From contig NZ_FOKW01000001.1 of assembly GCF_900112205.1 (NCBI RefSeq), positions 558,001 to 622,000 on the forward strand: a stretch of 64,000 bases of DNA. The letters are read 5' to 3'. Source of the stretch: Natronobacterium haloterrestre (GTDB lineage: Archaea > Halobacteriota > Halobacteria > Halobacteriales > Natrialbaceae). The translations under genes and the position numbers were made by a program. The notes beneath the pieces were generated by a model that ran no database searches, was not told the origin of the DNA, and worked only from the letters and a program-made list of their open reading frames with translations. Of this stretch, positions 1 through 64,000 are shown one piece after another. Positions within the stretch are counted from its first letter, which is position 1. The number at the start of each line of letters is the position of its first letter.

Positions 1-110
1 GTTTCGTGGCCATGGTTCACACGGCCGGCACCTGGGGGCGTTCCCGACCGTTCCGGCATGCGATACAGGGAACGCGCGACGGGTGATCGGCCCGACCGTC
101 CCCGTCCTCG

Positions 111-995
111 TTACTCGTCCCGATTCTCGAGCGGGCGGCCGTCGATCCCCTTCGCCCCCTCGGAGTCGTGGACGACGACCTCTCCGGGGCCCGGATCGGC
201 GGGCGTGTAGTTGTCCCGGACGGCGATCGCCTCCTCGAGTTCCCTGACGGCCCGTTCTTTCAACGCGGCCGCGAGTTCCTCGGCGTCGTCGCGCGAGATG
301 TCCCTGCCGAGCCCCTCACACTCGTGGGCGCGGACGATTCCCTCCTCGTCGCCGGCTTCTTCTCGCGGGCCGCGGGACGGCTTCGCCGTCCCGTTCGAGG
401 CGGCTTCGCCGCCTCGCAGCCCGCTCGAATGGTCCGCGGAGCTTTGCTCCGCGCTATCGCCGGCTTCCCGTTGCGCTTCCAGCGCAACGCTGTCGACCGC
501 CTCGCCCATCGGCTGGCTGGTCCCGGCAAGCGCCACGCTGAACGGATAGGTCCGACAGATCAGCGGCCGGTCGTCGTGGGCGGTACAGGCTCCCGTTCCG
601 TCGGTCTCCTCGTAGAAGACGCAGTCGCCACAGCCGTCGGTCTGGAGCGCCCACTCGAAGGTCTCGCCCTCGAGGCCCGCGTCGCCCTCCCGGAGGCCGT
701 ACGGCATCGGGCGGGCGACGTCGCGCCACTCGCGGTCGCCGTCGGCGTCGGCGTCGCGGTCGTGGTCGGGTTCGGGTTCGGCGTCGCGGTCGTGGTCGGG
801 TTCGGCGTCGACCTCGGCCGCCTGCAACTCCCGTACTTCGTCCGGGAACACCGTCGCCGTGTGTTCGTCCTCGCCGTGACCCGTACAGCACGCGCCACAG
901 CGGGTGCACTCGAAGCCGATCGACTCGATGGCGTCGGCCAGTTCGTCGACTGCGAGGTCGCGGGCCCGCGCGAGTTCCTCCTCGAGCGATTGCAC
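111..995 (-). CDS. YkgJ-type CxxCxxCC cysteine-cluster protein
   Basis: A 294-aa protein read from a GTG at 995 (first residues MQSLEEELARARD). Near the N-terminus it has the motif CTRCGACC, and later CGDC and CTAHDDRPLICRTYP, which is the conserved cysteine pattern of the YkgJ / Fe-S-oxidoreductase-like family, presumed to bind zinc or an Fe-S cluster; the biochemical role is unknown. A longer reading upstream to 1325 is Arg/Pro/Gly-rich and looks non-coding. Two insertions are odd: an Asp/His/Glu repeat (30-bp DNA repeat at 751-805) and a stretch encoded by four DNA hairpins at 374-488. It follows the metallo-beta-lactamase gene by 29 nt on the same strand, so the two are probably co-transcribed. 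Confidence 0.8.
   Translation of the reverse strand: MQSLEEELARARDLAVDELADAIESIGFECTRCGACCTGHGEDEHTATVFPDEVRELQAAEVDAEPDHDRDAEPEPDHDRDADADGDREWRDVARPMPYGLREGDAGLEGETFEWALQTDGCGDCVFYEETDGTGACTAHDDRPLICRTYPFSVALAGTSQPMGEAVDSVALEAQREAGDSAEQSSADHSSGLRGGEAASNGTAKPSRGPREEAGDEEGIVRAHECEGLGRDISRDDAEELAAALKERAVRELEEAIAVRDNYTPADPGPGEVVVHDSEGAKGIDGRPLENRDE
374..488. repeat. array of four perfect hairpins inside the YkgJ-like gene
   Basis: Four perfect inverted repeats, each with a 3-nt loop, lie in a row: gggacggc-ttc-gccgtccc (374-392), cgaggcggc-ttc-gccgcctcg (396-416), cgcggagc-ttt-gctccgcg (435-453) and gttgcgct-tcc-agcgcaac (470-488). Stems are 8-9 bp. All lie in frame in a variable part of the protein, so they add residues without breaking the reading frame. 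Confidence 0.85.
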
Positions 996-1024
996 GGCCG
1001 TACCTACGCCCCGACGGGGAAAAG

Positions 1025-1822
1025 TCAGTCGTTTGCGCGACCCGCCGGCCGCGCCCGCTCGCCGTCCCAGTCGACCCGTCCCTCGACGGCGAGTTTCTCG
1101 AGGTGGGCCCGGACGGTCGCCCGCGCGAGGTCGCGGACGCCGGTCAGGTCCTTCTCGTAGGCCCCCTCGAGGACCTCCTCGGGGGTCCCGGCCCCGCCGT
1201 CGACTGCTACCTGGACCCGGCGTTCCCGTCGGAATCGATGCTCGAGCAGGCGCTCGAGGGTCTCCCGCGGCGCGTCGATCGTCGGCCCGTGTCCCGGGTA
1301 CAGCGCCGGGGGATCGATCGCCCACAGCCGACGGAGGGTGGTCACGTACGCGCGCATGTCGCCCTCGGGCGCGCCGACGACGACGCTACCCTCGCGGACC
1401 GCGCAGTCGCCACAGAGTATCGGCCCGTCGCGGCCCGCCTCGAAGGCGACGTGGTCCGGAGCGTGGCCGGGGGTGTCGAGAACTCGCACTCGGTCCTCGC
1501 CGAGGGGGATCGCCGTCCCCGGCTGGAACGTCCGGTCGGGTTCGCGGCCGGCCGCTTCCCGAAAGCGGTCGATCCGACCGGCCCGGGCCCAGACGGTCGC
1601 GCCGGTCTCCGCCGCGCAACGTTCGACGCCGCCGACGTGGTCCGGGTGCGTGTGTGTGACCAGAATGTGATCGATCGTCCGGTCCTCGAGGAGGCCCGCG
1701 ACCGCGTCGCCGTCGGGGGGATCGACGAGGGCAGTCTCGGAGCCGTGCGACAGCAGGTAGGCGTTCGTCTCGCCGGTCGGCGCGCGGGTCGCGGCCGGGA
1801 GACTGCGACGACGGACGTCCAT
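1025..1822 (-). CDS. metallo-beta-lactamase-fold hydrolase (LACTB2/glyoxalase II-like)
   Basis: This 265-aa protein carries the metal-binding signature THTHPDHVGG near residues 55-65, then DTPGHAPDHV and GDCAVREGS further on, and YPGHGP, giving the full His/Asp ligand set of the metallo-beta-lactamase fold. The C-terminal ~80 residues (HRFRRERRVQVAV onward) look like the winged-helix extension of LACTB2-like members. The substrate cannot be told from sequence; thioester or nucleic-acid hydrolysis are both known in the family. It is the first gene of a probable two-gene unit with the YkgJ-like gene downstream. Confidence 0.85.
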   Translation of the reverse strand: MDVRRRSLPAATRAPTGETNAYLLSHGSETALVDPPDGDAVAGLLEDRTIDHILVTHTHPDHVGGVERCAAETGATVWARAGRIDRFREAAGREPDRTFQPGTAIPLGEDRVRVLDTPGHAPDHVAFEAGRDGPILCGDCAVREGSVVVGAPEGDMRAYVTTLRRLWAIDPPALYPGHGPTIDAPRETLERLLEHRFRRERRVQVAVDGGAGTPEEVLEGAYEKDLTGVRDLARATVRAHLEKLAVEGRVDWDGERARPAGRAND

Positions 1823-1931
1823 ACGTCGAGATACGGGCGCGGCACAAAGGGGATGTGGGTACCGGCGCGTCGATCCGTGCTCGACCGTGATCGGGCCTCT
1901 CGGGAGAGCACACCGGCGCAGGCCGTCCGGA

Positions 1932-2213
1932 TTAGTGTTTCAGGAAGTAGACCTGCTTGCGCGCGTCGCGGAAACTGTATCGGGAGCCGACGAGGCCGAC
2001 GTCCTCGAGGCGATTCAGCGCGTAGCGGACGGTACGGTCCGGCAGCAGCGATTCCTCGGCGAGCTGGCCCTGCGAGAGCGGGGAGTCGGTCTCGAGGACC
2101 TTGGCGACGAGTTTGGCGCTCGGGGGGAGATCGCGAAGGCGCTCGCGGTACTCCTCCTCGGAGAGGGTTGCTTCGGCCGCACCGCCGCCGTCCTCAGTGG
2201 TACTCATGCTCAT
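1932..2213 (-). CDS. small winged helix-turn-helix transcriptional regulator
   Basis: A 93-aa MarR/TrmB-type wHTH protein. The N-terminus (first ~15 residues) is a flexible acidic stretch; the core 'SAKLVAKVLETDSPLSQGQL' followed by 'LPDRTVRYALNRLEDVGLV' is a clear helix-turn-helix with recognition helix, and 'SRYSFRDARKQVYFLKH' forms the wing. Small proteins of this type are common and conserved in haloarchaea, but the target is not known. Two start codons are possible (2213 and 2207). A TATA-like element on the minus strand (ctacatatag, about 2249-2258) gives a short leader for the 2213 start. Confidence 0.85.
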   Translation of the reverse strand: MSMSTTEDGGGAAEATLSEEEYRERLRDLPPSAKLVAKVLETDSPLSQGQLAEESLLPDRTVRYALNRLEDVGLVGSRYSFRDARKQVYFLKH

Positions 2214-2248
2214 GTCTCACGGAGCGGAGTCGTCGTTGGTAAACCTTC

Positions 2249-2258
2249 CCTATATGTA
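2249..2258 (-). promoter_or_regulatory. TATA box of the small wHTH gene
   Basis: Minus-strand ctacatatag lies about 40 nt upstream of the start at 2213. It sits in the 233-bp divergent intergenic region that also holds the promoter of the methyltransferase gene. Confidence 0.5.
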
Positions 2259-2413
2259 GATACGAATAATCCAGTTTGTATAAGGAGTAGGAATGATGTA
2301 TTAACACAGTCCGAATATCGGGGTTCGAGCCGCTGACCCGAGCCCGAACGCCGGCGCGGACTCGCGTCGCAGACTCCCGTCGGTCGATCGTCGGTCGACT
2401 AACTCCAGTATCG

Positions 2414-2420
2414 TTTTATT
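2414..2420 (+). promoter_or_regulatory. TATA box of the methyltransferase gene
   Basis: ttttatt lies 27-33 nt upstream of the GTG at 2447, the spacing expected for a leaderless haloarchaeal transcript. This supports the GTG start. Confidence 0.5.
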
Positions 2421-2446
2421 CCACGGCTACAGTAGTTGCGCCCAGT

Positions 2447-3154
2447 GTGAAAGGACAGGAGTGGTACCAGGCCGACGACGTCGCCCAGGAGTACGACGAC
2501 AAGCGCTTCTCCAAGGGCGGTCAGCTGATCGACCGCCGGGAGAAGGAGGCGGTCCTCGAGGCCATCATGCCCGTCGAGGACCGGAGCGTCCTCGAGATCG
2601 CCTGTGGTACCGGGCGATTCACGGTGATGCTCGCCGAGCAGGGTGCGGACGTCGTCGGACTCGACATTTCGGCGGCGATGCTACAGCAGGGACGATCGAA
2701 AGCACAGCAGGCGGATCCGGAAGGAACTCTCGAGTTCCTGCGGGGAGACGCCGGGCGACTGCCGTTCCCGGACGATCACTTCGACACCGTCATCGCGATG
2801 CGGTTCTTCCACCTCGCGGACGATCCGGAGGCGTTCCTGCGGGAGATGCGTCGCGTCTCCCGGGACCAGATCGTCTTCGACACGTTCAACCGCTTCAGCG
2901 CCCGCAGCGTCTACAACTGGGCGCTGCCGATGGGATCGCGACTCTACTCGAAAAGCGAGGTCAGTGAACTCCTCGCGAAGACGAACCTGACGCTTGTCGA
3001 CGTCGAAGACGACTTCCTCGCGCCGTACGGGCTCTACCGGTCGATCCCCAACGCGCTCGCCTCACCGATCCGGGCACTCGACGAGGCGGTCGGCGGTCAC
3101 CCGATCACCGACCACTTCGCCTCGGTTTCGTACTGGAACACGGAACTCCGGTAA
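2447..3154 (+). CDS. class I SAM-dependent methyltransferase
   Basis: A 235-aa protein starting with GTG. Motif I is VLEIACGTGRFT (around residues 48-60), followed by the acidic residue of motif II in VVGLDIS and a post-motif region LPFPDDHFDTVIAMRFFHL, as in the methyltransferase-11 family. The substrate is not apparent. It precedes a family-2 glycosyltransferase by 153 nt on the same strand, and a DUF368 membrane protein follows, so a role in lipid or glycan modification is possible but only inferred from context. Confidence 0.85.
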   Translation: MKGQEWYQADDVAQEYDDKRFSKGGQLIDRREKEAVLEAIMPVEDRSVLEIACGTGRFTVMLAEQGADVVGLDISAAMLQQGRSKAQQADPEGTLEFLRGDAGRLPFPDDHFDTVIAMRFFHLADDPEAFLREMRRVSRDQIVFDTFNRFSARSVYNWALPMGSRLYSKSEVSELLAKTNLTLVDVEDDFLAPYGLYRSIPNALASPIRALDEAVGGHPITDHFASVSYWNTELR

Positions 3155-3277
3155 GGTCGAGCGTCGCGACGGGCGACGGAACCGGGACGGGGCGTTCGAG
3201 CTAGTCGTCGATCCGTCCCATCGCTCGAGCCGTTCGACCGCCTCGAGGCCCGAATCGTCGGTCGCCTTCCCGTCCCA

Positions 3278-3287
3278 TTTTTAGTAT
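3278..3287 (+). promoter_or_regulatory. TATA box of the glycosyltransferase gene
   Basis: tttttagtat lies about 25 nt upstream of the ATG at 3308, compatible with leaderless transcription and indicating that the gene has its own promoter. Confidence 0.5.
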
Positions 3288-3307
3288 CGGGGTGTGTACC
3301 CTGGCGT

Positions 3308-4213
3308 ATGGAGCTCTCGGTAGTCGTCTCGACGCTCAACGACCGAGAGCAGTTGCTGTCGTGTCTCGACGCCCTCCACGACGCGACGCCGTCCTCGACG
3401 GAAGTCGTCGTCGTCAACGGCCCGTCGTCGGACGGAACGACCGGAATGGTCCGGGACCGGGAGGACGTCGACGTTCTCGTCGAAATCTCCGAACGGAACC
3501 CGAACGTCTCCCGGAACGCTGGCCTGAGCGTCGCGACGGGTGACGTCGTCGCCTTCCTCGGCGGCGAGTACGCCGTCGAGCCGGGCTGGTACGCCGCCGT
3601 CGAGCGTGCGATCCACGACGGCGCGGACGTCGTCACCGGCCCGATCACCGGCGAAGACCGGTTCGACGCCGGCGATCCGAGCACGCCACGGACCATCGCC
3701 GGGCGGGAGGTGACCCTGTTCGACGGCGACAACGTCGCCTTCGACCGGACCGTCCTCGAGGCGCTGGACGGGTTCGACGAGTACCTCGAGGGCGACGGGG
3801 CACGGGACTGTGCCCACAGGGTCGCACGGCTCGGCTTCGACGTCGACTGGGCGATGGAGATGGCTGCCAGGCGCGAGGTCGGCACCGACGGCGGGAAGAC
3901 CGAACCCGACTGGGGGGTTACCTACCGGGCGCTGGGGTACCGGCTCGCGAAGAACTACGGCCCGCGTCCGACGGTGTTCGCGCGGACGGTCGGCAGCGCG
4001 ATCCGCGACGGCGCGGTTTCGGTACGCGGGATCGTCTCGGGCGAGGCGACGCCGACCGACTGGCTGTCGAACGGGACGGACGTGGTCGCCAACGCCGCGG
4101 CCGGCCTGCGCGACGGGGTTCGGGCCCGCTACTCGGACCGGTCGGCCCGCCGGAACCCGAACGGATTGTCGGTGCGCCACGATCGAGCGGTTCGAGTGTA
4201 CGATCGACGATAA
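3308..4213 (+). CDS. family 2 glycosyltransferase
   Basis: This 301-aa GT-A fold glycosyltransferase starts with SVVVSTLNDREQLLSCLDAL, the nucleotide-sugar binding beta strand. ERNPNVSRNAGLSVATGDVV follows, and then FLGGEYAVEPGWY, in the position of the DXD-type region. The last ~90 residues are variable and soluble; no membrane segment is seen. Haloarchaeal relatives act in protein N-glycosylation or glycolipid assembly on dolichol carriers. The gene converges on a DUF368 transporter gene, which may recycle polyprenyl carriers. The exact sugar and acceptor are unknown. Confidence 0.85.
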   Translation: MELSVVVSTLNDREQLLSCLDALHDATPSSTEVVVVNGPSSDGTTGMVRDREDVDVLVEISERNPNVSRNAGLSVATGDVVAFLGGEYAVEPGWYAAVERAIHDGADVVTGPITGEDRFDAGDPSTPRTIAGREVTLFDGDNVAFDRTVLEALDGFDEYLEGDGARDCAHRVARLGFDVDWAMEMAARREVGTDGGKTEPDWGVTYRALGYRLAKNYGPRPTVFARTVGSAIRDGAVSVRGIVSGEATPTDWLSNGTDVVANAAAGLRDGVRARYSDRSARRNPNGLSVRHDRAVRVYDRR

Positions 4214-4230
4214 GCTCGTCCCGGACCCCG

Positions 4231-4237
4231 TTTTTTG
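4231..4237 (+). terminator. T-tract terminator between convergent genes
   Basis: A run of six T at 4231-4236 after a GC-rich stretch lies just downstream of the glycosyltransferase stop, typical of archaeal oligo-T termination. Confidence 0.5.
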
Positions 4238-4253
4238 AGCCGTCGGCGGGTCG

Positions 4254-5216
4254 TTACTCCGGATCGAACCCGCCAGCGAGCCGATCCAGTCCGTACAGGA
4301 CGACGACGCCGACGACGGCCCACGCGACCGTGAGCCCGACGACATCGGCCGTCCAGGCGTGAGTTTCGCCGATGTTGTGCAGCGGTGCCGGCACCGAGCC
4401 CGCGATGAGACCGACCAGGAACAGCAGCGTCACCTCCCGGCGTCGATCCAGCGCTCGGCGGACGACCCTGGCGATCGTCACGAGTCCGGCGAACCCACCG
4501 AGGAGGAAAAGCACTACCGTCGTACCGGGCTCGACGACGGCCTCGAGGCTTCCGGCGCCCGAGACGAGCGAGCCGATCGACGACAGAAACGCCGTCAACT
4601 CGCCGGAGAGGAACACGTACTGGCCCAGCAGGATGAGGATGAGCGAGCCGGAGATGCCCGGCAGGATCATCGCGCTGACTGCCAGCGCGCCCGAGAGGAG
4701 GATCAGGACCGCGCCGCTGCCCGGCAGTTCGATCACGCCGCTCGCGACGAGGGCGGCGACGGCGGTCCCCGTAGCGGCGGCGACCGCGTGTTGTGCCGAG
4801 GAGAACGGCAGGCTCCGGAAGAGGACGACCGCCGACGCACCGATCAGCCCCGTGAAGAAGCCGAAGAGCGCGACCGGGTGTGACTCCGCGAGCGCGGAGA
4901 CGCTGCCGGCGATCAACGCGACCGCGGTCGCCATCCCGACGCCGAGCGGCAGGAGGAACTGCAGGTCCATCTCGAGCAGCGCCTCGCGCGCCCGGTCGCG
5001 GCGTGCGGGGCGGTAGCCTCGAAGCACGTCGAGGGCGCGCCCCGGAGTCAGCGCCGTGATGGCCGCGATGAGTCGCCCGTAGAAGCCCAACAGGAGGGCG
5101 ACGGTGCCGCCGGAGACCCCGGGGAGGGCGTCCGCGGTCCCCATACAGAGCCCGTAGGCGTAGATCCGGAGCAGTTCGAGCCGATCCACGGCCCAGTTCT
5201 CGAGGCTATACCCCAT
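4254..5216 (-). CDS. DUF368 membrane protein, candidate polyprenyl-phosphate transporter
   Basis: A 320-aa polytopic membrane protein (about 8-9 hydrophobic segments). It carries the two related family signatures, GTADALPGVSGGT near residues 27-39 and MILPGISGS in the second half, consistent with an inverted-repeat architecture. Bacterial DUF368 (PopT) proteins were recently shown to take part in undecaprenyl-phosphate recycling; in an archaeon the corresponding cargo would be dolichyl phosphate, which is an inference. The neighbouring family-2 glycosyltransferase supports a link to surface glycan assembly. The 182 bp upstream (5217-5398) hold the promoter region and no gene. Confidence 0.85.
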   Translation of the reverse strand: MGYSLENWAVDRLELLRIYAYGLCMGTADALPGVSGGTVALLLGFYGRLIAAITALTPGRALDVLRGYRPARRDRAREALLEMDLQFLLPLGVGMATAVALIAGSVSALAESHPVALFGFFTGLIGASAVVLFRSLPFSSAQHAVAAATGTAVAALVASGVIELPGSGAVLILLSGALAVSAMILPGISGSLILILLGQYVFLSGELTAFLSSIGSLVSGAGSLEAVVEPGTTVVLFLLGGFAGLVTIARVVRRALDRRREVTLLFLVGLIAGSVPAPLHNIGETHAWTADVVGLTVAWAVVGVVVLYGLDRLAGGFDPE

Positions 5217-5398
5217 CGTTCGTGGCGGGGGCGTGGCGTCCGTCGGTCGACGAACTCGAGCGGTTCGGCGCCGGAGCGAGGGCGGGTGCGGGGGTGGGTA
5301 AGGGGGCCGATTCTAGGTCCGCGTTCATACCTACCGGATATCGGGGGAGTACCATAAATGAACAGACTCGCTGCAGCGGGCGAACCGGGTATCGTGGG

Positions 5399-6262
5399 TT
5401 ACCGTCGGCCGTGACTGCGGCCGCGACCGTGGAGACGGGCGTCGGGCGCGAGCGCGTCGATGACGCGACAGGCGTTTTTCGAAAATACGCGCCGGAACAT
5501 ATCCTCGGAGACGTCGAGGGTCAGTGCCTCCATAACCGCGACGTTCGGGTGACAGGTCGGCGCGCCGCTGCCGAACAGCACGCGGTCGGGGTGTTCCAGG
5601 ATCGCCCGCTCCAGGGTGTCCCGGAACCGGACGAAGCTCGTCTCGAGATAGCAGTCGTCGTACTCTTCGAGGAGGTCGATCATCTCGTGCATGAGCGATC
5701 GATCCAGTGGGTGACCGCCGAAGTGGGCGACGACGACGGGGAACGAGCGGCCGAGCACGGCGTCGGCGAGCGCCTCCGGCGGCGCGTCGGTGCCGCCGCG
5801 GACGATCACGGGAAGTCCGACGTCCTCGAGGGTCGCGAGGACGTCTTCGTCGGGGTAGTCGTCGACGGTGGGGTCGAGGACGAAGCCGTGGAACCGGTCG
5901 TCGTAGGCGTACTTCTCGACGTCTTCGGGGGTCGTGTGGTGGTCCTCGCGGCGGCTGACGGCGTTGCGCAGCCGGCCGCGGGCGGTGTGTTCCGGGTGTC
6001 GCGTACCGTTGATCCGGGCGAAGGCGACGAACGGGCGATCGACGCTACGGCGCGCGACGCCGTTGTTCGCGGCCACGTAGCTCGTATCGGGTCTCGCCGG
6101 GGGAAAGACGACCGACCGGGTGATTCCCGCCTGATGCATCTCCCGCTCGAGTCTATCGCTCGTGATCGTGCGACCCCACGGTCCCGCCATTCCGTCCCCC
6201 TCGTCCGGCGTGAGGCGGGTGTAGACATCGACGACGCGAAACCCGTGTTCCAGCTCCAGCAT
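5399..6262 (-). CDS. amidohydrolase-2-type TIM-barrel hydrolase
   Basis: Read from the ATG at 6262 (MLELEHGFRVVDVYTRL), 287 aa. The fold is that of amidohydrolase-2 / ACMSD-like enzymes: an N-terminal strand VVDVYTRL where family members usually have a metal-binding DxHxH, FHGFVLDPTVDD, PVVVAHFGGHP with a conserved His, and VLFGSGAP with the C-terminal region where most members have an Asp. The N-terminal metal motif is degenerate (VYTRL instead of VHxHL), so catalytic activity is uncertain. A longer frame extends to 6385 but the TATA-like minus-strand aaaatatgg (6287-6295) sits 25-33 nt upstream of 6262 and supports the shorter form. Confidence 0.75.
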   Translation of the reverse strand: MLELEHGFRVVDVYTRLTPDEGDGMAGPWGRTITSDRLEREMHQAGITRSVVFPPARPDTSYVAANNGVARRSVDRPFVAFARINGTRHPEHTARGRLRNAVSRREDHHTTPEDVEKYAYDDRFHGFVLDPTVDDYPDEDVLATLEDVGLPVIVRGGTDAPPEALADAVLGRSFPVVVAHFGGHPLDRSLMHEMIDLLEEYDDCYLETSFVRFRDTLERAILEHPDRVLFGSGAPTCHPNVAVMEALTLDVSEDMFRRVFSKNACRVIDALAPDARLHGRGRSHGRR

Positions 6263-6411
6263 CCCATGCCACCCTTTCGCGTCGATCCATATTTTGGTAC
6301 CGACTTCGTTCACGGCCTGTGACCGGCCCGATTGAGACGGTCGACGATCGGCCCGGTGTGGCGACGGTTGGCACGATAATCGCAAGACGCCGTGGCCCTG
6401 GTAGGGAAACG

Positions 6412-6419
6412 CTTATATA
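6412..6419 (+). promoter_or_regulatory. TATA box and BRE of the thermosome gene
   Basis: cttatata preceded by a purine-rich BRE (gggaaac) lies about 40 nt upstream of the ATG at 6455. It is one of the best promoter matches in the window, as expected for a highly expressed chaperonin. Confidence 0.7.
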
Positions 6420-6454
6420 GAAGTGCTGACGACATAGTTACTGAGGATTCAACT

Positions 6455-8032
6455 ATGGCACAACAGGGACGCATGGGCGGTCAGCCTATGTTCATCATGA
6501 GCGAGGACAGCCAGCGAACCCAGGGCCGGGACGCCCAGTCGTCCAACATTATGGCCGGCAAGGCGGTCGCCGAGTCGGTACGGACGACGCTCGGGCCCCG
6601 CGGCATGGACAAGATGCTCGTCGACTCCGGCGGGGAGGTCGTCATCACGAACGACGGGGCGACCATCCTCGAGGAGATGGACATCGAGCACCCCGCGGCC
6701 CAGATGATCGTCGAAGTCGCCGAGTCCCAGGAAGAGGAGGTCGGCGACGGGACGACGACCGCCGCCGTGATCGCTGGTAACCTGCTCGGCGAGGCCGAGG
6801 ACCTGATCGAGCAGGACGTCCATGCGACCACGATCGTCGAGGGCTACCACGAGGCCGCCGAGATCGCCCTTGAGGCGATCGCAGAGCAGGTCGGGGATGC
6901 CGAGGTCGACGACGCCGTGCTCAAGGAGGTCGCCGAGTCCAGTATGACCGGCAAGGGCACCGGCGGCCTGACCGCCGAGTCGCTGGCCGAGACGGTCGTC
7001 GAGGCCGTCCGCCACGTCGAGACCGACGACGGCGTCGCCCGCGACAACGTCACCGTCCACACCCAGATCGGCGCGTCCTCGAACGCGACCGAACTCGTCC
7101 CCGGCATCGTCGTCGACGAGGACCCCGCCCACGACGGCATGCCCGACGAGGTCGAGGACGCCTCGATCGCCATCCTCGACGTCGAACTCGACGTCCGTAC
7201 CGGCGAGGTCGACGCCGAGTACGCCATCGACTCCATCGACCAGCTCAACGCCGCCATCGACGCCGAGGAGAGCGAACTCCAGGGCTACGCCGAGACCATC
7301 GCCGAAAGCGGCGCCGACGTCGTCTTCACGACCGACGACGTCGCCGACCGCGTCGCCTCCGCGCTCGCCAAGGAGGGCGTCCTCCTGTTCGACGACATCG
7401 GCAGCAGCGACGCCGCCGACATCGCCTCCGCGACCGGCGCCCGCCGCGTCGGCGACCTCGACGACCTCGAGACGGAGGACTTCGGCGAGGCCGACCGCGT
7501 CCGCTCCGAGAACTTCGGCGACGACGACCTCGCGTTCGTCGAGGGCGGCGCGGCCGCCGAGGCCGTCACCGTCTTCGTCCGCGGCGGTACCGAACACGTC
7601 GTCGACGAACTCGAGCGCGCCATCGGCGACGCGCTCGACGTCGCCGCGACGGCACTCGAGTCCGGCGAGGTCGTCCCCGGTGCCGGTGCGACCGAGATCG
7701 CCATCGCGGACAAGGTCCGACAGGAGGCCGCAGGCATCGAGGGCCGGAAGCAGCTGGCCGTCGACGCCTTCGCGGACGCCATCGACGTCGTCCCGCGCAC
7801 GCTTGCCGCCAACACCGGCCGCGACCCCATCGACTCGCTCGTGGATCTCCGTGCCGCCCACGAGTCCGAGGGCCGTGCTGGCCTGGTGACCGACGGTGAA
7901 GAGGTCACGATCGCCGATCCGTTCGAACACGGCGTCGTCGACCCCGCAGACGTCAAGCGCGAGGCCGTCGAGAGCGCGACCGAGGCGGCGACGATGATCG
8001 CCCGTATCGACGACGTCATCGCGGCCGAGTAA
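6455..8032 (+). CDS. thermosome (group II chaperonin) subunit
   Basis: A 525-aa CCT/thermosome subunit that folds proteins in an ATP-driven double ring in the cytosol. The start [20 protein letters not shown] is chosen over an in-frame codon 63 nt upstream because the promoter lies between them. Family motifs present are [33 protein letters not shown] (ATP phosphate binding and hydrolysis), GKGTGGLT and [12 protein letters not shown]. It ends at [11 protein letters not shown] and lacks the Gly/Met-rich tail found on many haloarchaeal paralogues, so it may be the tail-less subunit type. It is a single-gene transcription unit followed by a T-rich terminator. Confidence 0.95.
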
Positions 8033-8069
8033 CGCGAGCCGGTCGTTCGAAGACGTCTCGTCGCCCGAA

Positions 8070-8082
8070 TCCCGAATTTTTC
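8070..8082 (+). terminator. probable T-tract terminator after the thermosome gene
   Basis: cccgaattttt with five T lies about 45 nt after the thermosome stop codon. Confidence 0.4.
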
Positions 8083-8149
8083 GTCGAAACGCGTCGATAG
8101 GTCAGTCGGCCAGTAGTGTTAAGTGTTGACATGGTATCTCTTCGATTAT

Positions 8150-8515
8150 ATGTCCGGAACTCCCCCGACAGAGCGGCTGACTCCGTTCGACGACAGTACC
8201 GGACGGACAGTGTACTACGACTCCGCTACCGACACGTACCGGATCTGGTGCGTGGAGGGGGATTACGAACCGGTGAGCACGGCCGTGCTCGTCGCCGTCG
8301 CGTCGATCCGCGGCGTCGAACCGGACGAACTCGAGCCGCTGCCGTCGGCGGTCGATCCGGACGCCCTCAACTCGCTGGTCGAGCACTGGCACACCCACGA
8401 CGGCGACGCGATGGGGTCGATCTCGTTTACCTTCGCCGACTGCGAGGTGACGGTCAGCGCCGACGGCGAGATCGAGATCGACGCGGCCGCGGTTCCGGTT
8501 CGGGCTCGAGCCTGA
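8150..8515 (+). CDS. HalOD1 output domain protein
   Basis: A 121-aa protein that is almost entirely a HalOD1 domain, a haloarchaea-specific module often found at the end of two-component signalling chains. The features are 'STAVLVAVASIRGVEPDEL', 'EPLPSAVDPDALNSLV' and the C-terminal beta hairpin 'SISFTFADCEVTVSADGEI'. The ATG at 8150 is preferred; a GTG at 8123 would add nine residues. It faces the GNAT gene convergently. The molecular function of the domain is not established. Confidence 0.85.
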   Translation: MSGTPPTERLTPFDDSTGRTVYYDSATDTYRIWCVEGDYEPVSTAVLVAVASIRGVEPDELEPLPSAVDPDALNSLVEHWHTHDGDAMGSISFTFADCEVTVSADGEIEIDAAAVPVRARA

Positions 8516-8546
8516 CAGGTACGAACCGGTCGTCTTCCTTCAATTG

Positions 8547-9047
8547 TTACCGGAGACAACGGTTCTCCATTTCGACGAGCGTGAGCGTTTCGCCGTGATA
8601 CTCGTGAACGTGGTCTGTCACGCGGGCGTATCCCTGTGCCTGGTAGAACGGGACGGCGTTGAGTGATGCCCACAACCCGAGCGACGTAATGCCCGCTCGA
8701 ACGGCCCGTGCTTCTAACTCGTCGTAAATGCGTGTCCCGATGCCGTTACGAGCTACTGTCGGATGGACGTAGATCGCCGTAATCTCCCCATCGATATCCG
8801 CCCGGAAGTAGTCGTCTGCGTTGGGCTTCATCCAGCCGAAGCCGACGATTTCTTCGTCGTGTTCGGCGACGAGAAACACGGTTTTCTCGGAGTCGATCGG
8901 GTACTGTTCCGGGTCACGGTCGTGTGCCCACGCTCGAATCTGCTCATCAGTGTACGCCTGTCCAGCTAGCCCTTCGATCGACGTCAGATGAACGTCGCGA
9001 ACGTCGTGGGCATCGCCAGCGACCGCCTCACGCACGGCCAGTTCCAT
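8547..9047 (-). CDS. GNAT family N-acetyltransferase
   Basis: A 166-aa single-domain GNAT protein. The acetyl-CoA binding motif A is IYVHPTVARNGIGTRIYDEL (around residues 94-113), preceded by VGFGWMKPNADDYF and followed by SLGLWASLNAVPFYQAQGYA, which is motif B. The acceptor is unknown; family members acetylate small amines, amino acids or protein N-termini. Codon use is more AT-rich than in its neighbours, which could mark later acquisition. Confidence 0.85.
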   Translation of the reverse strand: MELAVREAVAGDAHDVRDVHLTSIEGLAGQAYTDEQIRAWAHDRDPEQYPIDSEKTVFLVAEHDEEIVGFGWMKPNADDYFRADIDGEITAIYVHPTVARNGIGTRIYDELEARAVRAGITSLGLWASLNAVPFYQAQGYARVTDHVHEYHGETLTLVEMENRCLR

Positions 9048-9083
9048 ATCGACTGGCCAATACGTCCGACTGACAAATCACTG

Positions 9084-9920
9084 TTAGGACTCGAGTCCCT
9101 CGAGAACGACCCGGTCGCCGACCGCGAGGCCGAACGCCTCGTCACCGCGACCCTGGTTGACGTCTAGTTCGACGTAGCCGTGGCTGCCGACCGTCGCCAG
9201 CCGCTCGCCGACGCCCACCGCGGCGAACGTCTCGCCGACGGGCACGATCTCGTCGTTCGCCGCGATCCGGTCCCGATCCTCGAGGAAGGAGCCGGGTACG
9301 TTCGTGATCGCGTTGCCGAAGTCGTCGACGACCAGCACCTCGCCGGTCGCGCGGTCCTCCGAGACGGTCGGCTCCGGAAACTCGAGGTCGACCCACTCGT
9401 CGGTGGGAGAGAGGAACTCGACCGTCTCCAGGGCATCCGGCTCGAGGCCGTGAACGTCGGCCGCTGCAGGGGCGAAGACGTCGCGGCCGTGGAAGGTGTT
9501 GCTCGCGGGGCCGACGGGGCCCGCGTCGGCGGTCGGCACCGTCGCCGCGCCGCCGGCCGGATCGGGCGACTCGAGGACGGTTTCGTCGACGACGTAGGCC
9601 TCGATTTCGTCCTCCGCGGCCAGCCGGCGCGCCGGGGGTCGAAGCACGCCGTTGTCCGGCCCGACGAGGACGTGGTCGCCGGCCCGCACGACGAGCGCGT
9701 TCCGGTCGGTACCGACACCGGGATCGACGACGACCAGATGGGTCGCCGGGGGATAGTACGGGAGCACTTCGCGGAGCCAGAACGCGGCCGCCCGCACGTC
9801 CTGCCGGGGGAAGTCGTGCCCGATGTCGACGAGCCGCGGTTCCGATGCGGTTCGCTGCAGGACGACGCCTTTCATCGCCGCGGGATACGGCGTCCCGAAG
9901 TCCGACGTGAGCGTAATCAT
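9084..9920 (-). CDS. SAM hydroxide adenosyltransferase (DUF62/SalL family)
   Basis: Read from the ATG at 9920, 278 aa. The family hydrolyses S-adenosylmethionine to adenosine and methionine using an activated water or hydroxide. Diagnostic motifs: TSDFGTPYPAAMKG at the N-terminus, HDFPRQDVRAAAFWL, VVVDPGVGT, VGPDNGVL, NTFHGRDVFAPAAA and VDDFGNAITN. Together they cover the active site and trimer interface. A longer upstream reading is Arg-rich and overlaps the nadM end region, so it was not used. It lies 77 nt downstream of nadM on the same strand and may share its transcript. Confidence 0.9.
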   Translation of the reverse strand: MITLTSDFGTPYPAAMKGVVLQRTASEPRLVDIGHDFPRQDVRAAAFWLREVLPYYPPATHLVVVDPGVGTDRNALVVRAGDHVLVGPDNGVLRPPARRLAAEDEIEAYVVDETVLESPDPAGGAATVPTADAGPVGPASNTFHGRDVFAPAAADVHGLEPDALETVEFLSPTDEWVDLEFPEPTVSEDRATGEVLVVDDFGNAITNVPGSFLEDRDRIAANDEIVPVGETFAAVGVGERLATVGSHGYVELDVNQGRGDEAFGLAVGDRVVLEGLES

Positions 9921-9997
9921 ACGCGACTCATCGGGTGCGGCGATCAAAGTCGATGCGGTACGCGGCGCGGATCTCGAGCGGGCCGGATCGTTCGGTG

Positions 9998-10516
9998 TCA
10001 GTCGCCGTTCGAATCCGAATCGCTGACCATCTGGATGCGTTCGATCCCCCCGATCTCGTCGACGACCTCGACGACCGGGTCCGGGACCAGCGACTGCCAG
10101 TCCCCGTCGTTGATCATCCGCTCGCGCACCTCCGAGCCCTCGAGGACTTCGCGGTTGAACATCGGCGACTGACGGATCTCGATACCCGCCTCTCGGAACA
10201 GCTGGATGACCAGCGGATTGTTCGAGTACGCGACGTCGAAGTCCGGACTCATGCTCTGGACGTGGCTCACCCACACGGAGTTGCGCTCGAGGTCCTCGAT
10301 GGGGACGGCGTAGGTGACCAGATCCATGTCGACCAGCGACTTGGTGATCATCATGATCCGTTCGCCCGCCGTGAACGGGTTCCGAACGGTGTGGGAGTCG
10401 TCGGCACTCCCGATGCCGAGTACGAGTTCGTCGACGTCCTCAGCGATCCGTTCGACCATATTGCGGTGGCCGTTGTGAAACGGCTGAAACCGGCCGATGT
10501 AGAACCCCCGGGTCAT
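9998..10516 (-). CDS. nadM: nicotinamide-nucleotide adenylyltransferase
   Basis: A 172-aa archaeal NMN adenylyltransferase, which joins NMN and ATP to make NAD. The start MTRGFYIGRFQPFHNGHRNM contains the nucleotidyltransferase HxGH motif (HNGH). Further motifs are GIGSADDSHTVRNPFTAGER and the second ATP signature region SNNPLVIQLFREAG. The ATG at 10516 is certain from the motif position; the longer open frame upstream is non-coding. A TATA-like minus-strand ccttaagc near 10539-10546 is about 25 nt upstream, giving a leaderless message. Confidence 0.92.
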   Translation of the reverse strand: MTRGFYIGRFQPFHNGHRNMVERIAEDVDELVLGIGSADDSHTVRNPFTAGERIMMITKSLVDMDLVTYAVPIEDLERNSVWVSHVQSMSPDFDVAYSNNPLVIQLFREAGIEIRQSPMFNREVLEGSEVRERMINDGDWQSLVPDPVVEVVDEIGGIERIQMVSDSDSNGD

Positions 10517-10710
10517 GACGAACACTGCAGGAGCGCGGCGCTTAAGGATGGCGAGTTCCGGCTCGCCGCCAGCGAGGCGGCCCACCGACGGATCGTCCGT
10601 GCCACGCCGCAGGTTAGGTCTCTGGACGGTCCGATCCGCTGTCACAGATCGGCCTTTTCGAGGCCTGAGGGCATCGGTTTGGGCAATCGACACCATGCTC
10701 CGCATGGAGA

Positions 10711-10719
10711 AAGTATATC
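10711..10719 (+). promoter_or_regulatory. TATA box of lonB
   Basis: aagtatatc lies about 45 nt upstream of the lonB ATG at 10759, giving a leader of roughly 20 nt. Confidence 0.5.
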
Positions 10720-10758
10720 AGTCGCAATCCCTTCGAATCAGGTACCGAACAGAGTTCT

Positions 10759-12999
10759 ATGAGCAACGATACGAACGTTGACGATCCTCCCGAAGACGCC
10801 TCCGAGCCCGCGGCCGACTCCGACGAGGAACGGCCCCAGCAGGGAGACCGTTCCGAGGCGGACGGCCGGGAGCCAGACCGCGGCGCTGACAGCGACCGCG
10901 AGTCGGAGCGTCAGGGAGCACGGTCGCCGCTCGAAGAGGACGGTGACCGGGCCGACGAGGACTCGACCGACATCGTCGAGTCAGGAACGAGGTCGACGCT
11001 CGAGTCGGAGTCTCCGACCGACGACGGCGGCGACGACGATATCGAGACCGTCGAGGACCTCGGGAGCGAGGTCGACGTCGATCCGGGCGTCGAGATCGAC
11101 GAGGAGAACGCCGAAGACGATCTTCTCGGCGGGCTCCAGATCGATACGACGGACGACATCGAGGTTCCCGACCGGCTCGTCGACCAGGTCATCGGTCAGG
11201 ACGAAGCACGAGATATCATCATCAAGGCAGCGAAGCAGCGTCGCCACGTCATGATGATCGGCTCGCCCGGGACGGGCAAGTCGATGCTGGCGAAGGCGAT
11301 GAGCCAACTGCTGCCCCAGGAGGACCTCCAGGACGTCCTCGTCTACCACAACCCCGACGACGGGAACGCGCCGAAGGTGCGGACCGTCCCCGCGGGGAAG
11401 GGCGAACAGATCATCGACGCCCACAAGGAGGAAGCCCGCAAGCGCAACCAGATGCGATCGATCCTGATGTGGATCATCATCGCGATCGTCATCGGGTACG
11501 CGCTCCTGACGGCGAACATCCTGCTTGGCATCCTCGCGGCCGGTATCATCTGGCTGATCTTCCGGTACACCTCACGCGGTACGGACGCGATGGTGCCCAA
11601 CATGATCGTCGACAACGGCGATCAGCGCCAGGCGCCGTTCGAGGACGCGACCGGTGCCCACGCCGGCGCGCTGCTGGGCGACGTCCGCCACGACCCGTTC
11701 CAGTCCGGCGGCATGGAGACGCCCAGCCACGACCGCGTCGAACCCGGCTCGATCCACAAGGCCAACAAGGGCGTGCTGTTCGTCGACGAGATCAACACGC
11801 TCGACGTCCGCACCCAGCAGAAGCTGATGACGGCCATCCAGGAGGGCGAGTTCTCCATTACGGGCCAGTCCGAGCGTTCCTCGGGCGCGATGGTCCAGAC
11901 CGAGCCCGTCCCCTGTGACTTCATCATGATCGCGGCGGGGAACCTGGACGCGATGGAGAACATGCACCCGGCGCTCCGGAACCGTATCAAGGGGTACGGG
12001 TACGAGGTCTACATGGACGACACCATCGAGGACACCCCCGAGATGCGCCGGAAGTACGCCCGGTTCGTCGCCCAGGAAGTCGAGCGCGACGGCCGTCTTC
12101 CCCACTTCACGGACGACGCCGTCGAGGAGCTCATCCTCGAGGCCAAGCGACGCTCGGGTCGGAAAAACCACCTCACGCTGCACTTCCGCAGCCTCGGTGG
12201 CCTGGTCCGCGTCGCCGGCGACATCGCCCGCGCCGAGGATCGGGAGTTCACCACCCGCGACGACGTGTTGCAGGCCAAGGAGCGTTCGCGCTCGATCGAA
12301 CAGCAACTCGCCGACGACTACATCGAGCGTCGCAAGGACTACGAGTTGCAGGTCACCGACACCGGCGTCGAGGGCCGGGTCAACGGGCTCGCCGTCATGG
12401 GCGAGGATTCGGGTATCATGCTCCCCGTTATGGCCGAGATCGCACCCGCACAGGGCGGCGGTCAGGTGATCGCCACCGGCAAACTGCAGGAGATGGCCGA
12501 GGAGTCCGTCCAGAACGTCTCGGCGATCATCAAGAAGTTCTCCGACGTCGACCTCTCGGAGAAGGACATCCACATCCAGTTCGTCCAGGCCGGCCAGCAG
12601 GGCGTCGACGGCGACTCCGCCTCCATCACGGTGGCGACGGCCGTCATCTCCGCCCTCGAGGACATCCCGGTCGACCAGTCGGTCGCGATGACCGGCTCGC
12701 TGTCGGTCCGGGGCGACGTGCTCCCGGTCGGTGGGGTCACCCACAAGATCGAAGCGGCCGCCAAGGCCGGCTGTGAAACGGTCATCATCCCGAAGGCCAA
12801 CGAGCAGGACGTGATGATCGAAGACGAGTACGAGGAGATGGTCGACATCATCCCGTGTGCGAACATCAGCGAAGTCCTCGACGTTGCCCTCGAGGGCGAA
12901 CCGAAGAAGGACTCGCTGGTCGATCGGCTCAAGCAGATCACCGGAACGGCGCTGGACAAACAACAGCCCGTCGGCGGATCGAATCCGAGCCCGCAGTAA
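10759..12999 (+). CDS. lonB: membrane-anchored ATP-dependent protease LonB
   Basis: A 746-aa archaeal LonB. Residues 1-135 are a very acidic, probably disordered extension. The AAA+ domain has Walker A GSPGTGKS (168-175) and Walker B GVLFVDEIN. Between them two hydrophobic segments (about 234-271) anchor the protein in the membrane, as in all archaeal LonB. The protease domain has the Ser-Lys dyad: S620 in GDGDSAS-type context (VDGDSAS) and K663 in GGVTHKIEAA. LonB is essential in haloarchaea studied so far and controls membrane composition and carotenoid synthesis. A CPBP membrane protease gene starts 3 nt after its stop, so the two are almost certainly one transcript. Confidence 0.95.
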   Translation: MSNDTNVDDPPEDASEPAADSDEERPQQGDRSEADGREPDRGADSDRESERQGARSPLEEDGDRADEDSTDIVESGTRSTLESESPTDDGGDDDIETVEDLGSEVDVDPGVEIDEENAEDDLLGGLQIDTTDDIEVPDRLVDQVIGQDEARDIIIKAAKQRRHVMMIGSPGTGKSMLAKAMSQLLPQEDLQDVLVYHNPDDGNAPKVRTVPAGKGEQIIDAHKEEARKRNQMRSILMWIIIAIVIGYALLTANILLGILAAGIIWLIFRYTSRGTDAMVPNMIVDNGDQRQAPFEDATGAHAGALLGDVRHDPFQSGGMETPSHDRVEPGSIHKANKGVLFVDEINTLDVRTQQKLMTAIQEGEFSITGQSERSSGAMVQTEPVPCDFIMIAAGNLDAMENMHPALRNRIKGYGYEVYMDDTIEDTPEMRRKYARFVAQEVERDGRLPHFTDDAVEELILEAKRRSGRKNHLTLHFRSLGGLVRVAGDIARAEDREFTTRDDVLQAKERSRSIEQQLADDYIERRKDYELQVTDTGVEGRVNGLAVMGEDSGIMLPVMAEIAPAQGGGQVIATGKLQEMAEESVQNVSAIIKKFSDVDLSEKDIHIQFVQAGQQGVDGDSASITVATAVISALEDIPVDQSVAMTGSLSVRGDVLPVGGVTHKIEAAAKAGCETVIIPKANEQDVMIEDEYEEMVDIIPCANISEVLDVALEGEPKKDSLVDRLKQITGTALDKQQPVGGSNPSPQ

Positions 13000-13002
13000 T
13001 CG

Positions 13003-14112
13003 ATGCCAGACTGGACGACGTTCGCCGGGATAACGGGCGTCGTCCTCGTGTTGCTGCTCGTTTTATCGCATCTGACGCAGTCGACGTTCTCCGAGAGCGA
13101 CGGCGACGACCGCTCCGAGGAAACTACCGATTCCCCCACCAGCGTCGACCTCGAGTCGGAGTCGATCGGCGTCCCGCGGGATTCGGGCTCGAACCGGAAC
13201 GGCCGTAGTGACGACGAGCGACGGGGCCGAAGACCCGGCCCCGACTCCGACTCCGACTCCGGCGTCGAACCCACTGACTCGAGTCCGGAACCCGAAGACC
13301 CGGACCTGCTTCCCGGCCGCGAGTCGCCCGTAAACGACGCGTCCGACCCGCGCGACCGCCACGCTCGAGGAGAGTCCGGAGAGTCCGGTCGGCCGACCAC
13401 GGACACCCCGGAATCGGAACCGCGAACGCGGGCGCACCCGCCGGAGCGGCGCGAACGCCCCCGAATGCGTGGAGGGGGTGGACAGGGCGAGATCGATCCC
13501 GAATCGCTGTCGACCGGCGCGCTCCTCGCCAACGTCGCGCTCTCACAGGGGCTGTTTCTGTTCGTCCTGATCGGCGCGGTCGTCTACACGGGGATTCCGC
13601 TCGAGGCGCTGGGAATCGAACTCTCCGTCGCCTACCTCGAGACCGGATTGGTCGTGGGCCTCCTCGCGGGGCTCCCGCTGTACGTCGGCAACGAGATCGC
13701 CGCCGCCGCGGCCACGCGCTTTGGCTTCGACCACGACGAACGGCTCCGGGAACTGCTGGCGCCGGAGACGCTCCAGGGGTGGTTCGTTCTCCTGGTCGGC
13801 GTCCTGCCGGTCATCGCGGTCTTCGAGGAACTGCTCTTTCGAGCGGCACTGATCGGGGCGCTCTCGACCGGGTTCGGAATCGACCCCTGGCTGTTGGCCG
13901 TCCTCTCTTCGATCGCCTTCGGCGTCGGCCACGGGATGCAGGGCTCGGTCGGCGTCGTCGTCACCGGCCTGCTGGGATTCGTCCTCGCCGCGATATTCGT
14001 GGTTACCGGGAGTTTCCTGGTCGTCGTGATCGCTCACTATCTGATCAACGCCCTCGAGTTCTTCGTCCACGAGGGGCTTGGCCTCGAGTGGGCGGGCACC
14101 GTCGCGGAGTAA
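13003..14112 (+). CDS. CPBP-family intramembrane metalloprotease
   Basis: A 369-aa protein with one N-terminal membrane helix (residues 8-24), a long Asp/Glu/Ser/Arg-rich linker (about 25-165) and a C-terminal polytopic CPBP (Rce1-like) domain. The catalytic motifs are visible: FEELLFRAAL (EExxxR), IAFGVGHGM (the second His motif) and VIAHYLINALEF (the H..N motif). Family members cleave CAAX-type or membrane substrates, or protect against bacteriocins; the substrate here is unknown. The acidic linker resembles the one on LonB and the genes are 3 nt apart, pointing to shared membrane protein quality control. Confidence 0.9.
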   Translation: MPDWTTFAGITGVVLVLLLVLSHLTQSTFSESDGDDRSEETTDSPTSVDLESESIGVPRDSGSNRNGRSDDERRGRRPGPDSDSDSGVEPTDSSPEPEDPDLLPGRESPVNDASDPRDRHARGESGESGRPTTDTPESEPRTRAHPPERRERPRMRGGGGQGEIDPESLSTGALLANVALSQGLFLFVLIGAVVYTGIPLEALGIELSVAYLETGLVVGLLAGLPLYVGNEIAAAAATRFGFDHDERLRELLAPETLQGWFVLLVGVLPVIAVFEELLFRAALIGALSTGFGIDPWLLAVLSSIAFGVGHGMQGSVGVVVTGLLGFVLAAIFVVTGSFLVVVIAHYLINALEFFVHEGLGLEWAGTVAE

Positions 14113-14151
14113 TTGCCGTCGGCTCCGGCATCCGGCCCAGAGACGCGACCC

Positions 14152-14160
14152 TATATAAAA
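14152..14160 (+). promoter_or_regulatory. TATA box of the DMSO-reductase-type operon
   Basis: tatataaaa lies about 65-73 nt upstream of the ATG at 14225. It is a strong consensus match and the likely single promoter of the operon 14225-19619. Confidence 0.65.
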
Positions 14161-14224
14161 GTGTGAACTGTTTGCCGCCGGGGGTTCCGGCCGAGGACCG
14201 CTATCCACGACTGGTGAGCCGACG

Positions 14225-14485
14225 ATGGGAACATCAGACGACGAGCAACCGATCGAAGAGGACGCCGTCGGCGTCGATCCCGCGGTCTGGGAGGAGACGG
14301 CCGACGACCTCCTCGAGGAGAGTCCGTACGATACGGACCTCGGCAAGGAGATGAGCAGGGACGCCGTGCGGGTCAGCGCGGGTCGCATGTCGGAAGCGGA
14401 GTTCCACGAGAAATATCACGACGCCGTCCTCGAGGAGTTCGGCGTCGACGACCGGCCGCTCGAGGGGGGTGACGACGATGAGTAA
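14225..14485 (+). CDS. small acidic protein at the head of the molybdoenzyme operon
   Basis: An 86-aa acidic protein. The segment SPYDTDLGKEMSRDAVRVSA followed by 'MSEAEFHEKYHDAVLEEFG' resembles the N-terminal extension that I recall on some haloarchaeal Fe-S subunits of this enzyme class (4Fe-4S ferredoxin N-terminal domain); here it is a separate gene. It has no cysteines. Its stop overlaps the start of the catalytic subunit by 8 nt, so translation is coupled. It is probably an assembly or docking partner of the complex, but that is an inference. Confidence 0.75.
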   Translation: MGTSDDEQPIEEDAVGVDPAVWEETADDLLEESPYDTDLGKEMSRDAVRVSAGRMSEAEFHEKYHDAVLEEFGVDDRPLEGGDDDE

Positions 14486-16967
14486 GCAGGAAGAGCGGAC
14501 TGAATCAGGAGTGAGCAGACGGTCCGTATTGCTCTCGGCTGGAGCAGCCGCTGGGGTGCTGGGGATCGGTGGCAAACAAACGCTCGACTCGCTCACTCGA
14601 GACGCAACGAGCGGATCCGTCGACGGGCTGTTCGACGAAACGCAGGTCCTCAATACGGCGTGTGCACCGAACTGTCGCGGGAAGTGCCCGCTCAACGTCC
14701 ACGTCAGGGACGGACAGATCAAGTTCGTCGAACCCCAGATGACCGACGACGAACAGTATCGACGCGGGTGTCTTCTGGGTCAGTCCCACGTCCAGCGGGT
14801 CTACAGCCCGAAACGGCTGAAGTACCCGATGGTACGTAGCGACTGGTCGCCGGGCGATCCGAACCCCGGAGGCCGCGGCGAGGGTGCCGAGTTCGAGCAG
14901 GTATCCTGGGACGAGGCGCTTGACTACGTCGCCGAGGAAATGCTCCGGGTCCGCGAGGAGTACGGCCCCGAGAGCGTCTTCTTCCACACGGGCTCCGGCG
15001 ACAACGGTATGGGGACGACGATCTTCGGTCGCCTCGCGTCGATGTTCGGCGGCACCCAGCAAGGGTGGTCGATCGACTCCAACGTCGGTATGGGCTTCAA
15101 CCGCGTTACCGGACACGGGTACTTCCTACCTCCGACGAACGAGTCCGAGGACTGGGTCAATGCGAACACGATCATCGTCTGGGGCTCCGACCTGCTGGCG
15201 AGCCAGTTCCAGAACGACGCGTCGAAGGTGCTGGACGCAATGGAAAACGGCGCCAAACTCGTCGTCGTCGATCCCGTCTATACGACGACGGCCGCTAAGG
15301 CCGACCTCTGGCTGCCGATCAAGCCCGGGAAAGACACGCACCTGGCACTCGCGATGATCAACGCGGTGCTCACTGAGGGGATCTATGACGCTGAGTTCCT
15401 CCGGGAGCGAACGACTGCCGGCGCGCTCGTCCGGAACGATACCGAGGAACTGCTCCGAATGGGTGACATCGAGGACAGCGACGACGATCGCGTCGTCGGC
15501 GTTCACTCCGAAACCGGCGAGCCGGTTCCGCTCGAGCCCGATACCTACGCCGACGTCGAACTGTTCGGCCAGTACGAGGTCGACGGCATCGAAGCGACGA
15601 CGGGACTGACGCTGCTCGAGGACCACGTCCAGCAGTATTCGCCCGAAACCGTCGCTGACGTCGCGGAGCTCGATGCGGAGGACATTCGAACCGCCGCTCG
15701 GTGGTTAGCAACTCGAGGTCCCGGCGGAATCGCCTCGAGCTACGCGCTTGGCCGGTACAAGTACGGTCACGTGTTCGGGCAGACGTACGCGATCCTGCTC
15801 GCGTTGACCGGCGACTACGGGAAATCCGGCACTATTCACGCCCAGCACCCGTTGGGCGCTTCGCTCTCGAGCGGCGACTATGGAAGCCCCGAGGGTGCCG
15901 AAGGAGCCCAGTACCTCCGGATGCACGAAGTTCCGGATGCACTCGAGAACGGGGAGCCGTACCCGATCAAGGCGATCTACGGGATGGAGTCGAACATGCT
16001 GGTCAACCAGTTCCCCGATCGCCAGCGCTGGATGGACCTGCTCGAGAACGTCGACATGTTCGCGATGGCGGACATCCACCGGACGCCGACGGTCCAGCAC
16101 GCGGACATCCTCTTGCCGGCGGCCCACTGGTTCGAGCGGGAGGACATTACCGACGCCTGGGGATCGCACCCACATATCTCGTATCGAGCGAAAGCCCACG
16201 ATCCGCTGTGGGACGCTCGTGACGACTACTACATCATCAACGATCTCGCGGAGAAACTGGGATACGAAGACCTGTTCCTGGACGACAAGCGCGGTGAACT
16301 GGAGAAAATCGCGTCGAACGACGACCGGTTCGACTTCGACGAACTGCGCGAGAAAGGGAACGTCAGAATCGACGTCGACGTCGTCAAATACACCGATCCG
16401 TTCCCGACCGACACCGGCCGGATCGAGATCTACGACGAGGACCAGCCAGTCGAGGAAGAGGGGACGGTCCTCGACCTCCCCCGCCCGATCGAGGACCGGA
16501 CGGCAGAGGACCACGAGCTCGCCGACGAGTATCCGCTCATGTTCATGCAGAAACACTCGAAGTGGCGGATTCACTCCCAGTGGGCGGACAACGCGATGGT
16601 CCGGAAGATGAACCCCGAGCCGACCCTCGACGTCCACCCGTCCGATGCCCGGGAACGCGGGATCGACGAGGGCGACTACGTCCGCGTCTACAACGATCGC
16701 GGCGAGGTCGTCGTGCGCGCCGAGTACAACGAGGGCATGCAGCCGGGCCTGATCAACATCGATCAGGGCTGGTGGGCCGAGGACTTCGTCGAGGGAAGCT
16801 TGCAGGACCTCACCCACATGGAAGTCAACGATCTCGCGCCGACGTTCGCGTTCTACGACGTCCGTGCGGAGATCGAACCCGCGCCCGACGTGGACACGAG
16901 CATGTACACCGATCCCGAGTCAGCCGACTGGCTCGGCGACTACCCCAGCGAAGGTGATGCACAATGA
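14478..16967 (+). CDS. DMSO-reductase-family molybdopterin catalytic subunit
   Basis: An 829-aa exported oxidoreductase. The Tat signal is SRRSVLLSAG (R14, R15) followed by a hydrophobic stretch. The N-terminal [4Fe-4S] motif is CAPNCRGKC (C-x3-C-x3-C) plus a fourth Cys in YRRGCLLGQ. The Mo-bis-MGD domains follow (SVFFHTGSGDNG, TIIVWGSDLLASQ, GDYGKSGTIH), with a C-terminal molydopterin dinucleotide-binding domain (LDVHPSDARERGIDEGDYVR). The metal ligand region WSIDSNVGMG is ambiguous between Ser and Asp, so the acceptor (DMSO, TMAO or another oxide) cannot be fixed. The start at 14478 has an SD-like ggggtgac 3-8 nt upstream and the RR motif close to the N-terminus. Confidence 0.9.
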   Translation: MSKQEERTESGVSRRSVLLSAGAAAGVLGIGGKQTLDSLTRDATSGSVDGLFDETQVLNTACAPNCRGKCPLNVHVRDGQIKFVEPQMTDDEQYRRGCLLGQSHVQRVYSPKRLKYPMVRSDWSPGDPNPGGRGEGAEFEQVSWDEALDYVAEEMLRVREEYGPESVFFHTGSGDNGMGTTIFGRLASMFGGTQQGWSIDSNVGMGFNRVTGHGYFLPPTNESEDWVNANTIIVWGSDLLASQFQNDASKVLDAMENGAKLVVVDPVYTTTAAKADLWLPIKPGKDTHLALAMINAVLTEGIYDAEFLRERTTAGALVRNDTEELLRMGDIEDSDDDRVVGVHSETGEPVPLEPDTYADVELFGQYEVDGIEATTGLTLLEDHVQQYSPETVADVAELDAEDIRTAARWLATRGPGGIASSYALGRYKYGHVFGQTYAILLALTGDYGKSGTIHAQHPLGASLSSGDYGSPEGAEGAQYLRMHEVPDALENGEPYPIKAIYGMESNMLVNQFPDRQRWMDLLENVDMFAMADIHRTPTVQHADILLPAAHWFEREDITDAWGSHPHISYRAKAHDPLWDARDDYYIINDLAEKLGYEDLFLDDKRGELEKIASNDDRFDFDELREKGNVRIDVDVVKYTDPFPTDTGRIEIYDEDQPVEEEGTVLDLPRPIEDRTAEDHELADEYPLMFMQKHSKWRIHSQWADNAMVRKMNPEPTLDVHPSDARERGIDEGDYVRVYNDRGEVVVRAEYNEGMQPGLINIDQGWWAEDFVEGSLQDLTHMEVNDLAPTFAFYDVRAEIEPAPDVDTSMYTDPESADWLGDYPSEGDAQ

Positions 16968-17701
16968 CGAACTACGGAATGGTAATCGATCTGGAGCGGT
17001 GTATCGGCTGTCACGCCTGTGCCGTGAGCTGTAGCCAGGAGAACAACGTCTCGCTTGACCAGCAGTGGAACCGGATCCTCACCGAGGGCGGGGATTCGAT
17101 GGATACGCCGGAGGGCAAGTACCCCGAAGACGGTCGGGACGGAACACTCTCGATGAACCACCTGCCGATGGCGTGCCAGCACTGTGAGAACGCACCCTGC
17201 GTAAAGGTGTGCCCGGTCAACGCGACCTACAAGCGCGACGACGGCATCGTGGCGATCGACTACGACAAGTGCATGGGCTGTCGCTACTGCATGAGCGCCT
17301 GTCCGTACAACGCGCGGGTGTTCAACTACGACGAGCCGGAGACGCTCCCTGCCGAGGGCACGGGCAACGTCGAGCAGCGCGAACAGGGCGTCGTCGAGAA
17401 GTGTACGTTCTGTAGCCACCGGGTCGAGGAGGACCTCGATCCAGCCTGTACCGTCGCTTGCCCAGCCGACGCCCGGATCTTCGGCGACCTCGACGACGAG
17501 GAAAGCACCGTCTCGCGGTACATCAACAAGTACGAAACGGATCAACTCCTCGAGGAGCTAGAGACCGACCCCAACACCTACTACGTTCGTGGCGACATGA
17601 CCCCCGGTCGGAAGCGACACGGAAACGAACTCGAGGGGACCGAGAAGAAGGAAGTCGGCAACCCTGACGGTGTCGCAACCGACGGAGGTGAGAGCGAATG
17701 A
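16964..17701 (+). CDS. four-cluster [4Fe-4S] electron-transfer subunit (DmsB-like)
   Basis: A 245-aa Fe-S subunit that relays electrons between the membrane anchor and the catalytic subunit. Four cysteine groups are visible: CIGCHACAVSC, CQHCENAPCVKVCP, CMGCRYCMSACP and CTFCSHRVEEDLDPACTVACP. The fourth group with its spaced cysteines is the DmsB/PsrB pattern. It has no signal peptide and probably travels with the Tat-exported catalytic subunit. ATGA overlaps at both ends couple it to the neighbouring genes. Confidence 0.95.
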   Translation: MTNYGMVIDLERCIGCHACAVSCSQENNVSLDQQWNRILTEGGDSMDTPEGKYPEDGRDGTLSMNHLPMACQHCENAPCVKVCPVNATYKRDDGIVAIDYDKCMGCRYCMSACPYNARVFNYDEPETLPAEGTGNVEQREQGVVEKCTFCSHRVEEDLDPACTVACPADARIFGDLDDEESTVSRYINKYETDQLLEELETDPNTYYVRGDMTPGRKRHGNELEGTEKKEVGNPDGVATDGGESE

Positions 17702-19074
17702 GTACCCGACGGGATTCCGGTGTCGTCGTCCCGCAGTTCGGCACCCGAGGGAAAGCGTGGCTCGCTCTGCTGGGGATCGTCATCGTCGCGGGCCTCGCCG
17801 CTTGGGGCTACCAGCTTAGCCGCGGGCTCGCCGTCACCGGCATGGACAACGTCTTCTCTTGGGGGCTGTACATCATGCTGTTCGTCTTCTTCATCGGCCT
17901 CTCGGCCGGCGGCCTGATCATCTCGAGCGCGCCGAAGTTTTTCCACTCGAAGCGCTACGACAGTCTGGCGGCGCTGGGCGTGCTGGTGAGCCTGGGCTGT
18001 ATCGTCGTCGCCGGACTGTTGATCCTGCCGGATCTGGGCAAGCCGAGTCGCGTCACCGGGTTCCTGACCTCGCCGGACTTCCGGTCGCCGATGGTCTGGG
18101 ACTTCGGGATCGTGCTCCTCTATGGGCTGTTCAACGTGGGCTACCTCTGGCTGTTGACCCGGCGCGACCTCGCGAAGATGGGGTCGCAACTGGCGTTCGG
18201 CGTCGAGGATACTCCCGCAGGCCGCGAGCGCGACCGAAAGCTCGCCTTCTGGGCGGCCGCCGTCGCGATGCCGCTGGCGATCGCGTTGCACTCGGTGACG
18301 GGCTGGATCTTCGCGACCCAGATCGGCCGCGGCGACTGGTTCAACCCGCTGGTCGCGCCGATGTTCATCATGAAGGCGCTGGTGTCTGGACTGGCGCTGT
18401 TGCTGGTGACGGCGATCGTCGTCGACCGAGTCACGCGGTTCCGGATGCCTCGCGAGCTGGTCCCGGAACTCGGGAAGGTACTCGGCATCTTCGTTGCGGT
18501 CCACATCGTCTACCTGGTGGCCGCCGAGCGGCTGCCCCACGCGTGGGCCGCGAACTTCGAGTTCTGGTCGATCACGAGCGCCTTTCTGGTCGGCGACACG
18601 GTCCACTTCTGGCTGTGGACGGTCGTCGGCGGCGCGGTGCCGATCGCCCTGCTCGCCGTGCCGTCCTGGCGGCGGAAGGTGGGCGTCGTCTTCGCGGCCA
18701 GCGTCGCGGCGATCGTGGGCATCCTCTTCGAGGGGGTGTACCTGATCTTCACGGGCTACCGTGACCTGAACATCGACGCCTCCCCCGGTGTTACGACCGG
18801 TACTGACTACACGGGCATCGGCTCCGACGTCTGGGCGACGGTCGGCAGCTACACGCCGACGCTGATCGAGTTGCTGGTGACGCTCGGCATCGTCGCTGTC
18901 GGTGCGATGATCGTCACGCTCGGCCTGCGGTTCCTGCCCGTCCAGCCCGGCGGCCGAAAACCCTCGGCCGTCGAAGCTGGCGAAACTGAGAAGTCCGACG
19001 CTGAAACGCCACCGGACGCGGCCGTCGCGGATGGCGGTTACGTCGTCGACGGGACCGACGGTGATCGCCGATGA
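17698..19074 (+). CDS. NrfD/PsrC-type membrane anchor subunit
   Basis: A 458-aa integral membrane protein with about nine to ten hydrophobic helices, starting near residue 15 (AWLALLGIVIVAGLAAWGYQ). The family signature region is 'FSWGLYIMLFVFFIGLSAGG' in the first third. NrfD/PsrC subunits oxidise quinol and hand electrons to the Fe-S subunit. The last ~60 residues are soluble and acidic. ATGA overlaps link it to the Fe-S subunit upstream and the chaperone downstream, completing the A-B-C arrangement. Confidence 0.93.
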   Translation: MSTRRDSGVVVPQFGTRGKAWLALLGIVIVAGLAAWGYQLSRGLAVTGMDNVFSWGLYIMLFVFFIGLSAGGLIISSAPKFFHSKRYDSLAALGVLVSLGCIVVAGLLILPDLGKPSRVTGFLTSPDFRSPMVWDFGIVLLYGLFNVGYLWLLTRRDLAKMGSQLAFGVEDTPAGRERDRKLAFWAAAVAMPLAIALHSVTGWIFATQIGRGDWFNPLVAPMFIMKALVSGLALLLVTAIVVDRVTRFRMPRELVPELGKVLGIFVAVHIVYLVAAERLPHAWAANFEFWSITSAFLVGDTVHFWLWTVVGGAVPIALLAVPSWRRKVGVVFAASVAAIVGILFEGVYLIFTGYRDLNIDASPGVTTGTDYTGIGSDVWATVGSYTPTLIELLVTLGIVAVGAMIVTLGLRFLPVQPGGRKPSAVEAGETEKSDAETPPDAAVADGGYVVDGTDGDRR

Positions 19075-19619
19075 GCGGCGCGCGTCCCGAACGGGCGGAA
19101 ACGGAACCCGCGGCCGCGGAACTGGCCACCGGTTACGCGATGCTGGCCCGCTGCTGGCGGCAACCGACCGCTGACGTGGTCGACGCGGTGACGACCGAAC
19201 TGCTCGAGGAGGTCGACTCCTCGACCGCAACTACGGACGTTACGGGCCTTCGGACGGAACACGCACGGCTGTTCGTCGGTCCCGGTGACCCACCGTGTCC
19301 GCCCTACGAGAGCGTCTACCGCGACGACGGCGACGTGCTGGGGCCGACGACCCGCGCGGCCGTCGAGTGGTATCGCGCCTACGATCTGGGCCTCGAGCCG
19401 GACTGGCCCGACCTGCCCGACCACATCGCGACCGAACTCGAGTTCGTCGCACACCTGCTCGAGCGCGGGGAGGTCGACGCCTGCGAGCAGTTCCTCGACG
19501 AACACCTCCGCCAGTGGACCGGGGAGTTCTGCGAGCGGGTGCGCGCGGAGACGCGTGAGCCCTACTACGAGGCGCTGGCGACGGCGACCGAGGCCGCGAT
19601 CAGCGCGGAGCAGCGCTGA
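19071..19619 (+). CDS. TorD/DmsD-family redox enzyme maturation chaperone
   Basis: A 182-aa chaperone that binds the Tat leader and apo-form of molybdoenzymes during cofactor insertion. The family hallmarks are 'EHARLFVGPGDPPCPPYESV', then YRDDGDVLGPTT, and the helical tail 'HIATELEFVAHLL' followed by 'FLDEHLRQW'. It overlaps the anchor gene by 4 nt (ATGA). Its client is most likely the molybdopterin subunit at 14478. A second TorD-like gene at 43135 goes with the formate dehydrogenase locus. Confidence 0.92.
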   Translation: MSGARPERAETEPAAAELATGYAMLARCWRQPTADVVDAVTTELLEEVDSSTATTDVTGLRTEHARLFVGPGDPPCPPYESVYRDDGDVLGPTTRAAVEWYRAYDLGLEPDWPDLPDHIATELEFVAHLLERGEVDACEQFLDEHLRQWTGEFCERVRAETREPYYEALATATEAAISAEQR

Positions 19620-19702
19620 TCCAGCCTGCCCGTCGTCGGACGGGATCGTCGCTCGTCGACGGGTGTCCCGTCCGGCCGGAGCCGAACCGCCGACAAAAAT
19701 TA

Positions 19703-19728
19703 CCATTTGAGATATTTTGACATCTTTT
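19703..19728 (+). terminator. T-rich region after the molybdoenzyme operon
   Basis: A T-rich run (gatattttgacatctttt) about 90 nt after the chaperone stop, in a low-GC intergenic region of 218 bp, is the likely terminator of the operon. The same region holds the promoter of the regulator downstream. Confidence 0.4.
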
Positions 19729-19808
19729 ACCACACGATTGATCGCTAGAGTCGGAATCGAGTTTACAGATTAACGGTCATTCCTGCTAAATAGGAGCGAG
19801 ACGCGAAG

Positions 19809-19816
19809 CCTTATGA
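19809..19816 (+). promoter_or_regulatory. TATA box of the DmsR-like regulator
   Basis: ccttatga lies 22-29 nt upstream of the ATG at 19838, so the message is probably leaderless and the regulator has its own promoter. Confidence 0.5.
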
Positions 19817-19837
19817 CGGGGCTGCCGACTGTGGAGT

Positions 19838-20461
19838 ATGACGAGTAACGTGCGCGAAACGCAGCCCGCCGTCTCCGACGAGAGACAACGAGACCTTCGT
19901 GCGGAACTTCAGTTCGATCTCAGCGAGACCGGGTGTCCGATCGCCGAGCACGACGAGGAAGCCCTCCTGGACCACCACGTCCACGGGGACACCTGCTACG
20001 TCGTCTCCTGTTGTGAGGACGACGACGGTGTTACCCAACTCGAGACCGACCTCTCGTCCCGCGAGCAGTGCGTCTGTTCGGCGTTTCATCGCCACAAGTG
20101 TGTTCCTCACTTCAGTTCGGTCGACGATGGGCGCGTCGTCGTGACGACGTTCCCCGCGGATCGGGAGGCTCTCCGGGAACTGATTGCTGACCTCCGCGAG
20201 GTGGTCGGTCGCGTGTCGCTGCGCCGGCTGACGCGGTCGAATTCCTCGGAGTTTACCGACGTACGGACCGCCGACCTCTCGCTACTGACCGCCCGCGAGG
20301 AGGAAGTACTCAGCGTCGCGATCGCTGCTGGCTACTACGACGAACCCCGAACTATCGAGTTCGAGGCGCTTGCCGATCGGCTCGAGATGTCGAAGTCCGC
20401 GCTCTCACAGCGCCTGCGATCCGCGGAGTCGAAGCTACTGATCGATCTGCTCGAGGAGTGA
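19838..20461 (+). CDS. Bat/DmsR-type HTH-10 regulator with Cys-rich sensor
   Basis: A 207-aa regulator. The C-terminal ~60 residues are an HTH-10 (Bat-type) DNA-binding domain: LTAREEEVLSVAIAAGYYDE followed by 'LADRLEMSKSALSQRLRSAE'. The N-terminal half carries seven cysteines within 88 residues (C33, C53, C58, C59, C78, C80, C88), in GCPIAEHD, CYVVSCCED, CVCSAFHRHKC. Similar Cys-rich DmsR proteins activate DMSO/TMAO reductase genes in haloarchaea. Its position right after the operon supports this role; the cysteines suggest redox, metal or Fe-S sensing. Confidence 0.9.
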   Translation: MTSNVRETQPAVSDERQRDLRAELQFDLSETGCPIAEHDEEALLDHHVHGDTCYVVSCCEDDDGVTQLETDLSSREQCVCSAFHRHKCVPHFSSVDDGRVVVTTFPADREALRELIADLREVVGRVSLRRLTRSNSSEFTDVRTADLSLLTAREEEVLSVAIAAGYYDEPRTIEFEALADRLEMSKSALSQRLRSAESKLLIDLLEE

Positions 20462-20482
20462 GCCGCCGGGAACCGAACGCGG

Positions 20483-20965
20483 TCACAGCCCCTCGAGCGA
20501 GCGGAGTTTCTGTTCGACGGCCGGCGGTGCGGCGCTGGGACCGTCGCGTACCCGGTGATCGGGGATCAGGATCGGAGCAGGGTTCGCATCCAGTGCCGTC
20601 CGGACCTGGATTCGGTCGTCCTCGTCGTCCGAGTCGAGCCCCGGCGTCATCCGCGTCAGCGCCTCGACGCCGACCTGTTCGCCGTAGGGAATCTCGCGAA
20701 CCTGCTCCAGGACGGCCCGCTGGTCGGTCGGTACGGTCAGTGCTACCTGTACGTCTCCGAACGTCACTTCCTCGAGGCCCTCGAGGTACTCGAAGAGCCG
20801 ATCGAGAACGGGCTGGTCCCCCTCCGCGGGTTCGGTGGCCTGCTCGTCGGGTTCCTCGGGGAACGAGACGCTCAGGACGCGCCCGCTGGCGGCGCCGAGT
20901 TGGACGTAACGGTCGAGATACGACGATTCCCGCGCGTAGATGCCGGCGTCGGTAACGTCCTCCAT
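20483..20965 (-). CDS. alkylguanine alkyltransferase-like protein lacking the catalytic Cys
   Basis: A 160-aa homologue of the DNA-binding domain of O6-alkylguanine-DNA methyltransferase. IPYGEQVG matches the family IPYG motif, and ILIPDHRVRDG occupies the place of the active-site IPCHRV: the nucleophilic Cys is Asp (D136). So it cannot perform Cys alkyl transfer; it may act like the alkyltransferase-like proteins that flag lesions for excision repair, or have diverged. The ATG at 20965 is favoured by a minus-strand TATA (gaatattc, about 20993-21000). A longer reading up to 21436 crosses the trp promoter and is rejected. Confidence 0.8.
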   Translation of the reverse strand: MEDVTDAGIYARESSYLDRYVQLGAASGRVLSVSFPEEPDEQATEPAEGDQPVLDRLFEYLEGLEEVTFGDVQVALTVPTDQRAVLEQVREIPYGEQVGVEALTRMTPGLDSDDEDDRIQVRTALDANPAPILIPDHRVRDGPSAAPPAVEQKLRSLEGL

Positions 20966-21041
20966 GCGCCGGGATACGGGGGACGGGCATGAATATTCGC
21001 CGGTCCCGCCGGCCGTTGGAGCCGAGGATGCGCAAGGCTTT

Positions 21042-21067
21042 TGTACATATGAGTACGTCGATGTACA
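21042..21067 (+). promoter_or_regulatory. paired TGTACA boxes in the trpC promoter
   Basis: tgtaca occurs at 21042-21047 and 21062-21067, 20 bp apart, with a related agtacg at 21052-21057 exactly midway; GTAC therefore repeats at exact 10-bp steps. The boxes flank the TATA-like tacatatg and the predicted transcription start, and the trpC ATG is at 21071. The sequence equals the TGTACA TRP box that TrpY binds in Methanothermobacter. It is a strong operator candidate. Confidence 0.6.
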
Positions 21068-21070
21068 ATA

Positions 21071-21883
21071 ATGACCTCTAATACGGCGCTCGCTCCCGCG
21101 GTGGAGTCGATCCTCGAGACTGCCCGGGAGCGGCCGGGCGGCGACGAGCGCGTCGACGTCGATTCGCGCTCGCTGCCCGAAGCGCTCGAGCGCGCGGAGG
21201 CCGACGGGCGCGTCCCTGTCATCGCCGAAGTGAAGCCAACGAGCCCGACCGCCGAGGGGACTCGTGAGGCCGACCCCGTCGATCTCGCCGAGGCGATGGT
21301 CGACGGCGGCGCGGCGGCGATCTCGGTGCTCACTGAACCGTCCCACTTCGGCGGCTCGACCGACGCGCTCCGGCGTGTTCGCGAGGCGGTCGACGTCCCC
21401 GTTTTGCGCAAGGACTTCCTCCTTCGGGAAGCACACCTAGACGTCGTCGAGGCCGACCTCGTGTTGGTCATCGCACGGTTCGTCGACGATCTCGAGGGGC
21501 TCGTCTCGGCGGCCCGCGAGCGCGGGTTCCAGCCGCTCGTCGAGGTCCACGACGGGGGGGAACTCGAGGCCGCCCTCGAGGCCGGGGCCGCGATCATCGG
21601 GGTCAACAACCGGGACCTGGCGCGACTGGAGGTCGATCTGGCGACCTTCGAGTCCGTCGCGCCACACGCGCCCGAGGACGTGACGTTGATCGCCGAGAGC
21701 GGCGTCTCGAGTCCGGCGGACGTTCGCCGGATGCGGGCCGCTGGTGCCGACGCGTTGCTGGTCGGGAGCGCGATCATGGACCACGGTGCGGACCACGAGG
21801 TCGATGTCGCCGCGAACACGCGACGGCTGACGACCGCGACCGCCACAGCGGAGACGACACACGACGAGAGTGAGAACGCATGA
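21071..21883 (+). CDS. trpC: indole-3-glycerol-phosphate synthase
   Basis: A 270-aa TIM-barrel enzyme that closes the indole ring in tryptophan synthesis. Motifs: [11 protein letters not shown] (beta-1 with catalytic Lys), VLRKDFLL (second catalytic Lys), IIGVNNRDL and LIAESGVSS. It is the first gene of trpCBA; its stop overlaps the trpB start by ATGA. A leaderless message is predicted from the TATA-like tacatatg, and the paired TGTACA boxes suggest tryptophan-dependent repression. Confidence 0.95.
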
Positions 21884-23235
21884 GCACGGGAGATCACGAA
21901 CGGACGCACGAATCGAACCGGGAGCGAGAGCGAGAACGGGAACGGGAGCGTAACGCCGACGCCACCTTCGGCGACGACTACGGCGGCCAGTACGTCCCCG
22001 AGGCGCTAATGCCCGCCCTGCAGGAACTCGAGGACGCCTACGAACGCTACGTGCTCGAGAACGAGGACGGGTTCATGGACGAGTTCCACGAGCGGATGCG
22101 GGACTTCGGTGGGCGCCCGACGCCGCTGCAGCGCGCGGATCGATTGAGCGAACGATACGACCGCGAGATCTACCTCAAACGCGAGGATCTGCTTCACGGC
22201 GGCGCACACAAACTGAACAACGCGCTCGGACAGGTCCTGCTGGCGAAGTACATGGGCAAAGAGCGGATCATCGCCGAGACCGGGGCCGGCCAGCACGGCA
22301 CGGCGACGGCGATGGCCGCGGCCCACCTCGACATGCCCTGTGAGATCTACATGGGCCGGACGGACATCAACCGTCAGCGGCCGAACGTCTACCGGATGCG
22401 GATGAACGGTGCGGAGGTCAACCCCGTAACTGCGGGGTCGGGAACCCTGAAGGAGGCGATCAACGAGACGATGCGCGACTGGGCGACCACCGTCGAGCAC
22501 ACCCACTACGTCATCGGCTCGATCGTCGGCCCGCACCCGTTCCCGAAACTCGTGCGGGACTTCCAGTCGGTCATCGGCGACGAGATCCGCGAGCAGATCC
22601 GGGAGGAGGCGGGTCGGCTCCCCGACAGCGTCGTCGCCTGCGCGGGCGGCGGCTCGAACACGATGGGGACGTTCCACGCGTTCGTTCGTGACGACGACGT
22701 CGATCTGTACGCCGTCGAGGCCGGCGGCTCGAGCCTCGAGATCGACGCCGAGGAGGGACTCGCGCCCAACTCCGCGACGCTCTCGACGGGGACCGACGGC
22801 GTCCTCCACGGCGCGATGACGAAACTCCTCCAGAGCGAGGAGGGCCAGATCGTCGAGTCCCACAGCGTCAGTGCGGGCCTGGACTACGCCGGCGTCGGCC
22901 CCGAACTCGCACACCTCGTCGAGACCGGCCGCGTGACGCCGGTCAACGTCGACGACGACGCCGCGCTGAACGGCTTCCACCGGCTGTCGAACCTCGAGGG
23001 GATCATCCCGGCGCTGGAGTCGAGTCACGCGCTGGGCTATCTCGAGCGCGCGGCGGGGACCGCCGCGGATACGTCGAGCGGGCAGCGCCCGCGAGACGAG
23101 CACACGGACGAACTCGGCGACCTCGTCGTCGTCAACGTCTCCGGCCGGGGCGACAAGGACCTCGAGACGGTGCTCGAGGAGACCGAGAAGCGCGATCTCG
23201 AGGCCGCGCCGGACGTGGAGGTGTTCGATGCATGA
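21880..23235 (+). CDS. trpB: tryptophan synthase beta chain
   Basis: A 451-aa PLP enzyme that condenses indole and serine. The PLP lysine is K111 in [11 protein letters not shown]; the phosphate loop is [10 protein letters not shown] and ESSHALGY lies near the C-terminus. It is longer than usual because of an N-terminal Arg/Glu repeat ([11 protein letters not shown], 21914-21955) and an insertion near residue 400 encoded by two DNA hairpins (23050-23092). Neither touches the active site. ATGA overlaps link it to trpC and trpA. A second trpB lies at 33824. Confidence 0.95.
23050..23092. repeat. two hairpins inside trpB
   Basis: gcggcgg-gga-ccgccgc (23050-23066) and gcgggc-agc-gcccgc (23078-23092), both with 3-nt loops. 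They encode extra residues between the conserved [10 protein letters not shown] and [13 protein letters not shown] regions. Confidence 0.75.
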
Positions 23236-24158
23236 GTGACGCAGTAACCGAGAACGAGTACGACAGCGACGTCGAGGCCGCCATCCGCGAGAACCACCCC
23301 GCGCTCATTACCTACATCACCGCGGGCGATCCCTCGCTCGAGGACACCAAGGAGTACGTCGAGGCCCTGGACCGCGGCGGCTCGGACCTGATCGAACTCG
23401 GGCTTCCTTTCTCGGAGCCGATCGCCGAGGGGCCGACGATCCAGGCGGCGATCAACCGCGCGCTCGCGGCCGGCACGACCCCCGAGGGGTTCTTCGAGCT
23501 GGTCGACGACCTCGAGACGGAGGCCCCGCTGCTGGTGATGACGTACTACAATATGATCCTCCAGTATGGGGGAAGCGAGGCGCCACGCGCCTCGGACGGT
23601 CGAGCGGCGAAGCCGCGAGACAAGCCCGAGGTTCGTCCCTTCGTCGAGCGTGCGGCCGGTGCGGGACTGTCGGGAATCATCGTCCCCGACCTGCCCGCCG
23701 AGGAGGCCGGCCCGCTGCGGGCCGCCTGCGACGACCACGGCCTCGATCTCGTCTTCATCATCGCGCCGACCACCGAGGGTCAGCGTCTCGACGACATCAT
23801 GTCGCAGGTCTCGGGCTTCGCCTACGTCCAGGCCCGCCTCGGGACCACCGGCGCCCGGGCGAACGTCTCGTCGGCGACCCACGAGAGCCTCGCGCGCCTC
23901 GAGGAGTACGACGTCCCGAAGGCGGTCGGCTTCGGCGTCAGCGAGGGCGATCACGCGGCCGAGATCGTCGAGGCCGGGGCCGACGGCGTCATCGTCGGTA
24001 GCGCGCTGGTCGACATCATCGCGGAGCACGGCTCGGATACCGGCGCGGCCGCCGAACGACTCGAGGCCAAGGCCGCCGAGCTCAAGCGCGGCGCGCGTCG
24101 GGGCGCGGACTCCCTCACGGTCGATGGGGAAGATGCACCGGAACCAGAACAGCCATAA
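23232..24158 (+). CDS. trpA: tryptophan synthase alpha chain
   Basis: A 308-aa TIM-barrel subunit that releases indole from indole-3-glycerol phosphate. Motifs are [30 protein letters not shown] (catalytic Glu region), [12 protein letters not shown] (catalytic Asp), FIIAPTT and [11 protein letters not shown]. Between residues ~113 and 133 there is an in-frame insertion ([15 protein letters not shown]) encoded by two hairpins and absent from the family consensus as I know it. It overlaps trpB by 4 nt. Confidence 0.95.
23576..23616. repeat. two hairpins inside trpA
   Basis: cgaggcgc-cac-gcgcctcg (23576-23594) and gcggc-gaa-gccgc (23604-23616). Both have 3-nt loops and sit in frame between the LQYG and [10 protein letters not shown] segments. 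Confidence 0.75.
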
Positions 24159-24182
24159 CTACGAGCTTGCTACACTCTCGCA

Positions 24183-24980
24183 ATGACTACCACAGGAACA
24201 CAGGCACGACTCGAGCGGATCGGTACGGACGGTAACTACGTCATCGTCCCGATGGACCACGGCATCACGATGGGTGCGGTCCAGGGGCTGAAGGACATCG
24301 AATCGACGATCGACGGGGTCACCCGCGGCGGGGCCGACGCCGTCCTCACGCAGAAGGGAATCGCCCCCCGCGTCCACGAGAACAAGAACGGACAGGGGTA
24401 CATCGTCCATCTGAACGGCTCGACGACGATCGGCCCGGACGAACGGGACAAGCGCATGACCGGGACCGTCGAGGAGGCCATCCGGGCCGGTGCCGACGCC
24501 GTCTCCTTCCACATCAACGTCGGCTCCGACCACGAGCCCGACCAGATCACCCAGCTCGCGGAGGTCACCGAGGCCGCCGACCGGTTCGGGATCCCCGTAC
24601 TGGCGATGGCCTACGCCCGCGGGCCCGGCGTCGATTCCGAGGACGCCGAGGCGCTGGGTCACGCCGTCCGACTCGCCGAGGAACTCGGGGCCGACCTCGT
24701 CAAGACCGGCTACAGCGGCGACGCCGAGAGCTTCCAGCACGTCGTCGAGTCGACCCGACTCCCGGTGGTCATCGCCGGGGGCTCGAAGGGCACGGACCGC
24801 GAGACGATCGAGATGGTCCGGGGCGTGATGGACGCCGGCGGTTCCGGCGTCTCGATGGGCCGCTCGATCTTCCAGCACGAGAACCCCGAAGCCATCGCGA
24901 CGGCCGTCTCCGGCGTCGTCCACGACGATCTCTCCGTCGACGAGGCGCTTCGGGAAGCCGGGCTGGCGCTCGAGGCCTGA
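24183..24980 (+). CDS. 2-amino-3,7-dideoxy-D-threo-hept-6-ulosonate synthase
   Basis: A 265-aa class I aldolase-fold protein (FbaB/DeoC-type) of the ADH synthase group, which performs the first step of the archaeal alternative route to 3-dehydroquinate. Motifs: VPMDHGITMGAVQGL, VSFHINVGSDHE, LVKTGYSGD (Schiff-base Lys K in VKTGY) and VIAGGSKGTDRE. It begins 24 nt after trpA, so tryptophan and the upstream aromatic pathway are probably co-regulated. In other haloarchaea this gene is followed by 3-dehydroquinate synthase II; here that gene is not adjacent. Confidence 0.9.
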   Translation: MTTTGTQARLERIGTDGNYVIVPMDHGITMGAVQGLKDIESTIDGVTRGGADAVLTQKGIAPRVHENKNGQGYIVHLNGSTTIGPDERDKRMTGTVEEAIRAGADAVSFHINVGSDHEPDQITQLAEVTEAADRFGIPVLAMAYARGPGVDSEDAEALGHAVRLAEELGADLVKTGYSGDAESFQHVVESTRLPVVIAGGSKGTDRETIEMVRGVMDAGGSGVSMGRSIFQHENPEAIATAVSGVVHDDLSVDEALREAGLALEA

Positions 24981-24990
24981 GCCGAGTTCC

Positions 24991-25022
24991 GCTTCTCGCT
25001 CTCTTCTCTCCGTTCGCTTTTC
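24991..25022 (+). terminator. pyrimidine-rich terminator after the trp operon
   Basis: A C/T-rich tract ending in a run of T follows the ADH synthase stop by about 10 nt. Confidence 0.4.
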
Positions 25023-25170
25023 CGACGGTTCCCGACCCCGTTCCCGCTCGCCAGCGGCACGGCTGCCCGCTCGCCGCTCGAGCGGGGCGTTCCGAGACTA
25101 TTCATCTGCCGGTCCAAACTTCAACCGTCCGGCGGCTGTAGGGAGCGTAGCGTACAACGAGAGGGTTTCC

Positions 25171-25986
25171 ATGACTGAGGATCACGATCACGACCACGAC
25201 TACGACGCGATACCCGACGTCTCGAGCGACACACCGAGCCCGATCGGGGATATCGACGCTGCGGAACCGATCGACACAGTGGCGTCGGCTGCACTCGGGG
25301 ACCGGATCCCTCGAGGGGCGAACGCGGCGGCCGCAGCCGGGGGTGGGCTCCTGTTGCTCTCGGCGTTGCGGTCGCTGGGCCGCGGACAGCTCCGGGCCAT
25401 CCCGAAAGCCGCCGGTGGAGCGGGACTGCTCGCCTACGGACTCGGACGAGCCGGGGAAAGGGGCGAGTCGGAATCGGGATCGGGAACGTTCGAACCCGAC
25501 CTCGACGACGTCGACGACGGTACCGACGGCAAAGAGGTCTCGGATCAGGCTCACGCAGCAGGGACGCGTCCCGACCACGGACGCGGCCCCCGTTCGGAGA
25601 GCGACTCCCTGGCGAACGAGGATTCTGACGCCGGGACCGACGTCGAATTTACCGACGACGAGGGGGCGGAGCCACGCTCGAGGCCGGGCGGCGACGAAGG
25701 TCTGGACCCGCGCCGGACCGAGGACGACGAGAGCGTCGAGATCGACGTCTCGGATTCGGCCATGGCCGACGAAGCTTCCGAGGCGACCGGCCCGGACCCG
25801 GAGCAGGCACAGCCGGCCCAGACCGACGCGATCGAACCCGAGGAGACGCCCGACGAGGACGCTTCCCACATGAAAGTCGAGCCGGACGACGAGTCCGAAT
25901 CGAACGGGAACGACCGCGAGGAGGCCAGCGAAGACTGGACGGACGGGGAGGACGGCGAGGACGAGGCCGATGCGGAGGACGCCTGA
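25171..25986 (+). CDS. acidic haloarchaeal protein of unknown function
   Basis: A 271-aa protein not assigned to a family. Residues 1-50 are acidic with a His/Asp-rich start (EDHDHDHDYD). Residues ~50-90 hold a Gly/Ala-rich hydrophobic stretch (ANAAAAAGGGLLLLSALRSL), which could insert in a membrane. The remainder is Asp/Glu-rich and probably disordered, typical of halophile surface or membrane-associated proteins. It has its own promoter region after the trp terminator and no evident functional partner. Confidence 0.65.
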   Translation: MTEDHDHDHDYDAIPDVSSDTPSPIGDIDAAEPIDTVASAALGDRIPRGANAAAAAGGGLLLLSALRSLGRGQLRAIPKAAGGAGLLAYGLGRAGERGESESGSGTFEPDLDDVDDGTDGKEVSDQAHAAGTRPDHGRGPRSESDSLANEDSDAGTDVEFTDDEGAEPRSRPGGDEGLDPRRTEDDESVEIDVSDSAMADEASEATGPDPEQAQPAQTDAIEPEETPDEDASHMKVEPDDESESNGNDREEASEDWTDGEDGEDEADAEDA

Positions 25987-26322
25987 TCGACGCGTCCGCC
26001 GTCCGGCCGGGCCGCCGACCCCGCTCGTCTCGAACGGGTCGTGACCGACGACCGACACACTCGTTTTGCCGGTCTCCGGCGGTCGACACTCCGTCCGGAA
26101 ACTTTACACGCGGTATTCTCCCCCGTCGCCGAGCGACGCGATCAGTTTCGATAGCCCACCGTGGATGCCGTGGGAAGCGGTTATTCGGGCCGCTGAGGAG
26201 TTCCGAGACACTTATTCGCGTCGGTGACACTCTCCTCGAGCGCGGAAAACCCTCATTTCCGTGACAGCCGTACGGTGGCACGAACCGCGCCAACTGCTGG
26301 CACTGGCGCGTCGGCGATCGAC
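25987..26322. other. intergenic region upstream of nuoCD
   Basis: 336 bp with no convincing gene. Two AT-richer spots could be promoter elements: actttacacg near 26100 and acttattcg near 26210. An in-frame GTG at 26224 would extend NuoCD by 33 residues, but that extension does not look conserved. Confidence 0.4.
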
Positions 26323-28020
26323 ATGAGCGAGACACCACAGCGCGACCGGGAACGACCGAGCATCGACCCCGAGTACGACCATCGCCGCGAGGAGGGCGTC
26401 GACGAGAGCCGTCTCGAGGAGTTGCTGTCGGAGTACGCGCTCGGCAGGGACGACCACGAGAACGCGCCCGCGTTCGTGATCCGGCCCGACGACGTCCAGG
26501 AGGTGTTGACGCTGTTGCGCGAGGAGGCCGGTTTCGACCATCTATCGTGTATCACGCCCCAGGAGTACGACGACCGCTACGAGTCGCTGTTGCACCTGAC
26601 GAAGTACGACCGGCGCAGCCACGAGGTGACGCTGGTCGTCCAGTTACCCACGGACGATCCCGTCTGTCAGAGCGCCGAACCGGTCTTCCGGACGGCCGAC
26701 TGGCACGAGCGGGAGGCCTACGACCTCGTCGGCATCGAGTACGAGGGCCACCCGGATCTGCGGCGCATCCTGCTCCCGGAGTCCTGGCAGGGCCACCCGC
26801 TTTCGCTGGGATACGACCAACAGAAGCCCCAGGTCATCCGGTACGCCGAACACCGGAACCCCCTGGAGGAGGACCACCGGAAATCGGGCGGAGAGTCGGA
26901 CACGATGTTACTCAACATCGGTCCTCACCACCCCGCGACCCACGGCGTGCTCCACCTCAAGACGATCCTCGACGGCGAAACCGTCGCGGACGTCGAACCC
27001 GACATCGGCTACCTGCACCGCTGTGAGGAGCAGATGTGCCAGCAGGGGACCTACCGCCACCAGATCATCCCCTACTCCAATCGCTGGGACTACACCGCGA
27101 ACCTGCCCAACGAGTGGGCCGTCGCCCGCGCGATCGAGGACATCGCTGATATCGAGGTCCCCGAGTACGCCCAGGTCCTGCGGACGATGGCGACCGAGTT
27201 CGGACGGATGCTCGGGCACTTCCTCGCGCTGGGAACCTTCGCGCTGGACGTCTTCGGCGAGTTCACCGCCATCTTCCAGTACACGTTCCGCGACCGCGAG
27301 GTCGTCCAGGACATCCTCGAGGACCTGACGGGCCAGCGGATGATGTTCTACTACTTCCGGCTGGGCGGCGTCTGCTGGGACCTGCCCGAACCCCGCGAGG
27401 AGTTCTTCGAGAAGTGCCGGGACTTCCTCGACGAGTTGCCCGCGAAGATCAACGAGTACCACGACCTCATCGTCACGAACGAGATCTTCCGCGTCAGGAC
27501 GGTGAACACCGGCATCTTGGAGCCCGAGGTGGCCAAGGACTACGGCTGTACGGGCCCCGTCGCCCGCGGCTCCGGCGTCGACTACGACGTTCGGCGGGAC
27601 GACCCCTACGGCTACTACGAGCACCTCGACTGGGACGTCGTCACCCGGGACGGCTGTGACAACCACGCGCGAGTACTCTGTCGAATGGAGGAGGTCGAGG
27701 AGTCGGCCAAGATCATCCAGCAGTGTCTCGACCTGCTCGAGGACTGGCCCGAGGACGAGCGGACCGTCCAGAGCAACGTCCCGCGAACCCTCAAACCGGA
27801 CGCGGACCTCGAGACCTACCGCGCTGTCGAGTCGGCGAAGGGTGAACTCGGGATCTACGTCCGATCGGACGGCACGAACTCCCCGGCCCGGTTCAAGATC
27901 CGCAGCCCCTGCTTTCACAACCTCTCGGCGCTGCCGGAGATGGCCGAAGGCGGGTACGTTCCGGACTTGATCGCCTCGCTTGGAAGCCTGGACATCGTGC
28001 TCGGGAGCGTCGACCGCTGA
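26323..28020 (+). CDS. nuoCD: NADH-quinone oxidoreductase subunit C/D fusion, stand-alone copy
   Basis: A 565-aa fusion. Residues ~25-190 are the NuoC (30-kDa) domain ending in 'YDLVGIEYEGHPDLRRILLP'. The NuoD (49-kDa) domain follows from 'MLLNIGPHHPATHGVLHL', with RCEEQMCQQGTYRHQ, LGTFALDVFGEFTAIFQY and the C-terminal RIRSP-like segment FKIRSPCFHNLSALPE. These subunits form the quinone-site arm of complex I. No other nuo gene is adjacent, while haloarchaea normally have one nuo cluster, so this is probably a diverged second copy. It may work in a smaller complex or an alternative complex I; the role is unproven. Confidence 0.9.
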   Translation: MSETPQRDRERPSIDPEYDHRREEGVDESRLEELLSEYALGRDDHENAPAFVIRPDDVQEVLTLLREEAGFDHLSCITPQEYDDRYESLLHLTKYDRRSHEVTLVVQLPTDDPVCQSAEPVFRTADWHEREAYDLVGIEYEGHPDLRRILLPESWQGHPLSLGYDQQKPQVIRYAEHRNPLEEDHRKSGGESDTMLLNIGPHHPATHGVLHLKTILDGETVADVEPDIGYLHRCEEQMCQQGTYRHQIIPYSNRWDYTANLPNEWAVARAIEDIADIEVPEYAQVLRTMATEFGRMLGHFLALGTFALDVFGEFTAIFQYTFRDREVVQDILEDLTGQRMMFYYFRLGGVCWDLPEPREEFFEKCRDFLDELPAKINEYHDLIVTNEIFRVRTVNTGILEPEVAKDYGCTGPVARGSGVDYDVRRDDPYGYYEHLDWDVVTRDGCDNHARVLCRMEEVEESAKIIQQCLDLLEDWPEDERTVQSNVPRTLKPDADLETYRAVESAKGELGIYVRSDGTNSPARFKIRSPCFHNLSALPEMAEGGYVPDLIASLGSLDIVLGSVDR

Positions 28021-28041
28021 TCCCGATCCCCGGTTGCGCGC

Positions 28042-28359
28042 CTACGTGTCGCTCTCGTCTATGTACTCGAGACACCGGTCGCGCGCGATCCGAATGTGTT
28101 CGGTCGTCTCCCCCGACGCCTCGGCCGCCAGCCCGTCGAGTTTCTCCGCGATTTCGGCGATTCGCTCGTCCTTGGGTCCCGGCTCGGACTGGGTGAGGTG
28201 ACCGTCCTGTTGCTCGAAGACGCCCGCGGTCAGCGACTCGAGTTGTGACTTTACCGTCCGGTCCGCGCCGTCGGTCGCCCGCTGGAGCCGTTCCCGGACG
28301 CGTTTGAGGTGCTCTTCGGGGCCCCGTTCTGATGGAGTTCGCCCGTGGTCGTCGGCCAT
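28042..28359 (-). CDS. small helical haloarchaeal protein
   Basis: A 105-aa charged, helix-rich protein. The pattern 'EEHLKRVRERLQRATDGADR' followed by 'KSQLESLTAGVFEQ' and 'ERIAEIAEKLDGLAAE' recalls the DUF7553-type small proteins of haloarchaea, but I assign this only tentatively. There are no cysteines and no membrane segment. It faces nuoCD convergently (21 nt gap) and is divergent from the small membrane protein at 28469. The ATG at 28359 is preferred over longer in-frame readings. Confidence 0.7.
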   Translation of the reverse strand: MADDHGRTPSERGPEEHLKRVRERLQRATDGADRTVKSQLESLTAGVFEQQDGHLTQSEPGPKDERIAEIAEKLDGLAAEASGETTEHIRIARDRCLEYIDESDT

Positions 28360-28468
28360 ATCGACGGTACGTCGTCGACAGTGGTAGGCCTCCGGCCTGC
28401 CGGTGATGGTTCCGCCCGACGGCGCGGATCGACAACCGTAAATACGCCACACCGGAGGCTCCGTACGA

Positions 28469-28609
28469 ATGGCGATCGATCGACTACGGGCAGGGCTCGC
28501 AGCGGCACGCGCTCAGTGGCAGTCCATAGAGCGCGACTGGCGGAGCGTCGCGGTCGGCGCCGCGATCGTCACCGTGACCGTCGCGCTCGATCTTCAGATC
28601 CCCTGGTGA
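28469..28609 (+). CDS. 46-aa membrane protein coupled to the YeiH exporter
   Basis: A short reading frame starting ATGGCGATCGATCGA encodes MAIDRLRAGLAAARAQWQ, then a hydrophobic stretch VAVGAAIVTVTVALDLQI and ends at PW. It has one predicted membrane helix. Its TGA overlaps the GTG start of the YeiH gene by 4 nt (GTGA), so the two are translationally coupled. A TATA-like cgtaaatac (about 28436-28444) lies 25-33 nt upstream of its ATG. A small partner or regulator of the exporter is the most likely role, by inference only. Confidence 0.6.
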   Translation: MAIDRLRAGLAAARAQWQSIERDWRSVAVGAAIVTVTVALDLQIPW

Positions 28610-29619
28610 GCGTGAGACGCGTGCCCCTCCGTCGCTTCCTCCCCGGACTCGCCGTCCTCTGTCTCGGCGCGCTGTTCGCCCGGGGCGTCGGCCTGGTCGT
28701 CGGCGTCAACCACCTTCTCGTCGCCATCGGCGCTGGATTCCTGCTGACGAATGCGGTCGGCCTCCCGGATCGGCTCGCGCCCGGTATCGCGACCCACAAG
28801 CTCTGGCTCGGCGCGGGCATCGTCCTCATGGGCGCGTCGCTGACCCTCGAGCAGATCCTCGAGGTCGGCGGGGTCGTCCTCCTGGTGGTGGTCGGGGTGA
28901 CGGCCACGACGCTTGTCGCGGTCGAACTCCTCTCGCGGACCGTCACCGGAGCCGACCTCTCCGAGCGGCTGGGCTCGCTGCTCGCTGCCGGCAGCAGCAT
29001 CTGCGGGGTCTCGGCGATCGTCGCGGTCGCCGGCGCGATCCGTGCCAGGGAGGGCGAGATCGCGTACGCTGCGGCGACGATCCTGCTGTTCGACGCGATC
29101 ACCGTCGTCGTCTACCCCATCGTCGGCGACCTGCTCGGCCTCTCGGACGTCGTCTTCGGCGTCTGGGCCGGCGTCAGCATGTTCTCGACCGGGCCCGTGG
29201 TCGCGGTCGGGTTCGCCCACTCCGAGGCCGCCGGCCAGTGGGCGACGATGACCAAACTCGCCCGCAACGCCCTCATCGGGCTCGTGGTCGTCGGCTACGC
29301 GAGCTACTACGCTCGAGCGGACGCCGACGGAGCCACGGCCGGCCTCTCCCCGCGGCTCCTCTGGGACGAGTTCCCGAAGTTCGTCCTCGGGTTCCTCGCG
29401 CTCGTCGCGCTCTCGAGCGCGGGCGTCTTCTCGCCCGCCCAGCAGGCCTCGATCGAGAACGCCTACAACTGGCTGTTCGTCCTCGCGTTCGTCGGCCTCG
29501 GGACGGAGATCGAACTCGCCGAACTCCGGAGCACCGGCCTGACCCCCGTGCTCGTCGTCCTCGCTGCGCTCGTGCTCGCGAGCGGGCTGTCGCTCGCCGT
29601 GCTGACCGCGCTGTTCTGA
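28606..29619 (+). CDS. YeiH/UPF0324-family putative exporter
   Basis: A 337-aa membrane protein with about ten hydrophobic helices, starting at a GTG that overlaps the stop of the upstream small protein. Family hallmarks are 'KLWLGAGIVLMGASLTLEQI', GSSICGVSAIVAVAGAI (the conserved CGxSA loop), FSTGPVVAVGFAHS and LARNALIG. YeiH proteins are putative sulfate, sulfite or sulfonate-related exporters (some members export taurine- or cysteate-derived sulfur). In this window sulfur-related genes are also found (DMSOR-type enzyme, SoxB-like protein), but none is adjacent. Confidence 0.9.
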   Translation: MSVRRVPLRRFLPGLAVLCLGALFARGVGLVVGVNHLLVAIGAGFLLTNAVGLPDRLAPGIATHKLWLGAGIVLMGASLTLEQILEVGGVVLLVVVGVTATTLVAVELLSRTVTGADLSERLGSLLAAGSSICGVSAIVAVAGAIRAREGEIAYAAATILLFDAITVVVYPIVGDLLGLSDVVFGVWAGVSMFSTGPVVAVGFAHSEAAGQWATMTKLARNALIGLVVVGYASYYARADADGATAGLSPRLLWDEFPKFVLGFLALVALSSAGVFSPAQQASIENAYNWLFVLAFVGLGTEIELAELRSTGLTPVLVVLAALVLASGLSLAVLTALF

Positions 29620-29888
29620 GCGAACCCTGCCCGTCACCGTCGCGTGCAAATTTTGTACCCGTCCTCGAGCCGTTGCAATCGCGACCCTCGTTCGTCGCGT
29701 GGGCGTGTGTCGACGTGTGCCCGCTCGAGCCGGTCGACTGCCGGTGGGCCGGGCCGTCGCCGTTTCCCGAGGCCACGGTCGGCCCCGGCTTCCGCCGTCG
29801 GAGAGTGTTGCCCCTTTCGGGTTGAACGCCAAATAATTGCAGCGGGAGGTGATGATACAAGGATATCGCCAGTAGTGTGGGACAGTTC

Positions 29889-30869
29889 ATGGACAGGAAC
29901 TGTTCGCGTCGTTCCGTGCTTCGTCTCGCAGGCGTCGGTTCTCTTGCTTCGCTGGCGGGCTGTACCGGTTCGCTGGGCGGTGGCGGTACCACCGTCCGCA
30001 TCTCCGGGGGCGTCGGGCCGCTGCCGATGGTCGAAGTCTGGGCGGACATGTACGAGGACCGCTCGGACGCCTCGTTCGACATCTCCGGCGGCGGCACCGG
30101 CGTCGGCGTCTCCGACGTCCTCAACGGCCAAGTCGACATCGCGATGATGGGTCGGGAGCCCGAACCCGAGGAGATCGACCAGGGGCTGTTCGCCGTCCCC
30201 ATGCTCATCGACACCGTCGTCGCCACGGTCAACGTCGACAACCCCGTCCTCGAGGCGCTACAGGAGGACGGCCTGACCCGCGAGCAACTCGAGGCGGTCT
30301 TCACCAAGGAGATCACCAACTGGGGCGACCTGGTCGACGCGGACGTCGACGAGGAGATCACCGTCTACGGCCGTTCGGACGCTTCGGCCGCGTACAAGCA
30401 GTGGGGCGACTTCCTCGCCGGCGATGACGGCGCGTACACCGAGTCGGAACTCGAGGAGCTCGCCGACGCCAACCACAATGGCGACCAGCCGGTCGCCGAA
30501 GCCGTCGGCAGCAACGAGAACGCCATCTCGCTGAACAACATCAACTACGTCTACGACCTCTCGAGCGGCGAACTCGAGGGCGATATCCGGCCCGTCCCGC
30601 TGGACCGGGACGGCGAGGGGCTCTCCGAGGAGGAGGACTTCTACGAGACCCGCGACGAGTTCCTCGCCGCGGTCGAGGCGGGCGAGTACCCGGCCCCGCC
30701 GGCCCGCGAGATGTTCCTCGCCTCTGACGGCCCGTTCGAGGACGAGGCCTACGACTTCGTGGAGTGGGTCCTCACCGACGGTCAGGAGTACGTCAGGGAG
30801 AACGGCTACGTGCCGCTCGAGGACGAGCGGCTCGAGGAGGCACGGGAGAATCTGGCCGAGGGGCCGTGA
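29889..30869 (+). CDS. pstS: Tat-exported lipoprotein, PstS-type phosphate-binding protein
   Basis: A 326-aa solute-binding protein. The N-terminus has a Tat motif SRRSVLRLAG and a lipobox LAGC (C25), so it is a lipid-anchored external protein. The fold is that of PstS (GGGTGVGVSDVLNGQVDIA, VFTKEITNWGDL, SLNNINYVYD). The first anion-binding loop is atypical: SGGVGPLPMVEVW instead of the usual GSTT/SS type, and the 'SR'-type motif reads MMGREPEPEE. Another oxyanion than phosphate is therefore possible. A GTG at 29877 is an alternative start. It leads the pstSCAB operon. Confidence 0.85.
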   Translation: MDRNCSRRSVLRLAGVGSLASLAGCTGSLGGGGTTVRISGGVGPLPMVEVWADMYEDRSDASFDISGGGTGVGVSDVLNGQVDIAMMGREPEPEEIDQGLFAVPMLIDTVVATVNVDNPVLEALQEDGLTREQLEAVFTKEITNWGDLVDADVDEEITVYGRSDASAAYKQWGDFLAGDDGAYTESELEELADANHNGDQPVAEAVGSNENAISLNNINYVYDLSSGELEGDIRPVPLDRDGEGLSEEEDFYETRDEFLAAVEAGEYPAPPAREMFLASDGPFEDEAYDFVEWVLTDGQEYVRENGYVPLEDERLEEARENLAEGP

Positions 30870-31819
30870 ACCCAGCGATGACGGGTTCGACCGAAACGGA
30901 ATCGGCGGCCGACGGCTCGAGCCGCCTGGGTCGACGGCTGCTCGCCGAGCGGCTGAGCGGCTACTGGTTCGGCGGCGCCGGCTACTTCGCGGTCGCGCTG
31001 TTCGCCCTGATCGTCCTGACGCTGCTGTACCAGTCGCTACCGTTGCTCGCCGAGTACTCGGTCGTCCAGGCGCTGACCTCGTCGAACTGGGATCCCGCGC
31101 ACAACGAGTTCGGGTTCCTGCCGGCGATCGTCGGCACCGTCTACGTCACGCTGCTCTCGATGGCGATGGGGACGCCGATCGCGATCCTCGCGGCGATCTA
31201 CATCGCCGAGTACGCCGAAGGGCGGACCAAGACGATCGTCTCGTCGTTCATCGACGTGCTCGCGGCGATCCCGAGCGTCATCTTCGGGCTCGTCGCCCTG
31301 CTCGTCGTCGTCCCCTTCGTCGGCGACTACCTCGCGCCGGCCGTGGGATCGGACGCGACCGGGCTCGGGATCTTCACGGTCAGTCTCGTGATGGCCATCG
31401 TCGTCACCCCCTTCATGATCTCGCTGGCCGTCGAGTCCCTCGAGGCGCTGCCGGACGAACTCCGTGAGTCCTCGCTTGGCGTCGGCGCGACGAAGTGGGA
31501 GACGATCCGCTCGGTCCTGCTCCGTGCCGCGGGGCCGGGTATCTTCTCGGCGGTCCTGCTCGGCTTCGGCCGGGTCTTCGGCGCGACGATCGTGCCGGCG
31601 ATGCTGATCGGCGGCCAGACCCAGCTTCCCGAATCGCCGCTCGCGACCGGCCAGACGCTCCCGACGCTGATCGTCAACGACTTCGGCGAACTGATGAGCC
31701 TGCCGCTGACCCAGTCGGCGCTGATCTTCGTCGGACTGCTGCTCGTGGTCGTCGTCTGGCTGTTCAACTTCGGCGCGATGGTCGTCCGCCGCCGGCTCCG
31801 ACGGAGGTGGCAGTACTGA
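30866..31819 (+). CDS. pstC: phosphate ABC transporter permease PstC
   Basis: A 317-aa permease with six membrane helices. The EAA-type cytoplasmic loop is in LPDELRESSLGVGATKWETI. The N-terminal residues (about 1-35) are soluble. The GTG at 30866 overlaps the pstS stop (GTGA), favouring coupled translation; ATG at 30878 is an alternative that removes four residues. It pairs with PstA to form the transmembrane channel. Confidence 0.9.
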   Translation: MNPAMTGSTETESAADGSSRLGRRLLAERLSGYWFGGAGYFAVALFALIVLTLLYQSLPLLAEYSVVQALTSSNWDPAHNEFGFLPAIVGTVYVTLLSMAMGTPIAILAAIYIAEYAEGRTKTIVSSFIDVLAAIPSVIFGLVALLVVVPFVGDYLAPAVGSDATGLGIFTVSLVMAIVVTPFMISLAVESLEALPDELRESSLGVGATKWETIRSVLLRAAGPGIFSAVLLGFGRVFGATIVPAMLIGGQTQLPESPLATGQTLPTLIVNDFGELMSLPLTQSALIFVGLLLVVVVWLFNFGAMVVRRRLRRRWQY

Positions 31820-32685
31820 TGGTCCTGGACCGGTACGCCAGACAGCGCCTGTTCGGCTGGCTCGCCCGCGGTGCGGCGGCGCTCGTCGTCGCCGTGATGG
31901 TCCTGGTCGTCGCCGTGACGATCTACCGCGGCGGACGGGTGTTCATTACCGACCCCGCGATCGCGGTCACGCCGCCGGGGTCGCGATACATGCTCGAGGC
32001 CGAGGGCGGCTTCTTCCACGCCGTCCTGGGGAGCGTGTTCATCGTCGGCCCGGCGACGGTCGTCTCGGCGATTCTGGCCGTCTCCACGGCGATCTACCTC
32101 CAGAGCGACTACTCGAGCGAGCGGTTCTCCGAGACGGTGAACATGTTCCTCAACGTGCTCTGGGGGACGCCGCCGATCGTCTACGGCGTGTTCGTGCTGA
32201 CGGTGATCATCGCCGTCGGCGCCCAGACGAGCCTGTTCTTCGGGATCGTCGCCATCGCGATCTTCCAGTATCCGATCATGACGCGGTACACCGACGAGGC
32301 GCTGCGTGCCGCGCCCGACACCGTCCGCGAGGCGACCTACGGGCTCGGCGCGACGCGGTTCGAGACGGCGCTGATCACCGTTCGGGCCGCATTGCCGGGC
32401 ATCGTCGCGGGGATCGTCATGGGATTCGCCCGCGGCATCGGCGACGCCGCCACCGTGCTGTTCACCGCCGGCCGGAGCACGAACATGCCCGCCGGCCCCT
32501 TCGAGCCGGCGACGACGTTGCCCGTGTTGATCTTCGACCAGGCGATGTCGTTCAACGCCGAGGTCCGATCCCACGCGTACGCGGCGTCGTTCGTCCTCAT
32601 CGTCGCCGTGCTGGGACTGATCCTCGCGTCGAAACTGCTGGCCGGCCGCTACGCTCGATTCGCACCGGGAGGGAGACACTCGTAA
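31819..32685 (+). CDS. pstA: phosphate ABC transporter permease PstA
   Basis: A 288-aa permease with six predicted helices. The conserved cytoplasmic loop is LRAAPDTVREATYGLGATRF, which contacts PstB. The ATG overlaps the pstC stop by one base (TGATG), and an unusually good SD sequence (ggaggtgg, 31803-31810) lies 8 nt upstream, consistent with internal operon translation. It follows pstC and precedes pstB by 8 nt. Confidence 0.92.
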   Translation: MVLDRYARQRLFGWLARGAAALVVAVMVLVVAVTIYRGGRVFITDPAIAVTPPGSRYMLEAEGGFFHAVLGSVFIVGPATVVSAILAVSTAIYLQSDYSSERFSETVNMFLNVLWGTPPIVYGVFVLTVIIAVGAQTSLFFGIVAIAIFQYPIMTRYTDEALRAAPDTVREATYGLGATRFETALITVRAALPGIVAGIVMGFARGIGDAATVLFTAGRSTNMPAGPFEPATTLPVLIFDQAMSFNAEVRSHAYAASFVLIVAVLGLILASKLLAGRYARFAPGGRHS

Positions 32686-32693
32686 CGATACCG

Positions 32694-33587
32694 ATGACGA
32701 TGACATCACCCACGACGAACGCGACGCTCACCACCGAGAACCTCGCCGTAACGTACACCGGAAACCGCGAAGTCGAGGCCGTCAAAGGCGTCAGCCTCGA
32801 GTTCGCCGCGAACAGACTGACTGCCATCATCGGCCCGTCGGGCTGTGGGAAGTCGACGCTGTTGAAGTCGCTCAACCGACTCCACGAGATCCAGCCGAAC
32901 GTCGAGATCGGCGGCGACGTCCGGCTGAACGGGGAGTCGGTCTACGACGCCGACGAACCGGTCCCGGAGATCCGCAGACGGATCGGCTACGTCCCCCAGG
33001 AGCCGACGCCGCTGCCGCTGTCGATCTACGAGAACGTCGCCTACGGCCTGCGGATCCACGGCGACTACGAGTCGAAGGCGGACCTCGACGAGCGCGTCGA
33101 GCGATACCTTCGGAAGGTCAACCTCTGGGGGGAAGTCGAGGACCGACTCGATGCACCGGGGGCGGAGCTCTCGACGGGCCAGATCCAGCGGCTCTGTCTC
33201 GCGCGATCGCTGGCCGTCGAGCCCGAGGTCCTGCTGTGTGACGAAGTCACCTCGGCGCTGGACCCCGTCTCCGCCGAGACGGTCGAGGAGACGCTGGCAG
33301 ACCTGAAAGAGGAGTACACGATCGTCATGGTCACCCACAGTATGGACCAGGCTCGCCGGCTCGCCGACGACGTGGTCTTCCTCTACCTCGGCGAGGTCGT
33401 CGAAGCCAACGATGTGGAGACGTTCTTCGAGAACCCGCAACACGAACGGACCCGGGCGTTCGTCGACGGTTCCGCCATCCCGACGACGGGAGCGGTCGAT
33501 GGGGAAGCGAACGGCGACGGCGACGGAAACGAACGGGCCACGACCACGGACACGGAACCCGGCGAACCGGTCGTCGCCGAGCGGTAG
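32694..33587 (+). CDS. pstB: phosphate ABC transporter ATPase PstB
   Basis: A 297-aa ABC ATPase. Walker A is GPSGCGKST, the Q-loop is GYVPQEPTPLP, the signature LSTGQIQRLCLARSLA differs from the usual LSGGQQQRLCIARA, Walker B is EVLLCDEVTSALDP (DEV instead of DEP) and the H-loop is VTHSMDQ. All catalytic residues remain. The last ~40 residues are an acidic Gly-rich tail. No phoU gene follows, in contrast with many pst operons. Confidence 0.9.
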   Translation: MTMTSPTTNATLTTENLAVTYTGNREVEAVKGVSLEFAANRLTAIIGPSGCGKSTLLKSLNRLHEIQPNVEIGGDVRLNGESVYDADEPVPEIRRRIGYVPQEPTPLPLSIYENVAYGLRIHGDYESKADLDERVERYLRKVNLWGEVEDRLDAPGAELSTGQIQRLCLARSLAVEPEVLLCDEVTSALDPVSAETVEETLADLKEEYTIVMVTHSMDQARRLADDVVFLYLGEVVEANDVETFFENPQHERTRAFVDGSAIPTTGAVDGEANGDGDGNERATTTDTEPGEPVVAER

Positions 33588-33791
33588 CCCAATTCGGTTC
33601 GTGACTCTCGGCGCTTCGTCCCGGCTCGAGGTGCCGATTCGGGGTGCCGACCACTCGAGACCGGACCTCGGGGACGGCCGCCGCGCTCCCGTCGGCATTG
33701 CGCTTATCACCGGCCAACGAGCGGATACTACCCCGGTCGGGGTTGCACCGACGCGATCGTCTCTCTTCGTCCCGAACCGCGACCCGCGGAA

Positions 33792-33800
33792 CTTACTTTA
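33792..33800 (+). promoter_or_regulatory. TATA box of the second trpB
   Basis: cttacttta lies 24-32 nt upstream of the ATG at 33824. There is no TGTACA box here, so regulation probably differs from that of trpCBA. Confidence 0.5.
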
Positions 33801-33823
33801 CGGTGAACCGCCACACCCCAGGT

Positions 33824-34990
33824 ATGTCCGACGGTGCACACGAGACGGGGGCGTTCGACGAATACGGGGGCCGACACGTTCCGGAACCGCTCGAGGAGCC
33901 CCTCGAGCGACTGGCGGCCGCCTACGACGACGTGGCGACCACCGAGGCGTTCCAGACCGACTTCCGGGACCACCTCGAGGAGTTCGCCGGCCGGCCGACG
34001 CCGCTGTACTACGCGGCCAACCTGAGCGACCGCTACGGGGCCGACATCTACCTCAAACGCGAGGACCTCCTCCACGGCGGCGCACACAAGATCAACAACG
34101 TCCTCGGCCAGGCGCTGCTCGCCGAGCGGACGGGGCGGGACCGGCTGATCGCCGAGACCGGAGCCGGACAGCACGGCGTCGCGACCGCGATGGCCGGCGC
34201 GCTGTTCGACCTCGAGACGGAGATCTACATGGGGAAGAAAGACGTCGAGCGCCAGGAGATGAACGTCTTCCGGATGCGCCTGATGGGCGCGGAGGTCAAC
34301 GAAGTGACCCGGGGTGACGAGGGGCTGGCCGACGCCGTCGACGCCGCCCTCGAGGACTTCGCGGAGAACGTCGACGACACGCACTACCTCGTCGGCAGCG
34401 TCGTCGGGCCGGACCCGTTCCCGCGGATGGTCCGTGACTTCCAGTCGGTCATCGGCGAGGAGGCCCGCGACCAGTTCCTCGAGCGAACGGGCGAGTTGCC
34501 CGACGCCGCGGTCGCCTGCGTCGGCGGCGGCTCGAACGCCATCGGCCTGTTCCACGCGTTCCGGGACGACGACGTGGACTTCTACGGCGCCGAAGGCGGC
34601 GGGGAGGGTGCGGACTCGAGCAAGCACGCCGCGCCCCTGGCCAGCGGCACGGACGACGTCATCCACGGGATGAAAACGCGCGTCATCGACGACGACGTCG
34701 ACGTCCACTCCGTCTCGGCCGGGCTGGACTACCCCGGCGTCGGCCCCGAACACGCCATGTTCCGCGCGGTCGGTCGCTGTGAGTACACCGGGATCACCGA
34801 CGACGCGGCGCTGGCCGCCTTCCGGGAACTCAGCGAGACCGAGGGGATCATCCCGGCCCTCGAGTCCAGCCACGCCGTCGCCCGGGCGATCCAGCTCGCG
34901 GAGGAGGGCGACCACGAGACGATCCTCGTCAACCTCTCGGGCCGTGGCGACAAGGACATGGAGACCGCGGCCGCGAAGTTCGACCTCTAA
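33824..34990 (+). CDS. trpB: second tryptophan synthase beta chain homologue
   Basis: A 388-aa TrpB1-type protein. The start MSDGAHETGAFDEYGGRHVP matches the usual N-terminus. The PLP lysine is K89 in [11 protein letters not shown], the phosphate loop is CVGGGSNAIG and GADSSKHAAPL replaces GxSLEI in the operon copy. It lacks the Arg/Glu and hairpin insertions of the first trpB. It stands alone behind its own promoter, with no trpA partner nearby. It may recycle indole or serve under different conditions. Confidence 0.9.
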   Translation: MSDGAHETGAFDEYGGRHVPEPLEEPLERLAAAYDDVATTEAFQTDFRDHLEEFAGRPTPLYYAANLSDRYGADIYLKREDLLHGGAHKINNVLGQALLAERTGRDRLIAETGAGQHGVATAMAGALFDLETEIYMGKKDVERQEMNVFRMRLMGAEVNEVTRGDEGLADAVDAALEDFAENVDDTHYLVGSVVGPDPFPRMVRDFQSVIGEEARDQFLERTGELPDAAVACVGGGSNAIGLFHAFRDDDVDFYGAEGGGEGADSSKHAAPLASGTDDVIHGMKTRVIDDDVDVHSVSAGLDYPGVGPEHAMFRAVGRCEYTGITDDAALAAFRELSETEGIIPALESSHAVARAIQLAEEGDHETILVNLSGRGDKDMETAAAKFDL

Positions 34991-35015
34991 CGCTTACGAC
35001 GTCGGCGGCCGACGG

Positions 35016-35456
35016 CTACGGGCGGCCGTCGTCGGTGTCGATCGCCGCCCGAACCGCCGCGGTGAGCCGATCGGCCTCGTCGTCTCGGAGCCGATCCCGC
35101 GCCAGCGACAGCGAGACCCCGTCGTCCTCGAACCGCGGCAGCAGGTGGACGTGTGCGTGGTCGACGGTCCCGACGAGCGGACCGCTCGTATGAAAGACGC
35201 TGAACCCCTCGGGCTCGAGTGCCTCCTCGAGCGCGGCGGCGACGATCCGGACCGTCCGGAAGACGCCGGACGCATCGCCCGTCGTCAGCACTTCCCCCTC
35301 GTGGGCGCGGGGAACGATCAGGCTGTGGCCGGTCACTGCGGGGTGGTCGTCGAGGAACGCGATCGTCGTCTCGTCCTCGTAGAGGACGTTCGCCGCCCGG
35401 TCGCCGGCGACGATCTCGCAGAACTCGCAGTCGCGGTCGATGCTGTCGTCACCCAT
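35016..35456 (-). CDS. HIT-family hydrolase
   Basis: A 146-aa HIT protein. The catalytic His triad is HAHVHLLP near residue 101. The N-terminal CEFCEIVAG has the Cys pair found in zinc-binding HIT members. Members cleave nucleoside phosphoramidates or dinucleoside polyphosphates. A minus-strand TATA (gtacttatat, 35481-35490) places a leaderless start at 35456. It converges on the second trpB gene. Confidence 0.9.
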   Translation of the reverse strand: MGDDSIDRDCEFCEIVAGDRAANVLYEDETTIAFLDDHPAVTGHSLIVPRAHEGEVLTTGDASGVFRTVRIVAAALEEALEPEGFSVFHTSGPLVGTVDHAHVHLLPRFEDDGVSLSLARDRLRDDEADRLTAAVRAAIDTDDGRP

Positions 35457-35480
35457 ACTCGAGACATCTCGCGGACCGAC

Positions 35481-35490
35481 ATATAAGTAC
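35481..35490 (-). promoter_or_regulatory. TATA box of the HIT gene
   Basis: Minus-strand gtacttatat lies 25-34 nt upstream of the start at 35456. Confidence 0.6.
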
Positions 35491-35547
35491 CTCTACGTGT
35501 ACGGTCCGGAGGCGCTTCGGATCCCACGTTCGGCTCCCGCCCGTCGC

Positions 35548-36609
35548 TCAGAACAGGCCCTTGGACTCCTGTAACGACCGGTAGATCGTCAGGTACCGGT
35601 CCCGGACGACGTCCCGGTCGTAGTCGGCGAACCGTTCGTCGAACTCGCGGCGCTCGAGGTCGCCGGCCTCGAGAATGGCGTCGGCCAGTTCTTCCTCGCT
35701 GGTGGTCCGGAACCCGCGGTCCCACCCCTCCACGAGTTCGTGGGCGCTCGAGTCGACGTGGTACTCGATGATCCCGACACAGCCGGCCGCGAGCGCCCGC
35801 AGCATCTCCGTCGGGAAGACGCAGTGTTCGGCCGTCTGGGCGAAAACGTGTGCGCCGCGGTAGGCGGCGATCCGCTCCTCGAGCGAACACTCCCCGGCGA
35901 ACGTGATCCGGTCGTCGATCCGCAGGTCGCTCGCCAGCCCCTCGTACTCCTCGCGCCGGGGGCCGTCGCCGATCACCGTCGCGGTCCACTCCCGGTCCCG
36001 TAGTTCGGCCAGCCCCAGCAGGAGGCTCTCGAGGTTCGCCCCCTCGTCGAGCCGCCGTGCGTAGATCACGTCGACCGCGTCGCCCGCCGAGGTGTCCCGG
36101 ATACGGTCGACGTCGATCGGGTTCGGGACGACTTCGATGTCGTCGCCGTCGACGCCCCGTTCCCGGGCCCAGGTCGCGACGAGTTCCGACGGAACGACGA
36201 GCCGATCGGCCCGCCGCGTCACCCAGTCGGTCCAGCCGTCGCTCGCGGGCGCGTCGTCGCCGTACCACTCGAGGAGGAAGGGCACGCGGGCCAGGGTCGC
36301 GCCCCAACTCGCGGCGAGCACCTGGCTCGGCGGCCGCTCGCCCGCGTGGACGACGTCCGGGCCGAGGGAGGCGAGGGCAATCGGGAGCCGCGCGACGAAC
36401 GAGTGCCGGGCGTCGACGTGCGCCGCGAGCCCGTGGTAGGTTACGTCGTCGCGCTCGAACGTCCGGCCGTCGCCGTCCCAGAACCGCGCGCAGAAGACGT
36501 GGACGTCGTGGCCGGCGTCCCGAAGCAACTCGAGGACCGTCTGCAGTCGCCAGTTCGTCTCGGTATCGCGGTGGTGAACCGTTTCCAGCGAGACGACGGC
36601 GACGCGCAT
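35548..36609 (-). CDS. group 1 (GT4-type) glycosyltransferase
   Basis: A 353-aa GT-B fold glycosyltransferase starting MRVAVVSLETVHHRD. The N-terminal acceptor domain is followed by the donor domain: VVPNPIDVDRI, YARRLDEGANLESLLLGL, VIGDGPRREEYEGLA, FAGECSLEERIAAYRGAHVF, and EMLRALAAGCVGIIEYHVDS, the E-x7-E region. It uses a nucleotide sugar but acceptor and product are unknown. A minus-strand TATA (ctttttatcc, 36631-36640) supports the ATG at 36609 rather than the one at 36657. Confidence 0.88.
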   Translation of the reverse strand: MRVAVVSLETVHHRDTETNWRLQTVLELLRDAGHDVHVFCARFWDGDGRTFERDDVTYHGLAAHVDARHSFVARLPIALASLGPDVVHAGERPPSQVLAASWGATLARVPFLLEWYGDDAPASDGWTDWVTRRADRLVVPSELVATWARERGVDGDDIEVVPNPIDVDRIRDTSAGDAVDVIYARRLDEGANLESLLLGLAELRDREWTATVIGDGPRREEYEGLASDLRIDDRITFAGECSLEERIAAYRGAHVFAQTAEHCVFPTEMLRALAAGCVGIIEYHVDSSAHELVEGWDRGFRTTSEEELADAILEAGDLERREFDERFADYDRDVVRDRYLTIYRSLQESKGLF

Positions 36610-36921
36610 ATGCCGCGGCACGTAGCGACGGGATAAAAAGTCACTTCTTTCGTGCAATGAGTCATTACGGCTCGTCGCCGCCTCGCCCCGTTTTCGTCTC
36701 CAGCCGTGACGGCTACAGCGGCGCTGTCCGCCGTATTGGGGCGGTATCGGAACGGATCCGAGTCGACTCCGGGCGCTACGAAGCTCCCCTCACGGTCCAC
36801 CGCTTTACAAAAAACGGGATCGATCGCGAGTGATCAGGTCGACGTCGGTTCCTCGATTTTCTCCATCGCGCCCTCGGGTTCCTCGTCGATTTCGGTTGCG
36901 ATCTCGAGTTCGTCGTCCCCG
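36610..36921. other. intergenic region with a frame-shifted continuation of the Lys/Glu-repeat gene
   Basis: 312 bp. It holds the glycosyltransferase promoter near 36631-36640. Minus-strand positions 36834-36921 encode, in another frame than the annotated stop, an acidic stretch (GDDELEIATEIDEEPEGAM then EKIEEPTST and a TGA at 36834-36836) that looks like real C-terminal coding sequence of the repeat protein. The rest shows nothing. Confidence 0.5.
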
Positions 36922-38250
36922 TTACCGTTTTTCCGGGGAGTCTTCAACGGATTTACCCTCTTTGTCGTCCTTCTCATCGTACTCGTCGTCGTTCTTCTGA
37001 TCGTCTCTCTCGGTCTTCTCTTCAGCAGGCTTCTTCTGGTCGTCTTTCTCGGTTTTCTCCTCGGCGGACTTCTTCCCGATTTTCTCGGACTTCCCCTCAG
37101 CGGGCTCCTTCTTGTCGTCTTTCTCGATCTTCTCCTCAGCGGGTTCTTTCTTGTCGTCTTTCTCGATCTTCTTCTCAGCGGACTCTTTCTTGTCGTCTTT
37201 CTCGATCTTCTCCTCAGCGGGCTCTTTCTTGTCGTCTTTCTCGATCTTCTTCTCAGCGGACTCTTTCTTGTCGTCTTTCTCGATCTTCTTCTCAGCGGAC
37301 TCTTTCTTGTCGTCTTTCTCGATCTTCTCCTCAGCGGGCTCTTTCTCAGCTTTCTTCTCGAGAGGTTTCTCGTCGCTTCCCTGATCTTCGACGCTGACTT
37401 TTCCTTTGTCTTTCTGCTCGGCGACGGCTCGTTCGTCTACTTTCTTCACGCTATCACCTTTCTTTGCGTCCTCGTCGACCTTCTCGAGGCCCGTAACCGC
37501 GTCAGTCACGTCCACTGTCTCGAGCGTGATGACATACTTCGTGACGTGCTTCAGATCCGAATCGGCCGACAGCACGAGGAACGAACCGCTGGACTCGACC
37601 GCTGCTATCTCGTCTTCGTACGCGTCGATTCCCTCGGTCACCGCGGGCGGTATCTCGACGTCGACGTCGACGTTGACGTCGTCGACCGTACTTTCCGTCT
37701 CGCTCCCGTCGTCGGCCGCCGTCTCGCACTCGAGTTCGATCTCGGTTCGCTCGAGCGTCGCGTCCTCGCTTTCCGTCGAGAATTCGTACGCCCCGTCCGG
37801 TAGGTCGACGAACAGCAGGTAGCCGTCGGCCGGAACGGTGAGCGTAAGCGTGTACGTCGTGCCCGTAGCGTCGGTGTCGACGTCGGTCCGAAGCTGGGTC
37901 CGTGCCGATTGCGCATCGGCTTCAGCACCCGCCTCCGAGAACCGTTCGCTCTCGACCTGGATCGAGGTCGCGTCGTCACCGTCCCCCGTCCAGGCCGTGC
38001 TCACGTCTACGGCTTCGGTCGTCGGGTTCTCGACGAGTAGATAGTTCGTCCCGTCGTCACACCACTCCGTCACCGGGAGGTCGTCCCCGACCTCTTGCTC
38101 GGTCGCCTGGGCGGCTCCCCCTGCCGCCGCCCCAGCGGTCGCGGCGGTCATGCCCACGATCAGCATCGTCGTCACCAGCAGTAGCGACGGTTTCGGTAGC
38201 GCGGGTGTTGGTCCTCCCCGTTTCCTGTGCGATGGCTCTGTGTCTCTCAT
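36922..38250 (-). CDS. exported Lys/Glu-repeat protein
   Basis: A 442-aa protein. The hydrophobic stretch LLLVTTMLIVGMTAATAG (about residues 23-40) is a signal peptide or anchor. Residues ~55-260 form a beta-rich domain with two cysteines (TEWCDDGTNYLLVENP, ELECETAADD). From ~300 the protein is a tandem repeat of 13 residues (EPAEEKIEKDDKK / ESAEKKIEKDDKK), strongly charged but almost neutral overall. Such Lys density is unusual for a halophile. The family is not recognised. The end may be frameshifted. Confidence 0.7.
   Translation of the reverse strand: MRDTEPSHRKRGGPTPALPKPSLLLVTTMLIVGMTAATAGAAAGGAAQATEQEVGDDLPVTEWCDDGTNYLLVENPTTEAVDVSTAWTGDGDDATSIQVESERFSEAGAEADAQSARTQLRTDVDTDATGTTYTLTLTVPADGYLLFVDLPDGAYEFSTESEDATLERTEIELECETAADDGSETESTVDDVNVDVDVEIPPAVTEGIDAYEDEIAAVESSGSFLVLSADSDLKHVTKYVITLETVDVTDAVTGLEKVDEDAKKGDSVKKVDERAVAEQKDKGKVSVEDQGSDEKPLEKKAEKEPAEEKIEKDDKKESAEKKIEKDDKKESAEKKIEKDDKKEPAEEKIEKDDKKESAEKKIEKDDKKEPAEEKIEKDDKKEPAEGKSEKIGKKSAEEKTEKDDQKKPAEEKTERDDQKNDDEYDEKDDKEGKSVEDSPEKR
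37098..37336 (-). repeat. 39-bp tandem repeats encoding a 13-residue Lys/Glu unit
   Basis: The boundary cag-cgg recurs at 37098, 37137, 37176, 37215, 37254, 37293 and 37332, i.e. six perfect 39-bp steps, with more degenerate units continuing down to about 37000. Two unit variants (EPAEEK and ESAEKK) alternate, which fits expansion by duplication. Confidence 0.85.
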
Positions 38251-38597
38251 GATACCGAACGCCGGTACAATTCACAGTCGAGTTTCACTTTGTTATGGTC
38301 GGCAGACAGCACACGACCGACCGTGGTTTTGTACAGTGTTATTTCAATAGAAAGGAAAAGCACGAGAAAGCTCACTCCCAAGTTTGGATTGGACGAGATG
38401 AAACGATCCGGACCGTCGTTTAGTACCGTTACATGTCGGCGGACGGCCTGGAAATCCGTGATAGAATCCCTGCTCGAGGACGCGACCTCGCTTACGATCA
38501 CTCGAAGGCCTTGCAGCGAGCGCGAACGGTGATCGATGCGATATTACTTCGCGGACAGCACGGACGGAATTTTCGGCTGGGCCGGGGGTGGGGAGGG
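38251..38597. other. AT-richer intergenic region
   Basis: 347 bp with lower GC than the surroundings. No open frame shows family features; short frames on both strands have poor codon use. It holds the promoter of the Lys/Glu-repeat gene (minus strand, candidate ccataaca near 38293). A tgtaca occurs at 38333-38338 but without a second copy. Confidence 0.4.
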
Positions 38598-39308
38598 TTA
38601 GTCGTCCTGTTCCGCCTCCTCGAGAACGTCGTCGACGATAGAATCGAGGTCGTCGAAGACGGACTCTATGCCGTCGTCCTCGTCGCCGTCGTCTCCCTCG
38701 GTTGATTCGGGCGTCGAATCGGTTTCGTCGACGGTGTTGGCGTCGTTTTCGTCTTCGTCCTCGTCCTCGTCCTCGCGTTCGTCTTCGTTTTCATCCTCGT
38801 CCTCCCGCTCGTTTTCATCCTCGTCTTCACGATCGTCTTCGTCCTCGTCCTCGTCCTCGCGTTCGTCTTCGTCTTCATCCTCGGCTTCAGTTTCCTCCTG
38901 CTCGTCCTCGTCATCGGCTTCGTCCCCTCTCTCGTCTTCCTCATCACCGTCCCGTTCGTCGTCAGACGGTCCCTCGCTGTTCTCGCCGTCAGCGTCGGCA
39001 TCGTCGACGTCATCGTCCGAACTCGAGTCCTCGCCACCTCCGGCGTCCTCGTCGCTTTCTTCGTCGTCACTCTCGGAATCGGGGTCGTCGAAGCCGCTCT
39101 CGTTCGTCGCGGGCGACCCGGCGTCGCCGGCCGGGTCGTCCGCGCCGATCTGCTCGACGTCTCCGTCCGTCGACGCGGTCGGATCGGTGCTTGCGAACTC
39201 GGGTCCGACCACCGCAACCGTCGCGCCGAACGCGAACAGAACGACGACCACCGTCACCAGCACCGTCGCCACGTCGCGCGTTTCCAGGGCTGCGTTGGCG
39301 TTTCCCAT
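38598..39308 (-). CDS. membrane-anchored poly-acidic protein
   Basis: A 236-aa protein. One N-terminal helix (VATVLVTVVVVLFAFGATVAV, about residues 13-33, one side cytosolic) anchors a ~200-residue tail that is almost only Asp, Glu, Ser and Arg, with imperfect repeats of EDEDEREDEDEDE type (DNA about 38740-38900). The final ~25 residues (IESVFDDLDSIVDDVLEEAE) look like an amphipathic helix. It is the first gene of this strand pair and sits next to the Lys/Glu-repeat protein. Function unknown. A minus-strand TATA (cttaacaa, about 39336-39343) supports the start. Confidence 0.7.
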   Translation of the reverse strand: MGNANAALETRDVATVLVTVVVVLFAFGATVAVVGPEFASTDPTASTDGDVEQIGADDPAGDAGSPATNESGFDDPDSESDDEESDEDAGGGEDSSSDDDVDDADADGENSEGPSDDERDGDEEDERGDEADDEDEQEETEAEDEDEDEREDEDEDEDDREDEDENEREDEDENEDEREDEDEDEDENDANTVDETDSTPESTEGDDGDEDDGIESVFDDLDSIVDDVLEEAEQDD

Positions 39309-39541
39309 CGGTCCGGACTGTGCCCCGGGAGGGCTTTGTTAAGCACAGCAATGGCTCGGCGACCGCCGGCAACCGTTCGCCGCCGACTCGAGTAGCGTCG
39401 CCCCACAGCGGAGACCGATCACCGTCGACGGATGTAGGTCCGGACTACACCGCCGTATCGGTCGATATCGGCGAGCGGACGGCGACGGTCCGAACCGCCG
39501 GAACCCAAACGACTACCTCCTCGAGTCGATAGGGACCGGGT

Positions 39542-41464
39542 ATGAGTTCGCCTTCCGAGGCCGACGACGTCGATTCCGAGTCGAGCGGCGACGCCGCCGG
39601 ACCGTACGCCATCGAGCGGTACCTCAACGTTCGCAGCGCCTACGGCGCGTCGTTCGGGCCGGACGGCGATCGACTCTCGTTCCTGATGAACACGACCGGG
39701 ACGGCCCAGGTCTGGACGCTCGAGGGCCCCCGCGAGTGGCCCGAGCAGCGGACCTTCTACGAGGACGCGGTATCGTTCGCCTCGTGGTCGCCCGAGCGGC
39801 CGGAACTGATCTTCGGGATGGACGAGGGCGGCAACGAGCGCGCCCAGCTCTACCGGCTCGACGCCGACACGGGCGAGATCGAGAACCTGACGGCGAAGCC
39901 CGAGGCCAAACACCGCTGGGGCGGCTGGAGCCACGACGGCGACCGGTTCGCGTTCGCCTCGAACCGCCGCGACGAGTCCGTCTTCGACATCTACGTACAG
40001 CGACGGGACGAGACGGGCGACGTCGACGGGGGGAGCCCGTCTGCTCGAGAGACGTCGTCTCCCGCTGACGCCGAACTGGTCTACGAAGGCGACGGCTGGC
40101 TCTCGCTTGCAGGCTGGAGCCCCGACGACTCCCGGCTGCTGGTCTCGCAGGCGTACTCCAACTTCGATCAGGACCTGTACGTGCTCGACCTCGAGACGGA
40201 GGAACTCGAGCACCTCACGCCCCACGACGGCGACGTCCGGTATCAGAGCGCCAGTTGGGCGCCCGACGGCGAGGGGATCTACCTCGTTACGGACCACGGC
40301 GACGCGGACACGCTCTATCTCGCCTATCTCGACCTCGAGACGAAGACCCTCGAGACGGTCGTCGAGGGGGACGGGTGGAACGTCGACGGCATCGCGCTGG
40401 ACGACGAGACGGGGCGGTTCGTCTACTCGCGGAACGTCGAGGGGTACACCGAGTTGACCGTCGGCGAGTTCGACGCCGACGACCCGACTGCGTTCGAGAC
40501 GTTCCCCCAACCGGACCTGCCGGGTGGCGTCTCCGGCGGCGTGAGTTTCGACCCAGGCGCCGAACGGTTCGCGGTGTCGACGACGGGCGATACGGTCAAC
40601 ACGAACGTCTTCGTCGTCGATATCGAGACCGGCGAGACCGAACGCTGGACCGACGCGCCGACCGCGGGCATTCCGCCGGAAACCTTCGACGAGTCGGAAC
40701 TGGTCCACGTCGAGAGCTTCGACGGGTTGGAGGTGCCCGGCTTCCTCACGCTTCCGGACGACCCCGCCTGGAACGGGAGCGACGGCGCGCCCGTCATCGT
40801 CGACATCCACGGCGGCCCCGAGAGCCAGCGCCGACCCTCGTTCTCGAGCGTCAAGCAGTACTTCCTCGACCGTGGCTACGCCTACTTCGAACCGAACGTT
40901 CGCGGCTCCTCGGGCTACGGCGCCGACTACGCCGCGCTCGACGACGTCGAGAACCGGATGGACTCGGTCGCGGACATCGAGGCCTGCGTCGAGTGGTTGG
41001 GGGATCACCCCGCGATCGACCCCGACCGGATCGCCGCGAAGGGGGGCTCCTACGGCGGGTTCATGGTGCTCGCCGCGCTGACCGAGTATCCGGACCTCTG
41101 GGCGGCCGGCATCGACGTCGTCGGCATCGCCAACTTCGTCACCTTCCTCGAGAACACCGGCGACTGGCGCCGGGAACTCCGCGAGGCCGAGTACGGCAGC
41201 CTCGAGGACGACCGCGAGTTCCTGGAGGAGATCTCGCCGACGAACAACGTCGAGAACATCGAGGCCCCGCTGTTCGTCCTCCACGGCGAGAACGACCCCC
41301 GGGTGCCGGTCGGCGAGGCCGAGCAGATCGCCGAGCAGGCAGAGAAGCAGGGCGTCCCCGTACGCAAGTTGATCTTCGAGGACGAGGGCCACGGCTTCTC
41401 GAAGCTGGAGAACCGCATCGAGGCCTACTCCGAGATCGCCGACTTCCTGGACGAACACGTCTGA
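39542..41464 (+). CDS. prolyl oligopeptidase family (S9) serine peptidase
   Basis: A 640-aa peptidase. The first ~390 residues are a beta-propeller with WD40/TolB-like repeats (KHRWGGWSHDGDRFAFAS, ASWAPDGEGIYLVT). The C-terminal alpha/beta-hydrolase domain has the triad Ser in KGGSYGGFMVLAAL, Asp in ENDPRVPVGEAEQ and His in EDEGHGFSKLENR, plus the oxyanion region DIHGGPESQ. It has no signal peptide and is probably cytosolic, trimming peptides. An in-frame hairpin pair sits in the propeller at 40025-40061. Confidence 0.93.
   Translation: MSSPSEADDVDSESSGDAAGPYAIERYLNVRSAYGASFGPDGDRLSFLMNTTGTAQVWTLEGPREWPEQRTFYEDAVSFASWSPERPELIFGMDEGGNERAQLYRLDADTGEIENLTAKPEAKHRWGGWSHDGDRFAFASNRRDESVFDIYVQRRDETGDVDGGSPSARETSSPADAELVYEGDGWLSLAGWSPDDSRLLVSQAYSNFDQDLYVLDLETEELEHLTPHDGDVRYQSASWAPDGEGIYLVTDHGDADTLYLAYLDLETKTLETVVEGDGWNVDGIALDDETGRFVYSRNVEGYTELTVGEFDADDPTAFETFPQPDLPGGVSGGVSFDPGAERFAVSTTGDTVNTNVFVVDIETGETERWTDAPTAGIPPETFDESELVHVESFDGLEVPGFLTLPDDPAWNGSDGAPVIVDIHGGPESQRRPSFSSVKQYFLDRGYAYFEPNVRGSSGYGADYAALDDVENRMDSVADIEACVEWLGDHPAIDPDRIAAKGGSYGGFMVLAALTEYPDLWAAGIDVVGIANFVTFLENTGDWRRELREAEYGSLEDDREFLEEISPTNNVENIEAPLFVLHGENDPRVPVGEAEQIAEQAEKQGVPVRKLIFEDEGHGFSKLENRIEAYSEIADFLDEHV
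40025..40061. repeat. two hairpins inside the S9 peptidase gene
   Basis: gacggg-gggag-cccgtc (40025-40041) and gagac-gtc-gtctc (40049-40061). They encode DVDGGSPSARETSSPADAE in the propeller and are weaker than those in the YkgJ-like gene. Confidence 0.5.
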
Positions 41465-41600
41465 TCGCGTTCGCGGCGTCGGTTCGTCCGGGCTGTCGGG
41501 GCATCGAGGGGGACGGCAGCGATCCGTCCGGACCGTCGGGGACCGATAGGGTGCTCCTTCCGGGCGAACCCTTATCAGCGGTTTTCTGGTAGCGGACCAC

Positions 41601-41999
41601 ATGCGAATGGAGCTCCGGGTCTGCAAGCACTGCTACGAGGGGGACCACGGCAATCCGCGGAAGACGGCGGTGACGAACGACATGGTCGAATGTGCCCGGA
41701 CGATCCGGGAGTACAAGGACCTGATCGAGATCGACTCGCTGTACGTGACGATGGTCGAGGAGGGCGACAGCGGCGGCGCGGAGGCGCTGTCGGTCTACGT
41801 CGCGAGTATCCGCGAGAACCAGGTAGAGATCAACGACACGCAACTCGTCATGGAGGACGACGACGACAACGTCCTCGTCTATCCCGAACCCGAGGACATC
41901 CTCGAGGTGCTGACGCGCAACCTCGACCAGATCGCCGATCAGACGCGCCAGGACGTCTCGGTCGAACTCTCCCCGGAGAGCGCGGAGATCCTCACCTGA
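41601..41999 (+). CDS. conserved haloarchaeal protein with N-terminal CxxC
   Basis: A 132-aa protein starting MRMELRVCKHCYEGDHGN. The CKHC pair could bind zinc. The body is mixed alpha/beta (SLYVTMVEEGDSGGAEALSV, LVYPEPEDILEVLTRNL) with no known catalytic motif. I do not recognise the family. The TATA-like cttatcag near 41571 is about 25-30 nt upstream of the ATG, so the message is leaderless. An ATG two codons later is also possible. Confidence 0.75.
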   Translation: MRMELRVCKHCYEGDHGNPRKTAVTNDMVECARTIREYKDLIEIDSLYVTMVEEGDSGGAEALSVYVASIRENQVEINDTQLVMEDDDDNVLVYPEPEDILEVLTRNLDQIADQTRQDVSVELSPESAEILT

Positions 42000-42087
42000 T
42001 GCGTACCGGGTCGCCGGTCCGCCTCGAGACGGTCGGGGTTGCAACGGTAACGCCGATCGTTTTCAGGGAGGTCGGAGTAGGGAGCCC

Positions 42088-42348
42088 ATGGGATTTCGAA
42101 CCGCAGTCGAGCACAACCCCCTGGTCGCGTTCGGCCTCCTGTTCGCGGCGGTGTGGACCGGCGTCGTCGGGGTTCAGATCGTCAGCCAGATGCGTGGGGT
42201 CACGCCCGGTAGCTGGGTCGGCCAGCACGGATTCGGCGGACTGATGGGCCTGATCGTGATGGGCGCGTTCCTGGCGCTCGTCCTCGTCGCGTTCGCCGAA
42301 CTCGGCGAGCCGGATCCCGCGCCGGCGGAGTGGCCGCCGGAGGAGTGA
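42088..42348 (+). CDS. small two-helix membrane protein
   Basis: An 86-aa protein with hydrophobic segments LVAFGLLFAAVWTGVVGVQI and 'GLIVMGAFLALVLVAFAEL' separated by a short polar turn, and an acidic C-terminus. No motif is recognised. It is one of four small genes in tandem on this strand. Confidence 0.7.
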   Translation: MGFRTAVEHNPLVAFGLLFAAVWTGVVGVQIVSQMRGVTPGSWVGQHGFGGLMGLIVMGAFLALVLVAFAELGEPDPAPAEWPPEE

Positions 42349-42455
42349 TTCTCGATGGCCGCTGATCCAGGCCCCGAACCGGCGACTCGCCGGTCCCGCC
42401 CGCTGCGGGACGAACCACGCCGCTCGAGCGCGACCGACGGAGGTGCCGCGCCGGG

Positions 42456-42821
42456 ATGACGTCGCCGATCGCCATCTCCGTCAGCGACCGGTTCCGTGAT
42501 GCCGCGGCCGAGTGGGGCGACGACCGCCTCATGGACGTCGAGGACGCCCTCGAGGTCAAGGCCGAACAGGCGCTGCTCGAGATCGAACACCTCGTGGCCG
42601 GCGAGACCGACGTCACCTTCGAGGTCGACGTCGACGGCGGGACGATCCGCCACGAGCCGAGCGACGACCTCGCCGCGTTCCTCGAGCGCCAGGCCAACGC
42701 ACACGGCGTCGACCCCGCGGCGGTCCTCGAGATGCACGTCGACCTGTTCGCGCGGGCGTTCCTCGAGGACGGGGGCGACGCGGCGGAATCGACGCCGGAC
42801 GACCCCCGTCCCGGTCGGTAG
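42456..42821 (+). CDS. small acidic protein of unknown function
   Basis: A 121-aa protein with 'ALEVKAEQALLEIEHLVAGE' and DVTFEVDVDGGTIRHEPSDD followed by a helical region (LAAFLERQANAHGVDPAAVL). No cysteines or membrane helix. The pattern looks like a small globular alpha/beta protein; no family recognised. Confidence 0.65.
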   Translation: MTSPIAISVSDRFRDAAAEWGDDRLMDVEDALEVKAEQALLEIEHLVAGETDVTFEVDVDGGTIRHEPSDDLAAFLERQANAHGVDPAAVLEMHVDLFARAFLEDGGDAAESTPDDPRPGR

Positions 42822-42914
42822 CGCCGGCTCGAGCGGATCGAACCAGTCGCCGGGGATGAAATACGGGCGAACCGTCAACCAACTATTTCCGTGCGAGCGG
42901 CTCACACGTACACC

Positions 42915-43112
42915 ATGGGTCACACGAACTGGGAGACGACCGCCGGCGTCGACGAGAAGCGCAGCAAGAAGGTCTGGACGCACACGGCTCCCCACTACGT
43001 CAACGACGGCGAGTGCGACGGGGAGGTCTCGTTCTCCGAGGAGGTGCTCGCCGGGTTCGTCGACGACGAGGAATCGGACGACGAGGCCGAGGAGACGGCG
43101 GCCGAGCGGTAA
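42915..43112 (+). CDS. 65-aa small acidic protein
   Basis: Starts MGHTNWETTAGVDEKRSKKV. It has an aromatic, charged core (WTHTAPHYVNDGECDG) and an acidic tail. A single Cys and several His are present but no recognisable metal site. The ATG at 42915 is preferred to a GTG at 42891. It converges on the TorD-like gene. Confidence 0.6.
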   Translation: MGHTNWETTAGVDEKRSKKVWTHTAPHYVNDGECDGEVSFSEEVLAGFVDDEESDDEAEETAAER

Positions 43113-43134
43113 TCCGGGCGCGACCAGCCCCGAC

Positions 43135-43767
43135 TCAGGCCATCCCGGTCGCGATCTCCTCCTCGAACGCGACGTAGCCCTCGAGTACGTCGGCGACCGC
43201 TGCGTAGAACGGTTCGTCCGTTCGCTCGCGGACGTCGTCCGCGAGGTCGTCGATCCACTCCGAGAGGTGTTCCTGGTGGAAGACCCGCTGGTAACCGAAC
43301 GTTTCCTCGTAGCCCTCGCCTTGTCGCCGGACGAGATTCCGGAGGAAGGCCAGCTCTACGGCGACGTAATCGTTCTCCTCGGGGTAGTCCTCCGGCGGGG
43401 ACCAGCCGGCGGCCCCGTAGCTGGCCTCGACCTCGGCCAGCCCCGCTCCGCGAAAGTCGGTGTCCTCGCGGTAGTAGGTCTCGTGGGGGAGGATCGGCGG
43501 CCGCGGCCCGACGAACAGGCGGGTGAACTCCCGCTCGAGGTCGTCCCGGACCGCCTCGACGTCGCGGCCCTCGTTGTCCGCGACGAACGCCTCGAGTCGC
43601 TCGAACCCCCGATCGAGCGGCTCGCCGACGCTCCCGTCCGGGACGGCGATCTCGTCGTCCAGCAGCGTCTCGACGAACTCCCGGCTCGGCACGTCGGCGA
43701 ACGCGTCGATCAGGAAGTTCACCAGCTCGAGCCGCGCCTCGTAGAGGGCCTCCTGGTCGACGCTCAT
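43135..43767 (-). CDS. TorD-like chaperone of the formate dehydrogenase locus
   Basis: A 210-aa TorD/DmsD-family protein: REFTRLFVGPRPPILPHETY, then YYREDTDFRGAGLAEVEAS and a helical tail with DYVAVELAFLRNLVRRQGEG and FHQEHLSEWIDDL. It overlaps the start side of the upstream 716-aa Fe-S protein gene by 4 nt (ATGA), so both belong to one unit. The most likely client is the Tat-exported catalytic subunit encoded divergently at 46168. Confidence 0.88.
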   Translation of the reverse strand: MSVDQEALYEARLELVNFLIDAFADVPSREFVETLLDDEIAVPDGSVGEPLDRGFERLEAFVADNEGRDVEAVRDDLEREFTRLFVGPRPPILPHETYYREDTDFRGAGLAEVEASYGAAGWSPPEDYPEENDYVAVELAFLRNLVRRQGEGYEETFGYQRVFHQEHLSEWIDDLADDVRERTDEPFYAAVADVLEGYVAFEEEIATGMA

Positions 43768-45914
43768 CGGCTCTCACCTCCGGCTTCGCCGCGGTCGTAC
43801 AGCAGTTGCGCGCGGCAGTCGTCGCAGTAGTCGAAGACGCTGCCCGACGCGGTCGGTACGAGCCCGGCGACGCGGTCGCCGACCTCCCCCTCGATCTTCC
43901 GTGCGGTCCCCTCGCTCGCGAACGGCTCGCCGCAGTGGAGACATTCCCGCATCTCCCCCTCGTAGACCTCGGTCCAGGGCTCGCCGTCGCTGCGTTCCGG
44001 CAGCAGGGAGAGGTGGAGCCCGTCGTGCATCGTGATGGCGTCCTCGACGCAGCCCTCCTCGCAGAGCCCGCAGTTGACACAGCGTTCGTGGTTGAACTCG
44101 AGGACGGCCTCGTCCTCGTCGCGCCGGATCGCGTCGGTCGGGCAGATGGTCGAACACGTCGGCGTGAACGTGCAGGCGTCGTCGACGGCCATCCGGCCGA
44201 AGTCCTTCAGTCCGCGGATCACCTCGCGGTCGGGGTCGACGTGCTCGAGGATCGCCCGCACGCTCTCTAACGTCCAGCCGTGGCTGTCGAAGGGAGGGTT
44301 CTCCCGGTCGGGATCGGTCTCTATCCCCCCGGTTGCCTCGTGCTCGCCGTCGGGGATCGGCGAGGGCTCGAGTTCGACGGCGAACGTCGAGATCGCTTCC
44401 ACGAACGCGCCCGGGTCGGCCGCGTCGGGCGCGAAGAACGCGACCCGTTCGCCGAGGTCGAGGTCCCGGGTCGCCCGGTTGAGCCGGTCGACGAGGTCGG
44501 CCTTCGGCTCCGGGCCGGAGTGTCGGCAGTCGCCGCCACAGCCGACGATCGCGACGCCGTCGGCCCCGCAGGCGAGCGCGTGCATCGCGTGGGCCTCGCC
44601 GACGGTGTCCGTACAGTTCACGCGCACCGGGAGGATCGGCGGGTACTCGACGTCGACCTTCCCCGCGGCCGAGAGCCGGCCGTACTCCGTGAGCGCGTCG
44701 TCGGCCTCCTCGGAGCAGACGAAGGCGACGATCGGTGCGTCGACGTCCGACTCGGACCGGCCCAGCAGCCAGCCGCCCTCCTCGTCGGTCGGCCGGCACA
44801 GCGCCTCGACCTCGCGGGCGATGCGCTCGTTCGACGGCTCGCGAAGCCGGGTCGCCCCGGTCGGACAGGAACTGGTACAGGCCCCGCAGTTCTGACACAT
44901 GTCCTCGTGGAACTCGACCTCGTCGATCCGGGACCGCTCGACGGCGTCGTGAGGGCAGGCCTCGACGCACTCGTTGCAGCCCATCTGGCTCGAGTCGCCC
45001 GCGGCGCAGACGTCCATCTCGAGGTCGAGGTGGGCGGGTTTCTCGATCCCGCCGAGGTGCTTTCGCACGGCCGAGATCGTCGCCGGGTCGATGGGCGCGG
45101 TGTAGAACCCGACGCGACCGCCCCGCGTACGGCGGTCGGCGGCCGGGTAGACGATCTGGTCGAACTCGAGGGTCCGTTCGACGCCGTCCATCTCGATGGC
45201 GTCGGTGGGGCAGACGTCGGTCCACGCGCCGTCGGGCGCGTCGGGATCGATGTCGACGGGGTAGCGGGTGACCTTTCCGTCCGGGCCATCGTGGACGCAC
45301 TTCATACAGGAGATGCAGTCCTCGGTGACGCGGGACTCGAGGCGGACGGTGAACTCGCCGAAGCGGCCGTCGACGCCGACGACGCGGCCCCGCTCGATCG
45401 TGACGTCCCCGAGGTCGGCCCCGCTGTCGACGTACTCGCGGCCGTCGGCGATCAGCGTCACGTCGGCGTCGTCGGCCAGCGCGGCGGCCGTCTCGGGGTC
45501 GCCGACGACCGCGACGCTGTCGCCGGCGTCGCTCGTGATCGTCCGGGGAATCGACTCGGCTTCGAGGCCGGCCGTGCGGGCGTTGATCATGCGCGCAGTC
45601 TTTGCCGTCGCGCCCGCCTCGTCGTGGACCCAGCCCGCGCCCTCGCGCTGGTCGACGAACGAGACTGCGTCCGGGTGGACGCCCTGCGCTTCCGCGACGC
45701 GCTCGAGTTTCCGCTGGACGCCTTCTTCGGGGCAGGTGACGATCACCTCGTCCAGGTCGTACTCGTCGATCACCTCCTCCATCGCGGGCAACCCGTCGGC
45801 ACAGAGCAGGCTCGAACTCGCCGCGACGTCGACGCCTTCGATGCCCTCGCGCGCAGCCTCGAGGTCGACCTCGCACGTGTCGGCACAGGAACAGACGAAG
45901 CTCCCTACGTTCAT
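43764..45914 (-). CDS. HdrA-like/ferredoxin/MvhD fusion electron-transfer protein
   Basis: A 716-aa multi-domain protein. Residues 1-120 match the HdrA N-terminal region (VCSCADTC, VTCPEEG, WVHDEAGATAKTARMI). Residues ~131-195 hold what remains of the flavin domain: VAVVGDPETAAAL lacks the GxGxxG dinucleotide motif. Ferredoxin groups follow (C200, C203, C206; C313, C316, C320; C340, C343, C346, C350). An MvhD-type domain spans about 394-520 with C400, C434, C449, C459, C463 (GCGGDCRHSG). A third ferredoxin region (C591-C632) and a final CxxC pair of pairs (C658, C661, C697, C700) end the protein. No signal peptide: cytosolic. It is divergent from fdhA. Confidence 0.85.
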   Translation of the reverse strand: MNVGSFVCSCADTCEVDLEAAREGIEGVDVAASSSLLCADGLPAMEEVIDEYDLDEVIVTCPEEGVQRKLERVAEAQGVHPDAVSFVDQREGAGWVHDEAGATAKTARMINARTAGLEAESIPRTITSDAGDSVAVVGDPETAAALADDADVTLIADGREYVDSGADLGDVTIERGRVVGVDGRFGEFTVRLESRVTEDCISCMKCVHDGPDGKVTRYPVDIDPDAPDGAWTDVCPTDAIEMDGVERTLEFDQIVYPAADRRTRGGRVGFYTAPIDPATISAVRKHLGGIEKPAHLDLEMDVCAAGDSSQMGCNECVEACPHDAVERSRIDEVEFHEDMCQNCGACTSSCPTGATRLREPSNERIAREVEALCRPTDEEGGWLLGRSESDVDAPIVAFVCSEEADDALTEYGRLSAAGKVDVEYPPILPVRVNCTDTVGEAHAMHALACGADGVAIVGCGGDCRHSGPEPKADLVDRLNRATRDLDLGERVAFFAPDAADPGAFVEAISTFAVELEPSPIPDGEHEATGGIETDPDRENPPFDSHGWTLESVRAILEHVDPDREVIRGLKDFGRMAVDDACTFTPTCSTICPTDAIRRDEDEAVLEFNHERCVNCGLCEEGCVEDAITMHDGLHLSLLPERSDGEPWTEVYEGEMRECLHCGEPFASEGTARKIEGEVGDRVAGLVPTASGSVFDYCDDCRAQLLYDRGEAGGESR

Positions 45915-46167
45915 CTCGTTGCGCTATACCGTGGCAATGTAATAGCGTTGTGTCACTCGAACGTGAAAATGACTCGTAGTTGAACTTATATCCCGTATTA
46001 CTTTGCGTATTTCATGGAAAATTGTAGATAACGTGTTACTACTGCAGCCCTTGCACGCACTTCCCGTGTGAATATTCATAACCCTCGGTCCGGACGTTGG
46101 CGCTAGGTATGGGTCTCTATAACACGTCGGAACGAACGACGCGGGACGTAGCGATCGGGGGCGCGTT
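45915..46167. promoter_or_regulatory. divergent promoter region of the formate dehydrogenase locus
   Basis: 253 bp of unusually AT-rich sequence between the HdrA-like gene and fdhA. Candidate TATA elements are tctctataaca near 46111 for fdhA, and on the minus strand gctattacatt near 45940 or ggatataag near 45986 for the fusion gene. Shared control is likely because both sides belong to one process. Confidence 0.55.
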
Positions 46168-49100
46168 ATGAGCGTGCAGGACGATCCGGTCACCATCGAC
46201 CTCGACCGGCGCTCGTTCATGAAAGCCAGCGCCCTCGCGGGAGGGCTGTTCCTCGGCGGCGGCGCGTCCGGGCACGCGCTGGGCGGAACCCAGGAGTCGG
46301 ACGCGGACGACGGCGTTTCGAGCGACACCGAGACCGAGAAGGTTATCTGTAACTACTGTGCCGTCGGCTGTGGCTTCAAGGCGGTCAAGGACGGCAACTC
46401 CTTCGTCGGTCAGGAGCCGTGGTTCGAGAACCCGATCAACAACGGCTCGCTCTGTTCGAAGGGGGCGGGCATCCTCGAGACCGAGCACTCGCCCAAGCGA
46501 CTGAAACACCCGATGCGCAAGGTCGACGGCGAGTGGCGTCGGGTCTCCTGGCAGGACGCCTACGAGGAGATCGCGGACACGTGGGAGGAGACGATCGACG
46601 AGTACAGCCGCGAGAGCGTCATGCTGATGGGGAGCGCCCACCACTCGAACGAGGCTGCCTACGCCAGCCGCAAGTTCGCGGCGTTCATGGGGACGAACAA
46701 CGTCGACCACCAGGCGCGGATCTGTCACTCGCCGACCGTCACCGGCCTCGCCAACACGTGGGGCTTCGGCGCGATGACGAACACGATCAACGACTACCGC
46801 AACTTCGATCTGCTCATCATCCTCGGGCAGAACCCGGCCGAGTCCCACCCGATCGCGATGCAGCACATCCTCGAGGGGCAGGCCCGCGGCGGGACCATCG
46901 TCTCCATCGACCCCCGGTACACGAAGACCTCGGCCCACGCCGACTACTTCTACCGCCTCCGGCCGGGGACGGACGTCGCCCTGGTCTTCGGCCTGCTCAA
47001 CTACATTCGCGAGCAGGGCGAACTCGACAACGAGTTCCTCGAGGGCCGCGTGATGGGGTGGCCCGACGTCGAGTCCGAACTCGACCAGTACGACCTCGAG
47101 ACGGTCTCCGATATCACCTGGATCGACGAGGGCGACCTCGAGGAGATCGGCGACCTGATCGTCGAGAACAGCCCGCACATCCAGGTCGAGTGGGCGATGG
47201 GCGGCACCCAGCACAACAACGGGACCCAGAACATCCGCGCGTACGCCATCTTCAGCCTCGCGACCGGGAGCGCGGCCCGGTCCGGCGGCGGCCTGCAGGT
47301 GATGCGCGGCCACGCGAACGTGCAGGGTGCGACCGACATGGGCGTCGACGCGAGCATCCTGCCGGGCTACTACGGCGTCGATGCACCCGGATCGTGGGAG
47401 CACTGGGCCGACGTCTGGGACCGCAGCCCCTGGACCAGCGGGAGTACCTCATTCGAGGAACTGTACGACCGGTTCGAGCGGATGCCCGACGAGATGTGGC
47501 AGGGTCTCGAGGTGCCGGCCCAGGTCGAGGAGGAGGACTCGGATCCGGAGGGCGAGGGCGAGGAACCCGAAACAGAGGCCGAGGAGGAGGGCCAGGACGG
47601 CGGCCTCGACCAGGAGACGGCACTCGAGGAACCGGACCCGCAGTCGATGATGTTCCAGAAGGGGCTGACCGTCGCCCGCTGGTACGAGGCCGCACTCGGA
47701 CAGGAGGATCGCCTGCTCGAGTCGGACCTCTATCAGCCCGATCCGCTGAAGATGGCGTTCTTCTGGGGCCACTCGGCGAACTCCATCTCCGAGATGGACC
47801 GGATGAAACAGGCGATGGAGGAACTCGACCTGCTGGTCGTCGTCGACGTCTTCCCCGCGGTCGCCGGCACCCTCCCGGACGACGCGGACGTCCTCCTGTT
47901 GCCGGCCTCGAGCCAGTACGAGCACGTGCGGTCCGTGACTAACTCCCACCGGTCGGTCCAGTGGAGCGAGGCGGTCGCGACGCCGGCACACAACTCGAAG
48001 CCGGACCTCCAGATCTTCCAGGAACTGGCCCAGTACATGGGCTTCGGCGAACACTTCGACTGGGGGACCGGGCAGGCGGTCCACAACGGCCGCAGTTCCT
48101 ACGAGGACACGCTCCGGGAGATCAACCTCGGCGTCCGGTCGATCGGCTACCAGCAATCGCCCGAGAAACTCCAGCAACACCACGAGTACGACTGGGCGTT
48201 CAACACCGACGATCTGCGGGCCGAGAACACGGGGACGCCCGTCGACGGCGACTACTGGTCGCTGCCCTGGCCCTACTGGGGCGACGACCACCCCGGCTCG
48301 CCGATCATCTGGACGAAGGAGGCCGACCCCCGCGACGGCGGCCACGACTTCCGGGAGAACTGGGGGACGCAGGCCCCGACGCCCGACGAGTGGGAGGAGA
48401 TGAACGTCGACCAGGAGTACCCGATGCAGGAGACCTACGATCAGCGGGGAGAGGAGGGCCTCGACCTGATCGCCGATTCGTTCGAGGCGCCGTGGTGGGA
48501 CGACCGTGAGATCGAGGGCGTCCCGTCGTATCCGGGCTACGCGACGTTGCTGCCGGACGACCTGACGAACCCGTCGACGCAGACGACCCCGGTCGAGATG
48601 GCCCTCGACGAGGAGGAGTCGGTGTACGACGCGGCACAGGCCGTCGACGAGGAGTACGGCGACGAGATCGAGGTCGATCCCTCCGAGTACGAGGAGTACG
48701 ACAACCCGCAACCGGATCCGCCGACCGGACGCGGCAAGGCGCGGGCCGTCGTCTGGAACTTCCTCGATACGGTCCCGGTCCACCGCGAACCCGTCGAGAG
48801 CCCCCGGCCGGACCTCGTCGAGGAGTGGCCGGCCAACGGCGAGCAGAACAACTTCTGGCGGCTCGACCAGAACAACGCCACGGTCCAGCAGCGGGCGACC
48901 GAGGCCGTCCACACGGAACTCGGCAGCGACACCGAGAGCGGCCGGACGGTGATCCTCACCTCCGGCCGGCAGGTCGAACATCAGGGCGGCGGCGCCGAGA
49001 CGCGGAACAACGAGTACACCGCCGACCGCCAGCCCCACATGTACGCGGAGATCAGCCCGAACCTGGCCGAGGAGTTGGACGTCGTCGGGGGCGAGGACCA

Positions 49101-49485
49101 CGTCGTCGTCGAGTCCGCGGATAAGGGGACGATCCTCGTCAAGGCGAAGGTGACCAACCGCGTCAACGACGAGGAGATCTTCCTGCCGTACCACTGGGGC
49201 GGCGTCTTCCACGGCGAGGACCGGAGTCCGAACTGGCCCGACGGCACCGAACCGCTCGCGATCGGCGAGAGCGCGAACATCATCACGCCGAGCGGGTTCG
49301 ACGCCGAGACCCAGATGCAGGAGACGAAGTCGGGCGTCGTCCACGTCCAGAAGGCGACCCAGGAGGTCGTCGACGCCCACGACATGGAGTTCATCGATTA
49401 CCCGCAGGACCGGAACGGGCTCGGCACGCAGAAGCAGTACGACGTCCGCGAGTGGGATCTGTACGAAGGAGGCGAACGACTATGA
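46168..49485 (+). CDS. fdhA: formate dehydrogenase catalytic (alpha) subunit, Tat-exported
   Basis: A 1105-aa molybdenum/tungsten-bis-MGD enzyme. Tat signal DRRSFMKASALAGG at residues 13-26. The N-terminal [4Fe-4S] motif is CNYCAVGC...CSKGA. The FDH active-site signature ARICHSPTVTGLANTWGFGA has Cys (C186) in the selenocysteine position with the catalytic His next to it. 'TNTINDYRNFDLLIILGQNP' follows, matching FDH and related enzymes. The C-terminal dinucleotide-binding domain is at 'ADRQPHMYAEISPNLAEELD'. It is longer than usual because of an acidic insertion near residue 450-490 and a long loop. ATGA links it to the Fe-S subunit. Confidence 0.92.
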   Translation: MSVQDDPVTIDLDRRSFMKASALAGGLFLGGGASGHALGGTQESDADDGVSSDTETEKVICNYCAVGCGFKAVKDGNSFVGQEPWFENPINNGSLCSKGAGILETEHSPKRLKHPMRKVDGEWRRVSWQDAYEEIADTWEETIDEYSRESVMLMGSAHHSNEAAYASRKFAAFMGTNNVDHQARICHSPTVTGLANTWGFGAMTNTINDYRNFDLLIILGQNPAESHPIAMQHILEGQARGGTIVSIDPRYTKTSAHADYFYRLRPGTDVALVFGLLNYIREQGELDNEFLEGRVMGWPDVESELDQYDLETVSDITWIDEGDLEEIGDLIVENSPHIQVEWAMGGTQHNNGTQNIRAYAIFSLATGSAARSGGGLQVMRGHANVQGATDMGVDASILPGYYGVDAPGSWEHWADVWDRSPWTSGSTSFEELYDRFERMPDEMWQGLEVPAQVEEEDSDPEGEGEEPETEAEEEGQDGGLDQETALEEPDPQSMMFQKGLTVARWYEAALGQEDRLLESDLYQPDPLKMAFFWGHSANSISEMDRMKQAMEELDLLVVVDVFPAVAGTLPDDADVLLLPASSQYEHVRSVTNSHRSVQWSEAVATPAHNSKPDLQIFQELAQYMGFGEHFDWGTGQAVHNGRSSYEDTLREINLGVRSIGYQQSPEKLQQHHEYDWAFNTDDLRAENTGTPVDGDYWSLPWPYWGDDHPGSPIIWTKEADPRDGGHDFRENWGTQAPTPDEWEEMNVDQEYPMQETYDQRGEEGLDLIADSFEAPWWDDREIEGVPSYPGYATLLPDDLTNPSTQTTPVEMALDEEESVYDAAQAVDEEYGDEIEVDPSEYEEYDNPQPDPPTGRGKARAVVWNFLDTVPVHREPVESPRPDLVEEWPANGEQNNFWRLDQNNATVQQRATEAVHTELGSDTESGRTVILTSGRQVEHQGGGAETRNNEYTADRQPHMYAEISPNLAEELDVVGGEDHVVVESADKGTILVKAKVTNRVNDEEIFLPYHWGGVFHGEDRSPNWPDGTEPLAIGESANIITPSGFDAETQMQETKSGVVHVQKATQEVVDAHDMEFIDYPQDRNGLGTQKQYDVREWDLYEGGERL

Positions 49486-50177
49486 CCCAAGAACGGAGCG
49501 ACCGGACCGGACAGGTGATGAGCCAGGGCGTGATGAGCACGGGGGAGGGGATGCGGATCTTCCCCGACGTCGAGGCCTGTATCGACTGTGGCGGCTGTGT
49601 CGTCGCCTGTAAACGCACCTGGGACCGCGAGATCGACAATCAGCGCATCGACATCATGACCATGGCCGAGGGGACCGCCGGCCCGCAGGGCGAAAACGCC
49701 GACAAGACCGGTCGCCTCGAGGCCGGCGAGAACCCCGGCGAGACGAGCCTGCCGATGCAGTGTTACCACTGCCACAACGCCCCCTGCGTCTCGGTCTGCC
49801 CGACGAACGCCCTCCAGAAGGAGGACGACGAGTTCGTGACCGTCCACGAGGACCTCTGTGTCGGCTGTCAGTACTGCCTGTCGGGCTGTCCGTTCGGCGC
49901 GCCGCAGTTCCCCGACAGCGACGACGGGTCGGCCCAGATCTTCGGCACCGGCGGCATCATGGACAAGTGTACCGGCTGCCGCCAGCGACAGGACGTCGGG
50001 AAAGGGCCGGCCTGCGCCGAGGAGTGTGCCACCGACGCGATCCTGGTCGGCGGCGCGGGCGAGATCGCGGACGAACTCGAGTCCCGGGACAGCCAGCCGT
50101 TCTTCAACCGGGAGGCGATGGAGATCATCTTCGGCGAGGAGGAAGCGCAGTTCTTCGAGTCGGGTGATGCGGGATGA
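49482..50177 (+). CDS. formate dehydrogenase Fe-S (beta) subunit
   Basis: A 231-aa protein read from the ATG at 49482 that overlaps the fdhA stop. Four clusters are expected from CIDCGGCVVACKRTW, CYHCHNAPCVSVCP, CVGCQYCLSGCP and CTGCRQRQDVGKGPACAEEC. This is the FdhB/FdnH-type relay between the catalytic subunit and the membrane cytochrome. It has no C-terminal membrane helix, unlike E. coli FdnH, so the anchor must come from the downstream subunits. Confidence 0.93.
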   Translation: MTQERSDRTGQVMSQGVMSTGEGMRIFPDVEACIDCGGCVVACKRTWDREIDNQRIDIMTMAEGTAGPQGENADKTGRLEAGENPGETSLPMQCYHCHNAPCVSVCPTNALQKEDDEFVTVHEDLCVGCQYCLSGCPFGAPQFPDSDDGSAQIFGTGGIMDKCTGCRQRQDVGKGPACAEECATDAILVGGAGEIADELESRDSQPFFNREAMEIIFGEEEAQFFESGDAG

Positions 50178-50818
50178 GCGACGATCGACCGCCCGACGAC
50201 CGCGACCGCACGGCGGACGCCGCGGACGACGCACCCGGGGACGCCTCGAGCGCCGACGACCGGACCGACGGGCAACGGCCCGACGGCGGCCGCGGCGAGG
50301 AACGATCACCGGAACAGGGAGAGTCACGACCCGAGACGGACGAGTCGACGCCGGAGTCGGACGAACGACCGGAACCCGAGCGCGAACCCGACCACGCCGA
50401 CGCCGCGTCCGGCGGTCGCTCCGATCGCATCGCGTTCTGGATCAGCGCGCTGATCGGCCTGGCGCTTGCGGCCGGCTCCATCGCGTTCGTCTCCGGATGG
50501 GCCCCTTTCTTCGAGGAGATCCTGCGGATCCGCCCCTCCGTCGAGGGCGGTGGGATCGGGGCCGACTGGGTCGCCGGCAACACCGAAGCCGTCCTCGAGT
50601 GGCTGATCGTGCTCGTCCACCTCGCGGACGTCGTCATGGGGATCTTCATCCTCCTGATGGTGTTCATCCACTGGGCGGCGTTCCGGCGGCTCGGCGCGCG
50701 GATGCAACCGCCGGGCGGAACGCGTACGCAGGAGGCCGCGGCGGCGACGGACGGCGGGGACCGGACCCGAAGCGACGACCGCGGCGACGGTCGAGAGCGC
50801 GGGGGTGATCGCCCGTGA
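50174..50818 (+). CDS. two-helix membrane protein in the formate dehydrogenase operon
   Basis: A 214-aa protein. The first ~85 residues are a disordered acidic stretch, then two membrane helices (IAFWISALIGLALAAGSIAF and EWLIVLVHLADVVMGIFILL) with His residues in the second (VHLADVV, FIHWAAF) that could ligate haem. The C-terminus is acidic again. I do not recognise the family. ATGA and GTGA overlaps put it between the Fe-S subunit and the cytochrome b, where it may be a structural or quinone-site subunit. Confidence 0.75.
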   Translation: MSDDRPPDDRDRTADAADDAPGDASSADDRTDGQRPDGGRGEERSPEQGESRPETDESTPESDERPEPEREPDHADAASGGRSDRIAFWISALIGLALAAGSIAFVSGWAPFFEEILRIRPSVEGGGIGADWVAGNTEAVLEWLIVLVHLADVVMGIFILLMVFIHWAAFRRLGARMQPPGGTRTQEAAAATDGGDRTRSDDRGDGRERGGDRP

Positions 50819-51909
50819 CCAACCTCGATCACGGCAAGTTCTCGCGGGTCACCACGACCTTCCACTCGCTGCTGGCGCTGACCGTGTTCGTCCTGTTCTT
50901 TACGGGGTACGCCATCGCGTTCAACACCGAACTGTGGTGGCTGGTGGAACTGATGGGCGGCAACGAGGGGGTGCTCTCGATCCACCGGGCGGCCGGCTTC
51001 GCGCTGATCGCCCTCACCGGGTTCTGGGTTCCGTTCATGCTGCTCCGATCCTCGAGTAGGGGGAACTTCAGTGCGATCCTCCCCAGCCCGGACGACCTGT
51101 GGGCGTTCCTCCAGGACGTCAAGTTCGCCCTCGGGATGGCCGACGAGCGCCACCCCGCGGCACGCCAGTTCGCGGGGTTCAAGGCCGAAGAGACGCCGCT
51201 GATATCCTACATCGGGAAAGGCGTCATCTGGATCTTCACCGTGGAGCTGATCCTGTTGATGATCACCGGGTTGCTCATCTGGCGCAAGACCTGGCTGATC
51301 GACGCCTACAACTCCCAGTCGGCCGCGATGGCGTTCGTGGCGTTCCACGGTCTGCTCGGGATCATCATGCTGATGGGCGTGATGTTCCACACGTTCGAGC
51401 ACGGGCTCCACCCCGCGTTCTACCCGGTCGAGATGAAGGCGTTCCTCCCGAAAGACCAGACGCCGAACTTCCACGACGACCCCGACGAGTACGAGACGAC
51501 CGGGATCGAACGGCTCCGCCGCCGCCCCTCCTGGGGGTGGGCGATGAACGTGACGGCCGTACTGGCTGTCGTCGGGATCGTCAGCGTGATGATGGCGAGC
51601 CTCGAGTACGGCGGCTATCCGGTCCCCGACAGGCTGGTGTTCGGCGAGGGAAGCGTCCTCCGGACGATCGGGATCAACGCCGGCATCTTCGTGTTGCTGC
51701 TCGGCCTCGTGCTCTCGATGTACGGCAACGTGTTGCGGGCGCGGTACCTGCGCCAGCGACGGGAACGGGAGCGGGAACGACAGCCCTCGGGGACGGCCGC
51801 CGACGGCGGCGACCCCGGCGGAACGGCGCGATCCGACGGCGGCGAACCAACCGAACGGGACGAGCGCGGCGACCCCGGTGACGGGGAGGACGGCACCAGC
51901 GACGGCTAA
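50815..51909 (+). CDS. formate dehydrogenase cytochrome b (gamma) subunit
   Basis: A 364-aa membrane protein of the FdnI/cytochrome b561 type. Residues ~16-33 (FHSLLALTVFVLFFTGYAI) give helix 1 with a His, SIHRAAGFALIALTGFWVPF helix 2, and 'AFHGLLGIIMLMGVMFHTFE' helix 4 with several His likely to bind two haems b. A fifth hydrophobic segment (NAGIFVLLLGLVLSMYG) precedes an acidic tail with a short Arg/Glu run. The GTG start overlaps the upstream stop. It passes electrons from formate to the quinone pool. Confidence 0.9.
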   Translation: MTNLDHGKFSRVTTTFHSLLALTVFVLFFTGYAIAFNTELWWLVELMGGNEGVLSIHRAAGFALIALTGFWVPFMLLRSSSRGNFSAILPSPDDLWAFLQDVKFALGMADERHPAARQFAGFKAEETPLISYIGKGVIWIFTVELILLMITGLLIWRKTWLIDAYNSQSAAMAFVAFHGLLGIIMLMGVMFHTFEHGLHPAFYPVEMKAFLPKDQTPNFHDDPDEYETTGIERLRRRPSWGWAMNVTAVLAVVGIVSVMMASLEYGGYPVPDRLVFGEGSVLRTIGINAGIFVLLLGLVLSMYGNVLRARYLRQRRERERERQPSGTAADGGDPGGTARSDGGEPTERDERGDPGDGEDGTSDG

Positions 51910-52002
51910 CCCCCGATCCGGCCCCTTTTCGTCCGTCCCCCCTCGAGTGCCAGCGTCGGACCCTCGCCTTGCCGGGCTGGGGTTTACGTGATCGGATGCG
52001 GA

Positions 52003-52191
52003 ATGGCGCCCATGGCGAGCCTCCTGTACTCGGTCTACGCCGTCGCGGTACTGATCGTGGCCGTCGTCGGACTCCTCGGCGTGGTCTTCGGAACCCCGAC
52101 CGCCGGCGATGGGCCGGGCTACCGCTCCAAGCTACTCGGCGTCCTCGGAGCGCTCTTCGTCGTCGCGCTCGTCGGGAGCTTTCTGCTGTAG
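52003..52191 (+). CDS. small two-helix membrane protein
   Basis: Reads MAPMASLLYSVYAVAVLIVA and a second helix LLGVLGALFVVALVGSFLL, 62 aa in total. Starts at 51988 (GTG), 52003 and 52012 are possible. No partner or family can be named. It is probably a separate unit, about 95 nt after the formate dehydrogenase operon. Confidence 0.6.
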   Translation: MAPMASLLYSVYAVAVLIVAVVGLLGVVFGTPTAGDGPGYRSKLLGVLGALFVVALVGSFLL

Positions 52192-52274
52192 GGCTCGAGG
52201 CAGGCGACGAATTCGCGCCGCAAGCGGAGCCGATCTCGAGAGGGTGGACCGCCGGGAAGACGGCCGACTCCCGG

Positions 52275-53045
52275 CTACTCTAGCTCCCAGTCCGCCTTCT
52301 CCGCGGCCGTCTCGAGCGGGACGAACTCCCAGTCGGCGGCGTCCGCGATCGCCTCATCGCTCGAGTCGGGCCGATCGTTGTCGGCGTCCTCGAGGCCGAC
52401 GACGACCATCCGCTCGGCGTAGAACATCGACGTCCGGTCGATCCCCCGGAGTCGCTCGGCGGGGTCGCTGCCGCTGCCGGTGAAGAAGTCGGCGTCGACG
52501 CCGTGCGTTCGCTGGAACTTCGTGATGCGGTGGGTCTCGACGTCGCCGACGATGCCGATCCAGTCGGCCCACCCCGATGCGGCCGCGAAGACTGCCGCGG
52601 GGTCGGCGAGTCGCCCGAGCGCGTCGTACGTGAACGCCATCGTCATGTCGTCGACGCCGCCGCCGTGCGGCCCTTCGGCGGCCGAGCCGGCGGCTCGCGG
52701 TTCGCCGTTCGGTTCGCCTCCGGTTCCGACGTCCGTTCCGGTCCCGGTTCCGGCGACCGCACCCGCACCGGCCCCGCCGTGCTCGGTCGGGATGCCGGCC
52801 GGTTTGCTCGCGTCGTCCCGCGGAACCCGGGGCGCTGGCTGGGAGTCGGGCTCGGTCGCGTCCACGTCGTCGTCCCCGGAATCGGCCGTCCCCGGTTCCG
52901 TCGTGGCACCTGCCGTGCGGGTCGGCTCCGGTTCCTCCTCCGGCGTTCCCTCGCCGCGCCAGAACCAGTCGCCGCGGTTCGCGTCGGGCTCTTCCTCTTC
53001 GTCGGCGTCGGTCTCGAGGTCGTCGAGGTCGATTCGGTCGGTCAC
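52275..53045 (-). CDS. conserved haloarchaeal protein downstream of the AOR homologue
   Basis: A 256-aa protein. Residues 1-130 are disordered and acidic; residues ~133-256 form a compact domain (MTMAFTYDALGRLADPAAVF, IGIVGDVETHRITKFQRTHG, VDADFFTGSGS, WEFVPLETAAEKADWELE). I recall similar domains in other haloarchaea (a DUF7124-type domain) but cannot confirm. It overlaps the AOR homologue by 4 nt (ATGA), so both are expressed together. Confidence 0.75.
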   Translation of the reverse strand: MTDRIDLDDLETDADEEEEPDANRGDWFWRGEGTPEEEPEPTRTAGATTEPGTADSGDDDVDATEPDSQPAPRVPRDDASKPAGIPTEHGGAGAGAVAGTGTGTDVGTGGEPNGEPRAAGSAAEGPHGGGVDDMTMAFTYDALGRLADPAAVFAAASGWADWIGIVGDVETHRITKFQRTHGVDADFFTGSGSDPAERLRGIDRTSMFYAERMVVVGLEDADNDRPDSSDEAIADAADWEFVPLETAAEKADWELE

Positions 53046-54868
53046 GGGCGGTCACCTCCGGGTTCCCCGTCGCCGATCGACTCCGGCACCGCGAGATCCG
53101 CCAGCCCCAGTCGCTCGAGCGTCGCCCGGGTCGGCCGCCCCCGCTCGTCCCAGCCGCGTCGCTCGTAGTAGCGATCGAGCATCGTCTCGAACGCGTCGGG
53201 ATCGATCGCGGCCCCGTCGTTGGGGCCGCCCTCGAGCGGTTCGGTCAACCGCTCGGGGAGGGCGTCGTCCGCGCGGGAGAATCCCTCGCGGACGTTGAAC
53301 AGGCGGACGAGCGTCCAGACCCGCTCGCCGATACGCTCGAGGGCGGCGGGTTCACGCTCGCGGCCGACGGCCTCGAGCCACTCCGCGATGTGTGCGGGCG
53401 GGAGCGCATCGGCGACGAAGTCGTCGGCAACGAGGCTCCAGCACAGGGCCCGCCGGTTCTGCTCCTCGACGACCGCGGCGACGCGGTCGGCCGTCGTCCA
53501 GTCCGCGCCCGCGAGCGCTTCGGCTTCGACCGGCCGCGCCCGCCGGTGGCAGGCCCCGCGGTCGCTGGTCGCGTACGCGAGCGCCATCGCCGACGCGCCG
53601 CGGGGATCGTAGGAGGAGAGGGCCATCCCCTTGACCGACGGGATCAGGTCCTCGCCGCCGTACTCCGCGGCCGCCGCCTCGACGCCGTCTGCGAGGGCGT
53701 CGCCCAGCGGGGTCGACCGTTCGGCGATCTCCTCGATGAGGTCGCGGGCCGCCGCCTCGTCGCCGAACTCGAGATCGCGCTCGAGGTGGTCCTCCTGGCT
53801 CGCGCGGATCGCCCACGCGACCGCGTTGCCGCTCGAGATCACGTCTTGAGCGAGCCGATCGCAGATCGATCCGAGCGCCGCGACGGCGTCGAAGTCGTCG
53901 ATCCCGAGCCCAGAGCCGAGGGAGATGGGGGTCGCGCCGCGGGGGACGGTCTCCTCTCCGTCCTCCCCTTCCCCGGACTCGCCGTCGGCTCCGCTCGCGC
54001 TCCGGACCCGGAACCCGCCCGGAACCGGGTCGTCGCCCCGTTCCCGCCCGGACGCGGCGGCGCGAGCGGCCTCGATTCCGACGTCTTCCGCGCCGTCGAA
54101 CGCGCCCTCCTGCCACCCCCGGGTCGGGAGCACGCCGACCTCGTCCGCGAAGTCGACAGTCTCGAGGGTCTCGCTGGCAGCCTGCCAGCGACCGATGTCG
54201 TCGTCGGCGAAGGCGGCCTCGTCCCGTCGGCGAAGCGTACGAAGGTCGTCGGTCGGCGTCGGCGGCCCGTCCCGGGCCACGACGGCCTTCAGGCGCTTCG
54301 CGCCCATTACCGCGCCCGCGCCGCCGCGGCCGGCGTGGTGGTCGCCGCCCTCGGACGCGATCGTCGCGTACGAGACGCGTCGCTCGCCGGCGGGGCCGAT
54401 ACACGCGACCGCCGCGTCCGGGAACCGCTCGTCGGTCTCGCGCGCGTCGAGCCCCCACAGGTCGCCGGCCGGTTCGACCGTCACCTTGCCGGCGGCGACC
54501 GAGAGGGCGACCGGCCGCTCCGCCCGCCCGGTCACGAGCACGCCGACGTGGTCCTCGAGCGAGCCCGCGAGCCGACTCGCCATCTCCCCGCCCGCGTAGG
54601 AGTCGAGGAAGGTGCCGGTCAGCGGCGACCGGGTGACGACGACGTACCGCTGTTCGCCTGGCAGGTAGCCCGTCAGCGGGCCAACGAGGAAGAGGAGGAC
54701 GGCGTCGTCGCCGAACGGGTCGGTCCCCGGCTCGAGTTCCTCGTAGAGGTAGCGAGCGCCGAGTCCCTTCCCCCCGAGATACGACCGGAGCCACGCCTCG
54801 GGCACCGGCTCGCTCGTCGCGGACTCGTCGCCCAGATCGACGCGGACGATCGCATCTCGCCGTGCCAT
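53042..54868 (-). CDS. aldehyde ferredoxin oxidoreductase family protein without the Fe-S Cys triad
   Basis: A 608-aa AOR-family protein. The N-terminal tungstopterin domain shows LRSYLGGKGLGARYLYEELE, DPFGDDAVLLFLVGPLTGYL, 'SPLTGTFLDSYAGGEMASRL' and 'YATIASEGGDHHAGRGGAGA'. The C-terminal domain has LALAYATSDRGACHRR-type sequence (MALAYATSDRGACHRRARPV). The usual CxxCxxxC [4Fe-4S] motif is absent: only four Cys occur in the whole protein, and the one in RRALCWSL may match the fourth ligand. It probably keeps pterin binding but not the cluster. Function uncertain. ATGA links it to the gene at 52275. Confidence 0.82.
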   Translation of the reverse strand: MARRDAIVRVDLGDESATSEPVPEAWLRSYLGGKGLGARYLYEELEPGTDPFGDDAVLLFLVGPLTGYLPGEQRYVVVTRSPLTGTFLDSYAGGEMASRLAGSLEDHVGVLVTGRAERPVALSVAAGKVTVEPAGDLWGLDARETDERFPDAAVACIGPAGERRVSYATIASEGGDHHAGRGGAGAVMGAKRLKAVVARDGPPTPTDDLRTLRRRDEAAFADDDIGRWQAASETLETVDFADEVGVLPTRGWQEGAFDGAEDVGIEAARAAASGRERGDDPVPGGFRVRSASGADGESGEGEDGEETVPRGATPISLGSGLGIDDFDAVAALGSICDRLAQDVISSGNAVAWAIRASQEDHLERDLEFGDEAAARDLIEEIAERSTPLGDALADGVEAAAAEYGGEDLIPSVKGMALSSYDPRGASAMALAYATSDRGACHRRARPVEAEALAGADWTTADRVAAVVEEQNRRALCWSLVADDFVADALPPAHIAEWLEAVGREREPAALERIGERVWTLVRLFNVREGFSRADDALPERLTEPLEGGPNDGAAIDPDAFETMLDRYYERRGWDERGRPTRATLERLGLADLAVPESIGDGEPGGDRP

Positions 54869-54946
54869 GTGGTTCCAGGGGTCTAAACGGCGGCCGGCAA
54901 TGAAGTATTCGCTGGCGGCGGCAAGCGCCTGGGCCGACCGGTCGAC

Positions 54947-56008
54947 TCAGTCGATGACGCCCGTCTTCGTCGCGACCTCGCGGGCGGCGCGCTCGTTCAT
55001 GCCGTCGCCCAGGATGGTGTACCGGTCCCGGATCTCGTGGCAGGTCGTCAACGCCTCGAGGAGCGTCTCCTCGTCGATCCCGAGTTCCGCGGCGGTCGTC
55101 GGCGCGTCGATGCTCTCCAGGGCCGACCGGATGTCACGCCAGAAGCCACGTTCGCCGCCGTGGAGGTAGGCGGTCATTATCGAACCGACGCCGACCTGGT
55201 GGCCGTGCAGCGCCGCGTTCGGGGCCAGCCGGTCGAGTTGATGGGAGAAGAGGTGTTCGGCCCCGCTGGCCGGCCGCGAGGAGCCGGCGATGCTCATCGC
55301 CACGCCGGAGGACATCAGCGCCTTCGTGACGATCCAGGCCGACTCCTCGAGGCCGGGCCGGATGAGGTCGGCGTTGTCGACCAGGATCTCCGCGGTCATC
55401 TCGGAGAGCGCGGCGGCGTACTCGGAGTGTTCGACGTCCTTGAGCCGCCTCGCCAGCCGCCAGTCCATCACGGCGGTGTAGTTCGAGATGATGTCGGCAC
55501 AGCCGGCGGTCGTCAGTTCCCAGGGGGCGTCCGCGAGGATCTCCGTGTCGGCGACGACGGCCAGCGGCGGTTCGGCCGCGACGCTGTGGCGGGTGTCGCC
55601 GTCCGGGACCGAGCCGCGGTTGCTGACGATTCCGTCGTGACTCGCCGCCGTCGGGACCGAGAGAAAGCCCATCTCGAGGTGGTGGCTGGCCATCTTCGCG
55701 ATGTCGATGGCCTTGCCGCCGCCGATCCCGACAAGGTAGGAGGCCTCCTCGGCCTCGGCGGTCCCGATCACCCGCTCGACGGCGTCGAAGGTCGCGGTTT
55801 CGACCGTGACGACCGCGGGGTCGATCCCGGCGGCCTCGAAGTCGGCGGCGATCGGATCCGCCGCGACCTCCTTGGGGGTCGGGCTCGTCACGAACAGCGG
55901 GCGTCCCTGCAGGTGGACGTCGTCGACGACGTCGACGACCTGGTCGACGACGCCGTGACCGACGACGACGTTTCGCGGGAGCCGGATCCACGTCGACTTG
56001 TCGAACAT
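54947..56008 (-). CDS. egsA: sn-glycerol-1-phosphate dehydrogenase
   Basis: A 353-aa NAD(P)-dependent enzyme that makes sn-glycerol-1-phosphate, the backbone of archaeal lipids. Motifs are VGIGGGKAIDIAKMA (nucleotide), SVPTAASHDGIVSNRGS, AGCADIISNYTAV (Zn-binding Asp), GAEHLFSHQLD and LHGHQVGVG (Zn-binding His residues). Length matches the family. It lies upstream of the AOR homologue on the same strand with a 78-nt gap, probably unrelated functionally. Confidence 0.95.
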   Translation of the reverse strand: MFDKSTWIRLPRNVVVGHGVVDQVVDVVDDVHLQGRPLFVTSPTPKEVAADPIAADFEAAGIDPAVVTVETATFDAVERVIGTAEAEEASYLVGIGGGKAIDIAKMASHHLEMGFLSVPTAASHDGIVSNRGSVPDGDTRHSVAAEPPLAVVADTEILADAPWELTTAGCADIISNYTAVMDWRLARRLKDVEHSEYAAALSEMTAEILVDNADLIRPGLEESAWIVTKALMSSGVAMSIAGSSRPASGAEHLFSHQLDRLAPNAALHGHQVGVGSIMTAYLHGGERGFWRDIRSALESIDAPTTAAELGIDEETLLEALTTCHEIRDRYTILGDGMNERAAREVATKTGVID

Positions 56009-56106
56009 ACGTTGACCGACTCACGCGGCGACCATACGTGTTTTTCCTCGTCGCGGCTCCGACGGGACCCTGTTTCGAACCGCAATTGCCATGGCGACCC
56101 CTCGAG

Positions 56107-56136
56107 AGTGGTGGTCGTGCCGGATTCGAACGACTG
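56107..56136 (-). other. possible tRNA 3'-end fragment
   Basis: The minus strand reads gttcgaatccggcacgacca, which has the T-loop form GTTCGAATC followed by a CCA-like end. The 5' half of the T-stem does not pair, and no D-arm or anticodon arm precedes it, so it is not a functional tRNA. Partial tRNA ends of this kind mark integration sites of archaeal elements. Confidence 0.25.
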
Positions 56137-56188
56137 AACGGCGGCGGGCGACTCGAGGCGATCCGCGAGGTCGGGAGAGTCGGCCGGG

Positions 56189-56533
56189 GTCCCCGCTGCC
56201 GCGGCGGTCGCCGCGCTCGGACCGGGCTTTCTCCCGCTGGTCGGGCTGAGCGGGTTGCTCGGGGTCGCCGACGCGTTCCGCGAACCGGCCAGCATGGCGC
56301 TGTTCGCCGACGAAGGGACAAGCGACGGGGGCGGCGTCGCCTCGAGTTTCGGCGTTCGAGAACTGGTCTGGCGTCCCGGCAGCGTCGCGGGACCGATGAT
56401 CGCGGGCGTGCTGACCGACTACAGCGTGGCCTATGCCTTCTATTTCGGCGGCGCGTTCGTCCTCGTGGGAGCGGTGCTCTTCCTCGCGGCGCTGTGGCGG
56501 GTCCACGGGCGGTCCGCACTGTCGTCGTGGTAG
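56189..56533 (+). pseudogene. C-terminal remnant of an MFS transporter
   Basis: The open frame reads LGPGFLPLVGLSGLLGVADA, then FREPASMALFADEG, GGGVASSFGVRELVWRPGS and 'VAGPMIAGVLTDYSVAYAFY', ending after a last helix (FVLVGAVLFLAALW). This is the last third (about three helices) of a major facilitator protein, including the conserved loop before helix 10. The frame is closed upstream by a TGA at 56135-56137, so about 270 N-terminal residues are missing. Confidence 0.65.
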
Positions 56534-56569
56534 CTCGACGCTTGAACCCGTGTGCGTCCCGGAAGCACC

Positions 56570-57565
56570 TCAGAGCGTATCCAACACGCCCAGCACTCGC
56601 TCCTCGTCCTCGCGGTCCGGCCCCTGGTCGCGGCCGTCGCGGTCGCTCTCGAGGTGATCCGCGACGGCGCGGCTCATCGCCTCCTCGAGCGGCGTCGACT
56701 CCCACCCCAGGTCCGCGAGCTTGTTCGTCGCCATGACGTGGGGGTACTCCCGGTAGAGGGGGTAGTCATCGAGTTCGATCCCGCCGGCGGCGAGTTCGCG
56801 GGGACCGGCGTGGACGACTTCGAGGTCGGCCGCGCCATCCAGCTGGTCGGCGATCAACTCGACCATCTCCTCTATGGTGACGAGCCGTCGGTCGCCGGTG
56901 TTGTACGCCTCGCCGGGGTCGCCGCGCTCGGCGACGATCCGCAGGGCGCTTGCCACGTCCTCGACGTAGACGCGGTGCCAGAGGTTCGTCCCGTCGCCCG
57001 GGACGACCACCCGGTCGAAGCGGTTCACGCGGTCGATCCAGAAGTCGAGCCGCTCGGTGTAGTCGTGGGGGCCGTAGACGATCGGCGGGCGAAGCGACAT
57101 CGCGTTCACTCCGTTTTCGGCGGCCTCGAAGACGGCACGGTCGCCTTCGGCCTTCCGGTTGCCGTAGGTCGCGTGGGAGTCGTCGGTCGCCTGCTCGTCC
57201 GTACAGTCCGCGAGGGGCGTCTCGTCCTCCCGCTTGGGGATGTCCTCGCGGCCGTATGCCGCGCCGCTCGAGACGTAGACGTACGCCTCGCAGTCGGCGA
57301 AGATCCGGGTCGCGGTCCGGACGTCGTCGGGGTAGTAGGCGACGCAGTCGAAGACGGCGTCGGGATCGACCTCGCGCCCGGCCGCCTCGAGGGCGTCGTC
57401 GTCCGTCCGGTCGCCCTCGACGTGATCGACGCGGTCGTCGTCGGCGAACGGGTTCTCGTGGTTGCCGCGGTTGAACAGCGTGACTTCGTAGTCGTGTGCG
57501 AGCAGTTCGTCGACGAGGTGGCGGCCGATGAATCGCGTGCCGCCGATGACGAGTGCGTCGTCCAT
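56570..57565 (-). CDS. NAD-dependent epimerase/dehydratase (extended SDR)
   Basis: A 331-aa short-chain dehydrogenase starting MDDALVIGGTRFIGRHLVDE with the GGTRFIGxxL nucleotide motif. The catalytic residues are in VYVSSGAAYG (Ser/Thr) and YGNRKAEGD (Tyr-x3-Lys). Later segments RPPIVYGPHDYTERLDFWID and LWHRVYVEDVASAL fit the nucleoside-diphosphosugar epimerase group. Substrate unknown; sugar-nucleotide modification is likely. The ATG at 57565 is set by the nucleotide motif. Confidence 0.9.
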   Translation of the reverse strand: MDDALVIGGTRFIGRHLVDELLAHDYEVTLFNRGNHENPFADDDRVDHVEGDRTDDDALEAAGREVDPDAVFDCVAYYPDDVRTATRIFADCEAYVYVSSGAAYGREDIPKREDETPLADCTDEQATDDSHATYGNRKAEGDRAVFEAAENGVNAMSLRPPIVYGPHDYTERLDFWIDRVNRFDRVVVPGDGTNLWHRVYVEDVASALRIVAERGDPGEAYNTGDRRLVTIEEMVELIADQLDGAADLEVVHAGPRELAAGGIELDDYPLYREYPHVMATNKLADLGWESTPLEEAMSRAVADHLESDRDGRDQGPDREDEERVLGVLDTL

Positions 57566-57740
57566 GTCGGAGGGTCGTCGCTTCGGGAGAAAAAGACGAC
57601 GGACCGCGCCGCCGGACTCGAGACGGGGCGGCGTCCTCCCGCGATGCAAGCGAACGCACGCTCCGGATTTAACCGCTCGCTCGGGGTAGCCGATACCGCC
57701 GAAGCGCCATCAGCAGCGCGTCGACCATTCCACTACAACC

Positions 57741-59405
57741 ATGAGCGACCGAAACGACGATCGGCGGCGGGACGAGCGCGAACGGGAGCATCGAGCGGAC
57801 GAGCGCGACCGACGGGGCCGACGATCCGAACGGGACCGCGGTCGGGAAGGCGATCGACGATCCGATCGGGACCGCGGCCCGATGCGGTCCGAGCGCGGGA
57901 ACGTCGGCGAGGGCGACCGGCACCGGGATCGCGGCCGTGACCGCGGCGAGGACCGCCGTGGACGGATGCACCACTCGCCGCGCGGGAGCGGCCGCGAAGG
58001 CGGCGGACGGACACACGAAGGCGGACGGGGACGCGAAGGCGGACGCGGGTCCGGCCGCGGGCACGGCGACATCCAGGGCCGCGGCGGCGACCGCGATCGG
58101 CGGCGTTCCGGATCGGGCGGCCGCGGCGGCGATCGAAGTGGATTCGAGACGAACGCGCGCAGGGAGGGGACGCTCGAGTACGGCGGCGAAGCACGGCACG
58201 ACGACCGGCGCGATGATCGTGCGGAGGTTCGAGGCGGTCGGGACTCCGGGCGCTCGGAGTCGCGGCCTCGAGACCGGACTCGAGGTCGGGGGCAGGAAGC
58301 CGACATGGGTCGCGACCGCGGCCGAACGCAAGGCGGGGGCGGCGGACGTGACCGCGGCCGGTCGCGTCACCGTCCGCGCCAGCAGGAACGCGGCCGCAGG
58401 GTCCAGGGCGGGCAGGAACGCGGCCACGGTGACCGAGACAGACGGGAACGCGGATCGGGCCGCGAGGGACACGCCCAGGCGCCCGGGCGGCCCAGCGAGG
58501 GACGGTACGAACGCGGCGGTCGTCAGGACCAGGACCGCGATCGCGACCGCGATCGACGGCAGGGCCAGACACGCCGGCGCGGGCACGAGACCCGCTCGCA
58601 CGACGAGATGCGGCCGCCTCGAGGTCGGTCCGATCGCGGCCGAGACGAGCACCGCGGTCGCGAGGGCGATCAGCGACGCGGCATGCAACAGCGCTGGCCC
58701 CGTGGCGAGGTCGAACAGCGCGGCGGTCACGAGCGAGGCGGCGGGCGCGAGGGACGCCCGCGACAGGGACAGCCCCGGGGCGGCCGCCACCAGCGTAGTC
58801 AGGGGATGCCCGACCGCGACGACGTCCCGACCGAATACGGCGGCGAACCGGCCGGCAGGCCGCCGGAACGGGGCGGGGACCGCGGACGCGACCGCGACGA
58901 CGAGCGATCCATGCGACGCGGCGAGCGGGGGACCCGCCACGAACGCGGCGACCGCGGTGGCCAGGACCGCGGGCGAGGGCGAGGGCGAGAGGACCAGCCC
59001 CGCTCCCGCGATCGGGGCGGAGGCCGCCGCGGCAACGACCGCGGGCAGGGAGACCAGCACCGCTCTCGAGGCCGCGGCGAGGGCCGTGGCGAGTACGACC
59101 GCGGCAGAGGCGACACCGGAACGGACGAGTTCGAATCCGGGCGACCGGAAGGGCGACAAGGGGACACTCCCCAGTCCGGGGGCGGCCTCCGGTATCGACA
59201 GCGTGGCCACCGCGACGAGAGCGGCCACTGGACCGACTCGGAACCCGGTTCCGACGACCGCGACCACGAGCGTGACACGCGCGGCGACCGTCAGGAGGGG
59301 ACAGACGACGACATGAGCAACCGCCGGCACGTCCACGATCGGCCGCCGACCGACGACGTCGAGGATCGGACCGACGAGGACTACGACCGGAACGCCGAGG
59401 GCTGA
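57741..59405 (+). CDS. Arg/Gly/Asp-rich disordered protein
   Basis: A 554-aa protein that is roughly a quarter Arg, with Gly and Asp next, in RGG, RDR and GRG runs (GGRGREGGRGSGRGHGDIQG, RDQDRDRDRDRR-like stretches). It starts MSDRNDDRRRDERERE and ends with a less biased acidic tail (DVEDRTDEDYDRNAEG). Repeated mini-motifs EYGGEA / EYGGEPAG occur twice. No folded domain is seen. Sense-frame codons are typical for the genome, while the antisense and other frames are equally open because of composition. RGG-rich proteins commonly bind RNA; this is an inference. A very basic protein is unusual in a haloarchaeon. Confidence 0.6.
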   Translation: MSDRNDDRRRDEREREHRADERDRRGRRSERDRGREGDRRSDRDRGPMRSERGNVGEGDRHRDRGRDRGEDRRGRMHHSPRGSGREGGGRTHEGGRGREGGRGSGRGHGDIQGRGGDRDRRRSGSGGRGGDRSGFETNARREGTLEYGGEARHDDRRDDRAEVRGGRDSGRSESRPRDRTRGRGQEADMGRDRGRTQGGGGGRDRGRSRHRPRQQERGRRVQGGQERGHGDRDRRERGSGREGHAQAPGRPSEGRYERGGRQDQDRDRDRDRRQGQTRRRGHETRSHDEMRPPRGRSDRGRDEHRGREGDQRRGMQQRWPRGEVEQRGGHERGGGREGRPRQGQPRGGRHQRSQGMPDRDDVPTEYGGEPAGRPPERGGDRGRDRDDERSMRRGERGTRHERGDRGGQDRGRGRGREDQPRSRDRGGGRRGNDRGQGDQHRSRGRGEGRGEYDRGRGDTGTDEFESGRPEGRQGDTPQSGGGLRYRQRGHRDESGHWTDSEPGSDDRDHERDTRGDRQEGTDDDMSNRRHVHDRPPTDDVEDRTDEDYDRNAEG

Positions 59406-59524
59406 TCGCCGGATCGAGGAACCGCTCCGGACGGCTGGCCGCGTGTTGCGCAGTTGCGGGGCCGGAAAGCACGGCCCTGCGCGGAGATCGCCGTCGTTTT
59501 TGCACCGCTCCCCCGACTCCCGGT

Positions 59525-59944
59525 ATGGGCGGCACGTACGTTCTCCTCCTCGAGGTGAGTCGGCAGGCGACGGTCGAGGTCGGCGCGCTCGGCGACCTGA
59601 CGTTCCCGGCGGGCGCGTACGCCTACGTCGGTAGCGCCTTCGGGCCGGGCGGGTTCGCCCGCGTCGACCGTCACCGCGAACTCGCCGCCGGCGAGCGCGA
59701 CGCGCGCCACTGGCACGTCGACTACCTGCTCGGCCACCCGGCGACGAGCCTCGAGACCGTCGTTCGCTTCCCCGACGAGGACCGCGAGTGCGAACTGGCC
59801 GACCGACTCCCCGGCGACCCCATCGACGCGTTCGGCGCGTCGGATTGTGACTGTCCGGCCCACCTGCTTTCGGCCCCGGACGGCGAGGCGGACCCGGTTC
59901 TCGAGGCCGCGCAGGAGGCGGGTGGGGTGCTCGAGTCCTCGTAA
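59525..59944 (+). CDS. DUF123 GIY-YIG-type nuclease domain protein
   Basis: A 139-aa stand-alone DUF123 protein. The GIY-YIG-like core is GTYVLLLEV and AYAYVGSAFGPGGFARVDRH, followed by 'RHWHVDYLLGHPATSLETVV' and CELADRLPG...CDCPAHL, the pattern known for DUF123. The domain is also found fused to endonuclease III in some archaea, suggesting a DNA-repair role; activity is not proven. It starts about 120 nt after the Arg-rich gene. Confidence 0.9.
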   Translation: MGGTYVLLLEVSRQATVEVGALGDLTFPAGAYAYVGSAFGPGGFARVDRHRELAAGERDARHWHVDYLLGHPATSLETVVRFPDEDRECELADRLPGDPIDAFGASDCDCPAHLLSAPDGEADPVLEAAQEAGGVLESS

Positions 59945-59957
59945 CCGTTCCACCGCC

Positions 59958-59966
59958 AATTATTAC
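59958..59966 (+). promoter_or_regulatory. TATA box of the AhpD-like gene
   Basis: aattattac lies 22-30 nt upstream of the ATG at 59988, giving a leaderless message. Confidence 0.55.
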
Positions 59967-59987
59967 CGCCAGCGAAAAACGGGACGT

Positions 59988-60605
59988 ATGGGCACCGCCG
60001 ACGACCCCGACGCGGACGAACCGGCCGTCGAACCCCACCTCGCGGACGACGCGATGACCCGCTTTCCGGTCCCCGAGTACGAGGAGCTTCCGGAGGACCT
60101 CCGGGAACGGCTCGCCGAGGAGACCGAAGACGCCGGGTTCACGCCCAACGTATTCTCGGCGTTCGCGTACAAACCCTCGCACTTCCGGGCCTTCTTCCAG
60201 TACCACGACGCGCTGGTCGAGGACTCGGCGCTAGAGCGCGAGGAGATCGAGATGATCATCGTCGCGGTCTCGGGCGTCAACCACTGCTACTACTGCAACG
60301 TGGCCCACGGCGCGCTCGTCCGGATCTACGCCGACGATCCCCAGCTGGCGGACCAGCTGGTCGCGAACTACCGGACGGCCGATATCGACGAGGCCCACCG
60401 GACGATGCTCGACGTCGCCGTGAAGCTCACCGAGCGCCCGACCGAGGTCGAGGAGGACGACCTCGAGGCGCTGCGCGAGGCCGGGTTCGGCGAGGAGGCG
60501 ATCTGGGACATCGCCGCGGTGACGGCGTTTTTCAACCTGAGCAACCGGATGGCGATGTTCGCGGACATGCGACCGAACGACGAGTTCCACACGCTGGGCC
60601 GCTAG
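59988..60605 (+). CDS. AhpD/CMD-family peroxidase-related protein
   Basis: A 205-aa carboxymuconolactone decarboxylase-like protein of the peroxidase-related group. The redox motif is HCYYCNVAHG (C-x2-C-x3-H) near residue 102, preceded by EREEIEMIIVAVSGVN. The helical C-terminus (AIWDIAAVTAFFNLSNRMAM) fits the family. Members act as peroxidase partners or thiol reductants. It starts at 59988 rather than at an upstream in-frame codon inside the DUF123 gene. Confidence 0.92.
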   Translation: MGTADDPDADEPAVEPHLADDAMTRFPVPEYEELPEDLRERLAEETEDAGFTPNVFSAFAYKPSHFRAFFQYHDALVEDSALEREEIEMIIVAVSGVNHCYYCNVAHGALVRIYADDPQLADQLVANYRTADIDEAHRTMLDVAVKLTERPTEVEEDDLEALREAGFGEEAIWDIAAVTAFFNLSNRMAMFADMRPNDEFHTLGR

Positions 60606-60861
60606 CGACGGTCCCGGTTTCCCGGGTCCGAGTCCGATTTTCCGCGTGCCGTCCCGGAGCGTTCCGACTGGAACGGTTACGCGCTCCCCGAGCCTGAACA
60701 GCGTCTACCGCCCGCGGACGAGACCGTTCGCGCGGGCACCCGCGAACCTTCCGTCCGGCTCTCGGGTCGACGACGAACGACGTGGTAGCCATGGCGTACT
60801 ACTACTGAACGCACACGCAAGGAAACGGCTTGGAGGACCTCGGCGTAGAAAGAGAGTACGT

Positions 60862-62655
60862 ATGGATCTCGATACGGCGTATCTGGGCGCGTGGACGGGG
60901 CTCGACGGGTCGACCGCCGAGGGAGGGGAGGGACCCAATGAACCCGACGTGAGCTGTCTTCACGTCAGCGACCTTCACGGCCAACTCGTCCCCGAGTATC
61001 ACGTCTACTACGACAACCCCGAATCCCGTCCCGACTTCGAGTTCGGCGACGACGACCGCCTGTTGCGACGCGGCGGCGGGATCCCGCTGTTGACCGCGAA
61101 ACTCGAGGAGATCCGAGCGGCCGCCGACGGGACCTTGACGCTGATGAGCGGCGACACGTTCCACGGGGCCGCCGAAACGACGTACACGAACGGGCGAGCG
61201 ATGCTCGAACCGATCAACGACCACCTCCGGCCCGACGTGTACGTCCCCGGGAACTGGGATTTCGGGAACGAAGGGGCCGAAGACGGCAACCTCCGGGAGC
61301 TGATGGACGCCCTCGAGGCGCGGGTGCTGGCGAACAACCTCTTCGAACCGGACGACGACGAGTTGCTGTTCGATCCCTACACGGTCGAGCGCGTAGGCGG
61401 TATCGAGATCGGGGTCGTCGGCATGACGAACGTCTACGTCGACCGGATGGCACCGGCCTTCCACGAGGGGAAGTACCGGTTCGGGAAACACCCCACGTTG
61501 CTCGAGGAGGCCGCACGCGACGCCCGGGACGCGGGGGCCGACGTCGTGCTCGCGGTCACCGAGATCGGGTTGCCGTGGGCCGTACAGGCGGCGAAAGACC
61601 TCGAGGGGATCGACGTCCTGTTCAGCGCACACACGCACGAGTACACCCACGATCCGATCGTGATCGAGGAAACGGGGACGGTCGTCGTCGAATCGGGGAC
61701 CGGCGACGGACTCGGACGCGTGGACCTCCGGTACGACGGGGACGGCGTCGCCGTCCGCCACGTCCTCTACTGTCTCGCCGAAGGGCACGAGTACACGCCC
61801 GATCCGGAGCCGGCCGCCGAACGGACGGTCGAGACGATCCGCGATCCGTTCTTCGACGCGGAGGTCTCCGACGAGCGCGGGGACGGAACCCTCGAGCGCC
61901 CCCTCGATACGGTCGTCGGCGAGACGGAGACGCCGCTCGATCGCCAGTCGTTCCTCGAGAGCGGGTGGAACCTGCTGTTCGGCGACGCGCTCCGGAGCTA
62001 TTTCGGGACCGACCTCGCGGTCACCCACGGGTTCCGGTACGGCCCCGCGGTTCCCGCCGGCGAGATCACGCTCGAGCACCTGTATCGGGCGTTTCCGATG
62101 ACCGGCCCCGTCGCTCGAGGGGGGGCGTACGGACAGCAACTGCTGAATCACATGGAGGCGTTCCTCACGGACAACTTCACGCCGTACGTCTACGAACAGG
62201 AGGACGGCCGCGTCCGTAACTACTCCTCGAACGTCGAGGTGGTCGTCGATCCGACCGCGAAACGGGAACGCCGACTCGTCGACCTGATCGTCGACGGCGA
62301 GTCGGTCGATCCCGAAGCGAAATACTCCGTCGCGACGTTCACCCGTCCCGGCGATCCCGAGCGGGACCTCGGAAACTGCGGGTTTCCCTTCAGCGACGTG
62401 CACGTCGAGGACGGCGTCGTTCCGGTCGACGTCGTCGCCGACTACCTCGAGGATCACTCGCCGATCGACTACGGGGCGACGGACCCGGTCCGGACGCCCG
62501 ACGACGGCGGCCGGGTCCAGAACACCCCGGCGGACGGCCCGTACCCGTACGTCCAGCCAGGCGTCGACTACGCCGACGGCGAAGCGTACGCCGAAACGCG
62601 GCTGATCCCGACCGGGTCGGTCTTTCCGGATGGGAGTCACAACCGATATCGGTAG
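60862..62655 (+). CDS. SoxB/5'-nucleotidase-like metallophosphatase
   Basis: A 597-aa protein. The N-terminal metallophosphatase domain has HVSDLHGQLVPEY (first metal ligands), LMSGDTFHGAAET, VPGNWDFGNEG and FSAHTHEYTHD. The C-terminal 5'-nucleotidase domain has FGDALRSYFGTDLAVTHGF. The motif GNWDFG has Trp where 5'-nucleotidases have GNHE, as in SoxB thiosulfohydrolases (G-x-W-E-F). It has no signal peptide. Thiosulfate-related or nucleotide hydrolysis are both possible. The 256 bp before it (60606-60861) show no gene, only the hairpin gttcgcg...cgcgaac near 60727-60748. Confidence 0.8.
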   Translation: MDLDTAYLGAWTGLDGSTAEGGEGPNEPDVSCLHVSDLHGQLVPEYHVYYDNPESRPDFEFGDDDRLLRRGGGIPLLTAKLEEIRAAADGTLTLMSGDTFHGAAETTYTNGRAMLEPINDHLRPDVYVPGNWDFGNEGAEDGNLRELMDALEARVLANNLFEPDDDELLFDPYTVERVGGIEIGVVGMTNVYVDRMAPAFHEGKYRFGKHPTLLEEAARDARDAGADVVLAVTEIGLPWAVQAAKDLEGIDVLFSAHTHEYTHDPIVIEETGTVVVESGTGDGLGRVDLRYDGDGVAVRHVLYCLAEGHEYTPDPEPAAERTVETIRDPFFDAEVSDERGDGTLERPLDTVVGETETPLDRQSFLESGWNLLFGDALRSYFGTDLAVTHGFRYGPAVPAGEITLEHLYRAFPMTGPVARGGAYGQQLLNHMEAFLTDNFTPYVYEQEDGRVRNYSSNVEVVVDPTAKRERRLVDLIVDGESVDPEAKYSVATFTRPGDPERDLGNCGFPFSDVHVEDGVVPVDVVADYLEDHSPIDYGATDPVRTPDDGGRVQNTPADGPYPYVQPGVDYADGEAYAETRLIPTGSVFPDGSHNRYR

Positions 62656-62926
62656 CACGAGCTTCCGGGAACGGGTACTCACGCAAACCGACGCGTGTCC
62701 GGAAACGGGAGCGGGAGACGAGGAGGAAGACTGCTACGACGGATTCGGCGAACGAGGGGAGGAGGTGATCGACGTCAGGGGCTTCGAACCTCGATTCTCG
62801 ACCGCAGATGGATTCCGGACGCGGAACGTCCCGCCGCCGCGTTCCCGGTTCCCGCTCACGTGACTGCTCGAGCGAAGCCCGTCGTCCTCCCTCTGTCCGG
62901 TTACGGGCGGTAGGCCCCGCTGGCCC
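62656..62926. other. intergenic region between convergent genes
   Basis: 271 bp. A short frame (62630-62863) exists but has no recognised family and overlaps the upstream gene. A perfect SD-like ggaggtgat near 62760 has no good start after it. Nothing else seen. Confidence 0.4.
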
Positions 62927-64000
62927 CTAGTCGTCGCTTGCCGCGAACTCCGTCGCGTCCGCTTCGACGGCCTTCTCCGGCGACTCGGGCAGTTCCTTCC
63001 GAACGTCGTCCGACCCCTGTTCCGCGATCGCCTCGCGGTAGGCGTCGGGCATCACTTTCACGAACCGCTCGAGGGTGCGCTCCCAGTTCTCGAGCAGGCG
63101 TTCGCCCCGGTCCGAGCCCGTGTAGGCGACGTGGTTCTCGACGAGGCGGCGCAGCATCTGCTCGTCTTCGTCCTCCAGGTCGTCGTACAGCGAGACCATC
63201 CCGGTGTTGGCACGGTCGGCGAAGGAGCCGTCGGGATCGTAGACGTAGGCCACACCGCCGGACATGCCCGCGGCGAAGTTCTTGCCCGTGTCGCCGAGGA
63301 CCGCGACGACCCCGCCGGTCATGTACTCACAGCCGTGGTCGCCGACGCCCTCGACGACGGCTTTCGCGCCGGAGTTGCGGACGGCGAAGCGTTCGCCGGC
63401 GACCCCGTTGACGTACAGTTGCCCGTCGGTCGCGCCGTAGAGCGCGACGTTCCCGATGGCGACGTTCTCGGTCGGTTCGTAGCCGGCGTCGTCGGGCGTC
63501 CGCACTGCGATCTTGCCGCCCGAAAGGCCCTTGCCGACGTGGTCGTTGGCGGTCCCATCGAGGTGCAGGGAGACGCCGTTCGCCAGGAACGCGCCGAAGC
63601 TCTGGCCGGCGGTCCCCTCGAGGTCGACCGTGAGCGTGTCCTCCGGGAGGCCGGGTTCGCCGTACCGGCTCGTGATGCGGTTCGAGAGCAAGGCGCCGAC
63701 CGCGCGGTCGACGTTCTCGACGCGCGTCTCGAGCGCGACCGGTTCCCGGTTCTCCACTGCGTCGGCGGCGGCTTCGAGGAGGTCCCGATCGAGGTGGTCC
63801 TCGAGGCCGTGGTCCTGCTCGCGGACCTTCCGGCGGACGTCGCCGCCGGGGTCGGCGAGTACCGCCGAGAGGTCGACGGTGCGGGCCTTCGGGTGGTCGA
63901 CGTCGTCGCGCTGCTCCAGGGCGTCGACGCGACCGATCATCTCGTCGACCGTCTCGAACCCTAACTCGGCCATGATCTCGCGCAGTTCCTGCGCGATGAA
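62927..64000 (-). CDS. gltB: glutamate synthase large subunit, C-terminal part (truncated by the window)
   Basis: The last ~357 residues of a glutamate synthase large subunit; the frame runs off the window edge in the upstream direction (FIAQELREIMAELGFETVDE at the edge). The visible part is the beta-helical GXGXG domain: ITSRYGEPGLPEDT, GTAGQSFGAFLANG, LSGGKIAVRTP, GDHGCEYMTGGVVAVLG and GKNFAAGMSGGVAYVYD. The enzyme transfers the glutamine amide to 2-oxoglutarate. The C-terminus is acidic as is usual here. Confidence 0.95.
   Translation of the reverse strand, partial: FIAQELREIMAELGFETVDEMIGRVDALEQRDDVDHPKARTVDLSAVLADPGGDVRRKVREQDHGLEDHLDRDLLEAAADAVENREPVALETRVENVDRAVGALLSNRITSRYGEPGLPEDTLTVDLEGTAGQSFGAFLANGVSLHLDGTANDHVGKGLSGGKIAVRTPDDAGYEPTENVAIGNVALYGATDGQLYVNGVAGERFAVRNSGAKAVVEGVGDHGCEYMTGGVVAVLGDTGKNFAAGMSGGVAYVYDPDGSFADRANTGMVSLYDDLEDEDEQMLRRLVENHVAYTGSDRGERLLENWERTLERFVKVMPDAYREAIAEQGSDDVRKELPESPEKAVEADATEFAASDD

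Follow-up and report, generated by a model that had tools for sequence, protein, structure and literature searches.

A flavin-less HdrA-derived iron-sulfur protein paired with TorD beside a haloarchaeal formate dehydrogenase, and its possible role in maturation of the exported enzyme

We analysed a window of 64,000 nucleotides, that is, the whole stretch of DNA at positions 558,001 to 622,000 of contig NZ_FOKW01000001.1 from Natronobacterium haloterrestre. It carries a formate dehydrogenase (FDH) operon and, divergent from it, a gene for an iron-sulfur protein that is called HdrAL here. The genes of the locus are as follows.

41601..41999, plus strand, 132-residue protein with a CxxC motif, conserved near HdrAL even where FDH lies elsewhere (synteny)
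42088..42348, plus strand, small membrane protein, conserved neighbour (synteny, hydropathy)
42456..42821, plus strand, small conserved neighbour of HdrAL with no assigned function (synteny)
43135..43767, minus strand, TorD/NarJ-family chaperone, ATGA overlap with HdrAL (PF02613, 95.7 bits; junction sequence)
43764..45914, minus strand, HdrAL, flavin-less HdrA, MvhD and HycF-like iron-sulfur protein of 716 residues (profile searches, hhalign, AlphaFold2, Foldseek)
46168..49485, plus strand, FdhA, Mo/W-bisPGD catalytic subunit with a twin-arginine signal (DRRSFMK) and a catalytic Cys-His pair (RICHS) (domain search, motif scan)
49452..50177, plus strand, FdhB, ferredoxin subunit; the closest NCBIfam model is FDH3_beta, below its cut-off (Pfam, NCBIfam)
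50174..50818, plus strand, small membrane protein of the FDH operon (synteny, hydropathy)
50815..51909, plus strand, cytochrome b membrane subunit (PF01292, 75.5 bits)
52275..53045, minus strand, DUF7124 protein, conserved neighbour paired with the AOR-fold gene (domain search, synteny)
53042..54868, minus strand, AOR-fold protein without the CxxCxxxC cluster motif, conserved neighbour (domain search, synteny, motif scan)

This gene order was found across haloarchaeal families: FdhA, FdhB, the membrane protein and cytochrome b lie on one strand, HdrAL and TorD are divergent, and the small genes, the DUF7124 gene and the AOR-fold gene accompany them. In 57 of 66 loci the gene next to HdrAL on its strand is TorD, mostly at a distance of 0–65 bp, and the overlap in the window points to co-translation of the two genes. 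The representative HdrAL-linked catalytic subunits that we inspected all had twin-arginine (RR) signals. HdrAL lies apart from FDH and TorD in some haloarchaeal loci (L103, L125, L131 and L144). An earlier sequence-only reading of this DNA had overlooked the TorD gene and three further points that are described below: the HycF-like module, the relatives in bacteria and the lack of FdhD.

The HdrAL reading frame starts with ATG and encodes 34 cysteines. It is a real gene and not a chance frame, because 108 of 391 haloarchaeal genomes (about 27%, tblastn) conserve it over its full length. Pfam placed a FlpD/MvhD domain at residues 395–515 and ferredoxins at 311–354 and 577–630, and the NCBIfam model of HdrA2 (NF040770) scored 101.3 bits against a cut-off of 1100. 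The AlphaFold2 model, built with 53 family members, had a pLDDT of 89.2 and a pTM of 0.84; its residue numbers are one lower than those of the protein. A Foldseek search of the PDB with this model returned seven HdrA chains (E from 1e-14 to 1e-18), HycF of formate hydrogenlyase (FHL) and four MvhD-type chains. Because the TM-scores to HdrA were low (about 0.27, rmsd about 27 Å), only domain-level matches were used, and the placement of the domains in the model should not be taken as HdrA-like. Neither a signal peptide nor a transmembrane stretch was found in the HdrAL sequence, which suggests a cytoplasmic protein. Six or seven Fe-S centres are predicted. The segments are listed below from the N-terminus.

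45522..45914, minus strand, HdrA-type N-terminal domain, residues 1–131, with cysteines 8, 10, 38 and 61 (hhalign to HdrA2, hmmsearch to HdrA chains, cysteine counts)
45318..45521, minus strand, first half of the flavin domain remnant, residues 132–199, a beta-alpha-beta unit without GxGxxG (hhalign, motif scan, AlphaFold2, invariant-position count)
45195..45317, minus strand, inserted ferredoxin with one 4Fe-4S motif, residues 200–240, with cysteines 200, 203, 206 and 235 (hhalign, cysteine counts)
45009..45194, minus strand, second half of the flavin domain remnant, residues 241–302 (62 residues against about 222 in HdrA2)
44799..45008, minus strand, HdrA C-terminal ferredoxin with two 4Fe-4S motifs, residues 303–372 (Pfam, alignment, cysteine counts)
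44367..44732, minus strand, MvhD/FlpD domain, residues 395–516, with cysteines 400, 434, 459 and 463 (PF02662, 66.4 bits, cut-off 22.3; Foldseek match to MvhD chains with a TMt of about 0.69)
43809..44201, minus strand, HycF-like module, residues 572–702, a ferredoxin and a four-cysteine metal site (hmmsearch, Foldseek)
43815..43943, minus strand, CxxC-x35-CxxC within this module, residues 658–700, equivalent of the HycF metal site (alignments, HycF profile match)

The sequence-only reading had proposed that HdrAL keeps the N-terminus of HdrA, and this was borne out by phmmer and hmmsearch against the chains of solved structures and by hhalign against HdrA2. The hhalign comparison, in which the HdrA2 profile was made up of 11 sequences taken from genomes within the phylum, aligned residues 1–516 of HdrAL with residues 1–770 of HdrA2 in one colinear alignment (probability 99.8, E = 1.8e-30). 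The cysteines of the HdrA cluster correspond to C8, C10, C38 and C61, of which C61 is missing in some relatives. HdrA2, also known as HdrA type Ia, is an HdrA-MvhD fusion (PMC12054007) with the same modules in the same order: an N-terminal domain, a split flavin domain with an inserted ferredoxin, a C-terminal ferredoxin and MvhD. HdrAL differs from it in that only remnants of the flavin domain are left, one inserted cluster is kept instead of two, a HycF-like C-terminus is added, and HdrBC are missing.

A collapse of the flavin domain had also been claimed. The shrinkage and the loss of GxGxxG hold, but the size given had to be corrected: the stretches flanking the inserted ferredoxin comprise 68 and 62 residues in HdrAL, where HdrA2 has 102 and about 222. 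The flavin and insert region contains 103 positions that are invariant in HdrA; HdrAL retains 17 of them, and 58 lie opposite gaps. No GxGxx[GA] motif occurs anywhere in the HdrAL sequence according to the motif scan; the GxGxxG site reads GDPETA and is shortened by a deletion of four residues, and none of the later flavin motifs is present. The sequence-only reading had named a flavin-binding site recovered by structure prediction as evidence against itself; a complete flavin domain was not recovered in the AlphaFold2 structure, and the flavoprotein matches of the model in the PDB (Foldseek) were partial and weak only. Judging from the missing residues, HdrAL probably does not bind FAD. The other finding named in advance as contrary evidence was HdrBC partners elsewhere in the genome, and none were found (no HdrA2 at 1e-60; one FlpD); the CCG proteins of the genome are GlpC, one of the 2-hydroxyacid-dehydrogenase type and one of the membrane-fused type.

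The earlier count of up to five Fe-S groups was recovered, with one at 200–235, two at 303–350 and two at 581–622, one of the last with three cysteines; the N-terminal site and the MvhD cysteines are additional. In the C-terminal ferredoxin of the HdrA part the first cysteine is displaced (C-x9-C-x2-C-x3-CP), a signature common to HdrAL and its bacterial relatives. The MvhD domain, likewise anticipated, is clear, and its four cysteines are kept in all 47 haloarchaeal members of types A and B.

The C-terminal end of HdrAL resembles HycF, subunit 6 of E. coli FHL (7z0s_F, PMC9474812). A profile of residues 560–716 matched HycF residues 31–164 (hmmsearch, E = 8.1e-18), and the profile of the whole family matched the same chain with E = 1.3e-14. 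Because the match spans residues 31–164, the homology extends to both ferredoxin motifs and to the final CxxC-x35-CxxC. The last ferredoxin (581–622) has two cluster motifs, of which the first has only three cysteines in type A. The terminal CxxC pairs (658/661 and 697/700), already remarked on in the sequence-only reading, proved invariant in 53 of 53 aligned family members, bacteria included, and nothing else in the family is conserved as strongly as these four cysteines. In FHL the corresponding site (CxxC-x34-CPxC) holds a metal ion, tentatively iron, opposite the Mo subunit FdhF, and the authors of that structure suggest that the ion regulates FdhF binding by its redox state (PMC9474812). 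HycF thus shares with HdrAL two ferredoxin motifs and a four-cysteine metal site; however, it is built permanently into a membrane hydrogenase, where it transfers electrons and where the FDH is cytoplasmic, whereas no hydrogenase is encoded at the HdrAL locus. In view of the homology to HycF, HdrAL may dock on FdhA via this module.

We then compared members of the family. Type B members (56–50% identical) lie beside another molybdoenzyme with an NrfD subunit, together with TorD, Mrp and MobA. Type C members (about 30% identity) are found in FDH3-like operons with TorD. The operons of the bacterial homologues (about 25% identity) are FDH3-like too; besides TorD they contain DUF3305, DUF3306 and a Tat-target protein, and in many cases FdhD or MoeA. 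The flanking genes of type B, type C and bacterial loci include MobA, Mrp/NBP35, FdhD or MoeA. The HdrAL-TorD pair is constant while the enzyme differs, being FDH with cytochrome b in haloarchaea, an NrfD-type molybdoenzyme for type B and FDH3 in bacteria. The N-terminal, inserted and MvhD clusters are unevenly conserved; types B, C and bacteria have lost different ones, so that an internal wire is not uniformly conserved. Branches in the family tree are long, and the deep order of types A/B, type C and bacteria in it was not relied on.

The bacterial gene had previously been listed only as 'fer4' in TorD/DmsD-fdhGHI ('FDH3') operons (PMC4464133). It shares with HdrAL homology over most of the length, the displaced-cysteine ferredoxin, the HycF-like end and the adjacent genes for TorD and a Tat-exported FDH. 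It differs in that cysteines are often missing in the N-terminal and MvhD-like parts, FlpD is not matched, and DUF3305/DUF3306 and often FdhD are present at the loci. The idea that the architecture is unique is thus rejected. The sequence-only reading had described it as one without a known role. This is right in so far as no paper giving a function was found in the open-access literature, subscription papers being outside the search, but the product is widespread and already annotated by NCBI, as 'hydrogenase iron-sulfur subunit' for haloarchaeal HdrAL and '4Fe-4S binding protein' for the bacterial homologues. The first of these names is misleading for HdrAL.

HdrAL co-occurs with the enzyme. 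FdhA of the type in the window was present in 85 of 391 haloarchaeal genomes, and HdrAL was present in all 85 (hypergeometric p of about 1e-64 with kinship ignored; 28/28 at genus level, about 1e-13). Another FDH type was found in 13 of 317 genomes, 12 of which have a member of the HdrAL family, ten by the first search and two more (G205 and G300) by profile. Several genomes combine a type C FDH with an HdrAL of type A; here the partner has been exchanged, yet one is present. The remaining genome, G045, has the other FDH type with a Tat signal and TorD, and HdrAL was not detected in it by the first search or by profile.

FdhD and FdhE are bacterial FDH maturation factors. FdhD (PF02634) was detected in none of the 391 haloarchaeal genomes, that of N. 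haloterrestre included, while 8 of 14 controls were positive, methanogens among them. FdhE was likewise found in none of the 391, which is a weaker result as its control was positive only in E. coli. A review of 2023 has independently pointed out that FDH genes often occur in halobacteria that lack fdhD, and raises the question of which proteins take over its task (PMC10609526). FdhD and FdhE would fill the same functional gap as the one considered here for HdrAL, to which no sequence relation was found.

Taken together, we suggest, with a probability of about 0.55, that HdrAL acts in the cytoplasm as a maturation partner dedicated to Mo/W-bisPGD enzymes that are exported by Tat, in this case a respiratory FDH. 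The pairing with TorD, the RR signals, the co-occurrence, the FdhD gap and the HycF metal site that faces FdhF in FHL all point to this. Such a protein would have arisen from an HdrA-MvhD fusion by loss of the flavin and gain of the HycF-like end. The FdhA precursor would be kept in the cytoplasm by TorD, and HdrAL and TorD would dock on it before export, most likely via the HycF-like module. A cytoplasmic ferredoxin or a similar donor could pass electrons to HdrAL, perhaps through the parts derived from HdrA or MvhD, and from there they would reach the cluster and cofactor of FdhA; alternatively, HdrAL may give Fe-S clusters. The cofactor would thereby be reduced and given its sulfido ligand, or the Fe-S centre of FdhA would be loaded, and the activated FdhA would be released to the Tat pore. 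It has been shown in vitro that sulfide is installed only on the reduced bis-MGD cofactor (PMC12140954). That HdrAL supplies the electrons for reductive sulfuration of FdhA is a tentative idea, and we hold it with little confidence. Rather doubtful as a whole is the fuller scheme in which haloarchaea mature FDH without FdhD, HdrAL and TorD, perhaps with the cluster-less AOR-fold protein as a pterin carrier, reducing Mo/W-bisPGD in the FdhA precursor so that sulfide is installed before Tat export.

A comparable role is known for the polyferredoxin NapF, which binds NapA in the cytoplasm and on which Fe-S assembly in NapA before Tat export depends (PMC10609526). HdrAL likewise combines multiple 4Fe-4S motifs, the absence of an export signal or membrane span, and an exported Mo enzyme as partner, its own location being predicted. 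The likeness lies in the proposed role only, that of a cytoplasmic multi-4Fe-4S protein serving a Tat-exported Mo enzyme. Homology is not claimed; NapF has another architecture and another target, the periplasmic nitrate reductase.

Several observations count against a maturation role. G045 has FDH and TorD without detectable HdrAL, so at least one FDH of this kind does not strictly require it. In bacteria the loci with the homologue have FdhD as well, and the view that HdrAL is simply an FdhD replacement is therefore rejected. In a few contigs HdrAL lies apart from FDH and TorD, and a redox protein with seven centres exceeds the needs of a simple carrier. Our confidence was lowered because of G045, the FdhD-bearing bacterial loci, the stray HdrAL genes and the uneven clusters.

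The sequence-only reading had called HdrAL a wire and not a bifurcator. The second half agrees with our result, since a protein without a flavin site could not bifurcate and would at most relay electrons. The first half would make HdrAL a respiratory or metabolic connection between FDH and a cytoplasmic ferredoxin or another enzyme. In favour of this, six or seven Fe-S centres and no flavin site are predicted, MvhD and HdrA modules carry electrons in known complexes, HycF conducts electrons from FDH in FHL (PMC9474812), and the HdrAL gene is always near FDH or another molybdoenzyme. However, an export signal is present in FdhA but not in HdrAL, so that a permanent wire between them is unlikely, the two being predicted on opposite sides of the membrane. 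FDH is also already equipped with FdhB and cytochrome b, HdrAL has TorD, which is no redox enzyme, as its constant partner, and type B of the same protein serves an NrfD-linked reductase. We therefore consider the wiring of FDH unsupported and this explanation on the whole unlikely.

It is also conceivable, with a low probability, that HdrAL is a redox sensor or export checkpoint that, with TorD, holds back immature FdhA without net electron delivery. The metal site or clusters would then signal how reduced the cytoplasm or FdhA is, much as was proposed for the HycF ion (PMC9474812), and the strong conservation of the C-terminal four cysteines and the co-translation with TorD would agree with this. 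However, a checkpoint would not need a conserved chain of up to seven centres.

Very improbable is that HdrAL is the electron partner of the neighbouring AOR-fold protein and not of FDH. Type A loci keep the AOR-fold gene as a neighbour, and in two type C loci it adjoins HdrAL, but no AOR match was found in the bacterial and type B loci examined, and 62 of 64 AOR-fold proteins have lost the CxxCxxxC motif for the cluster through which AOR would exchange electrons. A genuine HdrA with a cryptic flavin site, bifurcating with HdrBC encoded elsewhere, is hardly credible and was rejected on the flavin site, the family cut-off and the lack of HdrBC, despite the colinear homology to HdrA2 and the remaining beta-alpha-beta unit.

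HdrAL belongs to a widespread family without a described function, and its modules themselves were already known. New, as far as the open-access literature shows, are the derivation from an HdrA-MvhD fusion, the HycF-like end, the unification of haloarchaeal and bacterial members and the link to the FdhD gap. An origin can thus be given for a hitherto unexplained protein of bacterial FDH3 operons, namely an HdrA-MvhD fusion minus the flavin. The sulfuration of the FDH cofactor without FdhD, a question named in PMC10609526, now has a specific candidate pair, HdrAL and TorD, which co-occur and are probably co-translated. If the maturation role is true, the Hdr electron-transfer scaffold of methanogenesis would have been re-used for enzyme assembly. 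Under the fuller scheme without FdhD, this use in maturation instead of energy metabolism would be new for the scaffold, and the bacterial FDH3 'fer4' proteins would be reduced relatives of HdrAL.

Locus L191, in one haloarchaeal genome (G045), encodes a formate dehydrogenase (FDH) with a twin-arginine (Tat) signal and a Cys-His site, together with the chaperone gene TorD. We searched this whole genome and found no member of the family of HdrAL, the flavin-less HdrA-MvhD-HycF-like iron-sulfur protein, and G045 is the one exception to the co-occurrence of FDH and HdrAL. At the level of the whole class, FdhE (PF04216), like FdhD, was found in none of the 391 haloarchaeal genomes searched.

Three genes of the window are of note:
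36922-38250 (-), predicted exported protein, repeat-bearing
41601-41999 (+), 132-aa protein with CxxC, conserved HdrAL neighbour
53042-54868 (-), AOR-fold protein, adjoining the FDH module

The 132-aa protein is also close to HdrAL in loci with FDH elsewhere, and a Pfam search with it gave no family above the cut-off. The predicted exported protein carries about seven near-identical KIEKDDKKE(S/P)AE(K/E) repeats.

At the type B HdrAL loci (L058, L063, L064, L065, L087 and L089), a Tat-exported molybdoenzyme with NrfD lies alongside, and HdrAL is followed by a Mrp/NBP35 ATPase gene, usually with MobA too. The type B locus of Natronorubrum bangense adjoins ars genes.

The AOR-fold protein of the window lacks CxxCxxxC, the motif for the 4Fe-4S cluster in AOR enzymes. 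This motif is missing in 62 of 64 orthologues and kept in two, both at loci of type C, the FDH3-like operons (L067, L068). The window protein could be a pterin binder that has lost electron exchange.

Follow-up and report, generated by a model that had tools for sequence, protein, structure and literature searches.

In the present study, we analyzed a 64,000-nucleotide stretch of the Natronobacterium haloterrestre genome (hereafter, the window), in which a four-gene formate dehydrogenase (FDH) arm diverges from a two-gene arm for a cytosolic multi-Fe-S protein (gene fes) and a TorD-family chaperone (Table 1). All six open reading frames were confirmed in the window sequence at the coordinates given by the first-pass annotation, and linked genes at 41601-42821 and 52275-54868 extend beyond the boundaries set there (43135-51909). 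Among these, P121 had no match in a Pfam search.

Table 1. Features of the FDH island and their positions in the window
Feature	Position	Strand	Remarks
C132, 132 aa, FDH-linked paralogue	41601..41999	+	invariant CKHC...HGN
Small 2-TM protein of island	42088..42348	+	
P121, 121-aa island protein	42456..42821	+	
TorD/NarJ-family chaperone, FdhM/FdhT-like, 210 aa	43135..43767	-	PF02613 E 3.1e-27
Cytosolic multi-Fe-S protein (fes), 716 aa	43764..45914	-	HdrA-like, MvhD/FlpD-like and HycF-like parts
Divergent promoter region, 253 bp	45915..46167	.	blocks conserved in Natrialbaceae relatives
FdhA, catalytic subunit, 1105 aa	46168..49485	+	Tat-exported, Cys186-His187
FdhB, 16-Cys electron-transfer subunit	49482..50177	+	listed ORF begins 49452
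Acidic 2-TM protein between FdhB and cytochrome b	50174..50818	+	kept in haloarchaeal loci
FdhC, cytochrome b561-family, quinone-side subunit	50815..51909	+	PF01292 75.5 bits; six hydrophobic segments
Long DUF7124 paralogue	52275..53045	-	PF23439 125.7 bits
Tungsten aldehyde oxidoreductase (AOR) family enzyme	53042..54868	-	PF01314/PF02730

A profile search found MopB, Fe4S4 and MGD-binding domains in FdhA, which also has a twin-arginine signal (DRRSFMK), the ligands of one cluster (Cys61/64/68/96) and the formate dehydrogenase Cys-His motif (ARIC186HSPTV). The closest solved structure is PDB 9vap_A, the entry name of which is the product name of SO_4509; chance is ruled out by such E-values (1.5e-209 for this match) and by conservation. 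FdhB has enough cysteines for four [4Fe-4S] clusters and probably starts at ATG 49482 rather than at GTG 49452, because the former overlaps the fdhA stop as ATGA. In the third protein, hydrophobic segments (88-106 and 145-163) are preceded by an acidic tail of about 85 residues. A small Variovorax FDH-operon protein was rejected as its counterpart; the translation is short and lipoprotein-like, and no likeness was seen. The cytochrome b score is well above the PF01292 cut-off (30.1 bits). The NCBIfam equivalog cut-offs were not reached by the window proteins (FDH3_beta, 130 against 240 bits; Fdh-alpha, 440 against 666), and judged by sequence the enzyme is a relative that falls outside those equivalogs. 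These motifs and domains bear out the first-pass annotation of a respiratory, Tat-exported Cys-FDH in which cytochrome b, a 2-TM protein and an Fe-S subunit accompany the catalytic subunit. The enzyme probably reduces quinone, which we infer to be the acceptor: FdhA and FdhB would receive their clusters and Mo/W-bisMGD in the cytosol and be exported folded by Tat, and formate electrons would then pass through the FdhB clusters and cytochrome b to menaquinone.

The other arm was likewise correctly described as encoding a cytosolic Hdr-like multi-Fe-S protein and TorD: the former, with 34 cysteines, matched FlpD and several Fer4 models in the profile search, and the latter matched PF02613 (95.7 bits; gathering cut-off, 22.2). 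Comparison of AlphaFold models gave residues 1-375 of the Fe-S protein an HdrA-like fold from which the flavin-binding thioredoxin-reductase domain is deleted (163 residues of the superposed model span HdrA 149-576), and the GxGxxG motif was found neither in the window protein nor in 63 of the 66 aligned members. Residues 395-515 are MvhD/FlpD-like; the ligands of the MvhD [2Fe-2S] cluster (C400/434/459/463 in the window protein) are kept in haloarchaeal members and in 0/33 aligned bacterial relatives. Residues 571-707 are HycF-like, with 127/136 residues matching E. coli HycF in the structure superposition, and they include a Cys quartet, C658/661/697/700, that superposes on HycF C117/120/155/158 and is invariant in all 66 aligned Fe-S proteins. 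In E. coli formate hydrogenlyase, the HycF metal site faces FdhF (PMC9474812). In the alignment, two ferredoxin modules vary hardly at all. In the VIA-align comparison of the Fe-S protein, it is only residues 129-291 and 350-360 that many rows cover; fewer rows support the matches to HycF and to the N-terminal part of HdrA.

The fes stop and torD start overlap by 4 nt (43764-43767). The torD gene lies directly 3' of fes on the same strand at 38 of 46 haloarchaeal and 68 of 80 named loci, and the two are neighbours in both Archaea and Bacteria, including Methanocellales/Methanophagales MAGs and Alpha- and Betaproteobacteria. The two arms are divergent in 33 of the 42 comparable haloarchaeal loci (window counted), so that their conservation together, one of the two points on which the first-pass annotation had staked its proposal, was indeed found. 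In the lineage of genomes G047 and G063 (FdhA, ~48%), fes is downstream of torD and not divergent, and in a few genomes (four loci) fes lies away from the FDH genes. In a haloarchaeon with a 98% complete genome (G045), a related FDH is accompanied by TorD, but a search found no Fe-S protein; thus, the Fe-S protein is not needed by every such FDH. The enzymes that accompany the pair are exported, by Tat in 119 of 120 FdhA partners (113 by motif and 6 on reading) and in 7/7 Mop partners. Furthermore, at no fewer than six loci the pair occurs with an unrelated NrfD-anchored MopB complex. Most haloarchaeal FDH islands include AOR genes, but these were not detected at Fe-S loci outside haloarchaea, for which reason AOR was rejected as an obligate partner.

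The first-pass annotation regarded the pairing of an exported FDH with a cytosolic Fe-S protein as odd and as a candidate undescribed system. This view has to be given up, because bacteria have the same set: the neighbourhood of Fe-S protein, TorD and exported FDH has already been recognised in Proteobacteria (PMC4464133), where DUF3305-DUF3306-4Fe4S-TorD-FdhX-FdhABC operons combine the same Fe-S family and an adjoining TorD gene with a Tat-exported Cys-FDH and cytochrome b. FdhX, DUF3305 and DUF3306 gave no tblastn match at the haloarchaeal loci, FdhX being short enough to be missed. Compared with these operons, the haloarchaeal loci have the extra 2-TM subunit and the neighbours C132, P121, DUF7124 and AOR, the MvhD cluster ligands are kept, and no FdhD was found in the window genome. 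Among the closest known clusters is that of Shewanella oneidensis, with SO_4506 (Fe-S), SO_4507 (FdhT) and fdhAB, although SO_4506 was outside the alignment made here; these genes respond together (PMC5826389). We found no mutant phenotype in papers on SO_4505-4507, nor in the literature any experiment on a member of the Fe-S family. In the Campylobacter jejuni FdhABC/FdhM/FdhD system, the genes of an exported FDH likewise adjoin one for a TorD-family chaperone, and the enzyme requires this homologue, FdhM (PMC4148689); C. jejuni, unlike the window genome as searched, has FdhD. According to two reports, the membrane-bound Fdh of Halodesulfurarchaeum and natronoarchaea (HTSR_1573-1576, AArc1_1462-5) is also an outward-facing, menaquinone-linked haloarchaeal FDH and is used with sulfur or DMSO (PMC5437934, PMC6176080). 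The Fe-S protein shares folds with HdrA and MvhD of Hdr/Mvh complexes, but differs from them in the deleted flavin domain, in its linkage to exported enzymes and in having no HdrB/C near fes, the CCG domains of the genome being encoded on different contigs or at a distance of 164 kb. Its likeness to E. coli HycF is qualified by the fusion of this module to the HdrA/MvhD parts, and no hydrogenase is among the annotated neighbours.

The explanation that we favour, to which we give a little better than an even chance, is that the Fe-S protein is a redox-active maturation or proofreading partner of TorD; most likely, the left arm builds the enzyme rather than lengthening its electron path. TorD would hold the FdhA signal peptide or apo-enzyme, and we infer that the Fe-S protein would dock on pre-FdhA through the HycF-like Cys-quartet module, its ferredoxin clusters reducing or testing the cofactor before release to Tat. 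We count for this reading the overlap and pairing with TorD, the exported partners, the exchange of enzyme, the lost flavin site and the HycF quartet, as well as the need of C. jejuni FDH for FdhM and the joint response of the Shewanella genes. There are precedents: HydN and YsaA bind FDH-H and raise its activity (PMC6004506), and FdhE, a CX2C protein that binds iron, is required by periplasmic FDHs alone (PMC10609526). Against maturation, the protein is put together from electron-transfer modules, as one would expect of a wire, with near-invariant ferredoxin modules; the MvhD ligands are kept in haloarchaea, the protein was not found in G045, and fes is apart from FDH in a few genomes.

Some of these points would suit the electron-wire view of the first-pass annotation. 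On this view, ferredoxin, the FDH membrane module and perhaps the neighbouring AOR would exchange electrons through the Fe-S protein on the cytosolic side, which would tie the oxidation of formate to sulfur or low-potential metabolism. Modules like those of HdrA, MvhD and HycF serve to carry electrons, their clusters are near-invariant, and AOR genes are common in haloarchaeal islands. However, FdhA and FdhB work on the outer side of the membrane and reach quinone by a path of their own, the bacterial relatives lack the MvhD ligands, AOR was undetected at loci outside haloarchaea, and the absence of nearby HdrB/C, the missing flavin site and the swap of the pair to a non-formate enzyme led us to drop this wire as first choice; we consider it unlikely. 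Where a gene goes together with a chaperone, Hdr-like domains should not be taken to mean energy coupling. It is highly improbable that the Fe-S protein instead reads redox or iron state and governs expression or export of the enzyme. The conserved blocks between the divergent promoters and the co-regulation in Shewanella would fit such a sensor, but neither profile search nor structure comparison found a DNA-binding or signalling domain in the protein, and its close partner is a chaperone, not a regulator. When the 253-bp region was compared with relatives, the candidate blocks GCAAATATTCATA, GGTAT...ATAGCAC and CAACGCTATTAC recurred in Natrialbaceae only, and a shared operator was dropped.

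The active sites of FDHs require a sulfido ligand, which FdhD supplies in studied bacteria, and E. coli FDHs depend on FdhD. FdhD (PF02634) was found neither in the window genome (0/1) nor in any of 391 haloarchaeal genomes, with 8/14 controls positive; a 2023 review named haloarchaea as an unsolved case of FDHs without fdhD (PMC10609526). The Fe-S protein alone is ruled out as the substitute, because 21 of 22 non-haloarchaeal carriers have both. The island as a whole (Fe-S protein, TorD, C132 and long DUF7124) might jointly transfer sulfur to Mo/W in haloarchaea, and the absence of FdhD there, with working controls and nearly all other carriers positive, is consistent with this. So is C132: its invariant CKHC lies at a helix start in a weakly thioredoxin-like model (pLDDT 78; Z 6-8 to many thioredoxin/GST-like domains), and its FDH-linked copy is present in 12 of 61 genomes, which are precisely those that carry the FDH-type Fe-S gene. 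However, C132 is not a general FdhD replacement, since G047 and G045, of another exported-FDH lineage, lack both C132 and FdhD, and cytosolic FdhA-like enzymes occur without the island. With the sulfur-transfer chemistry hypothetical and the Fe-S protein and FdhD occurring together in Bacteria, we regard joint replacement by the island as distinctly improbable. That haloarchaeal FDHs are matured without FdhD by the flavin-less HdrA-MvhD-HycF fusion and TorD, with the CKHC protein bringing sulfur or reducing power to Mo/W, is a speculative and quite unlikely combination. For the FdhD gap, the locus offers a small set of conserved genes with a candidate role in maturation, and the Fe-S family also occurs in Proteobacteria, in which deletion and assay are possible. 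DUF7124 is present as second copies at the Fe-S loci.

All six genes assigned to the locus by the first-pass annotation are present as described. From the divergent centre, the multi-Fe-S protein FeS (716 aa) and TorD, overlapping by 4 nt, are read leftwards, and FdhA, FdhB, a 2-TM protein and cytochrome b (PF01292) are read rightwards. The twin-arginine signal of FdhA is DRRSFMK; the protein also contains Cys61/64/68/96 and the FDH motif ARIC186HSPTV. The 16 Cys of FdhB show the spacing of four clusters. The best solved-structure match of FdhA, 9vap_A ("Formate dehydrogenase molybdopterin-binding subunit FdhA", E 1.5e-209), is probably the S. oneidensis SO_4509 enzyme, because the product names are identical (PMC5826389). 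Haloarchaeal FDHs of the same topology are already known from sulfur- and DMSO-respiring species (PMC5437934, PMC6176080). The nearest named FeS protein is from Haloterrigena salina (86%), which points to a haloarchaeal host, probably one of the Natrialbaceae. Both divergent promoters hold conserved blocks in Natrialbaceae; on the FeS side, a distance of ~30 nt between the block CAACGCTATTAC and the start codon would suit a leaderless transcript.

Coordinates of the features discussed (in the window unless another locus is named)
Feature	Position	Strand
Second molybdoenzyme set	14469-19619	
C132	41601-41999	+
Small 2-TM protein	42088-42348	+
P121	42456-42821	+
TorD	43135-43767	-
FeS	43764-45914	-
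Divergent promoters	45915-46167	
FdhA	46168-49485	+
FdhB (probable start)	49482-50177	+
2-TM protein	50174-50818	+
Cytochrome b	50815-51909	+
DUF7124	52275-53045	-
AOR	53042-54868	-
FeS gene region, L082 (genome G374)	8956-14627	
84-aa protein, L044 (Variovorax plasmid)	13817-14068	

FeS was detected in 107 of 391 haloarchaeal genomes (E<=1e-20). The two arms, whose separate occurrence had been named as grounds for rejecting the first-pass reading, are conserved together: among 42 haloarchaeal loci that could be compared, FeS-TorD is divergent from FdhA-FdhB-TM-cytb in 33, which comprise 32 fetched loci plus the window. In the remaining nine, an alternative FDH lies close by (L060, L061, L068, L069), the contig breaks off (L077) or FDH is lacking within ~9 kb (L056, L079, L080, L082). 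In L082, by eye, the FeS gene adjoins copper-ATPase-like and sulfite-exporter-like genes, not FDH. Among 80 named FeS loci, from Halobacteria, Methanocellales/Methanophagales MAGs and Alpha/Betaproteobacteria, TorD lies within 6 kb of FeS in 76 and FdhA within 9 kb in 70; of the loci without FdhA, two carry another enzyme, and several others end with the contig or have the genes far apart. A Variovorax record directly shows the order DUF3305-DUF3306-4Fe4S-TorD-FdhX-FdhA-FdhB-FdhC, Sagittula and Bradyrhizobium show it rearranged, and a published operon survey agrees with it (PMC4464133). Because the pairing is conserved across these archaeal and bacterial loci and fits the survey, it is widespread and recognised, and the proposal of an undescribed system is not supported; the new part is the haloarchaeal form. 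The locus is a haloarchaeal variant of a recognised FDH-chaperone neighbourhood, and of the earlier account the observation is confirmed and the interpretation borne out in part. An 84-aa lipoprotein-like protein of the Variovorax FDH operon (L044) carries the label CAE-1 beta-lactamase from an automatic resistance prediction, which is probably an annotation error.

An AlphaFold2 model of FeS, built on 66 orthologues, had a mean pLDDT of 89.9. Residues 1-375 match HdrA (8rvy_A, Z 16.6, 5.5 A, 358 aligned); only 163 model residues cover HdrA 149-576, and therefore the flavin domain is, as modelled, mostly deleted. The GxGxxG motif is absent from the window FeS and from 63 of the 66 sequences. 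Residues 395-515 match MvhD (Pfam FlpD; 5odh_D, TM 0.69 by target); haloarchaeal members retain its four Cys, those of other archaea do so in part, and 0/33 bacterial ones do. Residues 571-707 match HycF (7z0t_F, Z 9.8, 127/136 residues), and in the model comparison C658/661/697/700 superpose on HycF C117/120/155/158, the residues of a metal site that faces FdhF and whose redox state is proposed to tune FdhF binding (PMC9474812). All 66 sequences share this quartet and both ferredoxin modules on either side of it without change, except that Thr584 stands for one cluster Cys in haloarchaeal FeS.

The FeS/TorD pair is not confined to formate enzymes: in Natronorubrum bangense, L085-L088 and L124/L127 (L088/L124 and L087/L127 being the same two genomes seen via two collections), it lies beside a Tat-signal MopB, a 4Fe-4S protein and NrfD; these MopB are nearest to ArrA/PhsA-type enzymes, and the Natronorubrum locus is near arsenic genes. 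The RR export motif occurs in 7/7 NrfD-linked MopB entries and in 119 of 120 FdhA partners (113 by pattern, six by reading SRRTFTK, SRRAFTK or DRRGYLK; L140 is ambiguous), and none of the cytosolic FdhA-like genes found adjoins a FeS match. Since it accompanies TorD and exported enzymes of differing chemistry, FeS looks like an assembly factor. We infer that, ahead of export, it may help TorD in maturing or proofreading pre-FdhA, on which it would dock via the HycF-like face. Analogies, which are not tests of FeS, are the TorD homologue FdhM, essential for C. jejuni FDH; the ferredoxin-like HydN and YsaA, which bind FDH-H and increase its activity (PMC6004506); and FdhE, an iron-binding CX2C protein required for periplasmic FDHs only (PMC10609526). 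However, the FeS clusters resemble a conductor, and in genome G045, with a related FDH and TorD, FeS was not found. The window also holds a second exported molybdoenzyme set, which is DMSO/Psr-like: a Tat MopB (832 aa), a DsrO-like Fe-S subunit (209.7 bits against a cut-off of 200), NrfD and its own TorD, without a multi-Fe-S protein.

The haloarchaeal variant bears on a question stated as open in a 2023 review, the missing FdhD of haloarchaea (PMC10609526); new here are the extent of the gap and a candidate list. FdhD (PF02634) was found in 0/391 haloarchaeal genomes, 377 of them at least 90% complete, although a very diverged FdhD could escape, and in 8/14 control genomes and 21/22 non-haloarchaeal FeS carriers. 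Further genes of the haloarchaeal island encode C132, which has an invariant CKHC; a small 2-TM protein; P121; a long DUF7124 paralogue; and AOR. Of 61 genomes, the 12 that carry FDH-type FeS, and no others, have a C132 copy (65-100% identity); the C132 model (pLDDT 78) has a weak likeness to thioredoxin-like domains (Z 6-8). C132 is a lead rather than an answer, because both C132 and FdhD are missing from another FDH lineage (G047, G045). Almost all haloarchaea have DUF7124 (59/61), and the island gene is a longer, diverged second copy; such second copies also occur away from the island, and therefore the link with FDH is not exclusive. In other haloarchaea (e.g. G014, G020, G034, G048, G052, G058) this AOR subfamily also has cytosolic FdhA-like genes close by, which suggests a wider AOR-FDH link, perhaps serving formaldehyde/formate handling.
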